A stretch of DNA of 64,000 nucleotides from Arthrobacter sp. NEB 688. GTDB taxonomy: Bacteria > Actinomycetota > Actinomycetes > Actinomycetales > Dermatophilaceae. This document shows positions 1 through 64,000 of the stretch, piece by piece. The stretch lies in NCBI RefSeq assembly GCF_013201035.1, contig NZ_CP053707.1:3100001-3164000 (forward strand), in the 5' to 3' direction. The notes under the pieces were generated by a model that was not told where the DNA came from, did not search any database, and saw nothing but the letters and a program-made list of their open reading frames with translations. The position numbers and the translations under genes were made by a program. Position 1 is the first letter of the stretch. Every line of letters begins with the position of its first letter.

Positions 1-375
1 GCGCTCGGGTGCGTGGACGGCGAGCGAGAGCGCCAGGGCGCCGCCGAAGCTGTTGCCCACGACCGAGACCCGCTCCAGCCCGAGCGCGTCGAGGAAGCCG
101 AGCAGGTGCCCGCGCCAGGCGTCGAGCGTGAACGGGAAGCCGTCCGGGCGGTCGGTGTACCCGAACCCGACGACGTCCGGCGCCACGACGTCGAAGCGCT
201 CCGCGAGCGCCGGCAGGACCGGGCGCCAGTTCGCGAACGCGCTGACGCCCGGCCCCGAGCCGTGGACGAGCAGCAGGGGCGGTCCGTCCCCCGCGCGGTG
301 GTAGTTGGTGCCGATGCCGTCGACGTCGACCCGCAGGCCGACCTCTGGCGGGGTCGTGGTCTCCGTCGCGCTCAC
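1..375 (-). CDS. alpha/beta hydrolase, N-terminal part (runs off the window)
   Basis: The reverse strand from a GTG at 375 reads as the first ~125 residues of an alpha/beta hydrolase. After a short polar start come a beta-strand pair, an oxyanion-hole segment LLLVHGSGPG, the stretch DVVAPDVVGFGYTDRP and the nucleophile elbow GNSFGG, whose Ser would be the catalytic nucleophile. The HGSGPG and GNSFGG forms resemble meta-cleavage-product hydrolases and related esterases, but the substrate cannot be told. The catalytic Asp and His lie beyond the left edge. The gene is divergent from fdhD with ~90 bases between them. Confidence 0.8.
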   Translation of the reverse strand, partial: MSATETTTPPEVGLRVDVDGIGTNYHRAGDGPPLLLVHGSGPGVSAFANWRPVLPALAERFDVVAPDVVGFGYTDRPDGFPFTLDAWRGHLLGFLDALGLERVSVVGNSFGGALALSLAVHAPER

Positions 376-463
376 GCCGTCGACGCTAGGCCGGGGGCCG
401 TCGGCGGGGCACCCGGTGTTCCGCTCCGCGCAACGCCGGCGGCCGGTGTGCTCGAATGGGGCC

Positions 464-1303
464 GTGGGACGGGTGACGACACGGGTGCCGCGGACGCGGG
501 TGGACCTCGGCCGCGCCCTCGTCGACCGTCGGCCCGACACGGTCGCCGTCGAGGAGCCGCTCGAGGTCCGCGTCGACGGTCAGCCGGTGACGACGACGAT
601 GCGCACCCCCGGCGACGACTTCGACCTCGCGCTCGGCCACCTGCTGACGGAGGGCATGGTCGCCTCCGCCCACGACGTCGCGACGATGATGCACTGCACC
701 GACGTCGGCCCCGACGGCTCGCCGACCTTCAACGTCGTCGAGGCCGCCCTCTCCCCCGGCGTCTCCCTCCTGCGCCCGGCCCGCGAGCGCACCGAGACGA
801 TGACGAGCGCCTGCGGCGTGTGCGGGTCGGCCTCCCTCGACGCCGTGCGCACCGCGAGCCGCTTCGACGTCGCCGCCGACACCGTGCGGGTCGAGGCGTC
901 CGTCCTCGCCGGCCTGCCCGACGCGCTGCGCACCCACCAGGCGACGTTCGAGCGCACCGGCGGCGTCCACGCGGCCGGCATCGCCGACGCCGACGGCACC
1001 CTGCTGGCCGTCCGCGAGGACGTGGGCCGGCACAACGCCGTCGACAAGGTGATCGGCGGGCTGGCCCGCGAGCGCGAGCTGCCCCTCGCCGGGAGCGTCC
1101 TCGTCGTCAGCGCCCGCGCGAGCTTCGAGATCGTCCAGAAGGCGGCCGTCGCGGGCATCCCCGTCGTCGTCGCGGTCGGCGCCGCCACCTCGCTGGCGGT
1201 CGAGCTCGCGGCCGACGCGGGCATCACCCTCGCGGCCTTCGCGCGGGAGGGGCGCATCTCGCTCTACACGCGCCCGGACCGCGTGCCCGACCCCACGGCG
1301 TGA
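464..1303 (+). CDS. fdhD: FdhD, sulfur carrier protein for formate dehydrogenase
   Basis: The 279-residue product matches FdhD, which passes sulfur from a cysteine desulfurase to the molybdenum cofactor of formate dehydrogenase. The diagnostic double-cysteine motif CGVCG is present near residue 110, followed by the conserved stretches REDVGRHNAVDKVIG and SARASFEIVQKA. The frame is open upstream to 305, but the GTG at 464 gives the normal family length of ~280 residues; the extra upstream residues are unlike the family. No formate dehydrogenase gene lies in the window, so the partner must be elsewhere in the genome. Family assignment is secure; the start is inferred. Confidence 0.92.
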   Translation: MGRVTTRVPRTRVDLGRALVDRRPDTVAVEEPLEVRVDGQPVTTTMRTPGDDFDLALGHLLTEGMVASAHDVATMMHCTDVGPDGSPTFNVVEAALSPGVSLLRPARERTETMTSACGVCGSASLDAVRTASRFDVAADTVRVEASVLAGLPDALRTHQATFERTGGVHAAGIADADGTLLAVREDVGRHNAVDKVIGGLARERELPLAGSVLVVSARASFEIVQKAAVAGIPVVVAVGAATSLAVELAADAGITLAAFAREGRISLYTRPDRVPDPTA

Positions 1304-1310
1304 CCTGCGG

Positions 1311-1327
1311 CTGGACGTACCGTCCAG
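1311..1327. promoter_or_regulatory. 17-bp palindrome upstream of aceE, possible operator
   Basis: The sequence CTGGACGTACCGTCCAG has perfect 7-bp arms around TAC. It lies between fdhD and aceE, about 100 bases before the aceE start. Its size and symmetry fit a dimeric repressor site such as a TetR-family operator. It is too short and lacks a T-tract for a convincing terminator. No regulator gene is adjacent, so the assignment is inference. Confidence 0.4.
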
Positions 1328-1427
1328 TAGCCCGACCCGGATGTGACGCGGGCCGCGCGAGGGTGAAGGATGGGTGGTCCGGCCCCCGACCGGGGCACGG
1401 AACCGCGAGAGCTGAAAGGACGTGCGC

Positions 1428-4211
1428 GTGGCCCTCCACGAAGACGTCGGCCCCATCCTCAACGGCATCCCGACGCACCTGCCGGACATCGACCCGGGCG
1501 AGACCGAGGAGTGGCTCGCCAGCCTCGACGCCGTCATCGACGGTCCGGGCCGGATGCGCGCCCGCTACCTGATGCTCCGCCTCCTCGAGCGGGCGCGGTC
1601 GATGCAGGTGGGCGTCCCGTCGCTGACGACGACCGACTACGTCAACACGATCGGCCCCGAGCAGGAGCCCTGGTTCCCCGGCGACGAGGACACCGAGCGC
1701 CGCTTCCGCGCCCTCCTGCGCTGGAACGCCGCGATGGTCGTGCACCGCGCGCAGAAGCCCGGCATCGGGGTCGGCGGCCACATCTCGACGTACGCGTCGG
1801 CCGCGACGCTCTACGAGGTGGGCATGAACCACTTCTTCCGCGGCAAGGACCACCCGGGCGGCGGCGACCACGTCTTCTTCCAGGGCCACGCCTCCCCCGG
1901 CATGTACGCCCGCGCCTTCCTCGAGGGCCGGATCAGTGCCGACCGCCTCGACGGCTTCCGCCAGGAGCACAGCCACGTCGTCGACGGCGCGCCGCTCGCG
2001 CTCCCCAGCTACCCGCACCCGCGCCTCATGTCGGACTTCTGGGAGTTCCCGACCGTGTCGATGGGCCTGGGCCCGATGAACGCGATCTACCAGGCGCAGT
2101 TCGACAAGTACCTCCACAACCGCGGCATCAAGGACACGAGCCAGCAGCACACGTGGGCCTTCCTCGGCGACGGCGAGATGGACGAGCCCGAGTCGCGCGG
2201 CGCCCTGCAGATCGCGGCGCAGGAGGAGCTCGACAACCTGACCTTCGTCGTCAACTGCAACCTCCAGCGCCTCGACGGCCCGGTGCGCGGCAACGGCAAG
2301 ATCGTCCAGGAGCTCGAGGCGTACTTCCGCGGCGCCGGCTGGAACGTCATCAAGGTCGTGTGGGGTCGCGGCTGGGACCCGCTGCTCGCCGCCGACGGCG
2401 ACGGCGCCCTCGTGCACCTCATGAACTCGACGTCGGACGGCGACTACCAGACCTTCCGCGCCAACGACGGCAAGTACGTCCGCGACCACTTCTTCGCGCG
2501 CGACCCGCGCACCCGCAAGATGGTCGCCGACTGGTCCGACGAGGACATCTGGTGGAAGCTCAAGCGCGGCGGCCACGACTACCGCAAGGTGTACGCCGCC
2601 TACAAGGCCGCCGTCGAGCACGCCGGGCAGCCGACCGTCATCCTCGCGAAGACGATCAAGGGCTACGGCCTCGGCACCTCGTTCGCCGGCCGCAACGCGA
2701 CGCACCAGATGAAGAAGTTCACGCTCGACGACCTCAAGAAGCTGCGTGACTCGCTCAACATCCCGGTCACCGACGAGCAGCTCGAGAAGGACCCGTACAA
2801 CGCGCCGTACTTCCACCCCGGCGCCGACGACGAGGTCATCCAGTACGCGATGGAGCGCCGCGCCAAGCTCGGTGGCGGTGTGCCGGAGCGTCGTTCGACG
2901 CACGTCCCGATCCACCTGCCCGACGACTCCGCCTACGCGCAGGTCAAGAAGGGCTCCGGCAAGCAGCAGGTCGCCACGACGATGGCGTTCGTCCGGCTGC
3001 TCAAGGACCTCATGCGCGACAAGGAGTTCGGCAAGCGGATCGTGCCGATCATCCCGGACGAGGCGCGCACCTTCGGGATGGACAGCTTCTTCTCGACGAT
3101 CAAGATCTACAACCCGCACGGCCAGCGCTACACGCCGGTCGACGCGGAGCTGATGCTCGCCTACCGCGAGGCCAAGGACGGCCAGATCCTCCACCTCGGC
3201 ATCAACGAGGGCGGGTCGATGTCGGCGTTCACGGCGTCGGGCACGTCGTACGCGACGCACGGCGAGCCGATGATCCCGATCTACGTCTTCTACTCGATGT
3301 TCGGCTTCCAGCGCACCGGTGACTCGGTGTGGGCCGCGGCCGACCAGATGACGCGCGGCTTCCTCATCGGCGCCACCGCCGGCCGCACGACGCTGACCGG
3401 CGAGGGCATGCAGCACGCCGACGGCCACAGCCCGCTGCTGGCGTCGACGAACACCGCCGTCGTGCACTACGACCCGGCGTTCGCCTACGAGATCGCGCAC
3501 ATCATGCAGGACGGCCTGCACCGGATGTACGGCACCGACGAGTCGCTGACCGACGACGAGCGCAACGTCATCTACTACCTGACGGTCTACAACGAGCCGC
3601 TGTCGCAGCCGGCCGAGCCCGAGAACCTCGACCGCGAGGGCCTGCTCAAGGGCATGTACCTCTACGCCGAGGGCTCGACCGAGGGCATCGGTGACGACGC
3701 CCCGCGCGTGCAGCTGCTCGCGTCGGGTGTCGGGATGCCGTGGGCCCTCGAGGCCCAGGAGCTGCTGCGCAACGACTGGCACGTCGCCGCCGACGTGTGG
3801 TCGGTGACGTCGTGGAACGAGCTGCGGCGTGACGGGCTGCGCTGCGACGAGGCGAAGTTCCTCCACCCGGAGCAGGAGGCGCCCACCCCGTGGGTCACCT
3901 CGCAGCTGTCCGGGCGGCAGGGTCCGGTCCTCGCGGTGTCCGACTACATGCGGGCGGTGCAGGACCAGATCGCGCAGTGGGTGCCCGGCGACTTCTCCTC
4001 GCTCGGCGCCGACGGCTTCGGCTTCTCGGACACCCGCCCCGCGGCCCGTCGCTACTTCCACATCGACGGCCCGTCGATGGCGGTGCGCGCCCTCCAGGTG
4101 CTCGCCGAGCGCGGCGAGGTCGAGGCGTCCGTCCCGGCCGAGGCGGCCAAGCGCTACCGCCTGCACGACGTGACCGCCGGCGCGTCCGGCAACGAGGGCG
4201 GCGACAGCTGA
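1428..4211 (+). CDS. aceE: pyruvate dehydrogenase E1 component, homodimeric type
   Basis: The ~927-residue protein is the thiamine-diphosphate-dependent E1 of the pyruvate dehydrogenase complex, decarboxylating pyruvate and acetylating the lipoyl group of E2. The ThDP/Mg motif is visible as [10 protein letters not shown] followed by [10 protein letters not shown]. Other family blocks are STDYVNTI-like ([10 protein letters not shown]), [38 protein letters not shown] and [11 protein letters not shown]. Length fits actinobacterial AceE. Two GTG codons compete, at 1422 and 1428; AAAGGA at 1415-1420 is correctly spaced only for 1428. A strong hairpin follows the stop. A palindrome ~100 bases upstream may regulate it. 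The next gene downstream encodes a thiamine-binding protein. Confidence 0.96.
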
Positions 4212-4236
4212 CCGTCCCACCCGTCGAGTGAACAGG

Positions 4237-4270
4237 ACACGCCGCCCGCGCACCGTCGCGGGCGGCGTGT
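4237..4270 (+). terminator. factor-independent-like terminator hairpin after aceE
   Basis: A perfect 14-bp inverted repeat (ACACGCCGCCCGCG, loop CACCGT, then the complement) begins 25 bases after the aceE stop and is followed by TTCTCT rather than a U-run, as is usual in high-GC actinomycetes. Confidence 0.75.
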
Positions 4271-4309
4271 TCTCTACTCTCGACGGGTGAGCACACCAGG
4301 AGCAGCCCG

Positions 4310-4612
4310 ATGATCGTCGCCTTCAGCATCGCCCCCGCGAGCCCGGACGAGACCGGCTCCTACGCCGAGGCCGTCGCGGAGGCGGTCGGCATCGTCCGGG
4401 CCTCCGGCCTCCCCCACGAGACGAACGCGATGTTCACCAACCTCGAGGGCGAGTGGGACGAGGTGTTCGGCGTGCTCAAGCGGTGCACCGAGGCGATGAC
4501 CGCGCGCCACCCGCGCGTCTCGCTCGTCGTCAAGGCCGACGTCCGGCCCGGCCACACGGGGATGCTCACCTCCAAGGTGCAGCGCATCGACGAGGTCCTC
4601 GGCGAGGGCTGA
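4310..4612 (+). CDS. thiamine-binding protein, MTH1187/YkoF-like fold
   Basis: This 100-residue soluble protein starts MIVAFSIAPAS and contains the typical ETNAMFTNLEGEWDEV and HPRVSLVVKADVRPG segments of the MTH1187/YkoF-like small ferredoxin-fold family. Members of this family (formerly DUF77) bind thiamine or related molecules. AGGAG at 4298-4302 sits 7 bases before the ATG. It follows aceE, a thiamine-diphosphate enzyme, but a strong terminator separates the two, so linkage is by neighbourhood only. The role could be thiamine buffering or sensing. No catalytic motif is visible. Confidence 0.75.
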   Translation: MIVAFSIAPASPDETGSYAEAVAEAVGIVRASGLPHETNAMFTNLEGEWDEVFGVLKRCTEAMTARHPRVSLVVKADVRPGHTGMLTSKVQRIDEVLGEG

Positions 4613-4728
4613 GCCCCCGCTCGCTGCGAGTTCTCGCAACGGCCGTACCGGGGTGTCGGCCGGCGCTGCTAGTTTCCGGTCGCCGAGCCCGTCCGGGCCG
4701 GTCCCGACCGTCCCCGGAGGCCCCCGCC

Positions 4729-6594
4729 GTGCGCGTCCGCTCCGTTCTCGCCGCCGTCGCCGCGGCTTCCCTCTCCGCCGGGCTGCTCACCGCGGCGCCC
4801 GCCTCCGCCGCCGGCACCGGGCTGGAGGGCACCGTGCTCGACGACGCCGGCGCCCCCGTCTCGACCTGCGTCTCGGCCTACGACGTCGAGGGCTCCTACG
4901 TCGACTCCACGTGCACCGACGAGGCGGGCCGCTGGGCCCTGCCCGGGCTCGCCGACGGCGGCTACCGGCTCGAGGTCTCCGGCACCGACACCCTGGTCGG
5001 CGAGTGGTTCGACGACGCCACCGACCTCGACTCCGCCACCCCGGTGGACGCTCCCGGGGTCGCCGACACCGTGCTGGCCACCGGTGCGCGCGTCGGCGGC
5101 ACCTTCACCGACGCCGACGGCGCGCCGGCGCCGTGGGTCGACGTCCAGGTGACCGACCCGCAGGGCGACGTGCTGCCCGGGGGGTCGACCTCCACCGACC
5201 AGGACGGCACGTGGAGCACGCTCGTGCCGCCGGGCCCGGTCGTCGTCCACTTCACGAGCTGGCCCGTCGAGCAGTGGGCCCACCAGAAGACCTCCCTCGA
5301 GGACGCTGACGTGCTCGACGCGGTGGCCGGCGCCACGACCACCGTCGACGACAGCCTCATCCGCGTCCCGAAGATCACCGGCACCGTGACCGACCCGACC
5401 GGCAAGCCGCTGCCCGGCATCTGCGCCAGCCTCCTCGACGAGGCCGCCTACGAGGCCGGCAACGACTACGGCAACGGGTGCACCGACGCGGACGGCCGCT
5501 ACGAGATCACCCCGTGGGGCGCCACCACCGGAGGCCTCACCGTCTTCTTCCGCGACAGCACCGAGCGGCCCGTCTACGCTCCGGAGTTCGCCGGCGGCGC
5601 ATACCGGGTCGACCGCGCCGCCACCGTGCCCACCGGCACCGACCAGGTGGTCGACGCGCAGCTCGCGAAGGGCGGGGTCTTCACCGGCCGCGTCGCCACC
5701 CGCGCCGGCGACACGAGCATCAAGGGCGTCTGCCCCTCCGTGTGGCGCGACCGCTCGGCCCGGCTGTTCTACGGCTACGGCGCGCGCTGCAGCACCAAGG
5801 ACGGCACCTACCGCGTCACCGCGCTGCCGCCCGGCTCCTTCACCGTGCGGTTCGACCCCGACCGGTCCTCGTCGTTCGTCGAGCAGTGGTACCGCGACGC
5901 GTCCACCCAGCGCTCCGCCGAGCTCGTCGCGGTCAAGCTCGGCCGCACGACCACCCTGCGGACCCAGCGGTTCGTCGAGGGCGGGCAGGTGAGCGGCGTC
6001 GTCACCGACCCGGCCGGCCGCCCGGTGGCGGGGGCCTGGGTCTACGTCGGTGGTCGCAACCCCGGCCGGGCCGGGCCGGGCGAGGGTCGCTTCAACGCCC
6101 GGACGGACGCGCGCGGCCGCTACACCGCGACGGCCCCGGCCGGCACCACGACCCCGCTCGTCATGCCCCCGGGTGACGCCGACCTCGCGCCCCAGTGGTC
6201 CGGCGGCGCCCGCACGAGCGCCACCGCCACGCCCGTCACGGTCCGCACGCGGCAGACCGTGCGCCTGGACTTCCACCTCGTGCCCGGCGCGACGATCGCC
6301 GGCGAGGTCGTCCTCGGCCCGGGGACGCCGGCCGCCTCGACCTACGTCGCCGGCCAGGTGTTCACCGGCTCCGGCGACTACATCGGCGACTTCGACGCCG
6401 GCTCGTTCAACGACCACCGGATCAGCGCACGTCAGCTCCCCGCCGGGAGGCTCGTCATCCGGGCCGACGTCCTCGACGAGTCCACCGGCACGTCGCGCGA
6501 GGTGTGGTTCGACGGGGCGACGAGCCGCGCCGACGCCACGCGCATCCCGACCCGGTCGGGGGCGACGACGACCATCCGCTGGGCGCTGCCCTAG
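4729..6594 (+). CDS. secreted multi-domain protein with carboxypeptidase-regulatory-like repeats
   Basis: The GTG at 4729, with GGAGG 8 bases upstream, begins a 621-residue protein with a clear Sec signal peptide: RVR, a hydrophobic Ala/Leu core, then ASAAG as cleavage site near residue 28. The rest is a chain of about six Ig-like/transthyretin-like modules. Each starts as G.V.D..G.P....V and ends with a DG.Y....P.G motif, the signature of CarboxypepD_reg (DUF4198/Cna-B-like) domains. Paired cysteines recur (VSTCVSAYDV, DSTCTDEAG; ICASLL, NGCTDADG; KGVCPS, ARCSTKDG), suggesting one disulfide per module. There is no sortase motif or C-terminal anchor. It is probably a cell-envelope or secreted structural protein; the ligand is unknown. 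It is convergent with the cassette at 6591, overlapping its last codon. Confidence 0.75.
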   Translation: MRVRSVLAAVAAASLSAGLLTAAPASAAGTGLEGTVLDDAGAPVSTCVSAYDVEGSYVDSTCTDEAGRWALPGLADGGYRLEVSGTDTLVGEWFDDATDLDSATPVDAPGVADTVLATGARVGGTFTDADGAPAPWVDVQVTDPQGDVLPGGSTSTDQDGTWSTLVPPGPVVVHFTSWPVEQWAHQKTSLEDADVLDAVAGATTTVDDSLIRVPKITGTVTDPTGKPLPGICASLLDEAAYEAGNDYGNGCTDADGRYEITPWGATTGGLTVFFRDSTERPVYAPEFAGGAYRVDRAATVPTGTDQVVDAQLAKGGVFTGRVATRAGDTSIKGVCPSVWRDRSARLFYGYGARCSTKDGTYRVTALPPGSFTVRFDPDRSSSFVEQWYRDASTQRSAELVAVKLGRTTTLRTQRFVEGGQVSGVVTDPAGRPVAGAWVYVGGRNPGRAGPGEGRFNARTDARGRYTATAPAGTTTPLVMPPGDADLAPQWSGGARTSATATPVTVRTRQTVRLDFHLVPGATIAGEVVLGPGTPAASTYVAGQVFTGSGDYIGDFDAGSFNDHRISARQLPAGRLVIRADVLDESTGTSREVWFDGATSRADATRIPTRSGATTTIRWALP

Positions 6595-7520
6595 CCGGTC
6601 GGGGAGGCCGTCACCGCGGCGGCGGCCTCCACCCAGCGGGTGGCCTCGGCGAGGCTCGGTGTCGTGCCGAGCGCCCGCCGGGGCCGCGCCGCGACCCGGT
6701 AGCGCTCGACGAGGTCGGCCGGGTCGGCGGCCGCCAGCGCGGCGACGTCGGTGATGCCCGCGTCGTGCAGCACCGCGGCATTCGTCCGGTCGACGCCCGG
6801 CACGCCGAGCAGACCGGCCAGGACGGTGAACCGGCCGAGCTCCTCGCGGTCGACCCCGAGCAGGCTGACGAGGCTCGCCGAGGCCGTCGCCCGGGTCGCG
6901 AGCCGGGCGAACCCGCTCGTCGTCGTCACGTGCGCGCCCCGCAGCGTCGCTACCTGGGCGTCGGTCAGGCCGTCGATCTCCTCGACCGGGCGGTCGGTGA
7001 CCAAGGCGGCGGGCGCCTCGTCGGGCGGCGGCTTCGGGACGGGGACGACGGTCATCGAGACGGTCGAGAGCGCGGCGGCGTTGACCTGCTCGCCCGGGCG
7101 GACGAACTGGAAGCCGATGGTGCCGACGGCGGTGACGTCGACGTGCACCCTGGACTCGAGGGTGAACTCGCGCACGGCGAAGTTCGAGGTGGCGTTGCCC
7201 ATCGTGCCGAGCCGCTCGGCGATGCCGTCGAGCGCGTGCTGCAGGCCGTCGGCGAGGTCGTCGGACGAGCGCGGCGGGTCGGCGAGCGCGGCGAGCCTCT
7301 CCTCGAGCGCGGCGTTCTCGGCGCGCACGGACGCGAGCTCGCCGCGGAGGGCGTCGACGATCTTCTCGAGGTTCTCGCCGGAGGTGGCGGCGTCGGCGCC
7401 GGTCACGGGGGTGAAGACGCCGGTGATGCCGTCGACGGTCACGAGGCGGTCGAGGCCGATGCGCTCGAGCGCGGCCAGGCGCGCGGGGTCGAGCGTCGTG
7501 CGGACCGGGGGTGGGGTCAT
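6591..7520 (-). CDS. uncharacterised coiled-coil and helix-hairpin-helix protein of the subtilase cassette
   Basis: The 309-residue product has no signal peptide or membrane segment. Residues ~45-75 form a coiled coil (NLEKIVDALRGELASVRAENAALEERL region). A short helical plus beta segment (residues ~85-145, containing FTLESRVHVDV) resembles the core of the three upstream proteins. Residues ~165-290 contain helix-hairpin-helix-like turns (IDGLTDAQVATLRGAHV, LLGVPGVDRTNAAVLHDAGI) of the DUF4332 sort, which bind DNA or serve as protein scaffolds. The ATG overlaps the stop of the preceding gene (ATGA), so translation is coupled. It is the last gene of the cassette and ends tail to tail with the gene at 4729-6594. 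Function unknown; by position it acts with the protease and its neighbours. Confidence 0.6.
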   Translation of the reverse strand: MTPPPVRTTLDPARLAALERIGLDRLVTVDGITGVFTPVTGADAATSGENLEKIVDALRGELASVRAENAALEERLAALADPPRSSDDLADGLQHALDGIAERLGTMGNATSNFAVREFTLESRVHVDVTAVGTIGFQFVRPGEQVNAAALSTVSMTVVPVPKPPPDEAPAALVTDRPVEEIDGLTDAQVATLRGAHVTTTSGFARLATRATASASLVSLLGVDREELGRFTVLAGLLGVPGVDRTNAAVLHDAGITDVAALAAADPADLVERYRVAARPRRALGTTPSLAEATRWVEAAAAVTASPTG

Positions 7521-7939
7521 GGCGACGGGGGTCCTTCCTCGGTCGCCGGGAGCGGGGTCGGGGCGACGCGCTGGGGGGTCAGGGTGAGCCGGACGCGGGT
7601 GCCGGCGGCGGAGCGGTACCCGTAGACGCCGACCGTCACCGGGTTGACCGTGCGGCAGAGCAGGCGGGTGCGGGCGGGGCCGCCGTCGTCGGACGCGACC
7701 CGGACGGCCTCCGTCGAGAGCTCGAGGTCGACCGACGCCTCGTCGAACGCGTACCAGAGCGGCGGCAGCGCGAGGCTGCCCGGTGCGGCGGCGGCGTACT
7801 CCGCGGCCCGGGCTCGGGCGTGCTCGTCGAGGAGGTCCTGCGCCTCGACGACGGCGGTGACCGTGCCCGCGAGGAGGGCACCCAGCTCGGTCTGCCGGGT
7901 GCCGCTCCCCGCGGTCGGCGAGGGGTCGCCGGTGGCCAC
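7517..7939 (-). CDS. uncharacterised 140-residue protein of the subtilase cassette
   Basis: The GTG at 7939 lies only two bases past the stop of the upstream gene, and its own stop overlaps the next ATG, so it is translationally coupled on both sides. The protein has a helical N-terminal half (ELGALLAGTVTAVVEAQDLLDEHARARAAEY), then a beta-rich half starting LPPLWYAFDEASVDLEL. The same order, a helix followed by an aromatic plus alternating hydrophobic strand, occurs in the two larger upstream proteins (PTVHEWKRVALSMDLS and PVLYEWKQVRLQGRFS). It may therefore be a minimal version of the same module. No known family was recognised and no catalytic residues stand out. The open frame continues upstream to 8533, but that part is a shadow of the neighbouring gene. 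Confidence 0.6.
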   Translation of the reverse strand: MATGDPSPTAGSGTRQTELGALLAGTVTAVVEAQDLLDEHARARAAEYAAAAPGSLALPPLWYAFDEASVDLELSTEAVRVASDDGGPARTRLLCRTVNPVTVGVYGYRSAAGTRVRLTLTPQRVAPTPLPATEEGPPSP

Positions 7940-7941
7940 GG

Positions 7942-8799
7942 TCAGAACGTGACGGTCGTGGACTCGGAGACGATGCCCTTGCGGACCGCGACGACGACGT
8001 CGACCGGGGTGCGGTCGGCGGCGTCGTCGACGAAGGTCCGCGTCAGGAGGATCGTCAGCTGCCCGTCGCCGTCGGTCTGGTCGACACCCCCGACGTACTC
8101 CCACGCCACGCCGGCGGAGTCGACGGCGAGCGTCTTGCCCGGGATCGGGTCGCCGTCGGCGTTCTCGTAGGTGACGACGACCTCCATCGTCCGCGACTGG
8201 ACGGGCGGTCCGCCGACGTCCGTGATGGGGCCGGCGTCGATGCTGATCGACGGGCCGACGACCGCCTGGCGCGGGCGCGGCACGCCGATGTCGTGGCGCG
8301 GCTCGAGGATGGCGTTCATCCGCAGGAGGCCGACCGAGCTCTCGGAGCGGTAGCGCGAGTCGACGTGCGCCTGCGTGGAGTCGTACTGGAAGTTGTTGTA
8401 GCCCCCGCCGAAGATCAGGCCGATGCCGGCCTGGCCGTGCGAGTCGGTGTTGGCATGCGCGTAGGTGTCGCTCGACTGGGTCGTCGAGAACTGCGTGGCC
8501 GAGAACCGACCCTGCAGCCGCACCTGCTTCCACTCGTAGAGCACGGGGTCGACGACGTCGATGAGCGGCAGCTTCTGGGTGAAGGTCTGCGCGCCCGTCA
8601 CGGTGCCGTTGTCGTCGTACTCGACCTCCTGCACCGCGATGACGTCGACGAGGGTCTGCGACAGCGCGGACGTGGTGTCCGCGGCGGTCCTGTTGAGCTC
8701 CTGCTGGGTGCTGGCGACGGCCTGCCCGGTGAGCCGGACGAGGTCGCCGAAGGCCATGCCGGCGGTGTTCAGCTGGCCGCTGACGTCGGTGTCTGCCAT
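7942..8799 (-). CDS. uncharacterised protein, smaller paralogue of the adjacent 350-residue protein
   Basis: The 285-residue product starts MADTDVSGQLNTAGMAFGDL and lacks a signal peptide. AGAGAGG-type purine-rich sequence lies ~7 bases before the ATG. It aligns along its length with the protein at 8814-9866. Shared blocks are DVSGQL, FGDL/V, a helix of TQQELN/SQAALD type, VLYEWKQV/TVHEWKRV, a Gly-rich GIGLIFGGGYN/GLFWGFLGVNYEY patch, MNAILEPR/LDAILGPR, and a final Ig-like domain with GDGQLTILLTR/AQGQVLVTVTR. The C-terminal ~90 residues look like a bacterial Ig-like (Big/invasin) domain. The protein is probably structural or effector-like. No database family is recognised with confidence. It sits in the middle of the cassette, 14 bases after its paralogue. 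Confidence 0.65.
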   Translation of the reverse strand: MADTDVSGQLNTAGMAFGDLVRLTGQAVASTQQELNRTAADTTSALSQTLVDVIAVQEVEYDDNGTVTGAQTFTQKLPLIDVVDPVLYEWKQVRLQGRFSATQFSTTQSSDTYAHANTDSHGQAGIGLIFGGGYNNFQYDSTQAHVDSRYRSESSVGLLRMNAILEPRHDIGVPRPRQAVVGPSISIDAGPITDVGGPPVQSRTMEVVVTYENADGDPIPGKTLAVDSAGVAWEYVGGVDQTDGDGQLTILLTRTFVDDAADRTPVDVVVAVRKGIVSESTTVTF

Positions 8800-8813
8800 G
8801 GGAATCGCCTCTC

Positions 8814-9866
8814 TCAGATCGTGAGCGCGTAGCTCTGGCTCATCGCGCCGAGGCGGGCGACGAGGGTGACCGAGGCACCGGCGGCGCCGGCGTTCGGGAC
8901 GTTGCGGGTGACGGTGACGAGCACCTGGCCCTGCGCGTTGGTGCTGTTGCCGGTGAACGGCGCGGTGGTCGAGAAGCTGGTGCGCAGCCCCCCGGCCTCG
9001 ATCCGCAGCGGCACACCGGGGTTGACGTCGCCACCGGCCTTGCGGACGCTGACGACGACGTCGACGGAGCGGTTGACCCCGGCGCCGGCGACGGCGGTCT
9101 CCTTGACCGGCCCCTGCGAGAACACGACCTGCGGGCCGATGGCCACCTGGCTCGGCACGGGCAGCTTGCCCGTCGTGCGCGGGCCGAGGATGGCGTCCAG
9201 CCGCACCTCGCCGGAGGACCAGCTGGCCTCCTGCTCGTGCGAGGTCCGCACGTCCTGCGTGTTCTCGTAGCCGTACTCGTAGTTGACCCCGAGGAAGCCC
9301 CAGAACAGGCCCGCTCCCCCGACGCCGCCGCCGGACTGCTTGGCGCTGAAGGTCAGCCCGTCGCTCTCGTTGAAGGCGCCGCACGAGAGGTCCATCGAGA
9401 GCGCGACGCGCTTCCACTCGTGCACGGTCGGCATGAAGAAGTTGAGGACCGACAGGTCGGTGCTCACGAGCTCGGTGTCCGCGGCGACCGGGAGGCCGTC
9501 GTCGTCGAGGTGCTGGATGACGTCGGTGACGACCGTGATGTTGGTGTCGGCGAGCTCGTTGACCGTGTCGATGACGCCCTGGTCGAGCGCGGCCTGGGAG
9601 TCCGCGACCCCGAGGCCGATGGACTTGAGGACGTCCCCGAAGGTCGGGGCGACGGCCCGCAGCTGCCCGCTGACGTCGGCGGCCGCGACGCCGGCACCGA
9701 GGCCGGCGGGGGCGCCGAGGCCGGCGAGGGCCGCGGCGGGCGCCGGGACGACGGGAGCCGCGGTGCGCGGCGCCGGGGTCACCGGGACGGTGTTGGTGCG
9801 TTCGCGCTCGGGCGTGCGGGCCCGGGCGGCCGTCTTGGCCGGACGGCGGCGGGTGGTGCTGGCCAT
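8814..9866 (-). CDS. uncharacterised protein, larger paralogue in the subtilase cassette
   Basis: The 350-residue product begins with a basic Arg/Lys/Thr tail and a Pro/Ala-rich linker (residues ~1-60), followed by DVSGQLRAVAPTFGDVL, which starts the region shared with the protein at 7942-8799. AAGGAG precedes the ATG at 9866. A helix (residues ~75-105) is followed by TVHEWKRVALSMDLS, a Gly-rich patch (GGGVGGAGLFWGFLG), LDAILGPR and an Ig-like C-terminal domain ending in VTLVARLGAMSQSYALTI. No signal peptide is visible, so it should be cytoplasmic unless exported by another route. The basic, disordered N-terminus could be a nucleic-acid or membrane contact, or a tail that the neighbouring protease removes. 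These are guesses. It lies 31 bases after the protease gene. Confidence 0.65.
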   Translation of the reverse strand: MASTTRRRPAKTAARARTPERERTNTVPVTPAPRTAAPVVPAPAAALAGLGAPAGLGAGVAAADVSGQLRAVAPTFGDVLKSIGLGVADSQAALDQGVIDTVNELADTNITVVTDVIQHLDDDGLPVAADTELVSTDLSVLNFFMPTVHEWKRVALSMDLSCGAFNESDGLTFSAKQSGGGVGGAGLFWGFLGVNYEYGYENTQDVRTSHEQEASWSSGEVRLDAILGPRTTGKLPVPSQVAIGPQVVFSQGPVKETAVAGAGVNRSVDVVVSVRKAGGDVNPGVPLRIEAGGLRTSFSTTAPFTGNSTNAQGQVLVTVTRNVPNAGAAGASVTLVARLGAMSQSYALTI

Positions 9867-9897
9867 GGTGGCTCTCCTTGCGGTGGGTGGGGTGAGG

Positions 9898-11961
9898 TCA
9901 GCCCGCCGGCCACGTCCTGACGACGAGGGCGTAGGGCTGCGGCCCCTGGGGGATGTTCGCGCCGTGGACGGCGAGCACCCAGGTGCCGCCGGCCAGCCCG
10001 CCGACGTCGACGACCTCGACCGTGTTCACGCGGTCGGGGACGCCGGGCCGGTCGGGTCGGCCGGGCTCGTGGTTGCCGTGGACCGGCGGCGACGCAGGGA
10101 GGGGTCCGGTGAGCGAGAGGTCGAGGTCGCAGACGAGCCGCTCCCCCGGGAGGTCGTACCAGCACAGGACGGCACGCAGCCGCCCGCCGTCGGGCACGGG
10201 CACCCGGAAGCTGCGGGTGCCGCCGGTACGCAGCGCGCGCGAGGCCGTGGCGTTCTCGAGGATGCGCACCCGGCTGCCGTCGGCCGGCGCGGGCAGGGAG
10301 CCGTCGACGTCGACCCGGCCGTGCCCGCACCAGCGCGGGTCCTCGGGGCGCGAGCCGTCGCGGCTGCGGACAGGGGCGGCCCCGACGACGAGCAGCGCCT
10401 TGAGCGCCGGGCCGGACGGCGCGTGCCCGCCCCGGTGCCGGCGCCATCCCTGGCGCACGAGGGCCACGGCGCCGGCGGCGGCCGCGACGGCGGCGCTCGT
10501 GCCACCGTCGACGACGTAGTGGGGGGCCGGAGAGGCGAGCCCCCAGCCGCGGCCGGTGGCGACGGTCGAGCGCGGGCCGACGAGGTTGGTGCCGGGGGCG
10601 CAGAGGTCGGGCTTGCGGCGGCCGTCCTGCGTCGGGCCGGACGCCGACAGCGGGGCCATCCGGTCGGGCTGCCCGCTCGTCGCGTCGCTCCGGTCCCGGG
10701 CGTCGGCGAATCGCCGGCCCTCGGTCTGCAGCCGGTCCCAGGTGCCGGGGAACCCGTTCGGCGCCGACCCCTCGGTGGCGCCGACGGTGAGCACGTTCTT
10801 GGCGCTGGCCGGCGACTCGACCGACCCCGGGTCGGCCACCCGGTCGCCGCCTCGGTCCGAGCCGCCGTTGCCCGCGGCGACGAGGAGCACCGACTCGGGG
10901 TGCTCGCGCAGGAAGAGGTCGGCCTCGAAGGCGTCGTTGTCGTAGGCGCCCGCGGCCGGCGTGCCCCACGCCGCCACCTGGATGCGCGCCCCGCGTCGGC
11001 GGCCGTCGTCGAACAGCTCGCGCAGGTCGGTCGGGCGCCCCGCGAGCACGTGCCGCGACGGGCCGACCTCGGGGTGCCCGGGCGCGACGTCGACGAACTG
11101 CTCGATGGCCTCGACGACGACCTCGGCCCCGGGGGCGACGCCGCGGTTGCGACCACCGCTCTGCGCCCCGTCCCCCGCGAGCACGCCGGTGACGAAGGTG
11201 CCGTGCCCGCTCGCGACGTCGGCCGGGCCGTCGTCCGCGCCGGGGTTGGTGACGTAGGGCGTCCAGGACGGCCCGAGGGGCCAGGAGCGCAGGTGGCGCA
11301 GTCGGCCGCGCAGGTCGGGGACGGCCGTGCGCGGGTCGCCGGTGTCGAACCCGGTGTCGCACACGGCGACCACCTCGCCCTCGCCGTCGAGGTCGTCGCG
11401 CCACGTCCCCGCCTCGGCCCAGCCGAGGTCCGGCGCGAGGCCGGCCGTCGCGGCGCGCGGCAGCCGGGGGCGCTCGACGAGCTTGACCCCGACGAGGTCC
11501 CGGACCGGGGCGGGGTCGCCGGGCCACTCGATGCGCACCTTGCTGCGGCCCTGGTCCAGCACGGTGGCGCCGAGGGTCCGCAGCCGCGCGACGACGAGCG
11601 GGCGCACGGCGTGCGAGAAGCAGACGACGTCGAGCCAGGCCCGGCCCGGGCCGTCGGGCGGTGGGGCGAGGCGCCTCTGGCAGAGCCGCTCGTCGTAGGG
11701 CACGAAGCCGACGACGAACGGGAGCCGCGCGACCGCGTCGGCCACCGTGTCGCGCTGGACGGTGAGGCAGGCACCCCGGGGCGGGCACCAGAAGGCGACC
11801 TCGGCGCCGGCGCGGTGCAGCGCGGGAGCCCAGTGCGCCAGCACGGGGCCGGCGAGACGGGCCACGACGCGCGGGCCGGACCCCCGTCGCCGGGCGCCGT
11901 CCGGCACCTCGACGGGGACGCCGTTGACATGGACCGCAGCGGGTCGCGAGGGAGTGGCCAC
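9898..11961 (-). CDS. S8 (subtilisin-family) serine protease without signal peptide
   Basis: From the GTG at 11961 the 687-residue product carries the full subtilase triad: Asp in VAVCDTGFDTG, His in SGHGTFVTGVLAG, and Ser in GGTSAAVAAAAG. The oxyanion Asn is in LLVAAGNGGSD. The ~180 residues before the protease domain have no signal peptide and end near PDLGWAEAGTW; they could be a prodomain or a recognition domain. The C-terminal ~140 residues form a jelly-roll-like P-domain/PPC region (FRVPVPDGGRLRAVLCWYDLPG). The open frame extends to 12153, but the upstream part overlaps the argG promoter and is not protein-like. The gene heads a co-directional cassette with four uncharacterised genes. 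An intracellular subtilase next to paralogous substrates-like proteins suggests a processing or effector-activation role; this is inference. Confidence 0.85.
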   Translation of the reverse strand: MATPSRPAAVHVNGVPVEVPDGARRRGSGPRVVARLAGPVLAHWAPALHRAGAEVAFWCPPRGACLTVQRDTVADAVARLPFVVGFVPYDERLCQRRLAPPPDGPGRAWLDVVCFSHAVRPLVVARLRTLGATVLDQGRSKVRIEWPGDPAPVRDLVGVKLVERPRLPRAATAGLAPDLGWAEAGTWRDDLDGEGEVVAVCDTGFDTGDPRTAVPDLRGRLRHLRSWPLGPSWTPYVTNPGADDGPADVASGHGTFVTGVLAGDGAQSGGRNRGVAPGAEVVVEAIEQFVDVAPGHPEVGPSRHVLAGRPTDLRELFDDGRRRGARIQVAAWGTPAAGAYDNDAFEADLFLREHPESVLLVAAGNGGSDRGGDRVADPGSVESPASAKNVLTVGATEGSAPNGFPGTWDRLQTEGRRFADARDRSDATSGQPDRMAPLSASGPTQDGRRKPDLCAPGTNLVGPRSTVATGRGWGLASPAPHYVVDGGTSAAVAAAAGAVALVRQGWRRHRGGHAPSGPALKALLVVGAAPVRSRDGSRPEDPRWCGHGRVDVDGSLPAPADGSRVRILENATASRALRTGGTRSFRVPVPDGGRLRAVLCWYDLPGERLVCDLDLSLTGPLPASPPVHGNHEPGRPDRPGVPDRVNTVEVVDVGGLAGGTWVLAVHGANIPQGPQPYALVVRTWPAG

Positions 11962-11992
11962 GACGGGAGGAGCCGCGGACCCCCGCTCCTGA

Positions 11993-13462
<1,470 letters not shown>

Positions 13463-13475
13463 CCCCTCCCGCCCC

Positions 13476-13502
13476 CACGTCTCGGGGTCACCCCGAGACG
13501 TG
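13476..13502 (+). terminator. terminator-like palindrome after argG (first of two)
   Basis: CACGTCTCGGGGT, a single C, and its complement form a near-perfect 27-base palindrome starting 13 bases after the argG stop. There is no T-tract. It would fold with an 11-bp stem and a 5-nt loop. Confidence 0.6.
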
Positions 13503-13535
13503 CACGAGACCCAAGATCCGTTCCGGGGTCTCGTG
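13503..13535 (+). terminator. second hairpin in tandem after argG
   Basis: Arms CACGAGACCC (13503-13512) and GGGTCTCGTG (13526-13535) form a 10-bp stem with a 13-base loop, directly abutting the first palindrome. Both share the GAGAC/GTCTC core, so alternative pairings between the two are possible. Confidence 0.5.
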
Positions 13536-13631
13536 GGCGTCCCGGGCCCCGAGGTCCGCCGGGCCTGCCGCGCCGGATGCTCCCGCCGCGTGCGACGCCC
13601 CTTGTCCGGGCCGCACAAATAGACTCACGGG

Positions 13632-14810
13632 ATGCCGCCGACCGCCTCGCAGGACACCCGCGCCCGGGTCGCCCGGGCCGCCGGCGACCTCGGCGCCGCC
13701 GCGGTGCGCCAGATGGAGACCGACCACGAGTGGTTCCGTGCCCTGAGCGCCGAGAACCGCTCGTGGGTCGGCCTCGTCGCGCAGGCCGGCATCACGAGCT
13801 TCATCGACTGGTTCGGCGGCGACCAGGAGCGGGCGCCGGCCACCGCCGACGTCTTCGGCACCGCCCCGCGGGAGCTGACCCGCTCGATCAGCCTCGCCCA
13901 GACCCTCGACCTGCTGCGCACGAGCATCGGCGTCGTCGAGCGCGAGATCGCCGGCATCGCCGCCCCCGGCGAGGGCGACCTCGCCCGCGAGGCCGTCCTG
14001 CGCTACAGCCGCGAGGTCGCCTTCGCCGCGGCCGAGGTCTACGCCGAGGCGGCCGAGGCGCGCGGCGCCTGGGACGCCCGCCTGGAGTCGCTCGTCGTCG
14101 ACGCCGTCATCCGCGGCGAGGCCGACGAGTCGATGCAGTCGCGGGCCGCCGCGCTCGGCTGGGGGGCGGTCAGCGGCGTCGCCGTCGTCGTCGGCTCGAC
14201 CCCCTCCGGTGCCACCGGACCCGTGCTCGGCGAGCTGCACCGCACGGCCCGCCGTCGCGGGGTCGAGCTGCTCGTCGCCATCCACGGGCCGCGGGTGGTC
14301 TGCATCGGCGGTGGCGTCCAGGACCCGGTCGCCCTCGCGAAGACCCTCGACCCCCACCTCGGCGCCGGCCCGCTCGTCGTCGGCCCGACCGTGCCGCACC
14401 TCTTCGCCGCCGGCCGCTCGGCCCGGGCGGCGATCTCCGGCCACACCGCGGCGCCGGCCTGGCCGGGGGCCCCGCGCCCGGTCCTCGCCGACGACCTCCT
14501 CGCCGAGCGGGCGCTCATCGGCGACCTCCCGGCCCGCAACGCCCTCGCGGCCCGGATCGTCCGCCCGCTCCTCGAGCCCAGCGGCGGGTCGCTGCTCGAG
14601 ACCGCGCAGGCCTGGCTCGACGGCGGGCTCGGCGTCGAGGGCACGGCGCGCGCGCTCATCGTCCACCCGAACACCGTGCGCTACCGGCTCCAGGGCATCG
14701 CCAGGGCCACCGGCTACGACCTGACCGACGCGCACGACGCCCAGACCGTCCGGCTCGCCCTGGCCTTCCACCGCCTCGGCCCGGCGGGGCGCACGCCCAC
14801 CCGACCCTGA
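13632..14810 (+). CDS. fasR: PucR-family transcription regulator of fatty-acid synthesis (FasR-like)
   Basis: The 392-residue protein lacks a DNA-binding domain at the N-terminus and ends in a PucR-type C-terminal HTH: LETAQAWLDGGLGVEGTARALIVHPNTVRYRLQGIARATG. The middle region resembles the GGDEF-like/CdaR fold of this family. Its place immediately upstream of fabD-fabH-acpP-fabF is that of Streptomyces FasR, an activator of this operon. Upstream there is no Shine-Dalgarno sequence, but TAGACT (13620-13625) ends 6 bases before the ATG, so a leaderless message is possible. The likely target is the inverted repeat between this gene and fabD. Family is secure; the gene name rests on context. 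Confidence 0.85.
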   Translation: MPPTASQDTRARVARAAGDLGAAAVRQMETDHEWFRALSAENRSWVGLVAQAGITSFIDWFGGDQERAPATADVFGTAPRELTRSISLAQTLDLLRTSIGVVEREIAGIAAPGEGDLAREAVLRYSREVAFAAAEVYAEAAEARGAWDARLESLVVDAVIRGEADESMQSRAAALGWGAVSGVAVVVGSTPSGATGPVLGELHRTARRRGVELLVAIHGPRVVCIGGGVQDPVALAKTLDPHLGAGPLVVGPTVPHLFAAGRSARAAISGHTAAPAWPGAPRPVLADDLLAERALIGDLPARNALAARIVRPLLEPSGGSLLETAQAWLDGGLGVEGTARALIVHPNTVRYRLQGIARATGYDLTDAHDAQTVRLALAFHRLGPAGRTPTRP

Positions 14811-14813
14811 GCA

Positions 14814-14862
14814 GAACCTGACGGCTTTTGTGGGGATCCCACAAGACGCGCCCGGCAGGTTC
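14814..14862 (+). promoter_or_regulatory. nested inverted repeats upstream of fabD, probable operator region
   Basis: An inner palindrome TTGTGGG-GAT-CCCACAA (14828-14844) is flanked by GAACCTG (14814-14820) and CAGGTTC (14856-14862). Both repeats share almost the same centre (~14837). The site lies 50-100 bases before fabD and just after the FasR-like gene, so it is a good candidate for the regulator's binding site. It could alternatively end the regulator's transcript, but the inner stem is AT-richer than local terminators. Confidence 0.55.
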
Positions 14863-14912
14863 GTCCCCGCCCGTCCCGGGGCGAGGGCCCGCCGGGTAGC
14901 AGGCTGGGACCC

Positions 14913-15827
14913 GTGATCATCATCGTCTGCCCCGGTCAGGGCTCCCAGACCCCGGGCTTCCTCGCCCCGTGGCTCGAGCTGCCCGGTGCCCGCGAGCACC
15001 TCACCTCCCTGTCGGATGCCGCCGGGGTCGACCTCGTCGCCCACGGCACGACCTCGGACGAGGAGACGATCAAGGACACCGCGGTGGCCCAGCCGCTGCT
15101 CGTCGGCGCCGGCCTCCTCGCCGTGCGCGCGCTCGGCGGCACCTCCGGCGTCGGCGCGCTCGCCGGCCACTCCGTCGGCGAGATCACCGCGGCCGCCGCG
15201 GCCGGCGTCCTCGCCGAGGACGACGCGATGCGCCTCGTCGCCCTGCGCGGGCGCGAGATGGCCCGGGCCAGCGCCGCGACCCCCACCGGGATGAGCGCCG
15301 TCGTCGGCGGCGACCCGACCGAGGTCCTCGCGGCCATCGAGGCGCACGGTCTGACCCCGGCCAACGTCAACGCCGCCGGCCAGGTCGTCGCGGCGGGCGC
15401 GCTCGACGCCCTCGCGGCCCTGGCGGCCGAGCCGCCGACGCGGGCCCGTGTCATCCCGCTCAAGGTCGCCGGCGCCTTCCACACCCACTACATGCAGCCC
15501 GCGGTCGACGCGCTGGCCGCCGCGGCCGCGGACCTCTCCCCCGCCGACGCCGGCGTCCCGCTCGTCTCCAACCGCGACGGCGAGGTCGTCACCGAGGGTC
15601 GCGAGGTCCTCGACCGGATCGTCGCCCAGGTGTCCAACCCGGTCCGCTGGGACCTCTGCTCCGACCGGTTCGCCGAGCTCGGCGTCACCGCGATCATCGA
15701 GCTGCCTCCCGCCGGCACGCTCGTCGGGCTCGCCAAGCGCGCCCTCAAGGGGGTCGAGCTGCTCGCGGTCAAGGGACCCGACGACCTCGACGCCGCACGC
15801 ACCCTCATCGAGGAGCACTCCGCATGA
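14913..15827 (+). CDS. fabD: malonyl-CoA:ACP transacylase
   Basis: The 304-residue enzyme transfers malonyl from CoA to ACP to supply fatty-acid elongation. The nucleophilic Ser is in GHSVGE near residue 90, and the N-terminal VCPGQGSQTPGF loop and the GAFHTHYM histidine segment are present. The GTG at 14913 is the only sensible start for the IIIVCPGQGSQ strand. Its TGA overlaps the ATG of fabH (ATGA), so the two are translationally coupled. It is the first structural gene of the type II fatty-acid operon. Confidence 0.96.
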   Translation: MIIIVCPGQGSQTPGFLAPWLELPGAREHLTSLSDAAGVDLVAHGTTSDEETIKDTAVAQPLLVGAGLLAVRALGGTSGVGALAGHSVGEITAAAAAGVLAEDDAMRLVALRGREMARASAATPTGMSAVVGGDPTEVLAAIEAHGLTPANVNAAGQVVAAGALDALAALAAEPPTRARVIPLKVAGAFHTHYMQPAVDALAAAAADLSPADAGVPLVSNRDGEVVTEGREVLDRIVAQVSNPVRWDLCSDRFAELGVTAIIELPPAGTLVGLAKRALKGVELLAVKGPDDLDAARTLIEEHSA

Positions 15828-16840
15828 CCGTCACCCCCAAGGCCGGCGCAGGCCACCTGACCGCGAGCGCGACCACCCACTCGCGCATCTCCGGCATCGG
15901 CGGGTACCGGCCCCGCCGGGTCGTGCCCAACAGCGAGATCGTCGACCGCATCGACTCCTCCGACGAGTGGATCCGCGAGCGGTCGGGCATCATCGAGCGG
16001 CGCTTCGCCGGCGAGGGCGAGTCGGTCATCGACATGTCCGTCTTCGCCGCGACCCCCGCGCTCGAGATGGCCGGGATCACCGGTGCCGACGTCGACGCCG
16101 TCATCGTCGCGACCGTCAGCTGGCCCTACCAGACCCCCGCCGCCGCACCGCTCGTCGCCGAGCGGCTCGGCAGCAAGGCGGCGGCCTTCGACATCTCCGC
16201 CGCGTGCGCCGGCTACTGCCACGGCATCTCGCTCGCCTCGGACATGGTCCGGGCCGGCAGCGCACGCCACGTGCTCGTCGTCGGCGTCGAGCGCCTCTCG
16301 GACTTCACCTCGCTCGACGACCGCGGCACCGCGTTCATCTTCGCCGACGGCGCCGGCGCGGCCGTGGTCAGCCAGTCCGACACCATCGGCATCGGCCCGA
16401 CCGTCTGGGGCTCGGACGGCGCGCAGTGGGAGGCCATCTCCCAGACCGAGTCCTGGATCGACGTGCACGAGCAACAGCTCGAGTGGCCGCACATCGGCAT
16501 GGCGGGGCAGACCGTCTTCCGCTGGGCCGTCTGGGGCATGGCGCCCGTCGCCCAGCAGGCCCTCGACGCGGCGGGCATCACCGCCGCCCAGCTCGACGCC
16601 TTCATCCCGCACCAGGCCAACGTCCGCATCATCGACGCGATGGCCAAGAAGCTCGGCCTCCCCGAGGACCTCCCGATCGCCCGCGACATCGCGTACACAG
16701 GCAACACCTCGGCGGCATCGGTGCCGCTGGCGATGGAGCGGATGGTCCGCCACGGCGAGATCCCGAGCGGCGGCCTCGCCCTGCAGATCGGCTTCGGCGC
16801 CGGTCTGTCCTACGCGGCGCAGGTCGTCGTCATCCCCTGA
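15824..16840 (+). CDS. fabH: beta-ketoacyl-ACP synthase III
   Basis: The 338-residue initiating condensing enzyme joins acyl-CoA to malonyl-ACP. The triad is visible: Cys in SAACAGYCHG, His in FIPHQANVRI, Asn in YTGNTSAAS. The N-terminus has ~18 residues before the ISGIGGYRP strand. The start overlaps the fabD stop by four bases. In actinomycetes this enzyme sets the branched-chain primer preference; the specificity cannot be read here. It is followed by acpP after 65 bases. Confidence 0.96.
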   Translation: MTVTPKAGAGHLTASATTHSRISGIGGYRPRRVVPNSEIVDRIDSSDEWIRERSGIIERRFAGEGESVIDMSVFAATPALEMAGITGADVDAVIVATVSWPYQTPAAAPLVAERLGSKAAAFDISAACAGYCHGISLASDMVRAGSARHVLVVGVERLSDFTSLDDRGTAFIFADGAGAAVVSQSDTIGIGPTVWGSDGAQWEAISQTESWIDVHEQQLEWPHIGMAGQTVFRWAVWGMAPVAQQALDAAGITAAQLDAFIPHQANVRIIDAMAKKLGLPEDLPIARDIAYTGNTSAASVPLAMERMVRHGEIPSGGLALQIGFGAGLSYAAQVVVIP

Positions 16841-16905
16841 CTCCCGCGGGCCCACGGGTCACCCGGGCCGACGCACCACCACACCCACACCGAAGGAGAC
16901 AGCAC

Positions 16906-17151
16906 ATGGCTGACCAGCAGGAGATCCTCAGCGGCCTCGCCGAGATCGTCAACGAGGAGACCGGCCTCGACCCGGCCGAGGTCCAGATGGACAAGTCCTT
17001 CACCGACGACCTCGACATCGACTCCCTGTCGATGATGACGATCGTCGTCAACGCCGAGGAGAAGTTCGGCGTCCGCATCCCCGACGACGAGGTCAAGAAC
17101 CTCACGACGGTCGGCGACGCGGTCAACTTCATCCAGTCCAACCAGGGCTGA
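16906..17151 (+). CDS. acpP: acyl carrier protein
   Basis: The 81-residue acidic protein carries the phosphopantetheine attachment Ser in the DIDSLSMM motif (about residue 41). GAAGGAG (16892-16898) precedes the ATG at a good distance. It is the carrier of growing acyl chains for FabD, FabH and FabF, whose genes flank it. Its ribosome binding site is the strongest of the operon, and a stable hairpin follows it; both fit the high expression an ACP needs. Confidence 0.96.
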   Translation: MADQQEILSGLAEIVNEETGLDPAEVQMDKSFTDDLDIDSLSMMTIVVNAEEKFGVRIPDDEVKNLTTVGDAVNFIQSNQG

Positions 17152-17159
17152 CCCCACGG

Positions 17160-17188
17160 GCGCGGCCTCCCCGACCGGGAGGCCGCGC
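17160..17188 (+). terminator. stable hairpin between acpP and fabF
   Basis: GCGCGGCCTCCC and its perfect complement GGGAGGCCGCGC surround a 5-base loop, 8 bases after the acpP stop. Located inside the operon, it could end part of the transcripts or protect the 3' end of a processed fabD-fabH-acpP message, raising ACP relative to FabF. Confidence 0.65.
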
Positions 17189-17225
17189 CGGTCCCCACCC
17201 GCACCCACAAGGAGCTTCAGCACCC

Positions 17226-18467
17226 ATGAGCGAGCGTCGCGTCGTCGTCACCGGACTCGGTGCCACCACGCCCCTCGGCGGCACGATCGCCGAGACGTGG
17301 GAGGGCATCCTCGCCGGACGGTCCGGGGCCAAGCCCCTGCCCCAGGAGATGCTCGACCGGTACGAGCTGCCGGTCCACTTCGCGTGCACCATCGCGCAGG
17401 ACCCGCTCGAGGTCCTCACGAAGGTGCAGGTCCGCCGGATGGACCCGAGCGCCCAGTACGCCGTCATCGCGTCGCTGGCCGCCATGGAGGACGCCGGCTC
17501 GCCCGAGGTCGACCCCGAGCGGCTCGGCGTGGCCATCGGCACCGGCATCGGTGGCGTGTGGACGCTGCTCGACCAGTGGGACAACCTGCGCGAGAAGGGT
17601 GTCCGCCGGGTCTTCCCGCTCGCGGTCCCGATGCTCATGCCCAACACCTCGGCCGGCAACGTGTCGCTGCTGCTCGGCGCCCGCGCCGGCGCGCACACCA
17701 CCGTCTCGGCCTGCGCCTCCGGCGCGGAGTCGATGGGCACCGGCTACGACATGATCCGCGACGGCCGTGCCGACATGGTCGTCGCCGGTGGCACCGAGTG
17801 CGCCACCCACCCCATCTGCTTCGCCGGCTTCAGCCAGATGCAGGCCCTCTCGACCCGCAACGACGACCCGGCCGCCGCCTCGCGCCCCTACGACACCGGC
17901 CGCGACGGCTTCGTCATGGGCGAGGGCGCCGCCGTCATGGTCCTCGAGGAGTACGAGCACGCGAAGGCCCGTGGCGCGCGCATCTACGCCGAGTTCGCCT
18001 CGATCGGGATGTCCGCCGACGCCCACCACATCACCGCGCCGGAGCCCGAGGGCGCCGGGGCCAGCCGCGCGATGCGCTCCGCCGTCGAGCGCGCCGGCCT
18101 GACCGCCGCCGACATCGTGCACATCAACGCCCACGCGACCTCGACGCCGGTCGGCGACGTGGCCGAGGCCAACGCCATCCGCCGCGCGTTCGGCGACGCG
18201 GTCGACGGGATGCCGGTCAGCGCCACCAAGTCGATGACCGGGCACCTGCTCGGCGCCGCCGGGGCGCTCGAGGGGCTGCTCACCGTGCTCGCCGTGCACC
18301 ACCGCACCGCGCCGGCCGCCATCAACATCGACGACCTCGACCCGGCGATCGACCTCGACGTCATCCGGGGCGAGCACCGCACGCTGCCCGACGGCGACAT
18401 CGCGGCGCTCAACAACTCCTTCGGGTTCGGCGGCCACAACGTCGCGCTCGTCGTCAAGAGCGTCTGA
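17226..18467 (+). CDS. fabF: beta-ketoacyl-ACP synthase II
   Basis: The 413-residue elongation condensing enzyme shows the catalytic Cys in TVSACASGAE, the two His in NAHATSTPVGD and TGHLLGAAGA, the active-site Lys just before the latter (ATKSMTG), and the Gly-rich C-terminal NNSFGFGGHN. AAGGAG precedes the ATG at 17226. It closes the type II fatty-acid operon and is followed by a perfect terminator palindrome. Confidence 0.96.
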   Translation: MSERRVVVTGLGATTPLGGTIAETWEGILAGRSGAKPLPQEMLDRYELPVHFACTIAQDPLEVLTKVQVRRMDPSAQYAVIASLAAMEDAGSPEVDPERLGVAIGTGIGGVWTLLDQWDNLREKGVRRVFPLAVPMLMPNTSAGNVSLLLGARAGAHTTVSACASGAESMGTGYDMIRDGRADMVVAGGTECATHPICFAGFSQMQALSTRNDDPAAASRPYDTGRDGFVMGEGAAVMVLEEYEHAKARGARIYAEFASIGMSADAHHITAPEPEGAGASRAMRSAVERAGLTAADIVHINAHATSTPVGDVAEANAIRRAFGDAVDGMPVSATKSMTGHLLGAAGALEGLLTVLAVHHRTAPAAINIDDLDPAIDLDVIRGEHRTLPDGDIAALNNSFGFGGHNVALVVKSV

Positions 18468-18478
18468 GACCACGCGCG

Positions 18479-18510
18479 ACGCCCCCGGACCCACGTGGGT
18501 CCGGGGGCGT
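18479..18510 (+). terminator. terminator of the fatty-acid operon
   Basis: A perfect 32-base palindrome, ACGCCCCCGGACCCAC and its complement, begins 12 bases after fabF. The stem is at least 14 bp with an ACGT loop. CACGCG and CGCGTG just outside could extend it. Confidence 0.8.
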
Positions 18511-18530
18511 TCGCGTGCTCCCCGGTGCCG

Positions 18531-18578
18531 GCTACACCGCAGGAGCTGCTGCTGTGGCGACCCTTCCTGCGGTGTAGC
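18531..18578. repeat. 14-bp inverted repeat with 20-base loop at the convergent gene ends
   Basis: Arms GCTACACCGCAGGA (18531-18544) and TCCTGCGGTGTAGC (18565-18578) match perfectly. The element lies between the fabF terminator and the stop of the DUF3145 gene. It may end transcription from the minus strand. Because the fabF terminator is already present, it might instead be a dispersed REP-like palindrome. Confidence 0.6.
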
Positions 18579-18590
18579 GCGCGGCGAGCG

Positions 18591-19103
18591 TCAGCCGACC
18601 TTGTGCAGCCAGCGGACGGGCGCGCCCTCGCCGGCGTAGCGGAACGGCTCGAGCTCCTCGTCCCACTCGACGCCGAGCATCTCCTCGATCATGTCCTGCA
18701 CCGCCTCGGGGCTGCCCTGCGCGAGGACGACGACCTCGCGCAGCCGGTCCTCGTTGACGACGGCGTCGCCGTTCGCCGAGGTCCAGGTGTGGTGGATGCC
18801 CAGGCGCGGCGTGTGCGACCAGCGCGAGCCGTCGGAGCCGGGGCTCGGCTCCTCGGTCACCTCGTAGCGCAGGTGCTCCCAGCCGCGCAGCGCCGACGCG
18901 ATGCGGGCGCCGCTGCCGGCCTCGCCGGCCCAGCTGAGCTCGGCCCGGACCATCCCCGGAGCGGCCGGCTGCGCGGTCCAGTCCATGCTGACGCGGACGC
19001 CGAGGACTCCCTCGATCGCCCAGATGACGTGCGGGCACAACGCCTTGGGCGTGGAGTGGACGTAGACCACTCCACGCGTGGTGGCGCGCTGCATCGCTGA
19101 CAT
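18591..19103 (-). CDS. DUF3145 family protein
   Basis: The 170-residue protein begins MSAMQRATTRGVVYVHSTPKALCPHVIWAIEGVLG and matches DUF3145, a family conserved in actinomycetes and often found beside fabF. It is soluble and acidic in its C-terminal half (QDMIEEMLGVEWDEELEPF). AAGGAG lies before the ATG at 19103. Its function is unknown. Adjacency to the fatty-acid operon suggests a link with envelope lipid synthesis, but it is transcribed in the opposite direction. Confidence 0.8.
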   Translation of the reverse strand: MSAMQRATTRGVVYVHSTPKALCPHVIWAIEGVLGVRVSMDWTAQPAAPGMVRAELSWAGEAGSGARIASALRGWEHLRYEVTEEPSPGSDGSRWSHTPRLGIHHTWTSANGDAVVNEDRLREVVVLAQGSPEAVQDMIEEMLGVEWDEELEPFRYAGEGAPVRWLHKVG

Positions 19104-19232
19104 CCCGGTCTCCTTGTCGTGCGGTGGACGTCTTCCCCAACGTCGCCGTTCGATCCGTGAGCCGGTCGTGTCGTGCGTGTGCGGGCACGCCACGCGTGCC
19201 GGTTGTCTGCAGCACAGTCTGCCCCACACGAC

Positions 19233-19273
19233 GCACCCGCACCAGAGATCACACGGATTCGTGGTGCGGGTGC
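19233..19273 (-). terminator. hairpin after the gene at 19294-19878
   Basis: Arms GCACCCGCACCA (19233-19244) and TGGTGCGGGTGC (19262-19273) form a 12-bp stem with a 17-base loop, about 20 bases past the stop of the minus-strand gene. Confidence 0.55.
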
Positions 19274-19293
19274 CTCGGGGGCGCCGCCGCAGG

Positions 19294-19878
19294 TCAGACG
19301 GTCGCGGCGCCCGTCGTCGTCGCGCTGCTCGTGCCGTTGGCGTCGCTCGGGTCGCCCGACCCGGTGCCCGTCCCGCCGTCGGGACCCTGTCCGTCGGCTC
19401 CCGGCATCCCGCCCGGGCCGCCGTGCTCCTCGGTGCCGGTGACGGCGAACTGCGCCGAGACGAGGACGTCGACGCGGCCGGCGTCGGAGGTGACGGTCAC
19501 CTCGTAGCTGCCGTCGGACAGGGCCCGGACGCCGCTGACGGTGCCGCCGTCGACGGCGCCCTGCGCGGCCGCCACCGCCTTGCTCGCGGCCTCGGCGGTC
19601 AGCGTCCCGCCGGCGTCCATCATCCCGCCGCGGCCACCGCCGGGCATGCCGCCGCCGGCCTGGCCGCCCCCGGCCTGACCGCCGCCGGGGAGGGTGCCGC
19701 TCGTCGAGCCGCCGCCGTTCGCGTCGGTGCCGGTGCCCGCCGAGGCGGACGCCGACGGGGTGGCGGTGCTCACCGTGGTGTCGGCGGCGCCGGCGAGCGA
19801 CGCGCCGGTCAGGCCGAGCGCGACCGCGGCGGCGATGCCGACGCCGCCGATCGCGAGGGTGCGGGTCTGTCGGTCCAT
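19294..19878 (-). CDS. exported Gly-rich protein with PepSY-like domain
   Basis: The 194-residue product starts MDRQTRTLAIGG with an uncleaved-anchor or signal helix (residues ~8-32, ending SLAGAAD). A Ser/Thr/Gly-rich linker with Met-Pro-Gly-Gly repeats follows (residues ~40-90). Then comes a small folded region (LTAEAASKAVAAAQGAV...GSYEVTVTSDAGRVDVLVS) that resembles a PepSY-type domain. The tail is again low complexity. A GGAG-like site precedes the ATG at 19878. It is probably an envelope protein. No partner gene is adjacent; the PepSY assignment is a weak inference from the helix-then-strands pattern. Confidence 0.6.
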   Translation of the reverse strand: MDRQTRTLAIGGVGIAAAVALGLTGASLAGAADTTVSTATPSASASAGTGTDANGGGSTSGTLPGGGQAGGGQAGGGMPGGGRGGMMDAGGTLTAEAASKAVAAAQGAVDGGTVSGVRALSDGSYEVTVTSDAGRVDVLVSAQFAVTGTEEHGGPGGMPGADGQGPDGGTGTGSGDPSDANGTSSATTTGAATV

Positions 19879-20044
19879 GGGGTGCTCCTTCGTCGGGGGG
19901 ACCATCTGCACCCACGGTCCCGGGCGGGCCTGTGCCGCACCTGTCGCCGACACCGGTCGCCCCTGTGACCCCTCCGGCCCCGCGGTCGGCCGGCGGCGCC
20001 GCGGCGCTAGGCTCGGCGCACCCGTGGCCGGCGCGCCACGGCGC

Positions 20045-20121
20045 GGGGCGTTAGCTCAGTCGGTCAGAGCAGCGGACTCATAATCCGTCGGTCGTCGGTT
20101 CAAGCCCGACACGCCCCACCA
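20045..20121 (+). tRNA. tRNA-Met (CAT), elongator type
   Basis: The acceptor stem GGGGCGT pairs with ACGCCCC. The D-arm is GCTC/GAGC, the anticodon stem GCGGA/TCCGT encloses CTCATAA, and the T-arm GTCGG-TTCAAGC-CCGAC is intact. The anticodon CAT is at 20079-20081. CCA is encoded (20119-20121). The first pair is G-C, so it is not the initiator (which has an unpaired first position). A lysidine-modified tRNA-Ile2 also has CAT, but the sequence resembles actinobacterial elongator Met. Confidence 0.93.
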
Positions 20122-20351
20122 CCCCGCCGCCCGGGGCGTCCTCTCGCGGCGCGCCGAGGCCACGACGTCGTCGCGCACCAGGCCGAGCGTGCTGCCGGAC
20201 CCATGGCCTCCACCACCGTCGCCGCGTCGAGCAGCGTGCGCACGACGACGTCGGACGGGGCCGAGAGACCGGTCGGCGGCTCGGCCAGGACCCGCCGCGT
20301 GCACCAGGGGCGGTCGGCACGCACCGGGGCACCGCGCACACCGATCGTCAC
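20100..20351 (-). other. possible remnant ORF beside tRNA-Met
   Basis: On the minus strand a GTG at 20351 opens an 83-codon frame (TIGVRGAPVRADRPWCTRRVLAEP...) with high-GC3, coding-like composition up to about 20200. It then seems to lose its frame; a protein-like continuation (LGLVRDDVVASARRE) lies in another frame, and the stop falls inside the tRNA antisense. It could be a decayed or frameshifted gene. No family was recognised. Together with the 20352-20592 region this makes a stretch without an intact gene. Confidence 0.25.
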
Positions 20352-20383
20352 CCGTTCGACCTCCCCGAGGCCGCCGGACCGGC

Positions 20384-20413
20384 TTGACAGAGATACCCCT
20401 GGGGGTATTAACT
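20384..20413 (+). promoter_or_regulatory. promoter with CsoR/CstR-like operator
   Basis: TTGACA at 20384-20389 is a consensus -35, with TATTAA (20406-20411) or TTAACT (20408-20413) as -10. The palindrome ATACCCCTGGGGGTAT (20393-20408) fills the spacer. Sites of this A-T plus C4/G4 type are bound by CsoR-family repressors, including the persulfide sensor CstR, which controls such sulfur operons. The repressor gene is not in the window. The transcript would have a ~170-base leader before the first gene at 20593. Confidence 0.75.
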
Positions 20414-20592
20414 GAGTGCAGTGTTCCGCGAGGGGCATCCCCGCCTGCGCGACGGGCGACAAGGGCACGACCGCGGCCCACCGGCCTCCCCGACCGGGGG
20501 GGTCACCACGTCTCCGGCGGCGCCCGATCGCACACCGTTCCCGACGCCGTCGTTCCACCCCTCGCGCCCGTCCCACCGTCGAAGGAGCTCCC

Positions 20593-21987
20593 GTGAGCCA
20601 CACCCGGTCCCGAGTGCCCGTCATCGTCCCGATCGACACCCCCAGCCTGGGCGACCGCTCATACCTGGCCCACGACGGCCGGGTGGCGGTCGTGGTCGAC
20701 CCGCAGCGCGACATCGACCGCGTCCTCGACCTCGCCACCGCCGCCGGGGTGCGGATCACGCACGTCTTCGAGACCCACGTCCACAACGACTACGTCACCG
20801 GCGGCCTCGCGCTGGCCCGCCAGACCGGCGCGGCCTACCACGTCAACGCCGCGGACCAGGTGGCCTTCGAGCACGTCCCCGTCACGGACGGCGACGTCGT
20901 CGAGGTCTCCCCGACGATGCGGGTGCGCGTCATCGCGACCCCGGGGCACACCCTGACCCACCTCGCCTACGCGCTGGAGACCTCCGGCGAGGACGGTGAC
21001 ACCGTCGGCGTCTTCACCGGCGGCTCGCTGCTCTTCGGGGCGACCGGCCGGCCCGATCTGCTCGGCGACGAGCACACCGACGCGCTGGTCCACCACCAGT
21101 TCGCCTCCGCGCACCGGCTCGCCGACGAGCTGCCGGAGCACACGCACGTCCTGCCCACGCACGGCTTCGGGTCGTTCTGCTCGGCCGGTTCCACCGGCGG
21201 GAGCACGGAGTCGACGATCGGCGTCGAGAAGCGGCAGAACCCGGCGCTGACCGACGACGAGGCGACCTGGGTGGCCGCCACCCTGGCCGGGCTGGACGCG
21301 TACCCGGCCTACTACGTCCACATGGCCCCGGCGAACAGCGCCGGACCCGACGCCCCGGACCTCACCGCCCCTCAGGAGGCCGACAAGGCCACGCTGGCCG
21401 CGCGCCTCGCCGCCGGCGAGTGGGTCGTCGACCTGCGCACCCGCACGGCCTTCGCCGCCGGTCACGTCCCCCGCACCCTCAACATCGGCCTGGACGGCCA
21501 GTTCGCGACGTACCTCGGCTGGCTCATCCCGTGGGGTACCCCCCTCACCCTCCTCGGGGAGGACGCCGCGCAGGTCGCCGACGCCCAGCGCGAGCTCGTG
21601 CGCATCGGGATCGACCACCTCGCCGGGGCCGCCACCGGCTCCCCCGCCGACTGGACCGACGGGCCGCTCGCCGCCTTCCCCCGCGCCGTCTTCGCCGACC
21701 TCGCCCAGGTCCGCCACCACCGCCGGGTCGGCGTGCTGGACGTCCGCCGCGCCTCGGAGTTCGCCGAGCAGCACATCGCCGGCGCGACCAACATCCCCCT
21801 GCACGAGCTCCTCGCCCGTCTGGGCGAGGTGCCTGCCGGCGAGGTGTGGGTCCACTGCGCGGGCGGTTACCGTGCCTCGATCGCCGCCTCGATCCTCGCC
21901 GCGCACGGCCACCGGGTCGTCGCCGTCGACGACAGCTTCGGCGAGCAGGCCGCCCGCTCCGGCCTGCCCCTCATCACCGCCGCCTGA
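20593..21987 (+). CDS. persulfide dioxygenase fused to two rhodanese domains
   Basis: The 464-residue protein has an ETHE1/Blh-like metallo-beta-lactamase domain (residues ~1-245) with the metal motif THVHNDYVTG, and metal-ligand His in TPGHTLTH and PTHGFGS. A first rhodanese domain (~265-345) has lost the catalytic Cys (its loop reads TLLGEDAAQV). A second rhodanese domain (~370-464) keeps it in VWVHCAGGYRAS. The enzyme should oxidise glutathione-like or mycothiol/bacillithiol-type persulfide to sulfite, with sulfur transfer to the active rhodanese. GTG at 20593 follows GAAGGAG. The frame is open upstream but starts inside the leader. The TauE-type exporter downstream could remove the sulfite. 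Confidence 0.9.
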   Translation: MSHTRSRVPVIVPIDTPSLGDRSYLAHDGRVAVVVDPQRDIDRVLDLATAAGVRITHVFETHVHNDYVTGGLALARQTGAAYHVNAADQVAFEHVPVTDGDVVEVSPTMRVRVIATPGHTLTHLAYALETSGEDGDTVGVFTGGSLLFGATGRPDLLGDEHTDALVHHQFASAHRLADELPEHTHVLPTHGFGSFCSAGSTGGSTESTIGVEKRQNPALTDDEATWVAATLAGLDAYPAYYVHMAPANSAGPDAPDLTAPQEADKATLAARLAAGEWVVDLRTRTAFAAGHVPRTLNIGLDGQFATYLGWLIPWGTPLTLLGEDAAQVADAQRELVRIGIDHLAGAATGSPADWTDGPLAAFPRAVFADLAQVRHHRRVGVLDVRRASEFAEQHIAGATNIPLHELLARLGEVPAGEVWVHCAGGYRASIAASILAAHGHRVVAVDDSFGEQAARSGLPLITAA

Positions 21988-22019
21988 CCCCCACCCACGC
22001 CCGACCGAAGGAGACCTCC

Positions 22020-22172
22020 ATGTGCCGTCCCGCCACCTGCCCCACCTGCGGCCTCACCACCTGGGCCGGATGCGGCCAGCACGCCGAGCAGGTGATGGCC
22101 GGCGTCCCCGCCGGCGCCCGCTGCACCTGCCACGGCTCGACCGACCCGACCCCTCCGACCACGAGCCGCTGA
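22020..22172 (+). CDS. small Cys-rich (zinc-ribbon-like) protein
   Basis: The 50-residue product starts MCRPATCPTCGLTTWAGCGQH and contains seven cysteines (C2, C7, C10, C18 and a CTCH motif near residue 38) that could bind Zn or react with sulfane sulfur. GAAGGAG precedes the ATG, 32 bases after the dioxygenase stop. Similar peptides are common in actinomycetes beside rhodanese genes. Its exact role is not known. Confidence 0.75.
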   Translation: MCRPATCPTCGLTTWAGCGQHAEQVMAGVPAGARCTCHGSTDPTPPTTSR

Positions 22173-22335
22173 CCGCCCCGGCCCACCGGACCGGGCGCCC
22201 GGAACCCCCTCCCGACGGCGCCCTCCGTGGCGACCACGCCGCTCTGCGGCACGGTCGCCACGACCGCCGGGGGCAGGTGAACCTCATCCCACCCCGAGGC
22301 CCTGCCCCCGGCACCTCGACCCAAGGAGCCCTACC

Positions 22336-23148
22336 GTGTCCGCCCTCGTCCTCCCCGTCGGACTGCTCATCGGTCTGTCCCTCGGCGCCCTCGGCGGCGG
22401 CGGATCGATCCTCACCGTGCCGGCGCTGGTCTACCTCCTCGGCCAGGACCCGCACCACGCCACGACCAGCTCCCTGCTCATCGTCGGGGCCACCTCGCTC
22501 ATCGCGCTCGTCCCGCACGCCCGCCGGGGGAACGTCCGCTTCGGGCAGGGCCTGGCCTTCGGCGCGCTGGGGACGGCCGGGTCGGTCGCCGGGACCGCCG
22601 CGGGCGCCCACATCCCCGCGGCCGTGCTGCTTGCGGCGTTCGCCGTGCTCATGCTCCTCGTCGCCGGCCTCATGCTGCGCCGCTCCCTCCGGCCCGACCC
22701 CACCGGTGGCGACCCCGCCGGCGGCCCCCACGACCCGATGCTCACCCTGCGCCCCCTGCGGTGCGCCTGCCCCCGGGTGGTCAGGCTCGTCGTCACCGCG
22801 ACCCTCGTGGGCCTGCTCACCGGGTTCTTCGGGGTAGGCGGTGGGTTCGCCCTCGTCCCCGCGCTCATCCTCGTGCTGCAGCTCCCGATGCCCGTGGCCG
22901 TCGGCACCAGCCTCCTGGTCATCGCCGTCAACAGCGCCACCGCGCTCGCCGCCCGCGTGACGACGACGACCGCCGAGCAGGACTGGCCCCTCATCGCCAC
23001 CTTCACGGCCGTCGCCGTCGTCGGCAGCCTCGTCGGCGGACGGATCAGCACGCTCGTCACCCCCCGCCACCTCACCCGCGCCTTCGCCCTCCTCCTGACG
23101 GCCGTCGCCCTCTACACCGGCGCTCGCAGCGCCGTCGTGCTCGGCTGA
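22336..23148 (+). CDS. TauE/SafE-family sulfite exporter-like membrane protein
   Basis: The 270-residue integral membrane protein has about eight hydrophobic segments in two halves. Each half has the family's Gly-rich motif: GLSLGALGGGGSILTVPAL near the start and GLLTGFFGVGGGFALVPAL near residue 165. The GTG at 22336 has AAGGAG upstream. It is third in the sulfur operon and likely exports sulfite, thiosulfate or another sulfur compound made by the dioxygenase. The 163 bases before it hold no gene. Confidence 0.88.
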   Translation: MSALVLPVGLLIGLSLGALGGGGSILTVPALVYLLGQDPHHATTSSLLIVGATSLIALVPHARRGNVRFGQGLAFGALGTAGSVAGTAAGAHIPAAVLLAAFAVLMLLVAGLMLRRSLRPDPTGGDPAGGPHDPMLTLRPLRCACPRVVRLVVTATLVGLLTGFFGVGGGFALVPALILVLQLPMPVAVGTSLLVIAVNSATALAARVTTTTAEQDWPLIATFTAVAVVGSLVGGRISTLVTPRHLTRAFALLLTAVALYTGARSAVVLG

Positions 23149-23314
23149 CGCCCGACGCGCTGCGTCACCCTGCCGACCTCCCGCCGTCGGACCTTGCCAG
23201 TGGGCGCCAGCTCCTCAATCATGGGCGCACGCGCGATGCGGGCCAAAACGGTTCGCCGGCAGCTGGAGCCGTGAGCTCGCCTCCCGCACGGAGGACATCC
23301 CAGAAGGAGGCTTC

Positions 23315-24328
23315 GTGGTTTCAGTCGCGGCTTGGTCGGCACCTCAGGACGGGGTGCCTCGACGGTTGGTGGCGGCACCTCCGCGCAGCGAGGCTGCGCT
23401 CGAGGCGTGGGTGAGAGCGGATCCCCACCTCGTGCGGGACGGACTGGTCGTCGTCGCGCAGCAGCTGATCTTCCCCACGAAGGAACGCCTCGACCTCCTG
23501 TGCATCGAGAACCGCTCCCGCTGGCTGATCGTCGAGCTCAAGCGCGACCGGATGGCCCGCGAGGTCGCCGCTCAAGCCCTCGACTACGTCAGCCTTCTCA
23601 CGGAGATGTCCACGGAGGACCTGGACGGACGGCTCGCTCCTCATCTGGCGGGTGCGAGCGAGGACGTCCGCGAGCTCGTGCGAGGGCTGCTGGACTCCGA
23701 GGACCCGGACAGCCCCCGTGAGGTCTCGGCGGTGGTGGTGGGCACGTCGGCCGACGAGGCTCTGTTGCGGATCACCCGCCACCTCAGCGAGCAGTACGGC
23801 GTCCCACTCTCCGTGGTCGAGCTGCAAGGGTTCGAGACCCCGTCGGGTGACCACCTCATCCTCCGCGAGGAGACCGGTACCGATCCCACCGCGGATGCTC
23901 GGGCCGATCAGCCGGGCGGCGCCACGAGCGAGGAGGAGCGGTGGGCCCGGGTCCAGTCGTACGCGGACGCGACAGGCTTCGGACGTGCTCTCGCGGAGGT
24001 GCGCCGGATCCTGCAGGACTCCCCGGTCTATCTGCGTCCCTACACGCGGTCGGTCATGGTCGCGCCCCCGAGCAACCGCTCGCGCTACCTGGCCGTCTTC
24101 GGCTTCTCGGGACCGAGGAGGTCGCGCGGTGCGGCTGCCCTGAGCTACGAGATCGAGCCGTTCCTCGAGTTCTACCCGAGCCTCGACTCACCGCGGGTGA
24201 CGGCAGCTCTCGGTCCGACGCACGCCGACATCGGACCGGACCAGCTCGTCGCGTTCGCGGGCCGTCTCGCCGACCTCGTAGCCGGCGACTCGGCCCCTCC
24301 GGACGGCACGGAACTGCCGGCGCCCTGA
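23315..24328 (+). CDS. PD-(D/E)XK nuclease-like protein with NucS/DUF91-type domain
   Basis: The 337-residue protein starts at a GTG preceded by AGAAGGAGG. Residues ~20-110 carry the nuclease core: RLDLLCIENRSRWLIVELKR, in which D..(E)xK supplies the metal ligands, followed by AAQALDYVSLL, as in NucS C-terminal and DUF91-like domains. The C-terminal ~180 residues have an unknown fold, with FGFSGPRRSR and two strands ending in SLDSPRVTAALGPTH. Codons are clearly less GC3-biased than in neighbours (TCA, GCT, CCT, TTG, CGA), suggesting recent acquisition. It stands alone. It may be a stand-alone defence or repair nuclease; no partner gene is seen. Confidence 0.65.
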   Translation: MVSVAAWSAPQDGVPRRLVAAPPRSEAALEAWVRADPHLVRDGLVVVAQQLIFPTKERLDLLCIENRSRWLIVELKRDRMAREVAAQALDYVSLLTEMSTEDLDGRLAPHLAGASEDVRELVRGLLDSEDPDSPREVSAVVVGTSADEALLRITRHLSEQYGVPLSVVELQGFETPSGDHLILREETGTDPTADARADQPGGATSEEERWARVQSYADATGFGRALAEVRRILQDSPVYLRPYTRSVMVAPPSNRSRYLAVFGFSGPRRSRGAAALSYEIEPFLEFYPSLDSPRVTAALGPTHADIGPDQLVAFAGRLADLVAGDSAPPDGTELPAP

Positions 24329-24370
24329 CCGCTCCGGGCCCCTCACGCGTCGACGAGGCATGATGCCCTC

Positions 24371-24538
24371 GTGATCCTGCTCGTCATCGCCGTGCTGCTC
24401 GTCGTCGCCGCCGTCCTCGCCTCGCGCGGCCGGCGTGGTGGACCGTCGTCCCGGATGCCGCGCGTCCTCGCCGGGGTGGTCCTGCTCGGCGTCGTCGTCT
24501 GGGTGGTCGTCATCGCCGCGCAGGCCGGCACCGCCTGA
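24371..24538 (+). CDS. small two-helix membrane protein
   Basis: A GTG at 24371 opens a 55-codon frame. The product has two hydrophobic helices (MILLVIAVLLVVAAVLA, and VLAGVVLLGVVVWVVVIAA) joined by a short basic loop SRGRRGGPSSRMPR. GC3 is strong. It is convergent with the FAD-oxidoreductase gene and follows the nuclease gene by ~40 bases. No Shine-Dalgarno sequence is clear. Function unknown. Confidence 0.5.
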   Translation: MILLVIAVLLVVAAVLASRGRRGGPSSRMPRVLAGVVLLGVVVWVVVIAAQAGTA

Positions 24539-24587
24539 GGCGCGCCGCCTGCCGGGGTGACGTCGCCGTGCCGCGGTCGCCGGAAGG

Positions 24588-25994
24588 TCAGCTGTCGAAG
24601 CCGATGCCGACGGCGTCCATCGCCCTGAGCCACACGTTGCGGCGCCCGGTGCGGTCCTCGGCGGCCAGGCTCGCGCGGGTCAGCCGCACCCCGAGGCCGC
24701 GGATCGGCTCCGGCGGGAACGGCAGCGGCTTGCGGCGCACCATCCCGAGCCGGGTCACCTCGGTGTCGCGACCGTGGACGAGGTCGAGGGCCACGCGTGC
24801 GCCGAACCGCGTCGAGGCCACCCCGAGGCCGGTGTAGCCGACGGCGTAGGCGAGCCGGCCGCCCATCGCCGTGCCGAAGACCGGGGTGAAGCGCGAGGTC
24901 GTGTCGATGACGCCGGCCCAGCGGTGGGTGAAGCGGACGCCCTCGAGCTGCGGGAAGATCCCGAGGAAGTGGCGGGCCAGGAGGTCGTGCGACGCCGACT
25001 GCTCCAGCCGCGGGTCGATGCGCCCCGGGAAGTGGTAGTTGGCGTCGTAGCCGCCGAAGAGGACGCGGTCGTCGAGGGTGCGCCGGTAGTAGTGGAACTG
25101 GTTGCCGGCGTCGGTCAGGCCCTCGCGACCCTCCCAGCCGACCGCCGCGAGCTGCGCCGCCGAGAGCGGCTCGGTCATGAGCACGTGGTCGTAGACGGGC
25201 AGCGTGTAGAGCGCGAGCCGCTTGAGGACCCCGCGGAACGCGCCCGTGCCGAGCACCACCCGACGGCCGTGGACGCTCCCCCACTCGGTGCCGACGCGCA
25301 CGCCGTCGCCGTCCTGCTCGAGGCCGGTGACCGCCGTGTCCTCGTGCAGCCGCACCCCGAGCCGCTCCGCCGCCGCGGCGAGCCCCCACACGAGCCGGGC
25401 CGGGTCGACGAGGCCGACGGTCGGGTCGTGCATCCCCGCGAGGTAGCGCGGCGAGTCGACGCGCGCGCGGGCCTCGGCGCCGCTGAGGAGCTCGGTCGGG
25501 ACGCCGTGCGCGCGGTGCAGCGCGTGCGCCTCGCGGACGGTCTCGACCTGCCGCTCGTCGAGGGCGAGGGTCAGCTCGCCGGGCACGTGGAGGTCGCAGT
25601 CGATGCCGTACCGCTGCACCGCCTCGGCCAGCCCGGCGAAGTTCTCGGCCCCCAGCCGCTCCAGCGTCGGCACCTCGTCCGGCCAGCAGGCGACGCCCTG
25701 CCCGAGCCCGTGCGTGAGCGACGGCGAGACGAACCCGCCGTTGCGTCCGGACGCCGCGATGCCGAGCCGGCCGCGCTCGACGAGCACGACCTCGGCCGAC
25801 GGGTCGTCCTCCTTGGCCTGGACGGCGGCCCACAGCCCGGTGAACCCCCCACCGACGACGACGAGGTCCGCGCGGTGCCCGTGGCCCGTGAGCGGCGGGC
25901 GTGCCGCCGGGCGCAGCGACGGGCGGTCGGTCCAGAACACGTCCGGGACGGCGTCGGCGAGGGAGGCGCGCGCGGCACCCGAGGAGACGGACAT
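24588..25994 (-). CDS. FAD-dependent oxidoreductase (DAO/PuuB-GlpD-like)
   Basis: The ~468-residue protein has the N-terminal dinucleotide fold after ~45 residues: ADLVVVGGGFTGLWAAVQAK, then EVVLVERGRLGIAASGRNGGFV, typical of D-amino-acid-oxidase-like amine oxidases. Family members with the ASGRNGGF block oxidise gamma-glutamyl-putrescine, sarcosine and similar amines. The C-terminal FAD segment is GYTGLGVASTRFG. Candidate starts are ATGs at 25994, 26003 and 26006; none has a clear Shine-Dalgarno. The cupin gene next door is divergent, as it is for many such oxidases. The substrate cannot be told. Confidence 0.85.
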   Translation of the reverse strand: MSVSSGAARASLADAVPDVFWTDRPSLRPAARPPLTGHGHRADLVVVGGGFTGLWAAVQAKEDDPSAEVVLVERGRLGIAASGRNGGFVSPSLTHGLGQGVACWPDEVPTLERLGAENFAGLAEAVQRYGIDCDLHVPGELTLALDERQVETVREAHALHRAHGVPTELLSGAEARARVDSPRYLAGMHDPTVGLVDPARLVWGLAAAAERLGVRLHEDTAVTGLEQDGDGVRVGTEWGSVHGRRVVLGTGAFRGVLKRLALYTLPVYDHVLMTEPLSAAQLAAVGWEGREGLTDAGNQFHYYRRTLDDRVLFGGYDANYHFPGRIDPRLEQSASHDLLARHFLGIFPQLEGVRFTHRWAGVIDTTSRFTPVFGTAMGGRLAYAVGYTGLGVASTRFGARVALDLVHGRDTEVTRLGMVRRKPLPFPPEPIRGLGVRLTRASLAAEDRTGRRNVWLRAMDAVGIGFDS

Positions 25995-26135
25995 GCCGAG
26001 CATCATGCCCGAGCGGCCCACCTCGGGGCGAGCACCCGTCCACGGGATCCGCCGCCCCGCACCTCCCACCACGCCGGATTTCCCCGGTCGCGGGCCCTCC
26101 TGGCTTCTCGATCCGTCGCGTGGCACGATCCGGGG

Positions 26136-26471
26136 ATGCCCCAGCGCCTCCTCGCCGACGACGCGACCCGCCTCCCCCTCGAGCACGAGCCGCTGCCGGC
26201 CGACGAGGTGCTCGACGGGGCGCCGACCACCGCCGTGCGCACCCTCGGCACGGTCGGCGACGTCGAGGTCGGCGTCTGGGAGATGAGCGCCGGCACCGCC
26301 CGCGACACCGAGGTGGACGAGGTCTTCGTCGTCCTGTCCGGTTCGGGCACAGTCGAGTTCGAGGACGGCGAGCGCATCCTGCTGGCGCCCGGGACGGTCG
26401 TGCGGCTGAGCGTCGGCGAGCGCACGCGGTGGACGGTCGAGGAGCCCCTGCGCAAGGTGTGGATCGCCTGA
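26136..26471 (+). CDS. cupin-domain protein (DUF861-like)
   Basis: The 111-residue protein is a single beta-barrel cupin. The motifs are WEMSAGTARDTEVDEVFVVLSGSG and LLAPGTVVRLSVGERTRWTVEE. It has few metal-binding His, as in DUF861 ethanolamine-type cupins. It is divergent from the FAD-dependent amine-oxidase-like gene, a common pairing. It is probably a small-molecule-binding accessory protein or isomerase. There is no Shine-Dalgarno at the ATG. Confidence 0.75.
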   Translation: MPQRLLADDATRLPLEHEPLPADEVLDGAPTTAVRTLGTVGDVEVGVWEMSAGTARDTEVDEVFVVLSGSGTVEFEDGERILLAPGTVVRLSVGERTRWTVEEPLRKVWIA

Positions 26472-26591
26472 GGGAGCCGGCGACGGCAGCAGGTGCGGCG
26501 AGGTCTCGGAACGGTCACAATGCGCCCCATCCGCCCCACGGGACGACCCTGACGACCACCCGCCGCCGGGGCATCGCTAGGTTTCCTGTGC

Positions 26592-27332
<741 letters not shown>

Positions 27333-27395
27333 CCGGGGCGGCCGACCGGGCCACCCGACGACCACGAGTCGACCAACACCAGGAGGAACACCGAC

Positions 27396-28223
27396 ATGAA
27401 GAGCACCCGGATCGGACTCGCCGCGGCAGCGGCGGTCCTCGCGCTCACGGCGAGCGCCTGTGGCTCGGACGACGGCGGGGAGGGCTCCGGCGGCGACGGC
27501 ATCAAGATCGGCATCAAGTTCGACCAGCCCGGTCTCGGCCTGAAGAAGGGCAGCGACTACGCGGGGATGGACGTCGACGTCGCGAAGTACGTGGCCAAGC
27601 AGCTCGGCCACGACGAGGGCGACATCCAGTGGGTCCAGGCCCCGAGCGCCCAGCGCGAGAACCTGCTGAGCACCGGCCAGGTCGACATGATCGTCGCGAC
27701 GTACTCGATCACCGACGAGCGCAAGACGAAGGTCTCCTTCGCCGGGCCGTACTTCGTCGCCGGCCAGGACCTCCTCGTGCGCGCCGACGACTCCTCGATC
27801 ACCGGCCCGGACAGCCTCGACGGCAAGAAGCTGTGCTCGGTCACCGGCTCGACGTCGGCGCAGAAGGTCAAGGACGAGGTCGCCGGGGTCAACCTGCGCG
27901 AGTTCGGCACCTACTCCGAGTGCGTCACCGCCCTGGTCTCCGGCGGCGTCGACGCGCTGACGACCGACGACACGATCCTCGCCGGCTACGCCGCGCAGGA
28001 CCAGTACAAGGGCAAGCTCAAGGTCGTCGGCCAGCCGTTCTCGCAGGAGAACTACGGCATCGGCCTCAAGAAGGGCGACACCGCCACCTGCCAGAAGGTC
28101 ACCGACGCCATCACGAAGATGGTGACCGACGGCGACTGGCAGACGATCGTCGACGCGAACCTGGGCCCGGCGGGCTACAAGCCGCCGGCGGGCAACCCGC
28201 CCACCCCGGACGCCTGCTCCTGA
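27396..28223 (+). CDS. gluB: glutamate-type ABC transporter, substrate-binding lipoprotein
   Basis: The 275-residue protein has a signal peptide with lipobox LTASAC (Cys at about residue 22), then an acidic Gly/Ser linker and a type II periplasmic-binding fold (IKIGIKFDQPGLGLK, GMDVDVAKYVAKQLG, DMIVATYSITDERK). GGAGG lies before the ATG. It delivers the amino acid to GluC/GluD. A stable hairpin follows the gene. Confidence 0.92.
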   Translation: MKSTRIGLAAAAAVLALTASACGSDDGGEGSGGDGIKIGIKFDQPGLGLKKGSDYAGMDVDVAKYVAKQLGHDEGDIQWVQAPSAQRENLLSTGQVDMIVATYSITDERKTKVSFAGPYFVAGQDLLVRADDSSITGPDSLDGKKLCSVTGSTSAQKVKDEVAGVNLREFGTYSECVTALVSGGVDALTTDDTILAGYAAQDQYKGKLKVVGQPFSQENYGIGLKKGDTATCQKVTDAITKMVTDGDWQTIVDANLGPAGYKPPAGNPPTPDACS

Positions 28224-28244
28224 CCGCAGCCCACCGGCTCCCGC

Positions 28245-28275
28245 GCACCGCCCGCCCCCCGAGGGCGGGCGGTGC
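28245..28275 (+). terminator. intra-operon hairpin after gluB
   Basis: GCACCGCCCGCCC and its perfect complement flank CCCGA, 22 bases after the gluB stop. It probably raises the amount of binding protein over permeases by partial termination or 3'-end protection. Confidence 0.7.
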
Positions 28276-28314
28276 CGGGACCGGGGGCCACCGCCCCGGC
28301 CGAAAGGTGAGGTG

Positions 28315-28980
28315 ATGGGCGACATCATCGGCAACTACGACATCCTCGGTGCCTTCTGGGTGACGATCCAGCTCTCGGTGCTCTCCGCGCTCGGGGCCCT
28401 CGTCGTCGGCACCGTCCTCGCGGTCTTCCGCGTCTCCCCCGTGCGCGTCCTGCGCGCCCTCGGGGCCTTCTACGTCAACGTCCTGCGCAACACGCCGCTC
28501 ACGCTGCTCATGGTCTTCAGCATCCTCGGGATGAGCATCATCCTCGGGCTGCAGCTGAGCGAGGACCAGGCCCGCGACTCCTACTGGTGGGCGGTCATCA
28601 TGCTGTCGGTCTACCACGCGGCCTTCGTCTGCGAGGCGATCCGCAGCGGCGTCAACACCATCCCCGCCGGGCAGGCCGAGGCCGCCCGCTCGATCGGCCT
28701 GACCTTCGGCCAGTCGATGCGCGAGGTGCTGCTGCCGCAGGCGTTCCGCGGGGCGATCGCGCCGCTCGGCTCGACGCTCATCGCGCTCATCAAGAACACG
28801 ACGGTCGCCGCGGTCATCCTCGGCACCGCCGAGGCCGCCGGCCTCCTCGCGCAGATCACGGAGAACGAGGGCGCGAGCCTGCCGACGTTCTTCGTCTTCG
28901 CCCTCGGCTTCGTCGTCCTCACCCTGCCGATCGGCCTCGCGGTCACCTCCCTCTCCCGACGTCTGGCGGTCAAGCGATGA
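28315..28980 (+). CDS. gluC: glutamate-type ABC transporter, permease 1
   Basis: The 221-residue permease has about five membrane helices and the EAA-type loop (RSGVNTIPAGQAEAARSIGLTFGQSMREVLLPQA) that docks to the ATPase. The ATG at 28315, with AAAGG 7 bases upstream, is preferred to the adjacent GTG at 28312. The stop overlaps the next ATG. Confidence 0.92.
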   Translation: MGDIIGNYDILGAFWVTIQLSVLSALGALVVGTVLAVFRVSPVRVLRALGAFYVNVLRNTPLTLLMVFSILGMSIILGLQLSEDQARDSYWWAVIMLSVYHAAFVCEAIRSGVNTIPAGQAEAARSIGLTFGQSMREVLLPQAFRGAIAPLGSTLIALIKNTTVAAVILGTAEAAGLLAQITENEGASLPTFFVFALGFVVLTLPIGLAVTSLSRRLAVKR

Positions 28981-29879
28981 GCAGCGACAGCGTCCTCTTC
29001 GACGCCCCCGGCCCGCGGGCCCGCCTGCGGCACGGCGTCCTCACCGGCATCGGGGTGCTCCTCGTCGTCGCCGGCGCCTGGGTGGTCTACCGCAAGATGT
29101 CCGAGGCGGGGCAGCTCGACCCGGCCCTCTGGACCCCGTTCGTCACCGACCCCGCCGTGTGGAGCGAGTACCTGCTGCCCGGCTTCTGGGAGACGATCAA
29201 GGCCGCCGCCGCGTCCGTCGTCCTCGCCGGCGTCTACGGCCTGGTCTTCGGGATGGGGCGCCTGTCGCACGTGCGCGCCGTCCGCTGGGTCAGCGGTGTC
29301 GTCGTCGAGTTCTTCCGGTCCGTGCCGGTGCTCCTCATGATGGTCTTCCTCTTCTTCGGCTACTTCGCCACCGCGACGTGGCTGCCGAACCAGTACGCCC
29401 CGATGGCCGCCGTCGTCGTCGGCCTGACCCTCTACAACGGCTCGGTCATCGCCGAGCTCGTGCGTTCGGGCGTGCACTCCCTGCCGGCCGGGCAGGCCGA
29501 GGCCGGGCTCTCCATCGGCCTCTCCCCCGGCCAGACCCTGCGCAGCATCCAGCTGCCGCAGGCGCTGCGGGCGATGCTCCCGGCGCTCGTCGGCCAGCTC
29601 GTCGTGGTGCTCAAGGACACCGCGCTCGGCACCGTCGTCCTCTACCCGGAGCTGCTGACGGCGGCCAAGACCCTCGGCTCGGCGTACGCCAACACGCTGC
29701 AGGCGTACATCGTCGCGGCGGCGGTGTTCGTCCTCGTCAACTACGCGCTGACCGTCCTCGCCGGGAGGGTCGAGCGCTGGCTCGCCCGTCGCGGCCGCTC
29801 GGCCGGCGGGCCGCGCACGGCCGCGGTGCCCGTCGAGACCGTGCCCACCGCCGACGCGACGAGCAGCGGCGCCCGCTGA
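28977..29879 (+). CDS. gluD: glutamate-type ABC transporter, permease 2
   Basis: The 300-residue permease has an N-terminal helix after a short polar tail, then the same core with the loop RSGVHSLPAGQAEAGLSIGLSPGQTLRSIQLPQA. The ATGA overlap couples it to gluC. A Ser/Thr/Ala-rich cytoplasmic tail of ~35 residues ends the protein. A long hairpin follows. Confidence 0.92.
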   Translation: MSSDSVLFDAPGPRARLRHGVLTGIGVLLVVAGAWVVYRKMSEAGQLDPALWTPFVTDPAVWSEYLLPGFWETIKAAAASVVLAGVYGLVFGMGRLSHVRAVRWVSGVVVEFFRSVPVLLMMVFLFFGYFATATWLPNQYAPMAAVVVGLTLYNGSVIAELVRSGVHSLPAGQAEAGLSIGLSPGQTLRSIQLPQALRAMLPALVGQLVVVLKDTALGTVVLYPELLTAAKTLGSAYANTLQAYIVAAAVFVLVNYALTVLAGRVERWLARRGRSAGGPRTAAVPVETVPTADATSSGAR

Positions 29880-29887
29880 CCGCCCTC

Positions 29888-29929
29888 GACGGAACGGCCG
29901 TCGTCCCCCGGGACGGCGGCCGTTCCGTC
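29888..29929. terminator. bidirectional terminator between gluD and the LamG-protein gene
   Basis: GACGGAACGGCCG (29888-29900) pairs with CGGCCGTTCCGTC (29917-29929), and the inner CGTCCC/GGGACG pairs further, giving a stem of nearly 20 bp. It lies exactly between two convergent stops and overlaps the stop of the minus-strand gene. Confidence 0.75.
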
Positions 29930-31298
29930 AGGGCACGACGGGCGGGCGGGTGTTCCAGCTCGTCTCGTCGGCCCAGTTGGTGTCCGTGTCGAACCAGTTC
30001 GGCCCACCGTCCGACGCCAGCCACACCTCGTTGCCGTAGGAGCGCCAGTACCGGGTCGGGGCGTCGTAGGCCGACCACGAGGTGCCCTCGCCGTTGTTGC
30101 CGACGTGCGGGCAGAACGTCGCCGACTGGTCCCACGCCGCCGTCCCGTCCGGCACCTCGATGACCATCCGCATCGCGCTGGTGTGCCGGATGAGCCGGTC
30201 CGGGTAGTTGGTCGACCGGAACGAGAAGCACCGCGAGTCCGCGAGCCCGGACTCGACCTTCCAGGTCGAGTCGTACGTCCCGACGGAGTCACTCATCGAG
30301 ATGCTGCTGACGTACAGGGCGAAGGCCCAGTGACGCAGGTACATGGTGCTGTCGCCGGCCGTGGCCCGGGCGAAGGACCAGCGGCCCGTCTTCGGGTAGC
30401 CGGCGCGGCCGGCGGCGTAGTGCAGCAGCACGTCGCTCGGCGCGAGCGCGGAGGTGTGGTAGGAGGCGAAGGCGAGGCTGCCCGCGAGGGCGGTCGTCGA
30501 GGTCTCCCCCGGCCAGCGCGTGGCGCTGCTCCCGTGGCCGCTGTTGCCGATCCGCCAGTACTGCGCGAGCCCGGAGCTCGTCGTCACGGCGCTGTCGGAG
30601 GCGACGAGGACCCCGTCGACGTAGAGGCGCAGCCCGGGCTGGGGGTCGGTGGCGGTCGCCTGGGTCACGGCCACGTGGTGCCAGACGTCGTCGGTGTAGG
30701 TCCGGGGGCCCGTCACGGTCTTGACCGTCGTGCCCCCGGCGAGCACCCCGGCGACGAGGGTCCCGGACGAGCTGAGGTACAGCCGCCGGTCGACACCCGT
30801 CCCGCTGTCGCCCGTGGCCGAGGAGGCGAAGGCCAGCAGGTCGCCGGCACCGCTCGTCCCGCGGAACCACACCTCCTCGCTCCAGCGGGTGGCCGCGGCC
30901 AGCGTCGCGGAGGGCCCCGCCACCATCCCCGTCGAGCCGTCGAGGGTGACCGCGCGCGCCTTGTCGCGCGCGCACGGCCCGGTGGCCTGGTAGGTCACGC
31001 CCTTGCTCGAGTACGTGCCGTTGCGCGGTGAGCCGCTCGCGCCAGAGGTGTCGGAGGCAGTCGTGCCCGAGGAGTCGGCGAACGGATAGGTGACGAGGGC
31101 CGCCGCGCCGGCCCGACCCGACGTCGCTGCTGCCTGGCAGGTGAAGCTCGGGTTCGCGGTGACGCTCGGTCGGTGGACCGTGCCGGCGGTGTACGCACCG
31201 GAGGCGGTCGGGACACCGCACCAGGCGAGCACGCCGACGACCCCGGCGAGGGCGGTGGCCAGGAGGCTGCCGACCGCCCGCAGCGGAAGGCCGGTCAT
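29928..31298 (-). CDS. secreted LamG/concanavalin-like domain protein
   Basis: The 456-residue protein has a signal helix (residues ~7-30, followed by TASGAYTAGTV). Residues ~70-290 form a LamG/laminin-G-like lectin fold (RWSEEVWFRGTSGAGDLLAFASS, DVWHHVAVTQATA, LRLYVDGVLV, YWRIGNSG, GSLAFASYHTSALAPSDVLLHY). The rest contains Trp-rich repeats and a few Cys. The ATG overlaps the stop of the signal-peptidase gene (ATGA), so this protein is probably processed by that peptidase. It may act as an adhesin. No sortase motif is present. Confidence 0.75.
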   Translation of the reverse strand: MTGLPLRAVGSLLATALAGVVGVLAWCGVPTASGAYTAGTVHRPSVTANPSFTCQAAATSGRAGAAALVTYPFADSSGTTASDTSGASGSPRNGTYSSKGVTYQATGPCARDKARAVTLDGSTGMVAGPSATLAAATRWSEEVWFRGTSGAGDLLAFASSATGDSGTGVDRRLYLSSSGTLVAGVLAGGTTVKTVTGPRTYTDDVWHHVAVTQATATDPQPGLRLYVDGVLVASDSAVTTSSGLAQYWRIGNSGHGSSATRWPGETSTTALAGSLAFASYHTSALAPSDVLLHYAAGRAGYPKTGRWSFARATAGDSTMYLRHWAFALYVSSISMSDSVGTYDSTWKVESGLADSRCFSFRSTNYPDRLIRHTSAMRMVIEVPDGTAAWDQSATFCPHVGNNGEGTSWSAYDAPTRYWRSYGNEVWLASDGGPNWFDTDTNWADETSWNTRPPVVP

Positions 31299-32215
31299 CC
31301 CGTCACCGGGTGCGCCGCCCGCAGCACGGCGGCCCGCGCCGGCCGCTCCCCCGCCGCGCGCCGGTGCCCGGCGAGGAGCGTCCAGAGCACGGGGAGGAGG
31401 CACAGCGCCCAGAGGAGCAGCCACGCGGTCCAGCCGAGGTCGGGCCGGGCGTGCAGGCGGACGTGTCCTCCCGCACCGGCGGCCCGGACGACGAGCTCTC
31501 CGCGTTCGCCGTACGAGAGGTGGCTCGGCCCGGAGACGGCCCGCCCGAGGTGCTCGGTCACCGTGACCGGCAGCATCCCCGTCGAGACGAACGAGACCCG
31601 CGAGCCGCCCGCGCCGGTGCCGGTGGGCGAGCTGACGGCGAGCTCCGTGACGCCGACGAAGGGCCGCAGCCGCAGCACCGTCACTGCGTAGAGCAGCGAC
31701 CAGGCGACGAGCCGGACCGGACCCCGGACCTCCGGGCGCAGCCAGAGCCGGGTCAGCAGGAGGACGAGCAGCCCGCCGACACCGAGCAGGGGGACGGCGC
31801 GGACGGCGTAGCCCCATCCCGGCAGGAGCGCGACCGCGCGCCCCACCAGCCGCTCGTCGGTCACGGGGTGAGGGTCGTCGCTGCCGTTGAGGTCGCCCCG
31901 GGTCACGAGGGTCCGGCCGCTCCCGGACGGCTCGACCGCGACCACGCGGTGCACGACGGTCAGGCCGGACCCGTCCTTGGGCGAGAACGCCACGACGTCC
32001 CCGCGCTGCACCGACGCCGTGCCCGCCGGTCGCGTGACGACCAGCGTGCCCACCGGGGCGGCCGCCCCCATCGACGGGGAGGACACGACGAACAGGCGCA
32101 TACCGCCCCACAGGGGCAGGGCGGTCAGGAGGAGGACGGCGAGCGCCACGCCGGCCCCCACCACCCCTGCGGCGGGCCGGCCGGCGCCCGTCAGCTCCCG
32201 GCGGTGAAGAGCCAC
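31295..32215 (-). CDS. SipW-like signal peptidase I (S26B, ER/archaeal type)
   Basis: The 306-residue protein has an N-terminal membrane helix (residues ~18-40) and then the Ser motif VVSSPSMGAAAPVGTLV. The second catalytic residue is His in TVVHRVVAVE, in place of the bacterial Lys, and TRGDLNGSDDPHPV follows. These are the SipW/ER-type features. Two or three more membrane segments follow. The GTG start at 32215 lies inside the end of the TasA-like gene (25-base overlap). In Bacillus, SipW processes TasA; the same pairing here implies it processes its two neighbours. Confidence 0.85.
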   Translation of the reverse strand: MALHRRELTGAGRPAAGVVGAGVALAVLLLTALPLWGGMRLFVVSSPSMGAAAPVGTLVVTRPAGTASVQRGDVVAFSPKDGSGLTVVHRVVAVEPSGSGRTLVTRGDLNGSDDPHPVTDERLVGRAVALLPGWGYAVRAVPLLGVGGLLVLLLTRLWLRPEVRGPVRLVAWSLLYAVTVLRLRPFVGVTELAVSSPTGTGAGGSRVSFVSTGMLPVTVTEHLGRAVSGPSHLSYGERGELVVRAAGAGGHVRLHARPDLGWTAWLLLWALCLLPVLWTLLAGHRRAAGERPARAAVLRAAHPVTG

Positions 32216-32889
32216 GTGAGGCCCTGGGTGGCGGTCAGGCCCTGGTAGGCGTTGCCGGTTCCTGCGGGCAGGGTCACCGTGAACGTGAAGGTCCGGGACG
32301 CGCCCGCCGCGACCGCGCCGAGGGCCAGCGGCCCGCTGGAGCCGCCGGAACGGTTCGCCGCCCGGAAGTCGTCGAGGCTGGTCGGTCGCAGGACGTTGGT
32401 GGTCGTCCCGTTGACGGTCTGGTCGATGGAGAGCAGGAGCGTGTCGCAGAGGTCGTTGGCGCTGCCGGAGACGTCACCGGACTGGCTGCAGGCACCGGGC
32501 TCGAGGGTGAAGCCCGACGCGGCGTGGGTGCCGGTGTTGGACAGCGTCACCGAGCTCGTCGAGCTCTCGCCCGGGACGAGCGTCGTCGCGCCGCCGTAGG
32601 AGTTGATCGTCGTGCAGGTCGCGGAGTTGGTCGCGACCGAGCCGCCGTCGGTGCTCGTGCAGGTGGTCGTCGCCCCCCCGACCGACTGGGTCTCGGTCAT
32701 CTGGAGAGTGCCGGCCCCGACCGTCGAGACGCTGTCGGTGATCTGGGCGGTGAAGGCCGAGAGCGCGTCGGTCGTCGAGAGCGTGAGCACGCTCGCCGCG
32801 ACGACGCTCGCGGCGAGGGGCAGGGCCAGCGGGTGGGGCGCACGCCGTCGCCGGTGTCGCGTCGGGGGCTCGGGAACGCTGAGGGACAT
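32191..32889 (-). CDS. TasA/camelysin-like SipW-dependent secreted protein
   Basis: The 232-residue protein begins with a basic stretch (PPTRHRRRRAPH), a hydrophobic core (LALPLAASVVAASVLTLS), and then DALSAFTAQITDSVSTVGAGTLQMTE. That last part matches the SipW-dependent signal pattern ('A-F-x-A...G-T-L') of TasA and camelysin. The mature part is beta-rich with four Cys. GGAAGG precedes the ATG. It is the first gene of the operon and probably forms a surface fibre or matrix protein. Confidence 0.75.
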   Translation of the reverse strand: MSLSVPEPPTRHRRRRAPHPLALPLAASVVAASVLTLSTTDALSAFTAQITDSVSTVGAGTLQMTETQSVGGATTTCTSTDGGSVATNSATCTTINSYGGATTLVPGESSTSSVTLSNTGTHAASGFTLEPGACSQSGDVSGSANDLCDTLLLSIDQTVNGTTTNVLRPTSLDDFRAANRSGGSSGPLALGAVAAGASRTFTFTVTLPAGTGNAYQGLTATQGLTWLFTAGS

Positions 32890-33168
32890 GGAGGGCCTTC
32901 CGTCGGTGCGGGGTGTCGGTGACACCGGCGGTCGGTGTCGGGCGGTCGGGTGACCGGACGTGGGGGGACCACGACCTCGTCACCGACGAGCACGACGGCG
33001 CACCCACGGACCTCGCGGGAGCGCCGCCACCGGGATCCATCCCTCGGACGGCTGCCACCGACGGGTGCCGGTGGACGTCACCCTCCTCATCGACCGGGCC
33101 GCACGGGGCACCAGCAAGGTGCGCTCAAGATCCGGTGAGGGATCGTGATGGCCGGTCCGGGTCGGACG

Positions 33169-36100
33169 TCAGGCCGTACGGCCCCGGACGGCGCCCTCGG
33201 TCCCCCGCAGCGGGAGGGTGAAGGTGAAGCAGGCGCCGCCCTGCGCGCGGTTGCGGGTGGCGAGCTCACCGCCGTGGAGGCGGACGATGTCGCGGGCGAT
33301 CGCCAGGCCGAGGCCGGACCCGCTGTGGGCGCGCGTGTCGCTCGCGTCGGCCTGGACGAAGGCGTCGAAGATCCTCTCCTGCATGCCGTCCGGCACGCCG
33401 GGCCCGTCGTCGCGGACCTCGACGGTCGCCCAGGAGTCGTCGCGCGAGACGGTGACCGACACCTCGGCCCCGCTCGGGGAGAACTTCGCCGCGTTGACGA
33501 GGAGGTTGGCGATGACCTGCACGACGCGGTCCGGGTCGACCCGCACCCAGGTCGGGCCGTCGGGGGCGACCACCCGGACGCCGACCGTCCCTCGCGCGGC
33601 GGAGGTGTCGGCGACCGCGGACGCGATGAGGTCCTCGACGACGCCCTCGGTGTGGCGCAGCACGATCCGGCCGGTGCGCAGCCGCTCGGTGTCGAGGATG
33701 TCCCCGACGAGGCGCACGAGGCGGTCCGCGCTGGCGGTCGCGACGTCGACCAGCCGTGACGCCGGCCCCGGCAGCTCGCCGACGGCGCCGCCGCCGAGCA
33801 GCCCCAGCGCCCCGCGCAACGAGGTGAGGGGCGTGCGCAGCTCGTGGCTGGCCATGGCCATGAACTGGTCCTTCATCCGCTCGACGGCCCTGGCCGCCTC
33901 GACGTCACGGAGGATGACGACGGCGCCGCGGCCGGTCTGCATCGGCGAGACCACCCACTCCGCGTCGAAGGAGGTCCCGTCGGGTCGCTCGTGGCGTCCG
34001 CTCGTGGGCAGCCGTGACCCGGACGGGAGGCCCTGCGGCGACGCGTCGAGGTGGAGCACCTCGGTGTCGAGGCTGCCGAGCACCGCCGACCGGGGCATCC
34101 GCAGCAGATCGGCGCCGGCGCGGTTGACGAAGGTCACGACGCCGCGGTCGTCGACGCCGAAGATGCCCTCGTCGACGGAGTCGAGGACCGTGCTCAGGCG
34201 GTCGCTGAGGTCGCGCAGGTCGCTCGCCTGGGCGGCGAGGTCGTCCTCGGCGTGGTGCCGCTCGACGCTCCGGCCGAGCTGCACGCCGACCTGGGCCATG
34301 ACGTCGACGAGCCCCGGGTCGACGCGGGTGTCGGCGCGCGAGAACACCTGCACGACACCGACGGTCCGGTCGCGCACGGTGATCGGCAGGGCCATCGCGG
34401 TCCGGAGGCCGAGGGCCCGCGCCGCTCGCGTGTAGGACGTGTTCTCCCAGGTGGCGACCTCTCCCCAGGCCGGGCCGCCCCGACGCATCGCCTCGGCGAC
34501 GACCGGCAGCGACAGGATGCCGGAACCCTCGACGTCGCGGCGCAGGCGGGTGCTCGAGAGCCCGTCGACGGCCACCCACAGGTGCGTCGGGTCGGCCCCG
34601 GGCGCGCCGCCCCGCGTCGCGCCGTCACCCTCGGACGGGGTGTCGGCGCGCGGCGCCAGCCACGCGTGCGCGAGGTCCCACCCACCGAAGCTCCGCAGGG
34701 CCCGCAGCGTCTGGTGGACCGCCGACTCCACGCTCGGCGCGGAGTTGGCCGCCGACGCGACGGTGCCGAGCAGCTCGAGGACCTGACGCTGCGCCCGCAG
34801 CGCCTCCGCCGCGGCCCGGCGGTCGGTCAGGTCCTGCGTCACCTTGGCGTACCCCTGCAGCTCCCCCCGGGCGTCGCGCAGGGCGGTGACCGTGGAGCTC
34901 ATCCAGACGAGGGCCCCGCCCTTGCGGACCCGCCAGCCCTCACCCCGGGCCACGCCGTGCGTCCGGGCCCGCCGCAGGATGGCCTCGGGCGACTCGGCGC
35001 CGTCCTCCGGGTGCAGCACGGCGACCGGCAGGCCGACCGCCTCGACGGAGCTGTAGCCGAAGACCTGGGTGGCGCCCGCGTTCCAGGTGGTGACGACGCC
35101 GTCGCGGTCGAGGTGGATGATGGCGTGGTCCTTGACCTGCTCGACGAGCATCTGGAACCGCTGCTGCTGCGAGGAGAGCGCCTCCTGCAGCTTGCGTCCG
35201 TCGGTGATGTCCCGGAAGCTCCAGACCCGGCCGACGATCTCGCCGTCGACGCTCTGAGGCCGCGAGTACCGCTGGAAGACACGGCCGTCCGCGAAGAGGA
35301 TCTCGTCGTAGCTCGTCTCCTCGGTCGCCGTGTAGAGGTACTCGACCCGGGCGAGGAACGCCGCCGGGTCGGCGACCTGGGCGACGACGGCCGCGATGAC
35401 GGCGGCGTCGTCGCCGGCCTCCAGGAGGGCCGCCGGCACCCCCCACATCTGCACCCACTTCTCGTTCCAGCCGGCGAGCCGCCCGTGGCGGTCGACGACG
35501 AGGATGCCGTCGACGGTCGACTCGAGCGTCGCACTGAGCAGGGCCGCGGACTCGAGCGAGCGGGCGCGGTCCTCGAGCATCTTCTGCGCTCGCAGGCTCA
35601 TGACCTCGAGCCACTCCAGCGTGTCGTCGGTCTCGGGCGACGGCACCGCCCGCAGCCGGATCTCCTCCCCCTGCAGGCCGGTCCGCGTCACGTCCTGCGG
35701 CGACATGCCCGCCGCGTCGATGGCCGCGGCCGCCGCCGAGACCTGCAGCCCGGAGCGGAACGAGACCTCGCAGCGCTCGGCGCCGCAGAGCTCCAGCGCC
35801 GTCCGGAGCAGCGGGTCGAGGGCCTCGGCGAGCGAGGCTCCGGCGCTCGTGCGGTCGACGAGGCGACCGTGCGCGGCGACCTTGAGCTCCGAGCGCCGCA
35901 GCGAGGTGACGTCGACGAAGACCCCGTCGAACACGGGCCCGTGCACCTCGTCCTCGACGACCGTCGCCTCGTCGAGGACCCACACGAGGCGGCCGTCGTT
36001 GCGCACGAAGCGGTACTCCGAGATGAGGATCCCGCGCTCGAGCCCGCTCTCCTCGCGCGCGAGCGCCGCCCGGCGGTCGGCGGGGTGGAGCCTGGACTCC

Positions 36101-36297
36101 CAGAAGGCGTCGTCGGCGAGCAGCTCCTCGCGGCCGAGGCCGAACATCTCGCGGACCCCGCCGCCCACGGCGACGAAGCGCCCCCGGGCGCCGGGCACCG
36201 ACCGGTAGGTCATCACGCGGCGTGCGGGGAGGTTCTCCACCGCCGAGGCCGTCGCGGTGGGGACCATCGCGGCGGGGACCACCGTGTCCGTGCGCAT
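33169..36297 (-). CDS. multi-PAS/GAF sensor histidine kinase
   Basis: The 1042-residue soluble kinase has PAS domains at ~30-130, ~275-390, ~395-510 and ~715-810, and a GAF-like domain at ~525-690. The HisKA H-box is at ~820 (FMAMASHELRTPLTSL), and the HATPase shows an intact N-box (ANLLVNAAKFSP), G1 (VRDDGPGVPDG) and G2 (GSGLGLAIARD). There is no transmembrane segment, so it probably senses an internal signal such as redox or light. AGGAGG precedes the ATG at 36297; the frame is open upstream to 36732. The gene is divergent from the response-regulator gene, so the two may be partners. Confidence 0.88.
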   Translation of the reverse strand: MRTDTVVPAAMVPTATASAVENLPARRVMTYRSVPGARGRFVAVGGGVREMFGLGREELLADDAFWESRLHPADRRAALAREESGLERGILISEYRFVRNDGRLVWVLDEATVVEDEVHGPVFDGVFVDVTSLRRSELKVAAHGRLVDRTSAGASLAEALDPLLRTALELCGAERCEVSFRSGLQVSAAAAAIDAAGMSPQDVTRTGLQGEEIRLRAVPSPETDDTLEWLEVMSLRAQKMLEDRARSLESAALLSATLESTVDGILVVDRHGRLAGWNEKWVQMWGVPAALLEAGDDAAVIAAVVAQVADPAAFLARVEYLYTATEETSYDEILFADGRVFQRYSRPQSVDGEIVGRVWSFRDITDGRKLQEALSSQQQRFQMLVEQVKDHAIIHLDRDGVVTTWNAGATQVFGYSSVEAVGLPVAVLHPEDGAESPEAILRRARTHGVARGEGWRVRKGGALVWMSSTVTALRDARGELQGYAKVTQDLTDRRAAAEALRAQRQVLELLGTVASAANSAPSVESAVHQTLRALRSFGGWDLAHAWLAPRADTPSEGDGATRGGAPGADPTHLWVAVDGLSSTRLRRDVEGSGILSLPVVAEAMRRGGPAWGEVATWENTSYTRAARALGLRTAMALPITVRDRTVGVVQVFSRADTRVDPGLVDVMAQVGVQLGRSVERHHAEDDLAAQASDLRDLSDRLSTVLDSVDEGIFGVDDRGVVTFVNRAGADLLRMPRSAVLGSLDTEVLHLDASPQGLPSGSRLPTSGRHERPDGTSFDAEWVVSPMQTGRGAVVILRDVEAARAVERMKDQFMAMASHELRTPLTSLRGALGLLGGGAVGELPGPASRLVDVATASADRLVRLVGDILDTERLRTGRIVLRHTEGVVEDLIASAVADTSAARGTVGVRVVAPDGPTWVRVDPDRVVQVIANLLVNAAKFSPSGAEVSVTVSRDDSWATVEVRDDGPGVPDGMQERIFDAFVQADASDTRAHSGSGLGLAIARDIVRLHGGELATRNRAQGGACFTFTLPLRGTEGAVRGRTA

Positions 36298-36457
36298 CGC
36301 GACCCTCCTGCCGCCGGTCGACCACCTCGTCCGGTTCCGCCGCAGCGTAGGGGGAGCACCCCCTCGCGCGCCGATCGCGCGACCCAACGATGGCCGAACG
36401 GCCGTCCCTGCCGCCTTTCGCCGGATGGCGCCCGCGTCGCTGGCCCACACTGCCCGC

Positions 36458-36853
36458 ATGAACACGATCGAGGGAGCCACCTCGCCCTGGCACGTGCTCG
36501 TCGTCGACGACGACGAGCTGGTCCTCGAGGTCGCATCCCTCAGCCTCCGGTCGGTCGGTGGCTTCAGCGTCGAGACGGCGGTCGACGGCGCCCACGCCGT
36601 CGAGGCCTGCCGGGTCCGGCTCCCCGACGTCGTCCTGCTCGACATGATGATGCCGGGGATGGACGGCGCCGAGACCGCGCGGGCCATCGCGCAGCTGCCC
36701 GGCGCCGCAGGGCTGCCCATCGTCGTGCTCACCGCGAAGGGCGAGGCCGTCCGCGACGGCGTCGGCGACGCCCCGGTCCTCGCCGTCCTCGAGAAGCCCT
36801 TCGACCCGATGACCCTCCCCGACCGCCTCCGCGACGTCCTCCTGCGCGCATGA
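36458..36853 (+). CDS. stand-alone response regulator (receiver domain only)
   Basis: The 131-residue protein is a single receiver domain: the acidic pair VVDDDE, phosphoacceptor Asp in VVLLDMMMPGMDG, Thr/Lys sites VVLTAKGE and LEKPFDP. It has no output domain, so it works through protein contacts, as CheY or Spo0F do. The ATG at 36458 has no Shine-Dalgarno. Its TGA overlaps the next gene's ATG. It stands between two kinase genes and could relay between them. Confidence 0.9.
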   Translation: MNTIEGATSPWHVLVVDDDELVLEVASLSLRSVGGFSVETAVDGAHAVEACRVRLPDVVLLDMMMPGMDGAETARAIAQLPGAAGLPIVVLTAKGEAVRDGVGDAPVLAVLEKPFDPMTLPDRLRDVLLRA

Positions 36854-38916
36854 GCGACGTCACGTATCGCACCCCCACGGAGGTCGCGCTGGCCCGCGGC
36901 CGGCAGCGGCTGACCGTTGCGCTCGGCGCCGCCCTCGTCACCTCCGTCCTCGCCGCCTGGGCCGTCATCGCCCTCGCCCGGTCCGTCGGCGGCCCCCTGG
37001 AGACCCGGGCCGCCCTCGCCCTGGTGGCCGGCGTCGCCTCGGGCCTCGCGCTGCTCGGCGTGCTGGCCGCCACCCGGCAGCTCCTACGCGACGTCCGCCG
37101 GCACACGGAGCACCTGGACGCGACCGCCGCCGCGAGCGCCGCCGCCGACGCCGAGGTGCTCGCCGAGCGCGAGGCCGCGCAGGCCCTCGCCCGGGTCGGC
37201 TCCTGGTCGTGGGACCCGACGACCGGGCGGGTGTGCGTCAGCCCGGAGTTCCGTCGCATCCTCGGGCTCGCCGCCGGGCCGAAGCCCCTCGACGCGACCC
37301 GCGTCATGGAGGCCGTCCACCCGGACGACGCGGCCCGCGTCGTCGTCCCGGAGATCCGCCGGGCCGCGGAGACCGGGGCGCCGGTCGACTTCACGTGCCG
37401 CGTCTCCTCGCCCCGCGGCGACCTCCTCGAGGTGCGGGTGCTCGCGCGCGCCGAGGAGCAGGGCCCGACCGCGGTGGTCCGTGGCACGCTGCAGGACGTC
37501 ACCGACGAGCGGCACGCCGACCTGCTGAGGGCCCAGTTCCTCTCCGTCGTCAGCCACGAGATGCGCACCCCCCTCACCTCGATCCGGGGCGCGCTCGGCC
37601 TCATCACCGGTGGCGCCGCCGGCCCGGCGAGCCCCGCCGTGCACCGGATGGCCGCCATCGCGCTCAGCGGCACCGAGCGGCTCGTGCGCACCGTCAACGG
37701 GGTCCTCGACCTCGAGCGCTCCCGCACCGGCGCCGACGGCCTGACCCTCGACCTCGTCCCGGTCGACCTCGACGAGGTGATCCGCTGCGCGGTCGAGGAG
37801 GTCGAGCCGCAGGCCGACAGCCGCAACGTCCGCATCCGCGTCACCTCGGCCGGGCCGACGAACCTCATGGCCGACCCCGACCGGCTCGTCCAGGCCGTCG
37901 CCAACATCCTCGGCAGCGCCGTCCGGCACAGCCCGGTCGACGGCTCCGTGCGCGTCGTCGCCGAGGTCCGGGACGGCGCCGCGAGCATCGGCGTCACCGA
38001 CCACGGGCCGCTCGTGTCCACCGCCTCGCTCGCCACCCTCTTCGACCACTCGGCGTCCACCCCGACGGGAGGCCGTGGCGCGGACGGGGCCAGCCTCGGC
38101 CTGAGCATCAGCCGCGCCGTCGTCGAGGCCCACGCCGGGCGGCTGACCGCCACCTCCCGACCCGACACCGGGACGACCCTCACCTGCGTCATCCCCCTGC
38201 CGCCGCGCCCGGACGCGGCCGCCTCGGGCGTCCCCGCCGGGACGGTCGTGGCGGACACCGACGGGGTCGCGGCCGACCGGGTCGCCGGGCTGCTCGGCAC
38301 CGCTCCCGGCGACGTCGTCTCCCGCTCGGGCCCGGCCACCGTGAGCGCCGCCGCCGCGAGCCGGCGGCCCACCGCCGTGGTCACCGGCGACCGCGTCCCC
38401 GGCGAGCCGCGCTGGGACCTCGTCGAGCGCCTGCGCACCGACCCGAACCTCGCCGACGTCCCGCTGGTCCTCGTCGCCGGCCCGGACGGCACGGGACGCA
38501 CCGCCGAGCCGGTGCACTCGTCGGTCCGCGAGGTGCTCTCCGCCTCCGGACGGGCGCTGGTCCTCGCGGAGACCGCGGACCGGGCCGAGGAGCTGCGGCA
38601 GCGCTACACCGACCGAGGCCTGCTGTGCCGCAGCCTGACCCAGGCGGCGAAGGCCGGCGTCGTGCTCGACCACCACGACTTCGACCTCGTCGTCGTCGAC
38701 TCCCCCGTGGCCGCGCTCGACCGCGGCGGGCTGCTGCGGTCGTGCCTGTCCGTCCCGCGCCTCGCGACGCTGCCCGTGCTCGTCGTCCTGCCGTGCGCGG
38801 ACGACTCCGCACCCGCCGTCCTCGGCGCCGACGTCACCGAGACCGCCGACGCCGTCGCCCGCATCATCGACACCGCCCGTGACTCCCTCGCCCGTCGAGC
38901 CGTCACCCCGGCCTGA
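36850..38916 (+). CDS. membrane hybrid histidine-kinase-like protein with degenerate catalytic and receiver domains
   Basis: The 688-residue protein has two membrane helices (~24-46, ~55-76), a PAS domain (~110-215), HisKA with intact H-box (FLSVVSHEMRTPLTSI, ~225) and a HATPase-like domain (~330-435). The N-box reads VANILGSAVRHS, with Ser in place of the Mg-binding Asn; G1 reads TDHGPLVS without its second Gly; G2 is SLGLSIS. Two receiver-like folds follow (~445-540 and ~555-680). The first lacks the phosphoacceptor Asp, the second keeps an Asp (LVVVDSPVAAL). It may be a phosphatase, scaffold or pseudokinase. Coupled to the regulator gene (ATGA). Confidence 0.82.
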   Translation: MSDVTYRTPTEVALARGRQRLTVALGAALVTSVLAAWAVIALARSVGGPLETRAALALVAGVASGLALLGVLAATRQLLRDVRRHTEHLDATAAASAAADAEVLAEREAAQALARVGSWSWDPTTGRVCVSPEFRRILGLAAGPKPLDATRVMEAVHPDDAARVVVPEIRRAAETGAPVDFTCRVSSPRGDLLEVRVLARAEEQGPTAVVRGTLQDVTDERHADLLRAQFLSVVSHEMRTPLTSIRGALGLITGGAAGPASPAVHRMAAIALSGTERLVRTVNGVLDLERSRTGADGLTLDLVPVDLDEVIRCAVEEVEPQADSRNVRIRVTSAGPTNLMADPDRLVQAVANILGSAVRHSPVDGSVRVVAEVRDGAASIGVTDHGPLVSTASLATLFDHSASTPTGGRGADGASLGLSISRAVVEAHAGRLTATSRPDTGTTLTCVIPLPPRPDAAASGVPAGTVVADTDGVAADRVAGLLGTAPGDVVSRSGPATVSAAAASRRPTAVVTGDRVPGEPRWDLVERLRTDPNLADVPLVLVAGPDGTGRTAEPVHSSVREVLSASGRALVLAETADRAEELRQRYTDRGLLCRSLTQAAKAGVVLDHHDFDLVVVDSPVAALDRGGLLRSCLSVPRLATLPVLVVLPCADDSAPAVLGADVTETADAVARIIDTARDSLARRAVTPA

Positions 38917-38926
38917 GGAGCCCCTC

Positions 38927-39673
38927 GTGACCGCACCGACCAGCACGGCCCCGCGCCGCGAGCGGCCCGGCCGCGCCCTGACGGCGAGCATGGTGGCCAC
39001 GATGCTCGAGGAGGACACCTCCCCCGACTGGTGGTCCCTCCTCGACGTCGAGCGCACCTCCCGCCGCGCCGCCGCCTACGGGCTGCGCGGGGTCACCTGC
39101 GCCCCCGAGCGCGTCGCGGCCCTGCGGACCTTCCTCACGCCGGAGCAGCGCGTGACCGCCCACCTGGGGTCGACGGAGCCGCTGCGGGAGTGGGGAGCCT
39201 TCCAGCTGGTGCTCGCCCAGGCCGAGGACGCCCTCGCCGACGGCGCCGACCAGCTGCGCGTCACGCTCTCGACCGAGGACCTCGTGGGGCACGACGTGCG
39301 GACCGTCGTCTCGCGCCTGGAGGCCCTGCGCGACGTCACGCGCGCCGCCACCGCGGGGCTGCGCCTGCACGTCACCGGTCCCGACACCGAGGAGCACGTC
39401 GACGACCTCGTGGTCCTCGCCGACCACGTCGGCCTCGACTCCCTCGAGCTCGGCGGGGCGCGCCCGCCCCTGTCGACGGTCACGCTGCTCGCCGCCGCCC
39501 TCCCCCGGTCCGTCGAGCTCAAGGTCGGGGCGCCCGTGGCGGACCTCGACCGGCTGCTGCTCGCCCACGCCGCCGGCGCCGACGTGCTCGCGGCCGACCC
39601 CGCGGTCGTGATGGCCGCCGCCCGCGCCCGCGAGGAGCGCGGCATCCTCACCCTGCCGACGCCCGAGGACTGA
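38927..39673 (+). CDS. degenerate DeoC-like TIM-barrel protein, function unknown
   Basis: A GTG at 38927, preceded by GAGGAG overlapping the last codons of the kinase gene, opens a 248-residue protein. The pattern resembles deoxyribose-phosphate aldolase (ALTASMVATMLEEDTSPD, AAAYGLRGVTCAPERV, RVTAHLGS, GADQLRVTLSTEDL, GLDSLELGGARP), but the Schiff-base Lys that should sit in the strand near residue 155 is absent (RLHVTGPD). An aldolase activity is therefore unlikely. It follows the kinase gene by ten bases and is likely co-transcribed. The fold assignment is uncertain. Confidence 0.5.
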   Translation: MTAPTSTAPRRERPGRALTASMVATMLEEDTSPDWWSLLDVERTSRRAAAYGLRGVTCAPERVAALRTFLTPEQRVTAHLGSTEPLREWGAFQLVLAQAEDALADGADQLRVTLSTEDLVGHDVRTVVSRLEALRDVTRAATAGLRLHVTGPDTEEHVDDLVVLADHVGLDSLELGGARPPLSTVTLLAAALPRSVELKVGAPVADLDRLLLAHAAGADVLAADPAVVMAAARAREERGILTLPTPED

Positions 39674-39719
39674 CGGCCCCGGCCGACGGCACGCCCCGCA
39701 CGCTGGGTCGCGGTGCGCC

Positions 39720-40640
39720 TCAGGCGGAGAGCGTCCCGCTCCGGCACGTACGGGCCAGCTCCTCGACGGTGGCGGTGATGGCCGGACGGCCGTCGCCCGA
39801 GGCCCGCCACAGCGCGTGGATCCGACGCATCGGCGGCGAGGACAGCCGCACCACCCGCACCGACGCCGGCAGGGCGCCCCGTCCCATCCGCGGGACGAGT
39901 GCGACACCGAGCCCCTCGGCGACCATCTCGACCTGCGTCGGGTACTCGCTGACCTGGTGCCCGAGGACGAGGTCCCCGGCGGCCGCCCCGAAGACCTGCT
40001 CCAGCAGCTCGTGCGCGACCGAGCCCGGCTCGTAGAGCCACCGGTCCCCCTCGAAGTCCCGCAGGTCGACCTCCTCGCCCGCGGCGCTGCGGTGGTCCTG
40101 GTGCACGAGCACGTCCGAGACGTCGTCGCCGAGGTGCTCGGCCCGCAGCCCGTCCGCGACCTCCATCGGCAGGCCCTGCCAGTCGTGGACCACCGCGATG
40201 TCGACCGCGCCGGAGCCCACCAGCTGGGCGGCCCGGTGCGACGGCACCTCGACGGCCCGCAGCGCCAGGTCGGGCCAGGTCCGCAGGAGCCGCGCCATCG
40301 CGCTCGGCAGGATGCCCCGGGCGGCGCTGGGGAACGCGGCGACGCCCACCGGCCCGGTCACGGTCCGGGCCTGCGCCTGGATGGTCGCGTTCATGCTCTC
40401 GAGCTCGACGATGATCCGCCGGGCGGAGTCCGCGAGGATCGCGCCGGACGTCGTGAGCACGGCCCGGCGGCCCTGACGCTCGATGACGGACTGCCCGAGG
40501 TCCCGCTCGAGGCGGGCGATCTGCTGCGACACCGCCGACGGGGTGTAGCCGAGGGCGGCCGCCGCGGCCGCGATGGACCCGTGCTCGGCGAGCGCCTCGA
40601 CGGCCCGGAGCCCCACGATGCTCACGGTCAGCTGCGACAT
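39720..40640 (-). CDS. LysR-family transcription regulator
   Basis: The 306-residue regulator has the N-terminal winged HTH (VGLRAVEALAEHGSIAAAAAALGYTPSAVSQQIARLERDLG) and a periplasmic-binding-like effector domain (ARTVTGPVGVAAFPSAARGILP, AVDIAVVHDW). GGAGGGG precedes the ATG at 40640. It lies next to, and in the same direction as, the end of the catabolic operon. The inverted repeat at 40669-40704 between them may act as the operon's terminator. Its target is not evident. Confidence 0.88.
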   Translation of the reverse strand: MSQLTVSIVGLRAVEALAEHGSIAAAAAALGYTPSAVSQQIARLERDLGQSVIERQGRRAVLTTSGAILADSARRIIVELESMNATIQAQARTVTGPVGVAAFPSAARGILPSAMARLLRTWPDLALRAVEVPSHRAAQLVGSGAVDIAVVHDWQGLPMEVADGLRAEHLGDDVSDVLVHQDHRSAAGEEVDLRDFEGDRWLYEPGSVAHELLEQVFGAAAGDLVLGHQVSEYPTQVEMVAEGLGVALVPRMGRGALPASVRVVRLSSPPMRRIHALWRASGDGRPAITATVEELARTCRSGTLSA

Positions 40641-40668
40641 GACCCCTCCGTCCACGAGCGTGTGCGCA

Positions 40669-40704
40669 CCCCGGCCGTCCGAGCGTAGTGCCGCGCGGCC
40701 GGGG
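40669..40704 (-). terminator. hairpin at the end of the catabolic operon
   Basis: CCCCGGCCG (40669-40677) pairs with CGGCCGGGG (40696-40704) around an 18-base loop, ~28 bases past the stop of the minus-strand oxidoreductase gene. It lies upstream of the LysR gene and could also be an operator there. Confidence 0.45.
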
Positions 40705-40731
40705 AGCCGTGGCCGGTCCGGACGGACGCCG

Positions 40732-41577
40732 CTAGACCCCCTTCTCGATCCGGGCGACGAGCTCGTCGTGCCACCCGGGTTCCGGCTTGGCGGTCTCGAT
40801 CCACCAGGTGGCGCCCGCCTCGACGTAGTCCGGCAGCTCGCCCGCCAGGGAGCGCGGGTCCTCGGCGACCTCCGCCCACACGGCCAGCTCGAAGTCGCGG
40901 TCCCCGCCGTCGCGGTGCGTCCGGGCGAGGTCGCGCACCCACCGGATCTGCTCCACCGACGGTCGGGCGAGGCGTCCGTCGGCCCACGTGATCGGGACGG
41001 CGCCGTCCCAGCGCATCGCGCGCATCATCGGCCGGCGTCGCGGCAGGGTGCCCCCCACCCAGACCGGGATGCGCGGTCGCTGGACCGGGGTGGGGGTGAA
41101 GCGCACGTCCGTGACCGTGTAGTGCGGGCCCTCGTGGGAGAAGGGCTCGCCGCTCCACAGTCCCTGGAGGACCTCGAGCCCCTCGTCGAGCATCTCGGCC
41201 CGCACGACCGCGTCGGCCTCGTCGCCGAGGAGCTCGAAGTCGCCGCGCGCCGGCGACCCGATGCCGACGCCGAGCACGAGGCGTCCGCCGCTGATGAGGT
41301 CGAGCGTCGTCGTCTGCCGCGCGAGGACGGAGGGCCGTCGCCGGGACACGGGCGTGATCATCGTGCCGATCGTGATCCGCTCGGTGCGCTCCGCGACGAG
41401 CGCGAGGACCAGCCACGGGTCCTGGACGTCCGGCCCGCGACCGTCGTTCGCGAACACGACGTGGTCCCAGAGGAAGAAGCCGTCGAAGCCCGCCTCCTCG
41501 GCGAGGACCCCGAGCCGGACGAGCTCCTCGGGGGTGCGGGCGAAGTTGGGGGCCGCCAGACCCCGGCGCAGGCTCAC
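40732..41577 (-). CDS. luciferase-like (LLM-class) flavin-dependent oxidoreductase
   Basis: The 281-residue protein has the bacterial-luciferase TIM-barrel pattern: EELVRLGVLAEEAGFDGFFLWDHV at the start, GGRLVLGVGIGSPARGDFELLGD in the middle and RPRIPVWVGGTLPRRRP later. Such enzymes use reduced FMN or F420 to oxidise small molecules; which one cannot be read. The start is a GTG at 41577. It is the last gene of the long minus-strand catabolic cluster, 43 bases after the hydroxyacid dehydrogenase gene. Confidence 0.85.
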   Translation of the reverse strand: MSLRRGLAAPNFARTPEELVRLGVLAEEAGFDGFFLWDHVVFANDGRGPDVQDPWLVLALVAERTERITIGTMITPVSRRRPSVLARQTTTLDLISGGRLVLGVGIGSPARGDFELLGDEADAVVRAEMLDEGLEVLQGLWSGEPFSHEGPHYTVTDVRFTPTPVQRPRIPVWVGGTLPRRRPMMRAMRWDGAVPITWADGRLARPSVEQIRWVRDLARTHRDGGDRDFELAVWAEVAEDPRSLAGELPDYVEAGATWWIETAKPEPGWHDELVARIEKGV

Positions 41578-41620
41578 GAGCGCGCACCGAGGGCGTCGGG
41601 GCGGGGCGGTGACGGGCGCA

Positions 41621-42667
41621 TCAGTACCCCCGGTCCGCGTGGTAGCGGTTGACGAGCGGTCGGCCGTCGCGCAGCCGTCGGAAGTTCTCGACGAAGAGGT
41701 CGACGAGGACCTCGTTCTCCGTGGCCGCGGTGGAGGCGGAGTGGGGAGAGACGAGGACGGTGTCCATGTCCCAGAGCGGTGACTCGGCCGGGAGGGGCTC
41801 GACCTCGAAGACGTCGAGCGCGGCGCCGCCGAGCCGACCCGAGCGCAGCCCCTCGGTGAGCGCGGCCTCGTCGACGACCTGGCCGCGGGCGACGTTGACG
41901 ACGATCGCGCCGGCGGGCAGCGCGGCGACCCGGCCGGCGTCGATCATGCCGTCGGTCTCGTCGGTGAGCGGGATCGCAAGGACGAGCACGTCGGACGTGG
42001 GCAGGACCTCGTCGAGCCGCGCCGTCGTCACCACCTGCGTCCCCGGCGGCACCTCGTAGGTGCTCCCCTCGCGCCCGACACCGGTGACCCGCATCCCGAG
42101 CGCGGTGAACGTCTCGACGACCTGGCGCCCGATCGAGCCCAGGCCCACGACGGTGGCCCGCCGGCCGGCCAGCTGCCCGCTGACGTGCCGCTCCCAGCGC
42201 CGCTCGCCCTGGTGTGCCTTGAGGCGCGGGACGTCCTTGACGAAGTGCAGCACGCCGGCCAGCGCGAACTCGGCCAGCATCCGGGCGTGGGTGCCGGCCG
42301 CCGTCGTCAGCACGACCTCTCCCCCGTCCAGCCCGTACCGCTTGACGAAGCCGCCGATGCCCGCGCTCGTCGCCTGCACCCAGACGAGCCGGGGCGCGTT
42401 GGCCCACATCTGCTCCGGTGCGCGCCAGTCGAAGTCGAAGGCGACGTCCGCACGGGCCAGGAGGTCGAGCCAGCGCTGCTCCTCGTCGGCCGAGAGCTCG
42501 GGGCGCACTCCCCCGTGGTCGTTGCCGTACCTCGGTGTCGGGAGCAGCGCCGGGTCGTAGAGCACCTCGACGGACAGCTCCGTGGCGATCCTCTCGACCA
42601 GCCCGGGCTCGAGGTAGGTCGAGACGAGCACCGTGGGCTCGTCGGGGAGCGCGGTCGGACGCGGCAT
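41621..42667 (-). CDS. D-2-hydroxyacid dehydrogenase family protein
   Basis: The 348-residue enzyme has the NAD-binding motif GLGSIGRQVVETFTALGM at ~165, and the catalytic residues Arg in NVARGQVVDEAAL, Glu in FEVEPLPAESPLW and His in SPHSAS. The family reduces 2-oxoacids or oxidises D-hydroxyacids. AGGAG precedes the ATG. In this cluster it could handle the 2-oxoacid produced by the aminotransferase. Substrate unknown. Confidence 0.88.
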   Translation of the reverse strand: MPRPTALPDEPTVLVSTYLEPGLVERIATELSVEVLYDPALLPTPRYGNDHGGVRPELSADEEQRWLDLLARADVAFDFDWRAPEQMWANAPRLVWVQATSAGIGGFVKRYGLDGGEVVLTTAAGTHARMLAEFALAGVLHFVKDVPRLKAHQGERRWERHVSGQLAGRRATVVGLGSIGRQVVETFTALGMRVTGVGREGSTYEVPPGTQVVTTARLDEVLPTSDVLVLAIPLTDETDGMIDAGRVAALPAGAIVVNVARGQVVDEAALTEGLRSGRLGGAALDVFEVEPLPAESPLWDMDTVLVSPHSASTAATENEVLVDLFVENFRRLRDGRPLVNRYHADRGY

Positions 42668-42723
42668 GAGGGGTCTCCTGTGGTCGGGCGGAGGAGCCGG
42701 GTCGACGGCTCCGGGGTGTGGTG

Positions 42724-43692
42724 TCAGGGCGCCGGGACGGCGGACTGCGCGAGCCGGAGGGCGCGCGCCACCGGCAGCGCGGAGGTCGCGGCGGTGTGGG
42801 CCGGCTCCTCCTCGCCGGCCAGCGCGGCGGCGACGTGCCGCAGCGCCGCGCTGAACGAGCGGGCGTCCCGGGTGGGGCTCTCGACGACGGGCTCGGACCC
42901 CGCCCGCCGCACCTCCAGCGTCGCACCGGGCGTCGGGTGGTACGGGTTGTCGAGCCGCAGCGACCCCTCCGTGCCGAGGAGGACGGTCGTGGTGTCGTGG
43001 CTGCGCCGGAACCCGCACGTGAGCAGCAGCCGGCGGTCGTCGGGGTAGGTCAGCACGGCCGAGGCGTCGACCTCGACCTCGTCGCCCTGCACGGCGACGA
43101 CCGTGGCCGACCCGGCGGGCGCCGCGAAGAGCTCGTGCGCCAGGCGCATCGGGTAGCAGCCGACGTCGGCGAGCGCGCCGCCCCCCATCGCCCGGGAGAG
43201 GCGGATGTTGCCCGGTGCGCCGACCTCGAAGTGGAAGGAGCCGACGATCTCGCGCAGCTCGCCGATCGCGCCGTCGGCGAGGAGCTCGACGACACGGCGG
43301 TGCTGCGCCTGGAACGGGAAGACGAAGGCCTCCCACAACGGCTGCTCGGCGGTCGCGGCGACGGCCAGCACCTGCTCGACCTCGCCGGGGTCCAGGCAGA
43401 GCGGCTTCTCGCAGAGCACCGCCTTGCCGGCGCGCAGCGCGGCCGTGGCCCACTCCGCGTGCAGCGGGTTGGGCAGCGGGACGTAGACCGCGTCGACCTT
43501 GGGGTCCTCGATCACCGCCGCGTACCCCTGCGCGGAGCGCTCGACGCCGTGTGCGCGGGCGAACTCCGCCGCGGCGTCCCCGTCGCGTCCCGCGACGAGC
43601 ACGGCGCGCTGGCCGGTCTCGCGGACCGCTGGGAGGAACTGCGCGCGAGCGATGTTGGCGGTGCCGAGCACCCCCCACCGGAGGGCGCTCAC
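42724..43692 (-). CDS. Gfo/Idh/MocA-family oxidoreductase (copy 2 in the cluster)
   Basis: The 322-residue enzyme starts with an NAD(P)-binding fold (LRWGVLGTANIARAQFLPA) and has the family motif CEKPLCLDP (active-site Lys in EKP) and GGGALADVGCYPMRLAHEL. Family members act on sugars, inositols and imine-linked amino acids. The GTG at 43692 overlaps the GntR stop. The second such gene in the cluster is at 48985, with low similarity to this one. Confidence 0.88.
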   Translation of the reverse strand: MSALRWGVLGTANIARAQFLPAVRETGQRAVLVAGRDGDAAAEFARAHGVERSAQGYAAVIEDPKVDAVYVPLPNPLHAEWATAALRAGKAVLCEKPLCLDPGEVEQVLAVAATAEQPLWEAFVFPFQAQHRRVVELLADGAIGELREIVGSFHFEVGAPGNIRLSRAMGGGALADVGCYPMRLAHELFAAPAGSATVVAVQGDEVEVDASAVLTYPDDRRLLLTCGFRRSHDTTTVLLGTEGSLRLDNPYHPTPGATLEVRRAGSEPVVESPTRDARSFSAALRHVAAALAGEEEPAHTAATSALPVARALRLAQSAVPAP

Positions 43693-44348
43693 CCGGCGTC
43701 CGGAGCGGCCGGGCGGCCGTGGTCGGTGTTGACGTAGTGGTCGAACAGGGCCCGGTCGACCTCGCGGGCGGTGCCTCCGACGAGGGCGTCCCGCACCACC
43801 TCGTGCCGCCCGCGGACCTCGGCGAGGTTGATGTGCTGACGGTCGATGGAGGAGCGCATGAGCGCGCCCATCTGGCCGTCCAGACCCGCCCACAGTTCGC
43901 AGGCGCGCCGCCGTCCGGAGGCCTGCACGATGAGGCGGTGGAAGTGGCCGTCCGCGGCGACGATCGCCTCCACGTCGTGGGCGCGGGCCGCCGCGTCCAT
44001 CTCGTCGAGGGCGGCGGCCATCGGCTCGGCGAGGGTGCGGCGCACCCGGACCGGGATGGTCCGGGCGACACCGGCCTCGAGGACGTAGCGCGCGAAGCAG
44101 ACGTCGTCCGCGTCCTCGGCGCTCATCCGCGTCACCTCGCTGTGCCGCCGCGGGGTGATCTTGACCAGGCCCTCGCCCGCGAGGCGGCGCATCGCCTCGC
44201 GGATGGTCGCCCGGCTGACGCCGAGGTCGCTCGCCAGGGACGCCTCGATGAGCCGTGCGCCGCTGGGGATCTCGTTGTTGAGGATCCGGCGTCGCAGGAC
44301 ACGGTGCACGGACTCCGGCAGGGACGAGTGCTCCAGCATGTCGCTCAT
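43689..44348 (-). CDS. GntR-family regulator with FCD domain
   Basis: The 219-residue regulator has a winged HTH (VHRVLRRRILNNEIPSGARLIEASLASDLGVSRATIREAMRRLAGEGLV) and an FCD ligand-binding domain with its metal-binding His set (DGHFHRLIV, RGRHEVVRDAL, HYVNTDHG). FCD regulators usually bind T.GT..AC.A palindromes. TGTCGACA occurs in the three cluster promoters near 55.85, 57.81 and 57.90 kb. Both gene junctions are 4-nt overlaps, so its synthesis is tied to the operon. It is the likely regulator of the whole unit; inference. Confidence 0.88.
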   Translation of the reverse strand: MSDMLEHSSLPESVHRVLRRRILNNEIPSGARLIEASLASDLGVSRATIREAMRRLAGEGLVKITPRRHSEVTRMSAEDADDVCFARYVLEAGVARTIPVRVRRTLAEPMAAALDEMDAAARAHDVEAIVAADGHFHRLIVQASGRRRACELWAGLDGQMGALMRSSIDRQHINLAEVRGRHEVVRDALVGGTAREVDRALFDHYVNTDHGRPAAPDAG

Positions 44349-45220
44349 CGTGCCCTGCGCCCCGCGCCGGTCGCCACCGGCCGGGCGGCCAGGGAGTCCC
44401 AGGTCAGGGGTGTCGGACCGGTGCGGTCCTCGGTCAGCTCGAAGGCGGTCGAGGGCCCGGTGAGGACCGGGGTGATGCCGGGCCCGTGGCCCGGCTGCGG
44501 GCTGTCGCCGTGGACGAGCACCCCCACCGTCGTCCAGCCGCGGCGGAAGCCGATGTTGTGGCGGACGTCGAGGTCGGTGACGGCCACGAGGTCGCCGAAG
44601 CGCAGGACGGCGAGGTCCGGGTCGCCCGCCGGGAAGGCGAGGTCGACGTCCCACTGGTGCGCGGGCCGCCCGACGCCGTTGCCGGCCAGGCGTCCCGGGA
44701 CGACGACCCGGACGGTGAGCCCGATCGTGCTGGGGCCCACCGCGATCCCGAGGGCGTCCGTCATCCCGGGGTCGAGGTTGAGCAGCTGGACCCCGTCCGG
44801 CGCCCCCGTCAGGACGGCTCCCTGGCCGTGCGCGCGCACGCTCACCCCGTCGCCGGGCCGGAGCACCGCGAGGGCTTCGTCGGGCAAGGTGACGAGGACG
44901 CGACCGTGCTCGCCGCGCTTGCCGAGCACCCACCCCCGCGCGCCGGCGGCTGCCCCGTCACGCACCGTCACGGGGTTGCCGATGCAGGCGTACGTGGTGA
45001 GGCCGAGCGACGCGGCGGGGTCGGGGTGGGCCAGCGTCGCGCCGGGGGCGACGTGGTCGCCGTCCACACCGTCGAGGGCGTCGCCGAGGTGGACGCCGAG
45101 GACCACCCCGCCGTCGCCGACGGGCACGTACGGTCGCCCGTCACGGTCGACGCGGTAGGGCGTGGGGCCGACGGTCGGGCTCTCGACGGTGCCCGCGAGG
45201 TTCATCGCGACGGGGATCAT
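44345..45220 (-). CDS. DUF4438 family protein (second of a tandem pair)
   Basis: The 291-residue protein resembles its neighbour at 45217-46083 over most of its length. Shared blocks are HLGD, DHVAPGATLAHPDP, ACIGNPVTV, RGWVLGKRGEHGRVLVTLPDEAL, VRAHGQG, LLNLDPG and FRRGWTTVGVLVHGDSPQPGHGPGITPVLTGP. These match the DUF4438 family, which has a structure but no assigned function. It is soluble, without signal peptide or catalytic signature I can name. Coupled on both sides by ATGA overlaps. Confidence 0.78.
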   Translation of the reverse strand: MIPVAMNLAGTVESPTVGPTPYRVDRDGRPYVPVGDGGVVLGVHLGDALDGVDGDHVAPGATLAHPDPAASLGLTTYACIGNPVTVRDGAAAGARGWVLGKRGEHGRVLVTLPDEALAVLRPGDGVSVRAHGQGAVLTGAPDGVQLLNLDPGMTDALGIAVGPSTIGLTVRVVVPGRLAGNGVGRPAHQWDVDLAFPAGDPDLAVLRFGDLVAVTDLDVRHNIGFRRGWTTVGVLVHGDSPQPGHGPGITPVLTGPSTAFELTEDRTGPTPLTWDSLAARPVATGAGRRAR

Positions 45221-46083
45221 GCTTCCTCCGGGACGTAGGACTGCAGGTTGGCGGACGGGTCGTCGACGACGACGAAGGCCTCCGCGGGGCCGCTGAAGAG
45301 CGTGCTGGGACCGGGCCCGTGGCCGAAGAGCGCGCACTGCCCGGTCGAGATCGTCCCGACGGTCAGCCACCCGGGCCGGTAGCCCCGACCCCAGGTGTGG
45401 TCCTGGTCCTCCAGCACGACGAGGTCGCCGATGCGCAGGCCCTCCAGGCCCAGGGAGAAGTCCTCGGACAGCCCGGCGTAGGCCCCCATGAGGTCGGTGT
45501 TCGCGAACTCCGAGAACATCCCTCCGCCCGCTCCTGCGGCCTCGGCCGGCACCCGGGCGGCCACGTGCACCTCGAGCCGCCCGTCGGGGCGGGTCCCGCC
45601 GGGCATCCGGGCGAGGACCTCGGGCGACAGGTTCTTGACGGCGACCTGCGGGTGGTCGCCGAGCGCCAGCCCCTGGCCGCGGGCGCGGACCCGCACGTGG
45701 TCGCCCACGGTCGTGCCCTCGAGGACCTCGTCGGGGGCGTCGACGAGCACGTACGCGTGCTGCCCGATGACCGTCCCGGTCCGGCCGGCGGACTCGCCGG
45801 AGACGATCGTCACCGTGTTGCCCACGCAGGTGAGGTACTGGAGGGCGTAGTTGGCGGAGGGGTCGCGGTGGCGCACCGACAGCCCCGGCTCGAGGTGGTC
45901 CGCGCGCAGGCCCGTGGCGGGGTCGCCGAGGTGTGTCCCGAGGGTGACCGCCCCCATCCCCGGCAGCACGAACGGCGAGCCGTCCGCGTCGACCCGGTAG
46001 GCGTGCCGGTCGGCCGTCGCCGGCCACACCTCTCCCGACAGCACCTGGGTCACCAGGCGGTCGGCGTTGCTCGAGACCTTCAT
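45217..46083 (-). CDS. DUF4438 family protein (first of a tandem pair)
   Basis: The 288-residue protein has the same blocks as its neighbour (LGTHLGDPATGLRADHLEPGLSVRHRDP, CVGNTVTI, GRTGTVIGQHAYVLVDAPDEVL, VRARGQG, NLSPEVLA, GRGYRPGWLTVGTISTGQCALFGHGPGPSTLFSGP). It differs in an inserted Met/Gly-rich loop (GGGMFSEFANTDLMGAY). Both copies are kept in frame and intact, suggesting they form a heteromer. The ATG overlaps the TldE-like gene's stop. Function unknown; by context, part of substrate breakdown. Confidence 0.78.
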   Translation of the reverse strand: MKVSSNADRLVTQVLSGEVWPATADRHAYRVDADGSPFVLPGMGAVTLGTHLGDPATGLRADHLEPGLSVRHRDPSANYALQYLTCVGNTVTIVSGESAGRTGTVIGQHAYVLVDAPDEVLEGTTVGDHVRVRARGQGLALGDHPQVAVKNLSPEVLARMPGGTRPDGRLEVHVAARVPAEAAGAGGGMFSEFANTDLMGAYAGLSEDFSLGLEGLRIGDLVVLEDQDHTWGRGYRPGWLTVGTISTGQCALFGHGPGPSTLFSGPAEAFVVVDDPSANLQSYVPEEA

Positions 46084-47480
46084 CGTGCTCCTCCGAACCG
46101 GAAGCCCCGGACCCGGACGGCCGGGGCGCTGACGCACCCGTTCCAGACGTTCATCAACGGCTGGGCGAGCACGTCGGGGCCGATGCCGTCGACGCGCCCG
46201 AGGGCACCGAACACCGACTCCGAGAACCGGGCCGGCGAGACCGGCTGGGTCAGCCGGCCGTCCTCGACGAGGAAGCACGCGTCGCGGCTGCCGCCGGTCA
46301 ACGTCGTGGTCTCGGGGTCGATGACGTTGAGGTACCAGAGCCTCTGGACGTACAGGCCGCGCTCGACGCCCGCGACGAGGTCCTCGTCGCTCCCCGCCGC
46401 CATCGTGATGCTCGCCGGGACGGCGTGCGGCGTCTCCTCCCGCGCGATGTGCGCGTGGCCGGTGGGCGGGAGACCGGACCGGGCGGCGCTCGCGAGGTCG
46501 GTGACGGCCCCCGCGACGCGACCCCGGTCCAGCAGGGGGACGCGCACCGAGGCCGTGCCCTCGAGGTCGAACGGGAACGGCAGGCCCCGTCGGGCGGTGG
46601 GGTCGTCGGCCACGTCGACCTCCGGCACCACCACCTGCTGTCCGCGCCGTCGCGCCACGGCGCCGACCCCGTCCGCGACGGCCTCGCCGGTGAAGCCGAA
46701 CGCGGCGATCCGCTCCAGCAGACCGCCGGTGGCCAGCGGTCCGAGCACGACGTCGTACGTGCCGTCGGGCAGGTCGATGCGACCCTTCGCCGCGTCGGCC
46801 TCGCGCACCGTGCGCGCCGTGGCCGCCTCCAGGTCGAGGACGGCGAGGGAGCGGTCGACGTCGGTCCAGTGCGAGGTTCCGTCCGCGACCTTCACGGTGA
46901 GGCTCCCGTGGGCCTCGGTCGCCCGGGCGTAGCGCTCCACGCCCTCCCCGGTCACCACGGCGAGCTCCGTCGCGGCGTGGTGGACCATGCCGTAGGCGGC
47001 GCCCCCGGCCCGCACCGCCGCGTCCATCGTGCGACGGGCGGCGGCGGTCCGGGCTGCGGTGTCCCAGTGGGCGCTCTCGTCGACCCAGAGCGAGGCATCG
47101 GCGTCGTCGCCGGCCACGGCGGGGGCCGCCGGCCCGACCGGCAGCGATCCGAAGGCCGCCGCGAGGGCCCGGGCGCGGTCCGCGGCCCGTCCCCCGACGG
47201 CGGCGGCCGCGGTGAGGTCGGTCGTCGCGACGCGCGAGGCCCGCCCGTCGGACTCCGCCCGGACCATGAGGGTCCACTCGCGGATGTCCTGCGGCTGGTG
47301 GACGCGGTCGACGGCGAAGCGGGTGTACCCGGAGCGCCGGCCGGTGAGGAAGGCGCTCGCGCGGTCGGCGCCCGCGGCCAGCGCCGCGGCCACGGCGGCG
47401 TGGCACGCCTCCAGCGCCCGGTCGCGGCCGACGGCCACCTCGAGGGGCTGCCCGGGGGCGATCCGGTCGACGGTGCTCAC
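46080..47480 (-). CDS. TldE/PmbA-like peptidase partner subunit
   Basis: The 466-residue protein has the TldD/PmbA fold, with the N-terminal SAFLTGRRSGYTRFAVDRVHQPQDIREWTL and C-terminal MAAGSDEDLVAGVERGLYVQRLWYLN and ACFLVEDGRLTQPVSPARFSESV. It lacks HExxxH. In the TldD/TldE heterodimer, TldE has no zinc site and helps form the tunnel to the active subunit. It is coupled by 4-nt overlap to the TldD-like gene, as known pairs are. GTG start at 47480. Confidence 0.85.
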   Translation of the reverse strand: MSTVDRIAPGQPLEVAVGRDRALEACHAAVAAALAAGADRASAFLTGRRSGYTRFAVDRVHQPQDIREWTLMVRAESDGRASRVATTDLTAAAAVGGRAADRARALAAAFGSLPVGPAAPAVAGDDADASLWVDESAHWDTAARTAAARRTMDAAVRAGGAAYGMVHHAATELAVVTGEGVERYARATEAHGSLTVKVADGTSHWTDVDRSLAVLDLEAATARTVREADAAKGRIDLPDGTYDVVLGPLATGGLLERIAAFGFTGEAVADGVGAVARRRGQQVVVPEVDVADDPTARRGLPFPFDLEGTASVRVPLLDRGRVAGAVTDLASAARSGLPPTGHAHIAREETPHAVPASITMAAGSDEDLVAGVERGLYVQRLWYLNVIDPETTTLTGGSRDACFLVEDGRLTQPVSPARFSESVFGALGRVDGIGPDVLAQPLMNVWNGCVSAPAVRVRGFRFGGAR

Positions 47481-48988
47481 CCCATCACCCCGATCCGCAC
47501 TCCGCGCACGAGCGTCGGCGACGACCCGTGGCCGAGGAAGCCCCACTGCTTGGGTTCGCCCTTGCCACAGGGCATCCCGAACGCCCGGAACTCCTCGGGG
47601 CCGGCCACGGCCTCGACGGAGCCCCAGAACTGCGGCGTCGTCCCCCCGTAGGAGAAGCCCCGCAGGAGGCGGCCGCGGCGGCCGCCCCGGACCTCCCAGG
47701 CCACCTCGGTGCCGAACTGGAAGGCCATCCGCCGGTCGTCGATGGACCAGCTGCTGTTGTCGTCCACGTAGTAGCCGTCTCCCATCCGCTCGAGCAGCTC
47801 CGGCAGGCTCCCGCGGCCGGGCTCGAGGTAGACGTTGGTCGCGAAGGGGACGGGCAGGTAGGCCCAGCCGTCCGAGCGGGCCGCGCCGGAGGTCGTGCGT
47901 GCGGCCCGCGCGGCCGACTCCCGGCTGGAGAGGGCCTCCCGCAGGACGCCCTCCTCGATGAGGGTGCGGCGCACCGCGGGTGTGCCCTCGTCGTCCCACG
48001 CGAAGGTGCCGCGCGTGCCGGGGGCCGTCGGGTCGGAGACGATCGTCACCGCGGGCGACCCGTAGCGCAGCGAGCCCACGTCGGACGGCTGGACCCAGGA
48101 GGCGCCCGCGAAGTTCGTCTCGTCGCCGAGGATCCGGTCGAGCTCGATGGCGTGCCCGACGGACTCGTGGATCTGCAGGGCCATCTGGGCGGGGCCGATG
48201 ACGAGGTCCGCCGTGCCGGACGGTGCCTGCGGCGCCGTGAGCAGCCGGGTCGCCTCCTCGCCGACCCGGGCGGCCTCCGTCGGGAGGGAGAGGCCCAGCA
48301 CGTACTCCCAGCCTCCGGCCGCGGTGTTGCCGTGGAAGGAGTTGGGGTAGCTGCGCCGCTGCACGCCGGACTCGTCCGCCGCGACCGCCTGGAGGACGGC
48401 CCCCGACTCCACGAGGTGCTGGTGCTGGCGCGAGCCCTCGCTGTCGGCGTAGTGCCGGTGCTGGCGCTTGGCGTTGAGCCCGGCGGTCACGGCGCGGACG
48501 GCCTGCGGGGCGGACGCGGCGCGCACGACCTCCTGGAGCAGGGCGTGACGCTCCTCGTCGGGCACGGCGAAGGGGTCGACCTCGACCGGGACCTCCCACC
48601 GACCGCTCGACGACTCCCGCGCGGGGAGCTCGGTCCGGGCCAGCCCGGCGCCGGCGAGGGCCGAGCGCACGGCCTGCTCGGCGGCCTCGCGGGGCGCCCG
48701 GTCGGACGAGCCGGGTCCGGCGAGCGCGACCGCGGCGAAGCCCCAGGCGCCGTCGACGAGGACGCGCACCCCGATGCCCGCCGTGTGCTCACGGCGCTCG
48801 TCGAGCCCGCCCGCGCGGGAGGTGTAGAGACGCAGCTCCTCGGCCTCCACGAGCCGCGCGTCGGCGAAGGTCACGCCGCGGGCCTCGGTCGCGGCGAGCG
48901 CCTCGTCGAGCAGCCCGCACGCGCGAGCGTCGTCGGCCAGGTCGCCCCAGGCGTGCGCCGTCGGCGCCGTGCCTCCGGGGCGGCTCAT
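47477..48988 (-). CDS. TldD-like zinc metallopeptidase
   Basis: The 503-residue protein has the metallopeptidase motif IHESVGHAIELDRILGDETNFAG near residue 270 (HESVGHAIE gives the His-Glu-His ligands). Further family blocks are TIVSDPTAPGTRGTFAWDDEG and the C-terminal FGMPCGKGEPKQWGFLGHGSSPTL. In E. coli TldD with TldE digests unfolded peptides and matures microcin B17. Here the pair sits in a peptide-transporter operon, so a role in cleaving an imported peptide-like compound is more likely than maturation. ATG at 48988 overlaps the upstream stop. Confidence 0.9.
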   Translation of the reverse strand: MSRPGGTAPTAHAWGDLADDARACGLLDEALAATEARGVTFADARLVEAEELRLYTSRAGGLDERREHTAGIGVRVLVDGAWGFAAVALAGPGSSDRAPREAAEQAVRSALAGAGLARTELPARESSSGRWEVPVEVDPFAVPDEERHALLQEVVRAASAPQAVRAVTAGLNAKRQHRHYADSEGSRQHQHLVESGAVLQAVAADESGVQRRSYPNSFHGNTAAGGWEYVLGLSLPTEAARVGEEATRLLTAPQAPSGTADLVIGPAQMALQIHESVGHAIELDRILGDETNFAGASWVQPSDVGSLRYGSPAVTIVSDPTAPGTRGTFAWDDEGTPAVRRTLIEEGVLREALSSRESAARAARTTSGAARSDGWAYLPVPFATNVYLEPGRGSLPELLERMGDGYYVDDNSSWSIDDRRMAFQFGTEVAWEVRGGRRGRLLRGFSYGGTTPQFWGSVEAVAGPEEFRAFGMPCGKGEPKQWGFLGHGSSPTLVRGVRIGVMG

Positions 48989-50109
48989 GCGTCGGTCAGC
49001 GGGAAGTCGACCCAGGCGCGCCGCCGGAAGGACGCCTCGAACGCGTTGATGGTCTCCTGGACCAGCGCGCCCTGGCGGAAGTCGCCCTGGTTCTCCGGGC
49101 CGCCCTCGAGGATCTCCGTCGCGAAGTTGCGGACGAGGTTGGAGTAGAAGAGGAAGGGCCACGGCTCGAGCGAGGACCCGCCCTCGGGGAAGAAGCGCTC
49201 GGGGATCTCCATCTCCTTGAACTCCACCGAGCCCTTGGTCGCACCCCTGAGGGTCTGGCAGATGCCCTCCTCCTCGACGAGCCGCACGACGAGCGCACCC
49301 TCCGAGCCGTAGATGCGCACCTCGATGCCCGGGAAGTTCCCGACCGTGACGAACGAGGACTGCACCGACGCGAGACCGCCACCGGCGAACTCGGCGATGA
49401 ACATGTCGCCGTCGTCGATGTTCATCCGGGTCATGGCACCGGTGTCGCGGACGACGCGCTCCGGGACGAAGTTGCGCATCGTCCCGACGACGGACTCCAG
49501 GGCGGTGCCCATCCACCAGTGCATGATGTCGATGACCGGTGCGCCGTAGCCCTCGATCGAGGCGACCTGCAGGAAGTCGGGGTCGGTCGCGTCGCTCTGC
49601 TGGCGCAGCGGCGTCTGCGGGTCCAGCCACTGGCTGTTCTGCTCGTAGGCGTTGAGCATGTACGGGGTGCCGACCCAGCCGTCCCGGATCAGCTCGGCGG
49701 CGTACATCACGGCCGGTGCGTACCGGAAGGTGAAGCCCAGCTTGGTCTTCAGGCCCTTGCTCTTCGCGAGGTCGGCCGCCCGGACCACCTCTCGGTAGTC
49801 GTGGTTGACCGGCTTCTCGCACAGCACGTGCTTGCCGGCCTCGAGCGCGGCCATCGTCACCTCGAAGTGGGCGGCGTCGCCGGTGACGACGTCGATGACG
49901 TCGATGTCCGGGTCCTCGACGAGCTCCCGGTAGTCGGTGGTCGTCCGGGCGACGTGGAACTCGGCGCCGGCGCGGGCCAGCGAGTCGGCGTCGACGTCCG
50001 ACAGCCCGACCACCTCGCAGCGCGGGTCGCGCTGCCAGCCCGGGATGTGCGAGCGGACGGCCCATCGGCCCGTGCCGACGACACCGATGCGAAGGGGCTG
50101 AGCGGTCAT
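48985..50109 (-). CDS. Gfo/Idh/MocA-family oxidoreductase (copy 1 in the cluster)
   Basis: The 374-residue dehydrogenase has the nucleotide-binding start LRIGVVGTGRWAVRSHIPGW and the active-site motif VLCEKPVNHDYREVV, followed by a sheet with MHWWMGTALESVVG. It is longer than copy 2 and shares little beyond the family core. Its ATG overlaps the stop of the OppD-like gene. Substrate unknown; an imine-linked or sugar-like compound is possible. Confidence 0.88.
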   Translation of the reverse strand: MTAQPLRIGVVGTGRWAVRSHIPGWQRDPRCEVVGLSDVDADSLARAGAEFHVARTTTDYRELVEDPDIDVIDVVTGDAAHFEVTMAALEAGKHVLCEKPVNHDYREVVRAADLAKSKGLKTKLGFTFRYAPAVMYAAELIRDGWVGTPYMLNAYEQNSQWLDPQTPLRQQSDATDPDFLQVASIEGYGAPVIDIMHWWMGTALESVVGTMRNFVPERVVRDTGAMTRMNIDDGDMFIAEFAGGGLASVQSSFVTVGNFPGIEVRIYGSEGALVVRLVEEEGICQTLRGATKGSVEFKEMEIPERFFPEGGSSLEPWPFLFYSNLVRNFATEILEGGPENQGDFRQGALVQETINAFEASFRRRAWVDFPLTDA

Positions 50110-51146
50110 GACGGGGTCTCCTGGTGGGTTGAGGGGGTGGGAAGGTTCTCGGCGCTCGCCCGACGGCAGCGGCTGGTGTGCGCCGGGCCGACGTCGAGCA
50201 GCGCGGTGCGCCACTCGTCGCAGGCCGGCTCACGCAGCTCGCAGCGGGGGGCGAAGCGGCAGGTGGGTCCGAGGCCGACGAGCTGCGGGGGGCTGCCGGG
50301 GATGACCCGCAGCTCCTGGTCGCGGGGGACGGCTCCGGGCAGGGCCCCGAGCAGGGCCCGGGTGTAGGGGTGGCGGGGCGACGCGAGCAGCGTCGCGGTG
50401 TCGGCGAGCTCGACGACCTGCCCGGCGTACATCACCGCGACCCGGTCGCAGACCTGGGAGACGACCGACAGGTCGTGGCTCACGAGGACCAGGCTCGTCC
50501 CGAGGTCGCGCTGGAGGGAGAGCAGCAGCGCGAGGATCTGGTCCTGGATGAGGACGTCGAGGGCGGTGGTCGGCTCGTCGGCCACGATGAGGTCGGGCCG
50601 CTGGGCGAGGGCGATCGCGATGACCGTGCGCTGGAGCATCCCCCCGCTGAACTGGTGGGGGTAGTCGCGCAGGCGGGTCTCGGGCGCGGGCAGGCCCACC
50701 TGGTGCAGCAGCTCGAGCACGCGGGCCTCCCCCGCCGCGCCGGTCGGCCCGCCGGAGGCCGCCACCGCCTCGGCCACCTGGTCGCCGATCCGGCGCACCG
50801 GGTTGAGCGAGGTCATCGGGTTCTGCGGGATCATCGCCACGCGACGGCCCCACATGGCCCGCAGCCGGCGCGGGGGCAGCGAGAGGATGTCGTCGACGTC
50901 GTGCGCCGGGTAGGCGACCGTGCCGCTGATGCGTGCCTGCGGGGTCGGGCGCAGGCCGAGCAGCGCCCGGCAGGTGACGCTCTTGCCCGAGCCGGTCTCC
51001 CCGACCACGCCGAGGACCTCGCCCTGGCGCAGCCGAAGGTCGACGCCGTCGGCGGCCATGACGTCGCCGGACTCGGTGGGGATCGCGACCCGCAGGTCGC
51101 GCACGTCGAGCAGCAGGGCGCCGGGCGGGGGCTCGTGCGAGGTCAT
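50106..51146 (-). CDS. oligopeptide-type ABC transporter, ATPase (OppD-like)
   Basis: The 346-residue ATPase has Walker A GETGSGKS, Q-loop MIPQNPMTSLNP, signature FSGGMLQR and Walker B LIVADEPTTALD. The C-terminal Cys-rich oligopeptide/dipeptide tail (CRFAPRCELREPACDEW) is intact and may hold a 4Fe-4S-like site. It pairs with the OppF-like ATPase at 54675. Separated from OppC by 41 bases. Confidence 0.92.
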   Translation of the reverse strand: MTSHEPPPGALLLDVRDLRVAIPTESGDVMAADGVDLRLRQGEVLGVVGETGSGKSVTCRALLGLRPTPQARISGTVAYPAHDVDDILSLPPRRLRAMWGRRVAMIPQNPMTSLNPVRRIGDQVAEAVAASGGPTGAAGEARVLELLHQVGLPAPETRLRDYPHQFSGGMLQRTVIAIALAQRPDLIVADEPTTALDVLIQDQILALLLSLQRDLGTSLVLVSHDLSVVSQVCDRVAVMYAGQVVELADTATLLASPRHPYTRALLGALPGAVPRDQELRVIPGSPPQLVGLGPTCRFAPRCELREPACDEWRTALLDVGPAHTSRCRRASAENLPTPSTHQETPS

Positions 51147-51187
51147 CGGGGTCTCCCGGGTCGGTGACGGGTGGCGGCCGGTCGTGC

Positions 51188-52078
51188 TCACTGCTTGGCC
51201 CGGAACAGGTCGGCGAGGCCGTCCCCGAGGAGGCTGAAGGCCACCCCGAGGAGCACGAGGGCCAGCCCCGGGATGAGCGAGAGCTGCCAGTTCGACAGCA
51301 CGTACGCCTGGCCGCCCGAGATCATCGAGCCCCACTCGGGCGTCGGCTGGGGGATGCCGATGCCGAGGAAGCCCAGCGAGGCGCCGAGGAGCACGTTGCC
51401 GACGGCGTCGACCATCGCGAAGACGGTGACGAAGGGCAGGACGCTCGGGAGCACGTGCCGCACGAGCACCCGGCGCCGCGAGTAGCCGAGGCACCCGGCC
51501 GCGACGACGTAGCCGTACCGGCTCGCGGACAGGGTCTGCCCGTGGGCGATCCGGGCGTAGCCGACCCAGCTGGCGATCCACAGGGCGATGAACATGTTGC
51601 GCAGGCTCGGCCCGAGCGCGGCGACGATCGCGATGACGAGGACGATGAAGGGGAAGGCGAAGAAGAGGTCGACGATGCGCATGACGACGGAGTCGACCCA
51701 TCCCCCGGCGTAGGCGCTGGCCATCCCGATGGCCGTGCCGACGACCAGCGTCACCGAGGTGGCCCCGAAGGCGATGGCGAGGTCGTAGCGGCCGCCGTAG
51801 AGCAGGCGGGCCCAGAGGTCCCGGCCGAACTCGTCGGTGCCGAGCAGGTGCCCACCGGTGCCGGGCGTCACGAGCACGGCGAGCGCGTCGATGTCGGTCG
51901 GCGAGTACGAGGTGAAGAGCGGTGCGCCGAGGCACAGGACGGAGATGACGGCGAGCATCCCCAGGCCCAGGTAGAGGGCCGGACGGCCGCGGAGCCCGCG
52001 GGGCAGCGGGAGCGCGAACCGGCGTCCGCGGCGGGCCACGGGGTCGGTGCCGATGGCGGTGGGGTCGATGACGGTCAT
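51188..52078 (-). CDS. oligopeptide-type ABC transporter, permease (OppC-like)
   Basis: The 296-residue permease has six membrane helices and the DppC/OppC marks: GTDEFGRDLWARLLYGGRYDL, then the ATPase-docking loop GYVVAAGCLGYSRRRVLVRHVLPSVLP. Its ATG overlaps the OppB stop by four bases. The N-terminal ~35 residues are basic and cytoplasmic. Confidence 0.93.
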   Translation of the reverse strand: MTVIDPTAIGTDPVARRGRRFALPLPRGLRGRPALYLGLGMLAVISVLCLGAPLFTSYSPTDIDALAVLVTPGTGGHLLGTDEFGRDLWARLLYGGRYDLAIAFGATSVTLVVGTAIGMASAYAGGWVDSVVMRIVDLFFAFPFIVLVIAIVAALGPSLRNMFIALWIASWVGYARIAHGQTLSASRYGYVVAAGCLGYSRRRVLVRHVLPSVLPFVTVFAMVDAVGNVLLGASLGFLGIGIPQPTPEWGSMISGGQAYVLSNWQLSLIPGLALVLLGVAFSLLGDGLADLFRAKQ

Positions 52079-53028
52079 CGCTGCACCCCCACGGTGAGCC
52101 GGGGGTCGAGGAGGCCGTGGACCACGTCCGTGAACAGGTTGACCACGACGACGAAGACCGCGAGGACGAGCGCCACGGCCTGGACGACCGGGTAGTCACG
52201 GGTCGAGACGGCCCCCACGAGGAGGCTGCCCAGGCCCGGCACGGAGAAGACGTTCTCCACGACCACCGTCCCGCCGACGAGGAACGCCAGGTTGATGCCG
52301 AAGACGACGGCGACGGGGCCGATCGCGTTGCGCAGGACGTGGCGCAGGAGGATCTGGCCCTCGGAGATGCCCTTGAGCCGCGCGATGGTCACGAAGTCCG
52401 ACTCCAGGATGGTGATGGTGCTGGCCCGCAGCGAGCGGACGAGCACGGTGGACAGCGGGATCGCGAGCGTCAGGGCCGGGAGCACGAGGTGCCCCAGGTG
52501 GCTGAGGAAGCCCGTCCCGTAGCCGCCGATCGGCGCCCACCCGAGCTTGAGGCCGAAGACGAGGATGAGCAGGATGCCGACGAGGAAGGCCGGCAGCGCG
52601 AACCCGAGGGTGAAGAAGATGCGGGTGGCCTGGTCGACGACCCCTCCCCGACGGACCGCGGCCCAGATGCCCAGCGGGATGCTCAGCGCGGCGCAGAACG
52701 CCGCCGTGAGGCCCACGAGCAGGAGCGAGGCCCCGGTCCGGTCGAGGAGGAGCTCGCCGACCGGGCGGTGGTACTGGTAGGACTCGCCGAAGGAGCCGGA
52801 CGCCGCCCCCTTGAGGAAGAGCCAGTACTGCGAGAGCAGCGGCTGGTCCAGCCCGAGGCTGCGGCGGATGCCCGCGGCGGCCTCGGGGGTGTAGCGGTTG
52901 CCGAGGATCTGCTGGGCAGGGTCGCCGGGAACCAGACGCAGGAGCAGGAAGCTCACGAGCGTGATCCCGAACAGGACCGGCACCAGGTTCGCCACCCTCG
53001 ACCAGCGCAGGTTCACCGACGACCCCAT
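52075..53028 (-). CDS. oligopeptide-type ABC transporter, permease (OppB-like)
   Basis: The 317-residue permease matches DppB/OppB: FGITLVSFLLLRLVPGDPAQ at the first helix, ESDFVTIARLKGISEGQILLRHVLRNAIGP as docking loop and FSVPGLGSLLVGAV near the end. It follows the binding-protein gene after three bases, so the two are coupled. Confidence 0.93.
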   Translation of the reverse strand: MGSSVNLRWSRVANLVPVLFGITLVSFLLLRLVPGDPAQQILGNRYTPEAAAGIRRSLGLDQPLLSQYWLFLKGAASGSFGESYQYHRPVGELLLDRTGASLLLVGLTAAFCAALSIPLGIWAAVRRGGVVDQATRIFFTLGFALPAFLVGILLILVFGLKLGWAPIGGYGTGFLSHLGHLVLPALTLAIPLSTVLVRSLRASTITILESDFVTIARLKGISEGQILLRHVLRNAIGPVAVVFGINLAFLVGGTVVVENVFSVPGLGSLLVGAVSTRDYPVVQAVALVLAVFVVVVNLFTDVVHGLLDPRLTVGVQR

Positions 53029-53031
53029 GGC

Positions 53032-54636
53032 TCAGTGCTCCTCGACCGTGAGGGTCAGCAGCGAGTCGTTGTAGTTGCCGAGCGGCGACACCTTGAACCC
53101 CTTGACCCACGTGCCGCTGGCGTACCGGAACGGGGCGTAGGCGAGCGGGACGAAGGGCACCTGGTCGGCGATCGCCGTCTGGATCTGGGCGTAGAGCGCG
53201 GCCCGCTTGGTCTCGTCGGTCTCCGAGCGCGCCTCGTTGACCAGCGCGCTGACCGCCTCGTCCTTCCAGTAGCTGTTGAAGGCGTTGGCCCCGCCGTCGC
53301 CGTCGGCGCCGAAGGTCGCGACCTCGTCGGGGTCGATGATGTCGTTGGTCCAGTAGCGCATGCCCATGCCGTTGGTGCCCGGGCGCTGCTTGTCGTAGGC
53401 CGTCGAGAGCTCGAAGGACTGGATGTCGACGGTGATCCCGATCTTCGCGAGGTCGTCCTTGATGACGACGGCCTGCGCCTGGCCGGCGGCGTCGGCGCTC
53501 ACCGCGATGAGCGGGATCGTGAAGCCGTCGGGGTAGCCGGCCTCGGCGAGGAGCTGCTTGGCCCCCGCCAGGTCCTGCTTCGGCTCGACGGCGGACTGGT
53601 CCCAGAAGAGCATCTGGTACGGGAAGAACGTCGTGGCGACCTTCGCGTTGCCTTGGTAGGCGAGCGTGTTCATCCGGCCGAGGTCGAGGGCGGCCTTGAT
53701 GGCCTGGCGCACCTTGACGTTGTCGAGCGGCTTGGTCTTGAGCGGCAGGGACACGAAGTCGACCCGCGTCGAGTCGAAGAGGTCGACGCGCAGCCTCGGG
53801 TTCGCCTCGATCTGCTTGAGGACGTTGCCCGCGGGGTTCTCGATGACGTCGACCTCGCCGCCCTGGAGCTGCAGGAGACGGGTGTTGTCGTCGGTGACGA
53901 TGCTGATCTCGACCGTCTTCAGCTTGGGCTTGGGACCCCAGTAGTTGTCGTTGCGGGTGAGGACCACGCTGCTCTGCGGCGACAGGCTCGTCACCTTGAA
54001 GGGACCCGCCCCGTACGGCGTCTTGTTGAAGAAGTCCTTGTCGGCCTCGACCGCCTTCTGCGGCAGCACCGCGTAGGCGTACATCGCGAGGTCGGCCAGC
54101 AGCGGCGCGTGCGGCTTGGACAGGGTGATGGTGAGCGTGCGGTCGTCCGTCGCCGTGATGTCGGTGACGGGCGTGATGAGGAAGCCCCAGGCGCTGTCCT
54201 CGCCGTCGCGGGCCCGCTCGATGGACCACTTGGCGTCCTGGGCGGTGACCGGGGTGCCGTCCGCGAACTTGACGCCGTCGCGCAGGTGGAACGTGTAGGT
54301 CAGCTTGTCCTCGCTGATGTCCCACTTGTCGGCGAGGTCGGGGACGATCTCCTTGCCCGAGGGGTCGGTCTGGACGAGGCGGGCGTAGAGGTTCTGGTCC
54401 ATCCAGATCGACTCGTTGGCCGAGGCCTGGATGGGGTCGAGCGTGTCGACCGCCACGGCGTTGGCCAGCTTGAGCGTGTCGACGGCGCTGGAGGCGGCGG
54501 GCGCGTCGTCCGAGGTCTGCTCCGCACCTCCGCCACAGGCGCTGAGCGTCACCGCGAGCGTGAGGAGCCCGCCGAGGGTCGCGGTGCTGCGTACCCGGCG
54601 GGTACGGCGCATGGACGAGCTGGTCGAGGACTTCAT
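53032..54636 (-). CDS. oligopeptide-type ABC transporter, substrate-binding lipoprotein
   Basis: The 534-residue solute-binding protein (family 5, DppA/OppA-like) has a lipobox LSACGGG, with Cys near residue 34. The core blocks are VDTLDPIQASANES, LTYTFHLRDGVKFADGTPVTAQDAKWSIERARD and YGAGPFKVTSL. AGGAG precedes the ATG. In this operon it is the gene most likely to define the substrate, but that cannot be read from sequence. It follows the OppF-like gene by 38 bases. Confidence 0.92.
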   Translation of the reverse strand: MKSSTSSSMRRTRRVRSTATLGGLLTLAVTLSACGGGAEQTSDDAPAASSAVDTLKLANAVAVDTLDPIQASANESIWMDQNLYARLVQTDPSGKEIVPDLADKWDISEDKLTYTFHLRDGVKFADGTPVTAQDAKWSIERARDGEDSAWGFLITPVTDITATDDRTLTITLSKPHAPLLADLAMYAYAVLPQKAVEADKDFFNKTPYGAGPFKVTSLSPQSSVVLTRNDNYWGPKPKLKTVEISIVTDDNTRLLQLQGGEVDVIENPAGNVLKQIEANPRLRVDLFDSTRVDFVSLPLKTKPLDNVKVRQAIKAALDLGRMNTLAYQGNAKVATTFFPYQMLFWDQSAVEPKQDLAGAKQLLAEAGYPDGFTIPLIAVSADAAGQAQAVVIKDDLAKIGITVDIQSFELSTAYDKQRPGTNGMGMRYWTNDIIDPDEVATFGADGDGGANAFNSYWKDEAVSALVNEARSETDETKRAALYAQIQTAIADQVPFVPLAYAPFRYASGTWVKGFKVSPLGNYNDSLLTLTVEEH

Positions 54637-54674
54637 GTGCTTCTCCTGGGGAGGTGGGGTTGACCTGCGGGTGT

Positions 54675-55733
54675 TCACGGAGCTGCCGTGGGGTTCGCCT
54701 CGGGCGGCGCCGGCCGGTGCCGGCCGTCCGTCGGCGGGAGGGGGGCGGGGGCCGGGCCGTCGTGCAGGTGGCACGCGGTCTGCTGGCCCTCGCCCGTGGT
54801 CGTCAGACGCGGGCGGGTGGTGCGGCAGACCTCCATGACGAACGGGCACCGGGTGTGGAAGGTGCAGCCCGGAGGCGGCGAGGCGGGGTCTGGCAGCTCG
54901 CCGGCGACGACGCTCGAGGTCGACCGGCTGCGGCCGAGCGACGGGGCGGCGGCGAGCAGGGCCTGCGTGTAGGGGTGCTTCGGCGCGGCGAACAGGGCGT
55001 CGGCGGGCCCCCTCTCGACGACGCGGCCGAGGTAGAGGACCACGACCTCGTCCGCGATGCGTTCCAGGACGGCGAGGTCGTGGGTGATGAAGACGTACGC
55101 CAGGCCGAGCTCCCGCTGGAGGCGCTGGAAGAGGTTGAGCACCTGCGCCTGGACGGACACGTCGAGGGCGGAGACGGGCTCGTCGGCCACGATGAGCCGC
55201 GGCTCGGCGGCCAGGGCCCGCGCGATGCTGACCCGCTGACGCCCACCGCCCGACAGCTGCCCGGGCTTGCGCTCGGCCCACTCGGCGGGGAACCCGACCT
55301 GCTCCAGCAGCTCACCGACCCGCTCGCGCCGGGCGTCGCGCGACGTCATGCCGCCGACCGTGAGGACCTCGTCGATCGCGCTCCCGATCGTCAGGTACGG
55401 GTTGAGCGAGGTGTACGGGTCCTGGAGCACGACCTGGATGTCACGACGCCGGCGCCGGCCGGCGTCCGCCCCGGGGCCCGTGGCGGGCACGCCGTCCACG
55501 AGGACCTGCCCGGCGTCGGCCCGCTCGAGCTGGAGCAGGAGCCGCCCCAGCGTGCTCTTGCCCGAGCCGGTCTCCCCGACGATGCCGAGGGTGCGACCGC
55601 GCTCCACCGACAGGTCGACCTCGTCGACCGCACGCAGGGTGCGCGGGGCCTGGCGCCGGAGCCACTGGCGGGCCGAGCGCGGCAGCGCGTAGTGCCGCGA
55701 CAGCCCGCGGGCCTCGAGCAGCGGTGCGCTCAC
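54675..55733 (-). CDS. oligopeptide-type ABC transporter, ATPase (OppF-like)
   Basis: The 352-residue ATPase has Walker A GETGSGKS, Q-loop VVLQDPYTSLNP, signature LSGGGRQR and Walker B LIVADEPVSALD, and the Cys-containing tail (PGCTFHTRCPFVMEVCRTT). The GTG at 55733 overlaps the stop of a 29-codon upstream frame (GTGA), implying translational coupling. It is the first full gene of the transporter operon. Confidence 0.92.
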   Translation of the reverse strand: MSAPLLEARGLSRHYALPRSARQWLRRQAPRTLRAVDEVDLSVERGRTLGIVGETGSGKSTLGRLLLQLERADAGQVLVDGVPATGPGADAGRRRRRDIQVVLQDPYTSLNPYLTIGSAIDEVLTVGGMTSRDARRERVGELLEQVGFPAEWAERKPGQLSGGGRQRVSIARALAAEPRLIVADEPVSALDVSVQAQVLNLFQRLQRELGLAYVFITHDLAVLERIADEVVVLYLGRVVERGPADALFAAPKHPYTQALLAAAPSLGRSRSTSSVVAGELPDPASPPPGCTFHTRCPFVMEVCRTTRPRLTTTGEGQQTACHLHDGPAPAPLPPTDGRHRPAPPEANPTAAP

Positions 55734-55819
55734 GACGCACCCCCGCCGACGCGCGGCGACGCCGCTGCGGTCCGGGGCCTCACCGAGGCGCGGGCTTCGG
55801 TCACCTGTGCAGCAGACAT
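55730..55819 (-). CDS. 29-residue leader peptide coupled to the oppF-like gene
   Basis: An ATG at 55819 with CGGAGG 5 bases upstream (a near-ideal Shine-Dalgarno) opens a 29-codon frame, MSAAQVTEARASVRPRTAAA and nine more residues. Its TGA overlaps the GTG of the OppF-like gene. The overlap and strong ribosome site suggest it is translated and drives translation of the transporter genes. The sequence is Ala/Arg/Ser-rich with no known match. It could instead be a chance frame. Confidence 0.5.
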   Translation of the reverse strand: MSAAQVTEARASVRPRTAAASPRVGGGAS

Positions 55820-55842
55820 GGAACCTCCGGGGCCGTCGACCA

Positions 55843-55894
55843 CGATTGTCGTTTGTCGACAATTCACCATGACGGGCGTGGCTCCCCCTGTCAA
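55843..55894 (-). promoter_or_regulatory. promoter and FCD-type operator of the transporter operon
   Basis: On the minus strand TTGACA (55894-55889) is a consensus -35; CATGGT (55871-55866) lies 17 bases downstream as a weak -10. Just after it is TTGTCGACAA (55853-55862), a perfect palindrome, with a second half-site ATTGTCG beside it (55845-55851). The same TGTCGACA core is in the two other promoters of the cluster. Confidence 0.65.
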
Positions 55895-56040
55895 TGCCCT
55901 CTCGGCGGGCGAGCACGGACGCTCTGCGGGGCCGGTCGAAACGGTGCTGTATCGCGAGTCCGTCATCCGCACAGTCGTTTTCGCGACGGTCAGGTGGCTG
56001 CCTCGCCCGGTGCGGCGAGCCTCGCTCGCCCCCCGGGCCG

Positions 56041-56454
56041 TCATCGCGTCCCCAGGTGGAGGATGGCGTCCATCTCCACCTTGACCTCGCGCAGGCCGGC
56101 CACGACGGTGGTCCGCGCCGGCGGAGCCTCGGGGAAGAACTCCGCGTAGGCGCGGTTGAACTCCGCGAAGTCCGCACCGTCGGCCAGGTAGGCGGTGACC
56201 TTGACGCACCGGTCGAGGCTCGCGCCCGCGGCCGCCGCCACCGCGGCGAGGTTCTCCAGCGTGCGCACCGTCTCCGCGTGCACGTCCCGGGGGACGTACG
56301 ACCCGTCGGGCTCGCGGGGCACCTGGCCCGAGACGAAGAGGAGGTCCCCGGCGCGGACGGCCTGGGAGTAGGGCCCGGCCGGCCTCGGGGCCCGGTCGGT
56401 CCGCACGACCGTGGTGGGTGCGAGCCCGCCCGGCCCGTGGTCGGAGCCGGTCAT
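56041..56454 (-). CDS. RidA family (YjgF/Rid) enamine/imine deaminase
   Basis: The 137-residue protein carries the Rid pattern: APRPAGPYSQAVRAGDLLFVSGQVP, TLENLAAVAAAAGASLDRCVKVTAYL, RTTVVAGL and the C-terminal VKVEMDAIL. The Arg that binds substrate carboxylate is in the PPARTTVV segment. RidA hydrolyses 2-aminoacrylate-type imines made by PLP enzymes. It overlaps the aminotransferase gene by four bases, supporting a joint role. Confidence 0.9.
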   Translation of the reverse strand: MTGSDHGPGGLAPTTVVRTDRAPRPAGPYSQAVRAGDLLFVSGQVPREPDGSYVPRDVHAETVRTLENLAAVAAAAGASLDRCVKVTAYLADGADFAEFNRAYAEFFPEAPPARTTVVAGLREVKVEMDAILHLGTR

Positions 56455-57713
56455 GTCGACGACCCCTGGGACGCCGGGACGTGCTCGTCGTGCGTGGTGC
56501 CCGACGCGCTCGTGAGGGCGGCCGTCATGCGGTCCAGCGCCTCCCACCATCCCTGCTCCTCCCGGGCGTAGCAGATGCGGAAGCGCCCGATGCCCGACGG
56601 CCCGAACTGGTACCCGGGGCTGACGACGACGCCGGCCTCCTGCTGCAGGAGGCGCGCGACCTCGACGTCGGACAGCCCGAGCTCGGAGACGTCGGCCCAC
56701 AGGTAGGCGGTCCCCCGCCCCGGGCTGACCCGCAGCCCCGGCACCGCGCGCAGCCGCGCGACGGTCTCGTCGCGCAGGGCCCGCAGCTCGTCCACCCGGC
56801 GCGCGACGAACTCGACGTCGTCGACGAGCCACCGCGAGAGCACGTGCTGCGCGTAGGCCGGCGCCCGCAGGCACATCATCGCGAGGGCCTGCTCGATGGC
56901 GTCGACCACCGGTGCGTCCGCGACGACCATGCCGACACGGAACCCGCTGAGCGACTCGGTCTTCGACCCCCCGAGGAGGGTGACCGTGCGCTCGAACATG
57001 CCGGGCTCCGCCGCGAGGTGGGAGTACCCGCCGTCGTAGACCAGCCGGCAGTACAGCTCGTCGATGAGCACCCGGAAGTCCCCGGCGCACGCGATGCGGC
57101 CGATGCGGGCGACCGTCTCGCTGCTGAAGACCGTCCCCGTCGGGTTGTTGGGGTTGGAGGTGACGTAGAGGGCGATGCCCCGGGCGCTCCACTCCTCCAG
57201 CCGGTCGAGGTCCGGCTGGAGCCCGTCCTCGGTCTCGACGAAGGGCAGCCGCAGGACCTCGGCGCCGAGGAAGCGGAGCATCCGCTCGACGAAGAGGTAC
57301 TCGGGGTCGGCGAGCACGACCAGGTCGCCCTCGTCGACGAGCGCCGCGAGGACGGCGAACAGGCCGCTCTGGGTGCCGGCGGTGATGGCGAGGTGCCGAG
57401 AAGGGTCGAGGTCGACCCCCAGGAGCCGCGAGAGGGAGGGCGCGCACGCCCCGCGCACCTCGTCGCTGCCCCGGTAGGCGGTGTAGGCGGTCTCGCCGTC
57501 CGCGTAGGCCGACGAGAAGCTGTCCAGCGCCCACTCGGGCGGCGGGAAGCGCACGGTGTCGAAGTGGGTCGTGTCGAGGAGCCCGTCCCCTGCACCGTTG
57601 AGCCCGAGGGAGAGGTCGGCCTCGCGCACCGACGTCCCGAGGAGCGGCCGGCGCTCCGGGAGGTGGGTGCGGCGGAGTCGGTGCGACTCCGGCCCGTCAG
57701 GAAGGTGAGCCAT
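56451..57713 (-). CDS. PLP-dependent aminotransferase, class I/II
   Basis: The 420-residue enzyme has the fold-type I blocks: TAGTQSGLFAVLAALVDEGDLVVLADPEY, VTSNPNNPTGTVFSSE, LIDELYCRLVY, and the Schiff-base Lys in LLGGSKTESLSGFRVGMVV near residue 250; the Arg for carboxylate binding is near RFRICYAREE. GGAGG precedes the ATG at 57713. It is the first gene of this transcript, with RidA coupled behind it. Amine donor and product unknown. Confidence 0.9.
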   Translation of the reverse strand: MAHLPDGPESHRLRRTHLPERRPLLGTSVREADLSLGLNGAGDGLLDTTHFDTVRFPPPEWALDSFSSAYADGETAYTAYRGSDEVRGACAPSLSRLLGVDLDPSRHLAITAGTQSGLFAVLAALVDEGDLVVLADPEYLFVERMLRFLGAEVLRLPFVETEDGLQPDLDRLEEWSARGIALYVTSNPNNPTGTVFSSETVARIGRIACAGDFRVLIDELYCRLVYDGGYSHLAAEPGMFERTVTLLGGSKTESLSGFRVGMVVADAPVVDAIEQALAMMCLRAPAYAQHVLSRWLVDDVEFVARRVDELRALRDETVARLRAVPGLRVSPGRGTAYLWADVSELGLSDVEVARLLQQEAGVVVSPGYQFGPSGIGRFRICYAREEQGWWEALDRMTAALTSASGTTHDEHVPASQGSST

Positions 57714-57787
57714 CAACGGCCTCCGATCGAGAAGCGACTGGATCACCAAACCGGCTGTGGCACAACGTTCGTAGGTGATGGGGGCCA

Positions 57788-57817
57788 AGTATGTCCAGCC
57801 CGTCGACTGTCGACAAG
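57788..57817 (-). promoter_or_regulatory. aminotransferase promoter with FCD-type operator
   Basis: On the minus strand TTGTCG (57816-57811) and CATACT (57793-57788) are spaced by exactly 17 bases. The palindrome TGTCGACA (57808-57815) overlaps the -35, a good place for a repressor. The promoter is ~75 bases before the start. Confidence 0.65.
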
Positions 57818-57892
57818 CAACAGATTCTGGTGCTCACCCGGAAGGGGTTCTACCGGTTCGTGACAGTGCCGCTCGGCGTCCTCTCCGACCCC

Positions 57893-57922
57893 TTGACGAA
57901 CTGTCGACAGTCGACCTAGCGT
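57893..57922 (+). promoter_or_regulatory. SDR promoter with FCD-type operator
   Basis: TTGACG (57893-57898) and TAGCGT (57917-57922) are spaced by 18 bases. CTGTCGACAG (57901-57910), a perfect palindrome, lies in the spacer, so bound repressor would block polymerase. The SDR gene begins ~80 bases downstream. Confidence 0.65.
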
Positions 57923-58004
57923 TCGCGGCGTCAGCGCCGGCGACCCCCGCCACGAGCCTGACCTCCCCCACGACGCACTCCCCCGAGGCCATCAGGAGCC
58001 GCTC

Positions 58005-58829
58005 ATGAACGTGTCCTACGACTTCACCGGCCGCGTGGCCGTCGTCACGGGCGCCGCCCGCGGCGTGGGCCGCGACCTCGTCGCGCAGCTCGTCGCGGCG
58101 GGCGCGCACGTCGTCGCCGCCGACCGCGACGAGGAGGGCCTCGCCGAGACCTGCGCGCCGCACGGCGACCGCGCCCGACCGGTCGTCGCGGACATCCGGT
58201 CGGCCCAGGACGCGGAGCGCGTCGTCGCCGCGGCCCGAGACGGCTTCGGACGCCTCGACTTCTGCGTCAACAACGCCGCCGTCGCTCCTCACGCGAGCGT
58301 GCTCGACGAACGGGTCGAGGTGTGGGACACCGTCTTCGCGGTGAACTGCCGCGGCACGTTCCTCATGACCCAGGCCGCTGCCCGGGTCATGATCGCCCAG
58401 GGCGAGGGCGGGCGGATCATCAACTTCTCGTCGGGTGTCTCCAACCGCGGGTCGGCCGGTGCGGCGGCCTACGCGAGCAGCCGCGCCGCCACCGAGAGCT
58501 TCACGCGGGTGGCGGCCATCGAGCTGGCCCCGCACGACATCCTCGTCAACTGCGTGAGCCCCGGCCTCATCGACACCCAGCCCAAGCCGCTGCCGCCGTC
58601 GATGGCCTCCTCCCTGGCCTCGCGCATCCCCGCGCTGCCGCTCGCCCGGGCGGGCGAGCCGGCGGAGGTCGGCCACCTCGTCCTGTGGCTCTGCTCCGAG
58701 GGCGCGGCCTACGTGACGGGGTCGCTCTGTCACGTCGACGGCGGTGCGGGCATCGGCGGGCGCTGGAGCGGCGTCGTCGTCGACGAGGACGTGCGCTACG
58801 ACTGGGTCACGGGGGCCGACCGCGGCTGA
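58005..58829 (+). CDS. SDR-family oxidoreductase with Arg in place of the catalytic Lys
   Basis: The 274-residue protein has the Rossmann motif VAVVTGAARGVGRDL, NNAAVA and catalytic Ser (NFSSGVSNRG). The usual YxxxK motif reads YASSR: Tyr is kept but the Lys is Arg. A C-terminal DGGAG and a Trp-rich tail follow. AGGAG precedes the ATG. The change may lower or alter activity. The promoter carries the cluster's palindrome, so it likely belongs to the same regulon, transcribed divergently from the aminotransferase. Confidence 0.85.
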   Translation: MNVSYDFTGRVAVVTGAARGVGRDLVAQLVAAGAHVVAADRDEEGLAETCAPHGDRARPVVADIRSAQDAERVVAAARDGFGRLDFCVNNAAVAPHASVLDERVEVWDTVFAVNCRGTFLMTQAAARVMIAQGEGGRIINFSSGVSNRGSAGAAAYASSRAATESFTRVAAIELAPHDILVNCVSPGLIDTQPKPLPPSMASSLASRIPALPLARAGEPAEVGHLVLWLCSEGAAYVTGSLCHVDGGAGIGGRWSGVVVDEDVRYDWVTGADRG

Positions 58830-58865
58830 CGCGCGGGACACGTGGTCGCGGCGCGAGCCGCCCGG

Positions 58866-58898
58866 GCGTGGGGCCACCCCCTGTCGGTGGCCCCACGC
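58866..58898. terminator. bidirectional terminator between SDR and esterase genes
   Basis: GCGTGGGGCCACC and its perfect complement GGTGGCCCCACGC surround a 7-base loop. It lies between two convergent stops, directly after 58829 and before 58899. Confidence 0.75.
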
Positions 58899-59831
58899 TC
58901 AGGTGGTGCGCAGGCCGCTGCCGATCGCCCCGACCCAGGTGTCCACGAAGGCGCGGCTGACGGTGGTCGGCAGCGCGTCGAAGGCGTGGAACGCGCCGGG
59001 GACGACCTCGAGCTCGGTCGGGACCCCGGCCTCCCGCAGCCGGCCGGCGAAGGCCATGTCCTCGTCGTGGAAGAGGTCCGCCGTGCCCACCCCGATCCAC
59101 GTCGGCGGCAGCCCCGCCAGGTCCTGCGCCCGGGCGGGCGCGGCGTACGCCGGGACGTCCGGCGACCCCGGCGCGACGCCGAGGTAGGAGCCCCAGCCGA
59201 AGGCGTTGGCCCGGTTGTCCCACACCCGGCGCACGGCGGCCCCGGGGTCGGCGGTGGCTGCCGTGCGGTCGTCGAGCATCGGGTGGACGAGCACCTGCTT
59301 CGCGACGCTCACCTCCCCCCGGTCACGGGCGGCGAGGGTGACGCCGACCGCGAGGCCTCCCCCGGCGCTGGCCCCCGCGACGACGAGGGGCAGGTCCGCC
59401 AGCTCCGGCAGCGCGGCCAGCCATCGCAGGGCGGCGTAGCAGTCCTCGAGCGGCGTCGGGAACGGGTGCTCGGGCGCGAGCCGGTACCGCGGCGCCACGA
59501 CCACGGCCTCCAGCTCGTCCGCGATGCGTCGGCAAGTGCGCGCGTCCTGCTGCGGCGAGCCGAGCACCATCCCGCCACCGTGCACCCACAGCACGCCGCC
59601 GCACGCGGTGCCCCGGGGACGGAAGACCAGCGCCTCGACCTCCCCGACCGACGCGGTGTAGGCGCCGGCGACCGGTCGGTGCGACGCGAACCGGCGGGAG
59701 AGCGCCAGGGACCTCGGGCCGAGCACCGCGGCCGACGGCAGGAGCCGCGCCGCCGTGCGGAGGTCCGGGTGGAAGTCGCTGGACGCCAGGCGCGCCCGCA
59801 GCCGGCCGGTCATCGTGCTCGTGGAGCTCAT
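58899..59831 (-). CDS. alpha/beta hydrolase-fold esterase (HSL family)
   Basis: The ~310-residue enzyme has the HSL-type oxyanion motif VLWVHGGGMVLGS, nucleophile GASAGGGLA, Asp in a GTADLFHDEDMAFA segment and His in PGAFHAFDA. Start chosen at the ATG 59831; an ATG at 59861 and one further down are alternatives. It is convergent with the SDR gene. It may hydrolyse esters or lactones; no substrate is indicated. Confidence 0.87.
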   Translation of the reverse strand: MSSTSTMTGRLRARLASSDFHPDLRTAARLLPSAAVLGPRSLALSRRFASHRPVAGAYTASVGEVEALVFRPRGTACGGVLWVHGGGMVLGSPQQDARTCRRIADELEAVVVAPRYRLAPEHPFPTPLEDCYAALRWLAALPELADLPLVVAGASAGGGLAVGVTLAARDRGEVSVAKQVLVHPMLDDRTAATADPGAAVRRVWDNRANAFGWGSYLGVAPGSPDVPAYAAPARAQDLAGLPPTWIGVGTADLFHDEDMAFAGRLREAGVPTELEVVPGAFHAFDALPTTVSRAFVDTWVGAIGSGLRTT

Positions 59832-59891
59832 CCCAGCATCCTGCGCGACACCCTCCCCCACGACAAGGACCCGTCCGACGGCGGTTCACGC

Positions 59892-59916
59892 CGCGGGACC
59901 CAAGACCGGTCCCGCG
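59892..59916 (-). terminator. hairpin after the DinB-like gene
   Basis: CGCGGGACC (59892-59900) pairs with GGTCCCGCG (59908-59916) around CAAGACC. It lies 86 bases past the stop of the minus-strand gene, and just before the start region of the esterase gene. Confidence 0.4.
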
Positions 59917-60001
59917 TGAGACCGAGAGATGCGGCACGCCCCGCATGACGCTGAACGACACCCGTGCTGGGTTGGTCAGCGCGCCTGAGGCCTCATGGCC
60001 T

Positions 60002-60727
60002 TCAGGCCCTGGCGGCAGCGAGCACATCGAGGTCGCGGGTGGCGAAACGCAGATGCTCCCACTCCTCTTCGAGAATGACGTGCACGCACTGGCGCACCGT
60101 CTCGGTCCGAGCCGGGTCGTTGGGGTTGGGACACTCGGTGTCGAGCAGCTCGCTCGTGGCTGTCGCCAGAAGCGCGCGGACCTGGGCCTGGCGGTCGGCC
60201 CGCGCAGCCAGGACGGCGTCGTACGGCGGGGGCGGGCCGGCGTCGATGGCGGCGTGACTCAGTCCGAGAGCATGGGCCTTCCGACCGGACTGCAGCGCGC
60301 CCCCGGGCAGCCACTTGTCGGTCGCGAACACCAGGTGGCGAAGTGTCTGGGCGAAGGACCACTCGCCGGCCACCGACTCGTCGACGATGCCGGGGGGCAT
60401 GGTGCCTGCACGCTCGACGGCGGAGGTCCAGGCGGCCTCGAGCGAGGTCCATGCGGTGCGAAGGCCGTCTGGTGACTCCGCCGCCTGGTGCTCGCGCCCG
60501 GGGAAGCGCTTGTCGAGCTCGGCTTCGACGTACGGCGTGATGTCGATGCCGTTGACGGTGACAGGCTCGCCGAACCGTAGCCACGGAGCGTCGATCTCCA
60601 GGCCGCTGATCTCGCAGCCGCGGATCACGGCGCGCGTCAGGTCGCACTCGACGAACCGGGCGCCGCGCAGGTCGGCGTCGACGTGAACCGTGCCGGACAG
60701 ATCCTTGCCCTGGGTGGAGGAGGCCAT
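60002..60727 (-). CDS. DinB-like four-helix protein with pentapeptide-like N-terminus
   Basis: The 241-residue protein starts with a short pentapeptide-repeat-like stretch (DLSGTVHVDADLRGARFVECDLTRAVIRGCEIS, residues ~9-42) and continues as a DinB-superfamily helical bundle: VAGEWSFAQTLRHLVFATDKWLP holds the first metal His, and HVILEEEWEHLRFATRDLDVL the last. DinB-like proteins include thiol-dependent S-transferases. Codon use is a little less GC3-biased than in neighbours. Function unknown. Confidence 0.72.
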   Translation of the reverse strand: MASSTQGKDLSGTVHVDADLRGARFVECDLTRAVIRGCEISGLEIDAPWLRFGEPVTVNGIDITPYVEAELDKRFPGREHQAAESPDGLRTAWTSLEAAWTSAVERAGTMPPGIVDESVAGEWSFAQTLRHLVFATDKWLPGGALQSGRKAHALGLSHAAIDAGPPPPYDAVLAARADRQAQVRALLATATSELLDTECPNPNDPARTETVRQCVHVILEEEWEHLRFATRDLDVLAAARA

Positions 60728-60799
60728 GCGGAATCTCTACCAGTCGGACCTGGCGGCGCCAAGGGATCGGACCGTCCAGCGCCTCGACTGCCTCCCCGC

Positions 60800-63700
60800 T
60801 CAGTGTGCGACGAGGTAGCCGTCGATGCTCACCGCACGGTTCGAGGTGGTCCTGATGGACAAGGTGCCGGTGCGGGTCGCCGTCAGCTGGGTGAGCCACC
60901 GAGTCTGCTGGTACCTGGTGGTGCTGCTGGCCAGTGAGACGCGTCCGAGCCTGGTGCTGCCGAGGTAGACGTCGACACTGCCGCACGTCGAGCACGTGGT
61001 GGCGACGATCCCTATCCGTCGACCGGTGACGCCCGTTCTGGTGAGCTTCGCTCCGCTCGTGACAGAGCGGGTGACGGTCTTGTCGAGCGCGGGGGTGGAG
61101 GTGCCCCTGACCCACGATCTCGAGGCGGTGAGGGAGCGGTCGTCGCCCGCCACGGAGGTGCAGCGTTCCGGCGTCCAGGCGCCGACGTTGCCGGCGGTGT
61201 CGCGGGCCCGGACGGCAACGCAGTAGTGGTACCCGCGGCTGACGCTGAGCGTGGCGCTCTTGGTGCTGAGTCCGGTCCCGGCGGTACTCCACGAGCCGAA
61301 GCTCGAGGTGGGCGACGCGCGGCGGTATCGCAGGTCGTAGCCGTTCAGACCGGAGCCGCCGGTGTCGGTCGCCGTCCAGCTCAGTTTCAGCGGGCTGGTC
61401 AGGGTTGCCGTGGGCAGAGCGGCCAGGGTCGCCGATGGCGCGGCGCCGTCGACCTGCCATGCGAGAGGCGTCGTGCTCGTGATGCCGGCAGGGTCGGTGG
61501 CTTCCACGTCGGCGGTGTGAGCCCCCGGTGCGAGAGTGCCTGGTCGCCACGTGCTGGAGCACGGCGACCACTGGCCGCCGTCCAGGCGGCACCGCAGGGG
61601 CAGGCCACCCACCGCGTCGTCGGGGTCGGTGGCCGTGAGCGCCACCGACGGGGTGGTGGTGGTCCAGGCCGGCAGGTTCGTGGTGACCTGCGGCGCGGAG
61701 GAGACGGGATCCCACCAAGCGGCGTCGGAGGCGAGCGGCAGGGTGGCGACGAGCCGGACGGTCGTCGAGGAGAGGTCGTAGACGTGGCTGGCCTCTCCCT
61801 GGGTGTACTGGTGGGCGCCGACGAAGAGGTACCGCCCGGTGGGGTCGTAGCGCAGGACGCCGGGGTAGGTGTACGAGGCGATGGCTCGACGCCCGCTGCC
61901 TGTCGCGGTGGTCTCCACGATGTCCTGGTCGTACCAGCCGTCGGCCCGTACGAAGCTGATCCGGCCGGTGCGGGAGATGGCCAGACCTGAGATGCCGGTG
62001 TCCTCGAGGACGGTGGAGCGGGCACCGGTGCCCAGGTCGACGCGGACGATGCTCTTGCCGTCGTCGGCGACCGCCAGGAAGGCCGACCCGTCCGGGAGCC
62101 ACCGGGGAGAGCTCAGGCCGGCCGTGGTGGCGACCTCGGTCATGGAGGAGCTGGCGGCGTCGAGGAAGAAGATCCCTCCCGGCTCGACGACCTCGCTTCC
62201 CCGGGTGACCCGCGGGCGGACCACGAGCGCTCGGGTCCCGTCCGGTGAGACGTCCGCCATGTGTGGGGCGTAGGTCGAGCTCGCGGTGGAGCCGGTGTTC
62301 GTCGTGGGTGTCATCCGGGTGATGTAGCCCCCGTACCCGTCACCCACGACGGCGAGCAGCGAGCCACGGCGGGGGTCGAAGCCCATGGACATGGGGAACC
62401 GTGAGCTCGATGGCGACGCGTAGCCGAAGGTCCCGCCGACGCTCCAGCCCTGGTCGGGGTTCACGGGAAGGGCGCCCTTGGACGTGCCGAGGATGAGCCA
62501 GGACTCAGGGACCGCGACGGTGGCCCACGGGCTCGGCATGTCTCGTCCGTCGCTCGTCTCCAGCACGACCCGGTACCGGTGGTCGCCGGTCGCGACGCCG
62601 CCGAGATCCCGCAGCCAGGACGACCCGGCGACCTGCGCCGCGGAGACGGTCGCCACCAGCGTGACGTCGTCGCCGACCAGTTGTTCGACGCGGTAGGACT
62701 TCACGCTGGTGGCCAGCGAGGAAGGGGGAGACCAGGTGAGCCTCAGCCCTCGTGGTGAGCTCACCCCGGTGGGAGCCGGCTGACCCAGCCCGTCGAGCTG
62801 CCCGACGGCGACCCCTGCCTCGACGACACCCTGCGCGGTGCCGAGGGCCACGAGGGCGCGTGACTCCTTGACGGCTCCGGCGGCCGGTGTGAAGGCGACG
62901 GCGACGTCGCAGGTGGCGCCGGGCTGAAGAGGTGCACCGATGCACGTACCGCCCGTCGCCGCCAGCCCGGACGGGGCGCCATCCGGCAGTGCCACCAGCT
63001 GCACCGACGTCACGTCGACGGGTGCGGTCCCGTCGTTGCGGACGGTGGCGGTCGTGGTGCTCGACGCGCCCGGGGCGGCTTGGGCGACCGCCGGACCCGT
63101 CAGCCGGGGCAGGCCGTACGGATCGGCTGTCCGCCAACGGAACCGAAGGCTCAGGTGGTGTCCGTTCCCGCAGTCCAGCTCTGCGTCGACGCTCTGGGAG
63201 GCCGGTCCGGCCAAGGCGTACGCGGTTCGGGTCACCGTCGCCGATCCGGTGGGGTTGTCGCACGACGTCCCGGCGCGCACACCGAGCGGCAGCTGCCCCT
63301 CACCGGACCCCACGTCGTACGTGCCGTCCGGCACGCGGACCTCGTCCATGGAGTGCCGCCAGTCCGAGCCGAAGGCCCGCGAACCGTTGACGGGGTACTG
63401 GAGCGCGGGGCCGTCCACCTCGACGCTGTCGAGATCGTCGGTGACCGCCGATGCCTGGTCCCAGACGGCGACCAGGACGCTTCGCGCCCCCTCGTAGGGG
63501 CCCGGCCACGGCACCCTCGACACGTCACCGGTCGGCGCCGTGGGTGCGCTCTCCCCACCTGAGTTGACGGCGGTGACCGTGTAGCTGACCGGCCCGGCCG
63601 TCTGAGCCGAGTCGTCGTTGTACTGCCCGTAGCCGTCGTACATCGAGGCCGGGATCTGCACGGTGTCGTCGCCCGACGCCGAGGAACGCGTGATCCGGTA

Positions 63701-63919
63701 GGCCGTGGGCGCGGAGGCCGTGGCCGTCACCGGCCCTCGGAACCAGTCCACGCGGATGCCGTCGACGAAGGGCCGGACGGTGGAGATGACGGGGGTGGAC
63801 GGCGCGAGTGCCGCCGCCACTCCGCTTCGCGACGTCGCGGACGCGGACGGGGCGCCCACGGCAACGGCACCCACGAGCACCCACCCGATGGCCGCGCCAC
63901 TTGCTCGTCGAGACAGCAC
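60800..63919 (-). CDS. large secreted protein with fibronectin/Ig-like domains and a beta-propeller-like centre
   Basis: From the GTG at 63919, with AGGGGGG upstream, the 1039-residue protein starts with a signal peptide (residues ~1-28, SASATS cleavage area). Then come Fn3-like domains (~40-125), an ASPM/HYDIN-type Ig domain (~275-370, TATVRNDGTAPVDVTSVQL, CDVAVAFTP), a further Fn3 domain (~385-470), a TolB-like propeller (~475-745, with repeats MADVSPDGTRALVV, SSPRWLPDGSAFLAV, VLRYDPTGRYLFVG), Ig domains (~745-945), and a short C-terminal beta domain with a CSTCGS pair. No cell-wall anchor is visible. Likely an envelope or secreted binding protein; low-bias codons suggest foreign origin. 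Confidence 0.78.
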   Translation of the reverse strand: MLSRRASGAAIGWVLVGAVAVGAPSASATSRSGVAAALAPSTPVISTVRPFVDGIRVDWFRGPVTATASAPTAYRITRSSASGDDTVQIPASMYDGYGQYNDDSAQTAGPVSYTVTAVNSGGESAPTAPTGDVSRVPWPGPYEGARSVLVAVWDQASAVTDDLDSVEVDGPALQYPVNGSRAFGSDWRHSMDEVRVPDGTYDVGSGEGQLPLGVRAGTSCDNPTGSATVTRTAYALAGPASQSVDAELDCGNGHHLSLRFRWRTADPYGLPRLTGPAVAQAAPGASSTTTATVRNDGTAPVDVTSVQLVALPDGAPSGLAATGGTCIGAPLQPGATCDVAVAFTPAAGAVKESRALVALGTAQGVVEAGVAVGQLDGLGQPAPTGVSSPRGLRLTWSPPSSLATSVKSYRVEQLVGDDVTLVATVSAAQVAGSSWLRDLGGVATGDHRYRVVLETSDGRDMPSPWATVAVPESWLILGTSKGALPVNPDQGWSVGGTFGYASPSSSRFPMSMGFDPRRGSLLAVVGDGYGGYITRMTPTTNTGSTASSTYAPHMADVSPDGTRALVVRPRVTRGSEVVEPGGIFFLDAASSSMTEVATTAGLSSPRWLPDGSAFLAVADDGKSIVRVDLGTGARSTVLEDTGISGLAISRTGRISFVRADGWYDQDIVETTATGSGRRAIASYTYPGVLRYDPTGRYLFVGAHQYTQGEASHVYDLSSTTVRLVATLPLASDAAWWDPVSSAPQVTTNLPAWTTTTPSVALTATDPDDAVGGLPLRCRLDGGQWSPCSSTWRPGTLAPGAHTADVEATDPAGITSTTPLAWQVDGAAPSATLAALPTATLTSPLKLSWTATDTGGSGLNGYDLRYRRASPTSSFGSWSTAGTGLSTKSATLSVSRGYHYCVAVRARDTAGNVGAWTPERCTSVAGDDRSLTASRSWVRGTSTPALDKTVTRSVTSGAKLTRTGVTGRRIGIVATTCSTCGSVDVYLGSTRLGRVSLASSTTRYQQTRWLTQLTATRTGTLSIRTTSNRAVSIDGYLVAH

Positions 63920-64000
63920 GATTCCCCCCTCACCTGACGTGGCCGAGGCGGGTGTCGGCTGGGCCGGTCGGCCCTGGCCGGGCGGCTCAGCGTACGACGT
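63920..64000. other. region at the right edge without a recognised gene
   Basis: The last 81 bases hold the ribosome binding site of the minus-strand gene and presumably its promoter; I see no clear -35/-10 pair or repeat. Confidence 0.4.

What the first reader, a model, noticed from the sequence alone, without database searches (positions are those of the whole stretch)
23315..24328. Isolated nuclease-like gene with atypical codon use
A PD-(D/E)XK core (D, ExK) is followed by a C-terminal domain of unknown fold. Codon use is clearly less GC3-biased than the neighbours. It may be an acquired single-gene defence nuclease.
Basis: partly seen in the sequence, partly recalled or inferred. Interest (0 to 1): 0.5.

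Follow-up and report, generated by a model that had tools for sequence, protein, structure and literature searches.

The report
Acquired NucS-like nuclease, orphan C-terminal domain
An actinobacterium carries, in a stretch beside a tRNA gene whose content changes between related species, a single acquired gene for a probable DNA-cutting enzyme that may help fend off viruses; its cutting half belongs to a known family, while for its other half we found no convincing relative.

Summary
ORF 23315-24328(+) is a 337-aa gene with an intact PD-(D/E)XK core (D60, E74-L-K76), GC3 0.849 against 0.967-0.985 in six Pfam-supported neighbours, and no recognised defence partner beside it. The N-terminal ~190 aa are a NucS/EndoMS-type catalytic domain (Pfam NucS_C; VIA Z 12.9 to P. 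abyssi NucS) and match PADLOC's candidate family PDC-S11 over that part only. The C-terminal ~120 aa have no convincing relative and no confident fold. It is not the genome's NucS, which is encoded elsewhere. None of the other 11 genomes of the genus has a copy (two have 31% partial relatives elsewhere). It lies between tRNA-Met and an FAD oxidoreductase: in all seven relatives with both flanks on one contig, homology to the window stops at the tRNA 3' end and resumes at the oxidoreductase, bar one small ORF region shared with two. The unmatched DNA around the gene is about 1.2 kb, essentially this gene. Half of 80 distant relatives lie near type I restriction genes, 31 directly after hsdS. 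'Acquired single gene' is well supported; 'defence nuclease' is the best inference, untested. A domain variant of a known candidate family, of modest interest.

The parts
23315..24328 (+). PD-(D/E)XK nuclease gene, 337 aa
   Evidence: ORF; NucS_C 26.9 bits; PDC-S11 105.3 bits over aa 5-217
23315..23884 (+). N-terminal catalytic domain, aa 1-190, NucS/EndoMS type
   Evidence: block-mean pLDDT 75-96 up to aa 190; VIA Z 12.9 to 2vld_B, rmsd 2.2 over 108 residues, model range 25-173
23492..23494 (+). codon of predicted catalytic D60
   Evidence: invariant in 44 sequences; its column aligns with a D of P. abyssi NucS
23534..23542 (+). codons of E74-L75-K76 (ExK motif)
   Evidence: invariant in 44 sequences; columns align with ELK of P. 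abyssi NucS
23921..24292 (+). C-terminal domain, about aa 203-326, without a convincing relative; two helices, four strands, two helices predicted at low confidence
   Evidence: searches; hhalign to the relatives' C-terminal domain 0.13%; single-sequence model pLDDT 63
23302..23310 (+). Shine-Dalgarno-like AGAAGGAGG, 4 nt before GTG
   Evidence: sequence
23194..23222 (+). promoter-like TTGCCA-17-AATCAT
   Evidence: consensus scan; weak evidence
23150..24369 (+). segment without a match in the 13 sister loci compared: the nuclease and its upstream region
   Evidence: block shared with G005 ends at 23149; small ORF region shared with G005 and G006 starts at 24370
20122..24587 (.). variable interval between tRNA-Met and the FAD oxidoreductase
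   Evidence: homology stops at 20119-20122 and resumes at 24543-24588 in 7 of 7 sister intervals, apart from the small ORF region in two
20045..20121 (+). tRNA-Met (cat) at the edge of the interval
   Evidence: ARAGORN
20593..21987 (+). rhodanese-domain protein (metallo-beta-lactamase part by recall), neighbour in the interval
   Evidence: PF00581
22336..23148 (+). TauE/SafE sulfite exporter-type permease, upstream neighbour
   Evidence: PF01925
24370..24538 (+). small ORF region, conserved in G005 and G006
   Evidence: 83% and 72% DNA identity
24588..26015 (-). FAD-dependent oxidoreductase, conserved right edge
   Evidence: PF01266; matches in 11 of 12 genus genomes, own included

Best explanation
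It is a horizontally acquired, stand-alone DNA endonuclease that most likely restricts incoming phage or plasmid DNA. Shown by computation: a NucS/EndoMS-type PD-(D/E)XK catalytic domain with intact residues (aa 1-190), an unrelated C-terminal domain (aa ~203-326), a ribosome-binding site of its own, patchy presence, and a nearly single-gene unmatched segment in a variable interval beside tRNA-Met. Inferred: D60, E74 and K76 bind a divalent metal and hydrolyse DNA, perhaps as a dimer (recalled for NucS, no call); the C-terminal domain is the targeting or sensing part that tells foreign or altered DNA from the host's, in the place where relatives carry a different C-terminal domain; the outcome is cleavage of invading DNA.
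For: NucS_C match; structure match to NucS/EndoMS at Z 11.6-12.9, the next row being 8.7; the family profile finds only NucS 2vld in the PDB at E<=0.01; catalytic residues invariant. PDC-S11 N-terminal match 105.3 bits. No copy in the other 11 genus genomes; interval differs from the window in 7 of 7; GC3 outlier. Relatives: Hsd genes within the fetched flanks in 40 of 80 loci, hsdS directly upstream in 31 of 80; a plasmid-borne relative adjoins a type I system in Kocuria and one lies between an SNF2-related gene and a methyltransferase-S pair in Deinococcus. [quoted passage not shown] 90% of 10 P. aeruginosa strains with PDC-S11 were phage-resistant, a correlation (PMC10855318, passages).
Against: No phage or nuclease assay. 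Best identities to relatives are 31-35% over the N-terminal part; the PDC-S11 C-terminal domain is missing. No recognised defence gene beside it, no HsdS in its genome. The 80 relatives were drawn with patterns that favour the other C-terminal architecture, so their context may not carry over; 40 of the 80 show no Hsd gene. The best viral structure match is a phage protein, Gp54 of Bacillus phage G (Foldseek E 6.8e-8), so this nuclease head is not confined to host defence.
Confidence: 0.5

Rival explanations
1. A repair nuclease: a second, divergent NucS-like enzyme acting on mismatches or branched DNA rather than on invaders.
For: Catalytic domain nearest to NucS/EndoMS in sequence and structure; NucS acts in mutation avoidance in Actinobacteria (PMC5290159, passages).
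Against: The genome has another gene with 144.8 bits to NucS_C; this protein scores 27.4 against the NucS equivalog cut-off of 216, has no domain ahead of the nuclease domain, and has no copy in 11 relatives.
Confidence: 0.12
2. A special case of the main reading: a modification-dependent (type IV-like) restriction enzyme, whose C-terminal domain reads modified bases in phage DNA and directs the nuclease.
For: [quoted passage not shown] a stand-alone gene without a methyltransferase fits.
Against: No sequence or fold match of the C-terminal domain to a known reader, and the model searched was of low confidence.
Confidence: 0.25
3. A selfish or homing-type nuclease, or cargo left by a lost mobile element, with no benefit to the host.
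For: Single-gene unmatched segment in a tRNA-adjacent variable interval; GC3 outlier; a partial tRNA-Met copy in the sister G005 hints at past integration there; a phage protein has a similar predicted fold.
Against: No repeat of the tRNA end of 12 nt or more in window 18000-32000 and no integrase seen among the genes read; half of the sampled relatives are near restriction genes.
Confidence: 0.13

Closest known systems
PDC-S11 (PADLOC phage defence candidate, single gene; PDLC04916)
   Same: N-terminal ~200 aa including catalytic residues
   Different: 105.3 bits over aa 5-217 only, while five full-length relatives score 432-496; the C-terminal W-N-G ... G-Y-V-G-V-G domain of the relatives is absent
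NucS/EndoMS (PF01939, NF003270)
   Same: Catalytic domain fold and D/E/K residues
   Different: Nuclease domain lies at the N-terminus, not the C-terminus; 27.4 bits against an equivalog cut-off of 216; not conserved in the genus
Shedu SduA nuclease
   Same: PD-(D/E)XK nuclease fold, VIA Z 8.1-8.3; a single-gene defence system (recall)
   Different: No SduA_C match at E<=1; the NucS match is better by more than 4 Z units

Membership tests
NucS/EndoMS | NucS_C nuclease domain over Pfam cut-off | tested here: met
   26.9 bits vs 24, aa 25-102
NucS/EndoMS | Full-length equivalog score | tested here: not met
   27.4 vs 216 bits
NucS/EndoMS | N-terminal DNA-binding domain ahead of the nuclease domain (as described in PMC5290159) | tested here: not met
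   Nuclease domain begins at about aa 20-25
NucS/EndoMS | Mismatch-specific cleavage, mutation avoidance | not testable with these tools
   needs assay
PDC-S11 | N-terminal nuclease region | tested here: met
   E 8.5e-31, profile 6-212 of 358
PDC-S11 | C-terminal domain / full-length profile coverage | tested here: not met
   profile positions after 212 unmatched; hhalign 0.13%
PDC-S11 | PADLOC's own coverage and score rule for calling the system | not tested
   rule not shown by the tool
Shedu (SduA) | SduA_C domain | tested here: not met
   not among the matches at E<=1
Shedu (SduA) | Fold similarity of nuclease domain | tested here: inconclusive
   Z 8.1-8.3, behind NucS at 12.9
Acquired single-gene defence nuclease | Patchy presence and variable locus | tested here: met
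   full length in 1 of 12 genus genomes; interval differs in 7 of 7
Acquired single-gene defence nuclease | Protection from phage | not testable with these tools
   needs phage challenge

The most novel reading that the evidence does not exclude
NucS-type catalytic domains form a modular defence toolkit in which the same nuclease head is joined to different sensor tails and used either inside type I restriction operons (hsdM-hsdS-nuclease-hsdR) or alone; the window gene carries a sensor tail of a kind not described, giving a stand-alone restriction enzyme with a new recognition principle.
Probability: 0.25. Interest if true: 0.55.

Novelty: new variant of a known kind. Interest (0 to 1): 0.32.

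Why it matters
If it protects, it adds a stand-alone member, with a new C-terminal module, to a widespread candidate family of defence nucleases, and makes a concrete question testable: what do the exchangeable tails of NucS-type nucleases recognise? The sharply bounded interval beside tRNA-Met also marks a place where Phycicoccus-type actinobacteria gain and lose genes.

Tried and rejected
Shadow ORF: rejected (Shine-Dalgarno, Pfam match, conserved catalytic residues). The genome's NucS: rejected. Type I restriction subunit: rejected for this genome, no PF01420 match, while the control rang in 9 of 14 genomes. C-terminal relatives: 21 of 394 class genomes, own included, had a match at per-genome E<=0.01; best other 7.4e-5, 43% over 57 residues; 11 of the 20 other matches run through stop codons. 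About 4 would be expected by chance at that threshold, so I take most as products of GC-rich frames, but cannot exclude a true distant relative among them. Plasmids with the C-terminal half: none at E<=0.1. Viral contigs: 61 and 15 pattern stretches, none confirmed. Phage records: none by tblastn; by predicted structure one viral match at E<=0.001, Gp54 of Bacillus phage G. Genome contigs with the single protein: 123 stretches, none confirmed. C-terminal fold: best Foldseek E 0.27, VIA Z 7.3 for a Mediator chain and about 4-5 for frataxin and DUF1801-like chains, from a model of pLDDT 63; not used. The relatives' C-terminal domain as an EVE/PUA reader: 1 of 16 members matched Pfam EVE, E 0.032; best PDB match Roquin-1, E 0.096; undecided. 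att repeat of the tRNA end in window 18000-32000: none of 12 nt or more. Paper searches found PDC-S11 in two papers and, among the listings seen, none that names a NucS-like gene inside type I operons (capped lists, titles and abstract starts); I do not claim it is unpublished, since the preprint that I recall as the source of the PDC families (doi 10.1101/2024.01.29.577857, seen only as a reference) is not held.

Full report
The gene. ORF 23315-24328 on the + strand is 337 codons from GTG to TGA. AGAAGGAGG lies at 23302-23310, and the one promoter-like match of 23100-24700 lies at 23194-23222. GC3 is 0.849; the six neighbours with Pfam matches over cut-off lie at 0.967-0.985. A cruder set of 49 automatically picked ORFs, shadow ORFs among them, does not single the gene out (11 of 49 lower). 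The two larger neighbours inside the same interval (rhodanese-domain protein 0.972, TauE permease 0.967) have ordinary GC3, so the nuclease probably has a different history from them.

The protein. Pfam NucS_C matches aa 25-102 at 26.9 bits, cut-off 24. AlphaFold2 with 44 sequences gives a confident domain up to about aa 190, with block means of 29-59 after that. Among the solved structures re-aligned, the best are NucS 2vld (Z 12.9, rmsd 2.2, 108 residues) and EndoMS 5gke (Z 12.5, rmsd 2.7, 113 residues) and 5gkj (Z 11.6); the next is Z 8.7, and the rows below include SduA, Can2 and HamA. In Foldseek itself NucS/EndoMS chains are the only ones at E<=0.001. A profile of the family finds NucS 2vld alone in the PDB at E<=0.01 (E 1.3e-5), aligning the columns of D60 and E74-L-K76 with a D and ELK of NucS. 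E26, D60, E74, K76 and Q87 are invariant among 44 sequences. The best match among viral predicted structures is Gp54 of Bacillus phage G (E 6.8e-8). The catalytic reading is strong, though no activity was shown.

Family. PADLOC's PDC-S11 (PDLC04916) scores 105.3 bits over aa 5-217 and stops there. Seven relatives were scanned: five full-length ones score 432-496, and the two with other C-termini (L131, L123) 240-243 over their first ~205 aa. Relatives share a C-terminal domain (consensus W-N-G-x-D-W ... G-Y-V-G-V-G) that the window protein lacks (hhalign 0.13%). L131 and L123 show that the same nuclease head also occurs with other tails. The window tail, about aa 203-326, has no convincing relative (the weak matches are told under Tried and rejected) and only a low-confidence model of two helices, four strands and two helices.

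Distribution. Full length: 1 of 12 genus genomes, the window's own. Matches at E<=0.001: 27 of 186 family genomes, 17 of 396 of the order, 20 of 396 of the phylum, own genome included each time. Apart from the own gene no match in these reaches past aa 305; among the loci the longest runs to aa 309 at 26% identity. Plasmids: 41 records, all under 60% identity, none covering 80%. Phage records: none. Two sister genomes (G005, G006) have a 31% relative elsewhere, and both lie among type I restriction genes.

Locus. The contigs of two relatives have the same lengths as those of named records (G005 C6 and L155, Phycicoccus jejuensis; G006 C32 and L142, Phycicoccus sonneratiae), so the genus is most likely Phycicoccus. 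Of the 11 other genus genomes, seven (G002, G003, G005, G006, G007, G008, G010) keep tRNA-Met and the FAD oxidoreductase on one contig. The stretches L232-L238 hold both ends. In all seven, homology to the window stops at 20119-20122, the tRNA 3' end being 20121, and resumes at 24543-24588, apart from the small ORF region 24370-24538 (to 24554 in G006), which G005 and G006 keep inside their intervals at 83% and 72%. Between the ends lie about 3.3 kb (G007) to 16.1 kb (G005) of other genes, against 4.5 kb in the window. From reading the translations these include short-chain dehydrogenase, amidase-like and FMN dehydrogenase genes (G002, G007), an ion channel (G003, G005, G010), galactofuranose and ABC-transport genes (G005, G006, G008) and an IS30-like transposase (G002) (names by recall, not by a search). 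The nuclease is in none of the 13 loci searched by tblastn at E<=1. In G005 the rhodanese-TauE block sits on another contig at 91% identity and its match ends at 23149. What remains without a match around the gene is about 23150-24369: one gene. The other four genomes were not informative: G001 had no oxidoreductase match, and G004, G009 and G011 have the flanks on different contigs.

Context of relatives. Eighty loci were kept of 138 confirmed. With profiles seeded from one operon, 40 of 80 have at least one of hsdM, hsdS, hsdR within the fetched flank and 40 have none. In 31 of 80 hsdS lies directly upstream; in 29 of these hsdR follows within 3 kb and in 21 immediately; 14 of 80 loci have under 3 kb on one side. 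This is association of relatives with restriction, not of the window gene: its genome has no HsdS. The search patterns came from an alignment dominated by the other architecture, so this sample is biased.

Function. The most economical reading is a stand-alone DNA endonuclease with an exchangeable tail that aims it at invading DNA. Supported by computation: fold, residues, acquisition, family context. Inferred: DNA as substrate, metal dependence, the tail as sensor, protection. The genome has another gene with a much stronger NucS_C match (144.8 bits), taken here as its housekeeping NucS though not scored against the equivalog model, and a further related protein with, by eye, the usual W-N-G tail, so neither repair nor the usual PDC-S11 role needs this gene. 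PDC-S11 appears in two papers of the library, in surveys of defence systems (passages). In one machine-learning screen 13 of 31 additional validated systems have PD-(D/E)XK domains (PMC13092281, passages), which makes a defensive role plausible in general but says nothing of this protein.

Verdict. A real, acquired, compositionally atypical nuclease gene; a domain variant of a known candidate family; defence likely but unproven; interest modest.

Noticed in passing
L155:7170-14398 and 30 further loci: NucS-like nuclease directly after hsdS of type I restriction operons in many Actinobacteria (31 of 80 loci; 21 of these with hsdR immediately downstream).
   Followed up: partly
L238:116-192 and about L238:1359-1409: In sister genome G005 the last ~45 nt of tRNA-Met are repeated (51 bp, 98%) about 1.2 kb downstream, as after integration of an element at the tRNA; similar partial matches are listed for G004 and G009.
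   Followed up: partly
L002:817-2505 (minus): The same genome has another protein with a matching nuclease region and, by eye, the W-N-G C-terminal domain.
   Followed up: no
20158-23149: The rhodanese-TauE pair is carried as a block: in G005 it lies on another contig at 91% identity.
   Followed up: partly
18514-18594: A dispersed repeat of ~65 bp with an inverted repeat, more than 20 listed copies in G000 and G005 on both strands (capped list); folding is only mildly better than shuffles (z -1.9). REP-like by recall.
   Followed up: partly

Follow-up and report, generated by a model that had tools for sequence, protein, structure and literature searches.

The operators of FCD-type GntR regulators include sites with the spacing GT-N2-AC, described for PrpR, UxuR, GntR, HypR, and others, which form palindromic, TKGT/ACMA-like boxes (PMC4494728). 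In many GntR-family sites, extra half-sites have been reported 7–12 nt from the palindrome centre and were left for experiment (PMC4494728). In Pseudomonas aeruginosa, EMSA showed binding of the FCD protein PrpR to ATTGTCGACAAT (PMC9765439). The original prediction for the present locus gave FCD sites as T.GT..AC.A, a form that holds for the GT-N2-AC spacing of the PrpR/UxuR/GntR class but not for the commoner GT-N3-AC class (PMC4494728).

The window, that is, the whole 64,000-nt stretch of DNA analysed, belongs to a host genome (G000) of 4,077,299 bases (4.08 Mb) with 74% GC. It contains a tightly packed minus-strand operon, with start and stop codons mostly overlapping, in the order oppF, oppA, oppB, oppC, oppD, Gfo/Idh/MocA, tldD-like, tldE-like, two DUF4438 genes, FCD GntR, a further Gfo/Idh/MocA, and the D-isomer 2-hydroxyacid dehydrogenase. 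Upstream of the operon lie an aminotransferase–RidA pair on the same strand and an SDR gene divergent from the pair. The genes are as follows.

54675..55736, minus strand: OppF/DppF-type ATPase (Pfam ABC_tran and oligo_HPY), the first large operon gene
53032..54636, minus strand: solute-binding protein family 5, OppA-like (SBP_bac_5, 4.5e-97)
50106..53028, minus strand: OppB, OppC, and OppD (Pfam BPD_transp_1, ABC_tran, oligo_HPY)
48985..50109, minus strand: Gfo/Idh/MocA oxidoreductase (Gfo2)
46080..48988, minus strand: TldD-like and TldE/PmbA-like pair (PmbA_TldD domains)
44345..46083, minus strand: two tandem DUF4438 proteins, relatives of TM1086 (PDB 3dcl)
43689..44348, minus strand: FCD-domain GntR regulator, 219 aa (Pfam GntR and FCD), the candidate repressor for operators O1–O3
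41621..43692, minus strand: second Gfo/Idh/MocA oxidoreductase and D-isomer 2-hydroxyacid dehydrogenase, the operon end
56041..57713, minus strand: class I/II aminotransferase (56451–57713) and RidA-type protein (56041–56454), with predicted transcription from the O2 promoter
58005..58829, plus strand: SDR oxidoreductase, with predicted transcription from the O3 promoter

In several actinobacterial families, the TldD-like, TldE-like, and two DUF4438 genes (44345–48988, minus strand) co-occur with the opp genes and the gene for the FCD regulator. The analysis revealed no function for this TldD/TldE–DUF4438 set; in the literature searched, DUF4438 was not named and no description of the regulon or its controlled pathway was found.

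The palindrome TGTCGACA is present in three copies in the whole window, at 55854–55861, 57808–57815, and 57902–57909, all of which are intergenic and situated within promoters. The surrounding 10-mers are TTGTCGACAA (55853–55862), CTGTCGACAA (57807–57816), and CTGTCGACAG (57901–57910), in position and letters as first predicted. A coincidence of three sites has to be weighed in a genome of 74% GC, where GTCGAC is common (143 occurrences in the window). In dinucleotide shuffles of the window, the chance mean of TGTCGACA was 1.12 and at least three copies were reached in 11 of 100, so the bare count in the window carries little weight. Genome-wide, where motif counts were made by pattern searches, 31 copies were found in the 4.08 Mb, leaving the 8-mer alone without specificity; roughly half of the other 28 lie clearly in coding frames according to a rough codon-usage test.

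The specificity resides in a longer unit. In O1, O2, and O3, read along transcription, the right half of the palindrome recurs as CGAC 7 bp on, forming the composite TGTCGACA-NN-CGAC, in which the palindrome is joined to an extra half-site at a 7-bp shift. In this half-site, CGAC is followed by two more bases, frequently AA or GA. Across the genome, the composite TGTCGACANNCGAC is matched exactly at O1, O2, and O3 and nowhere else, and one mismatch gives 35 places. Taking the 8- or 10-mer as the unit, as originally proposed, was therefore right as to the palindrome but not as to the specific unit, since only the longer composite is unique in the genome; likewise, the proposed check on how common the motif is gave an ambiguous answer for the bare palindrome, which is fairly common, and only three matches for the composite. 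A two-mismatch composite search over 17 genomes was of no use, the signal being swamped by chance matches. The best other TGTCGACA copy, L096 (genome 3228843–3228850), was tried as a fourth promoter site and left out because it lies within a small ORF; its sequence, TTGTCGACAAGCGAA, is the best other partial operator match among the genome copies inspected.

The three candidate operators and their promoters, whose elements were called by eye from consensus and conservation, are as follows.

55846..55862, minus strand: candidate operator O1, TTGTCGACAAACGACAA, made up of TTGTCGACAA and the CGACAA half-site and lying immediately downstream of the -10
55866..55894, minus strand: candidate opp promoter, -35 TTGACA, N17, -10 CATGGT, read from sequence
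57800..57816, minus strand: candidate operator O2, TTGTCGACAGTCGACGG, an exact composite match, its TTGTCG doubling as the -35
57788..57816, minus strand: candidate aminotransferase promoter, TTGTCG-N17-CATACT, whose -35 is where the palindrome begins, read from sequence
57901..57917, plus strand: candidate operator O3, CTGTCGACAGTCGACCT, an exact composite match in the -35/-10 spacer
57893..57921, plus strand: candidate SDR promoter, TTGACG-N17-CTAGCG, read from sequence

These placements agree with the operator positions proposed at the outset, namely -10/+1 for opp, -35 for the aminotransferase, and spacer for the SDR. In the opp promoter, GAA separates the -10 CATGGT from the palindrome. 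The cluster is present in two other Nostocoides (G235 and G297), in which ATTGTCGACAA and the opp -10 are identical in surrounding intergenic DNA that has diverged; TTGACA and TCATGGTGAA of the promoter are also kept. The O1 geometry is matched in Microlunatus flavus and G506, and in Nostocoides, M. flavus, and G506 alike, opp-type promoters run from TTGACA through 17–18 bases to CATGGT or CATCGT, with the palindrome starting no more than about 3 bases later. Between the opp promoter and oppF lies a short ORF (55730–55819, minus strand) of 29 aa, MSAAQVTEARASVRPRTAAASPRVGGGAS, with a GGAGG ribosome site and a stop that overlaps the oppF start. At the same place, G235 and G297 contain ORFs of about 32 aa that are unlike it in sequence, and this shared place with unlike sequence suggests a translational-coupling leader.

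At O3, TGTCGACAGTCGACCTAGCGTTCGCG is invariant across the three Nostocoides amid diverged flanking DNA, as is TGTCGACAGTCGACCTAGCG before the SDR gene, although the intergenic sequence around it has diverged. Both in the Nostocoides SDR promoters and in the Gfo–TldD promoters of Actinokineospora, the site occupies the spacer between -35 and -10. The predicted positions, downstream of the -10 and in the spacer, are those expected of a repressor. At O2, TTGTCG-N17-CATACT is kept in G235, and of the palindrome itself the two nearest species retain no more than the -35 half (TTGCTTGTCG in G235, CTTGTCG in G297). O2 is accordingly ranked as the weakest of the three candidate sites and is weakly supported.

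Conservation extends beyond the genus. Distant clusters were found via the DUF4438 protein in M. flavus, three Actinokineospora, and one actinobacterial MAG, and matrices were scanned against the cluster regions. With a Nostocoides-only matrix, the best match in each of them is a cluster promoter, situated at the divergent SDR–opp/HADH region in M. flavus, at the oppA promoter in the MAG, and at the promoter of the Gfo–TldD–TldE–DUF4438–regulator operon in Actinokineospora. In each of the M. flavus, MAG, and Actinokineospora sets, the observed score was reached by 0 of 200 Markov shuffles. No recognised site was found at the promoter of the Actinokineospora opp–aminotransferase operon (L050/L051/L055). 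In M. flavus, CCGACAAGCGACGATC, located about 60 bases upstream of the RidA gene (L054:13700–13740), resembles a degraded operator.

A later test set comprised four more genera, each of a different family (G506, G361, G579, and G391). G506 contains one site at the SDR–opp promoter and a second upstream of the 2-hydroxyacid dehydrogenase gene (L108:7780 and 7625; 0 of 200 shuffles). G361 contains sites at oppA and Gfo–TldD (L114:881 and 9499; 0 of 200 shuffles), together with a third, weaker site between the SDR and dehydrogenase genes. In G579 (46% GC), TTGTCGACATTCAACAA upstream of oppA is the best match with the all-lineage matrix and is only suggestive, because with the Nostocoides-only matrix the observed maximum was reached by 11 of 200 shuffles. 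The G391 contig, which stops before any promoter and does not carry the regulator, was left out of the site evidence. With a composite that is unique in the genome and that recurs at homologous promoters of other families, coincidence is scarcely credible as an account of the three sites; judged by these comparisons, conservation refutes it for O1 and O3, but not for O2. Comparative sequence evidence strongly supports O1 and O3 as operators.

The arrangement of the half-sites bears on what the functional unit is. The unit might instead be a 17-bp inverted repeat, TTGTCG-N5-CGACAA, with the inner TGTCGACA a by-product of overlap. This repeat has one exact match in G000, the opp site O1, and is likewise unique in G307; moreover, the longer repeat is perfect in the MAG, where the inner palindrome departs at one position (TTGTCGCCAA). 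However, the SDR sites are without the outer AA, and a distance of 9 between GT and AC does not resemble the FCD sites in PMC4494728. Furthermore, the extra half-sites, present on one side in Nostocoides, flank the inner palindrome on both sides in M. flavus (TCGTCGGTTGTCGACAATCGACGA), G506, and the MAG, making the inner dyad the centre of symmetry. A 17-bp unit is thereby rendered unlikely, and the preferred unit is the central palindrome with added half-sites. In Actinokineospora, the half-sites stand in tandem, at +7 and +14.

The regulator coded in the operon is, as the original prediction stated, of the FCD-type GntR family, with an N-terminal GntR winged helix-turn-helix (52.2 bits, 4.8e-14) and a C-terminal FCD domain (56.1 bits, 6.3e-15), both above the Pfam cut-off. 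Its start overlaps the stop of the preceding gene (ATGA). Three residues, E35, R46, and R50, which cover the recognition-helix Arg and contact positions beside it, are invariant in 8 regulator orthologues and align with Glu34, Arg45, and Arg49, the DNA contacts of Atu1419 (PMC7797058). Simultaneously, D133, H137, H182, and H204 are invariant in the 8 orthologues and form a putative Asp-His-His-His metal site, the Asp/His spacing of which resembles that in TM0439 and HypR (PMC6608401). The structural model (pLDDT 82) has fold matches to McbR, Atu1419, TM0439, AlkR, and DhdR with TM-scores of only about 0.4–0.55, and VanR-group proteins are among the best of these. The model contains helices 77–95, 100–105, 107–122, 126–143, 147–157, 160–171, 175–191, and 194–205; helices 100–105 and 107–122 lie close together. 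The VanR group is marked by an effector domain of six helices instead of seven, and the number counted in the model hinges on how the short ones are joined.

An orthologue of this regulator is found in every cluster with enough contig, and among the recognised genes it is the sole regulator common to all of them. The operators could be real and yet be bound by another protein, either another FCD protein of the genome or the LysR regulator coded at 39720–40655. The genome holds six FCD matches, the five others of which might bind similar sites, and the operators of different FCD orthologues can look alike, for example ATTGTCGACAAT of PrpR (PMC9765439). Nevertheless, the cluster FCD protein is present in all site-bearing clusters, including those of distant families, and the LysR gene is kept only within the genus; a different regulator is therefore distinctly improbable. 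The three sites are very probably the operators of one local regulon, read by the cluster's own FCD (putatively VanR-like) GntR repressor, and in this the comparative data agree with the regulon as first predicted.

As to binding, repression, stoichiometry, and ligand, we infer the following scheme. A regulator dimer would most likely sit on the central palindrome TTGTCGACAA with its GT-CG-AC core, and the extra half-site 7 bp downstream would probably be contacted by a further subunit or dimer. Bound at +1 in the opp promoter, over the -35 in the aminotransferase promoter, and in the spacer of the SDR promoter, the regulator would block RNA polymerase, repressing opp, the SDR gene, and probably the aminotransferase; it would also repress itself because its gene sits in the opp operon. 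The regulator would be released by an imported substrate or a pathway intermediate; this ligand would probably be a small carboxylate bound at the Asp133/His137/His182/His204 metal site. More tentatively, and with somewhat more doubt than confidence, the operators may be modular, each built from one FCD dimer site at the centre and half-sites phased at 7 bp, the number and side of the boxes setting the subunits assembled at each promoter.

These comparisons provide a predicted exact operator and regulon for a conserved actinobacterial gene set, comprising a TldD/TldE pair, twin DUF4438 proteins, and a peptide-type importer. Through the regulator and its operator, the inducer, and hence the substrate, could be approached directly. 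Meanwhile, the sites across lineages constitute a clean set of natural variants for studying the extra half-sites of GntR operators, a feature that has received little attention. From the sequence comparisons, we conclude that the cluster forms a putative autoregulated repressor regulon, of a known type, for an uncharacterised pathway of peptide-type import, TldD–TldE, and DUF4438.

Compared with the described FCD systems, the locus belongs by spacing to the GT-N2-AC class, the TTGTCGACAA core being found in O1 and in most promoters across the lineages. Like PrpR, the regulator is an FCD protein coded within the operon that it is predicted to repress, and the core of ATTGTCGACAAT is the core of O1 (PMC9765439). 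However, PrpR controls a methylcitrate operon, and no methylcitrate-cycle (prp) enzymes are among the annotated cluster proteins, which are instead an importer, TldD/TldE, DUF4438, oxidoreductases, an aminotransferase, RidA, and an SDR; in addition, the operators here bear the extra half-site. Atu1419, a VanR-group FCD protein of Agrobacterium fabrum, is autoregulated, uses 10-bp GT-N2-AC palindromes at some -10 elements and in one spacer, and has DNA-contact residues that are kept in the regulator here (PMC7797058), but its palindrome is ATGTATACAT and it serves another pathway. Atu1419 is a DNA-looping tetramer. The FCD repressors AlkR and DhdR, which bind the one-base-spacer palindromes ATTGTCAGACAAT and GTTATCAGATAAC and control other genes, are among the fold matches of the cluster regulator, and they resemble the proposed system in their short palindromic operators over promoter elements and in their release by a metabolite (PMC12042122, PMC8651671).
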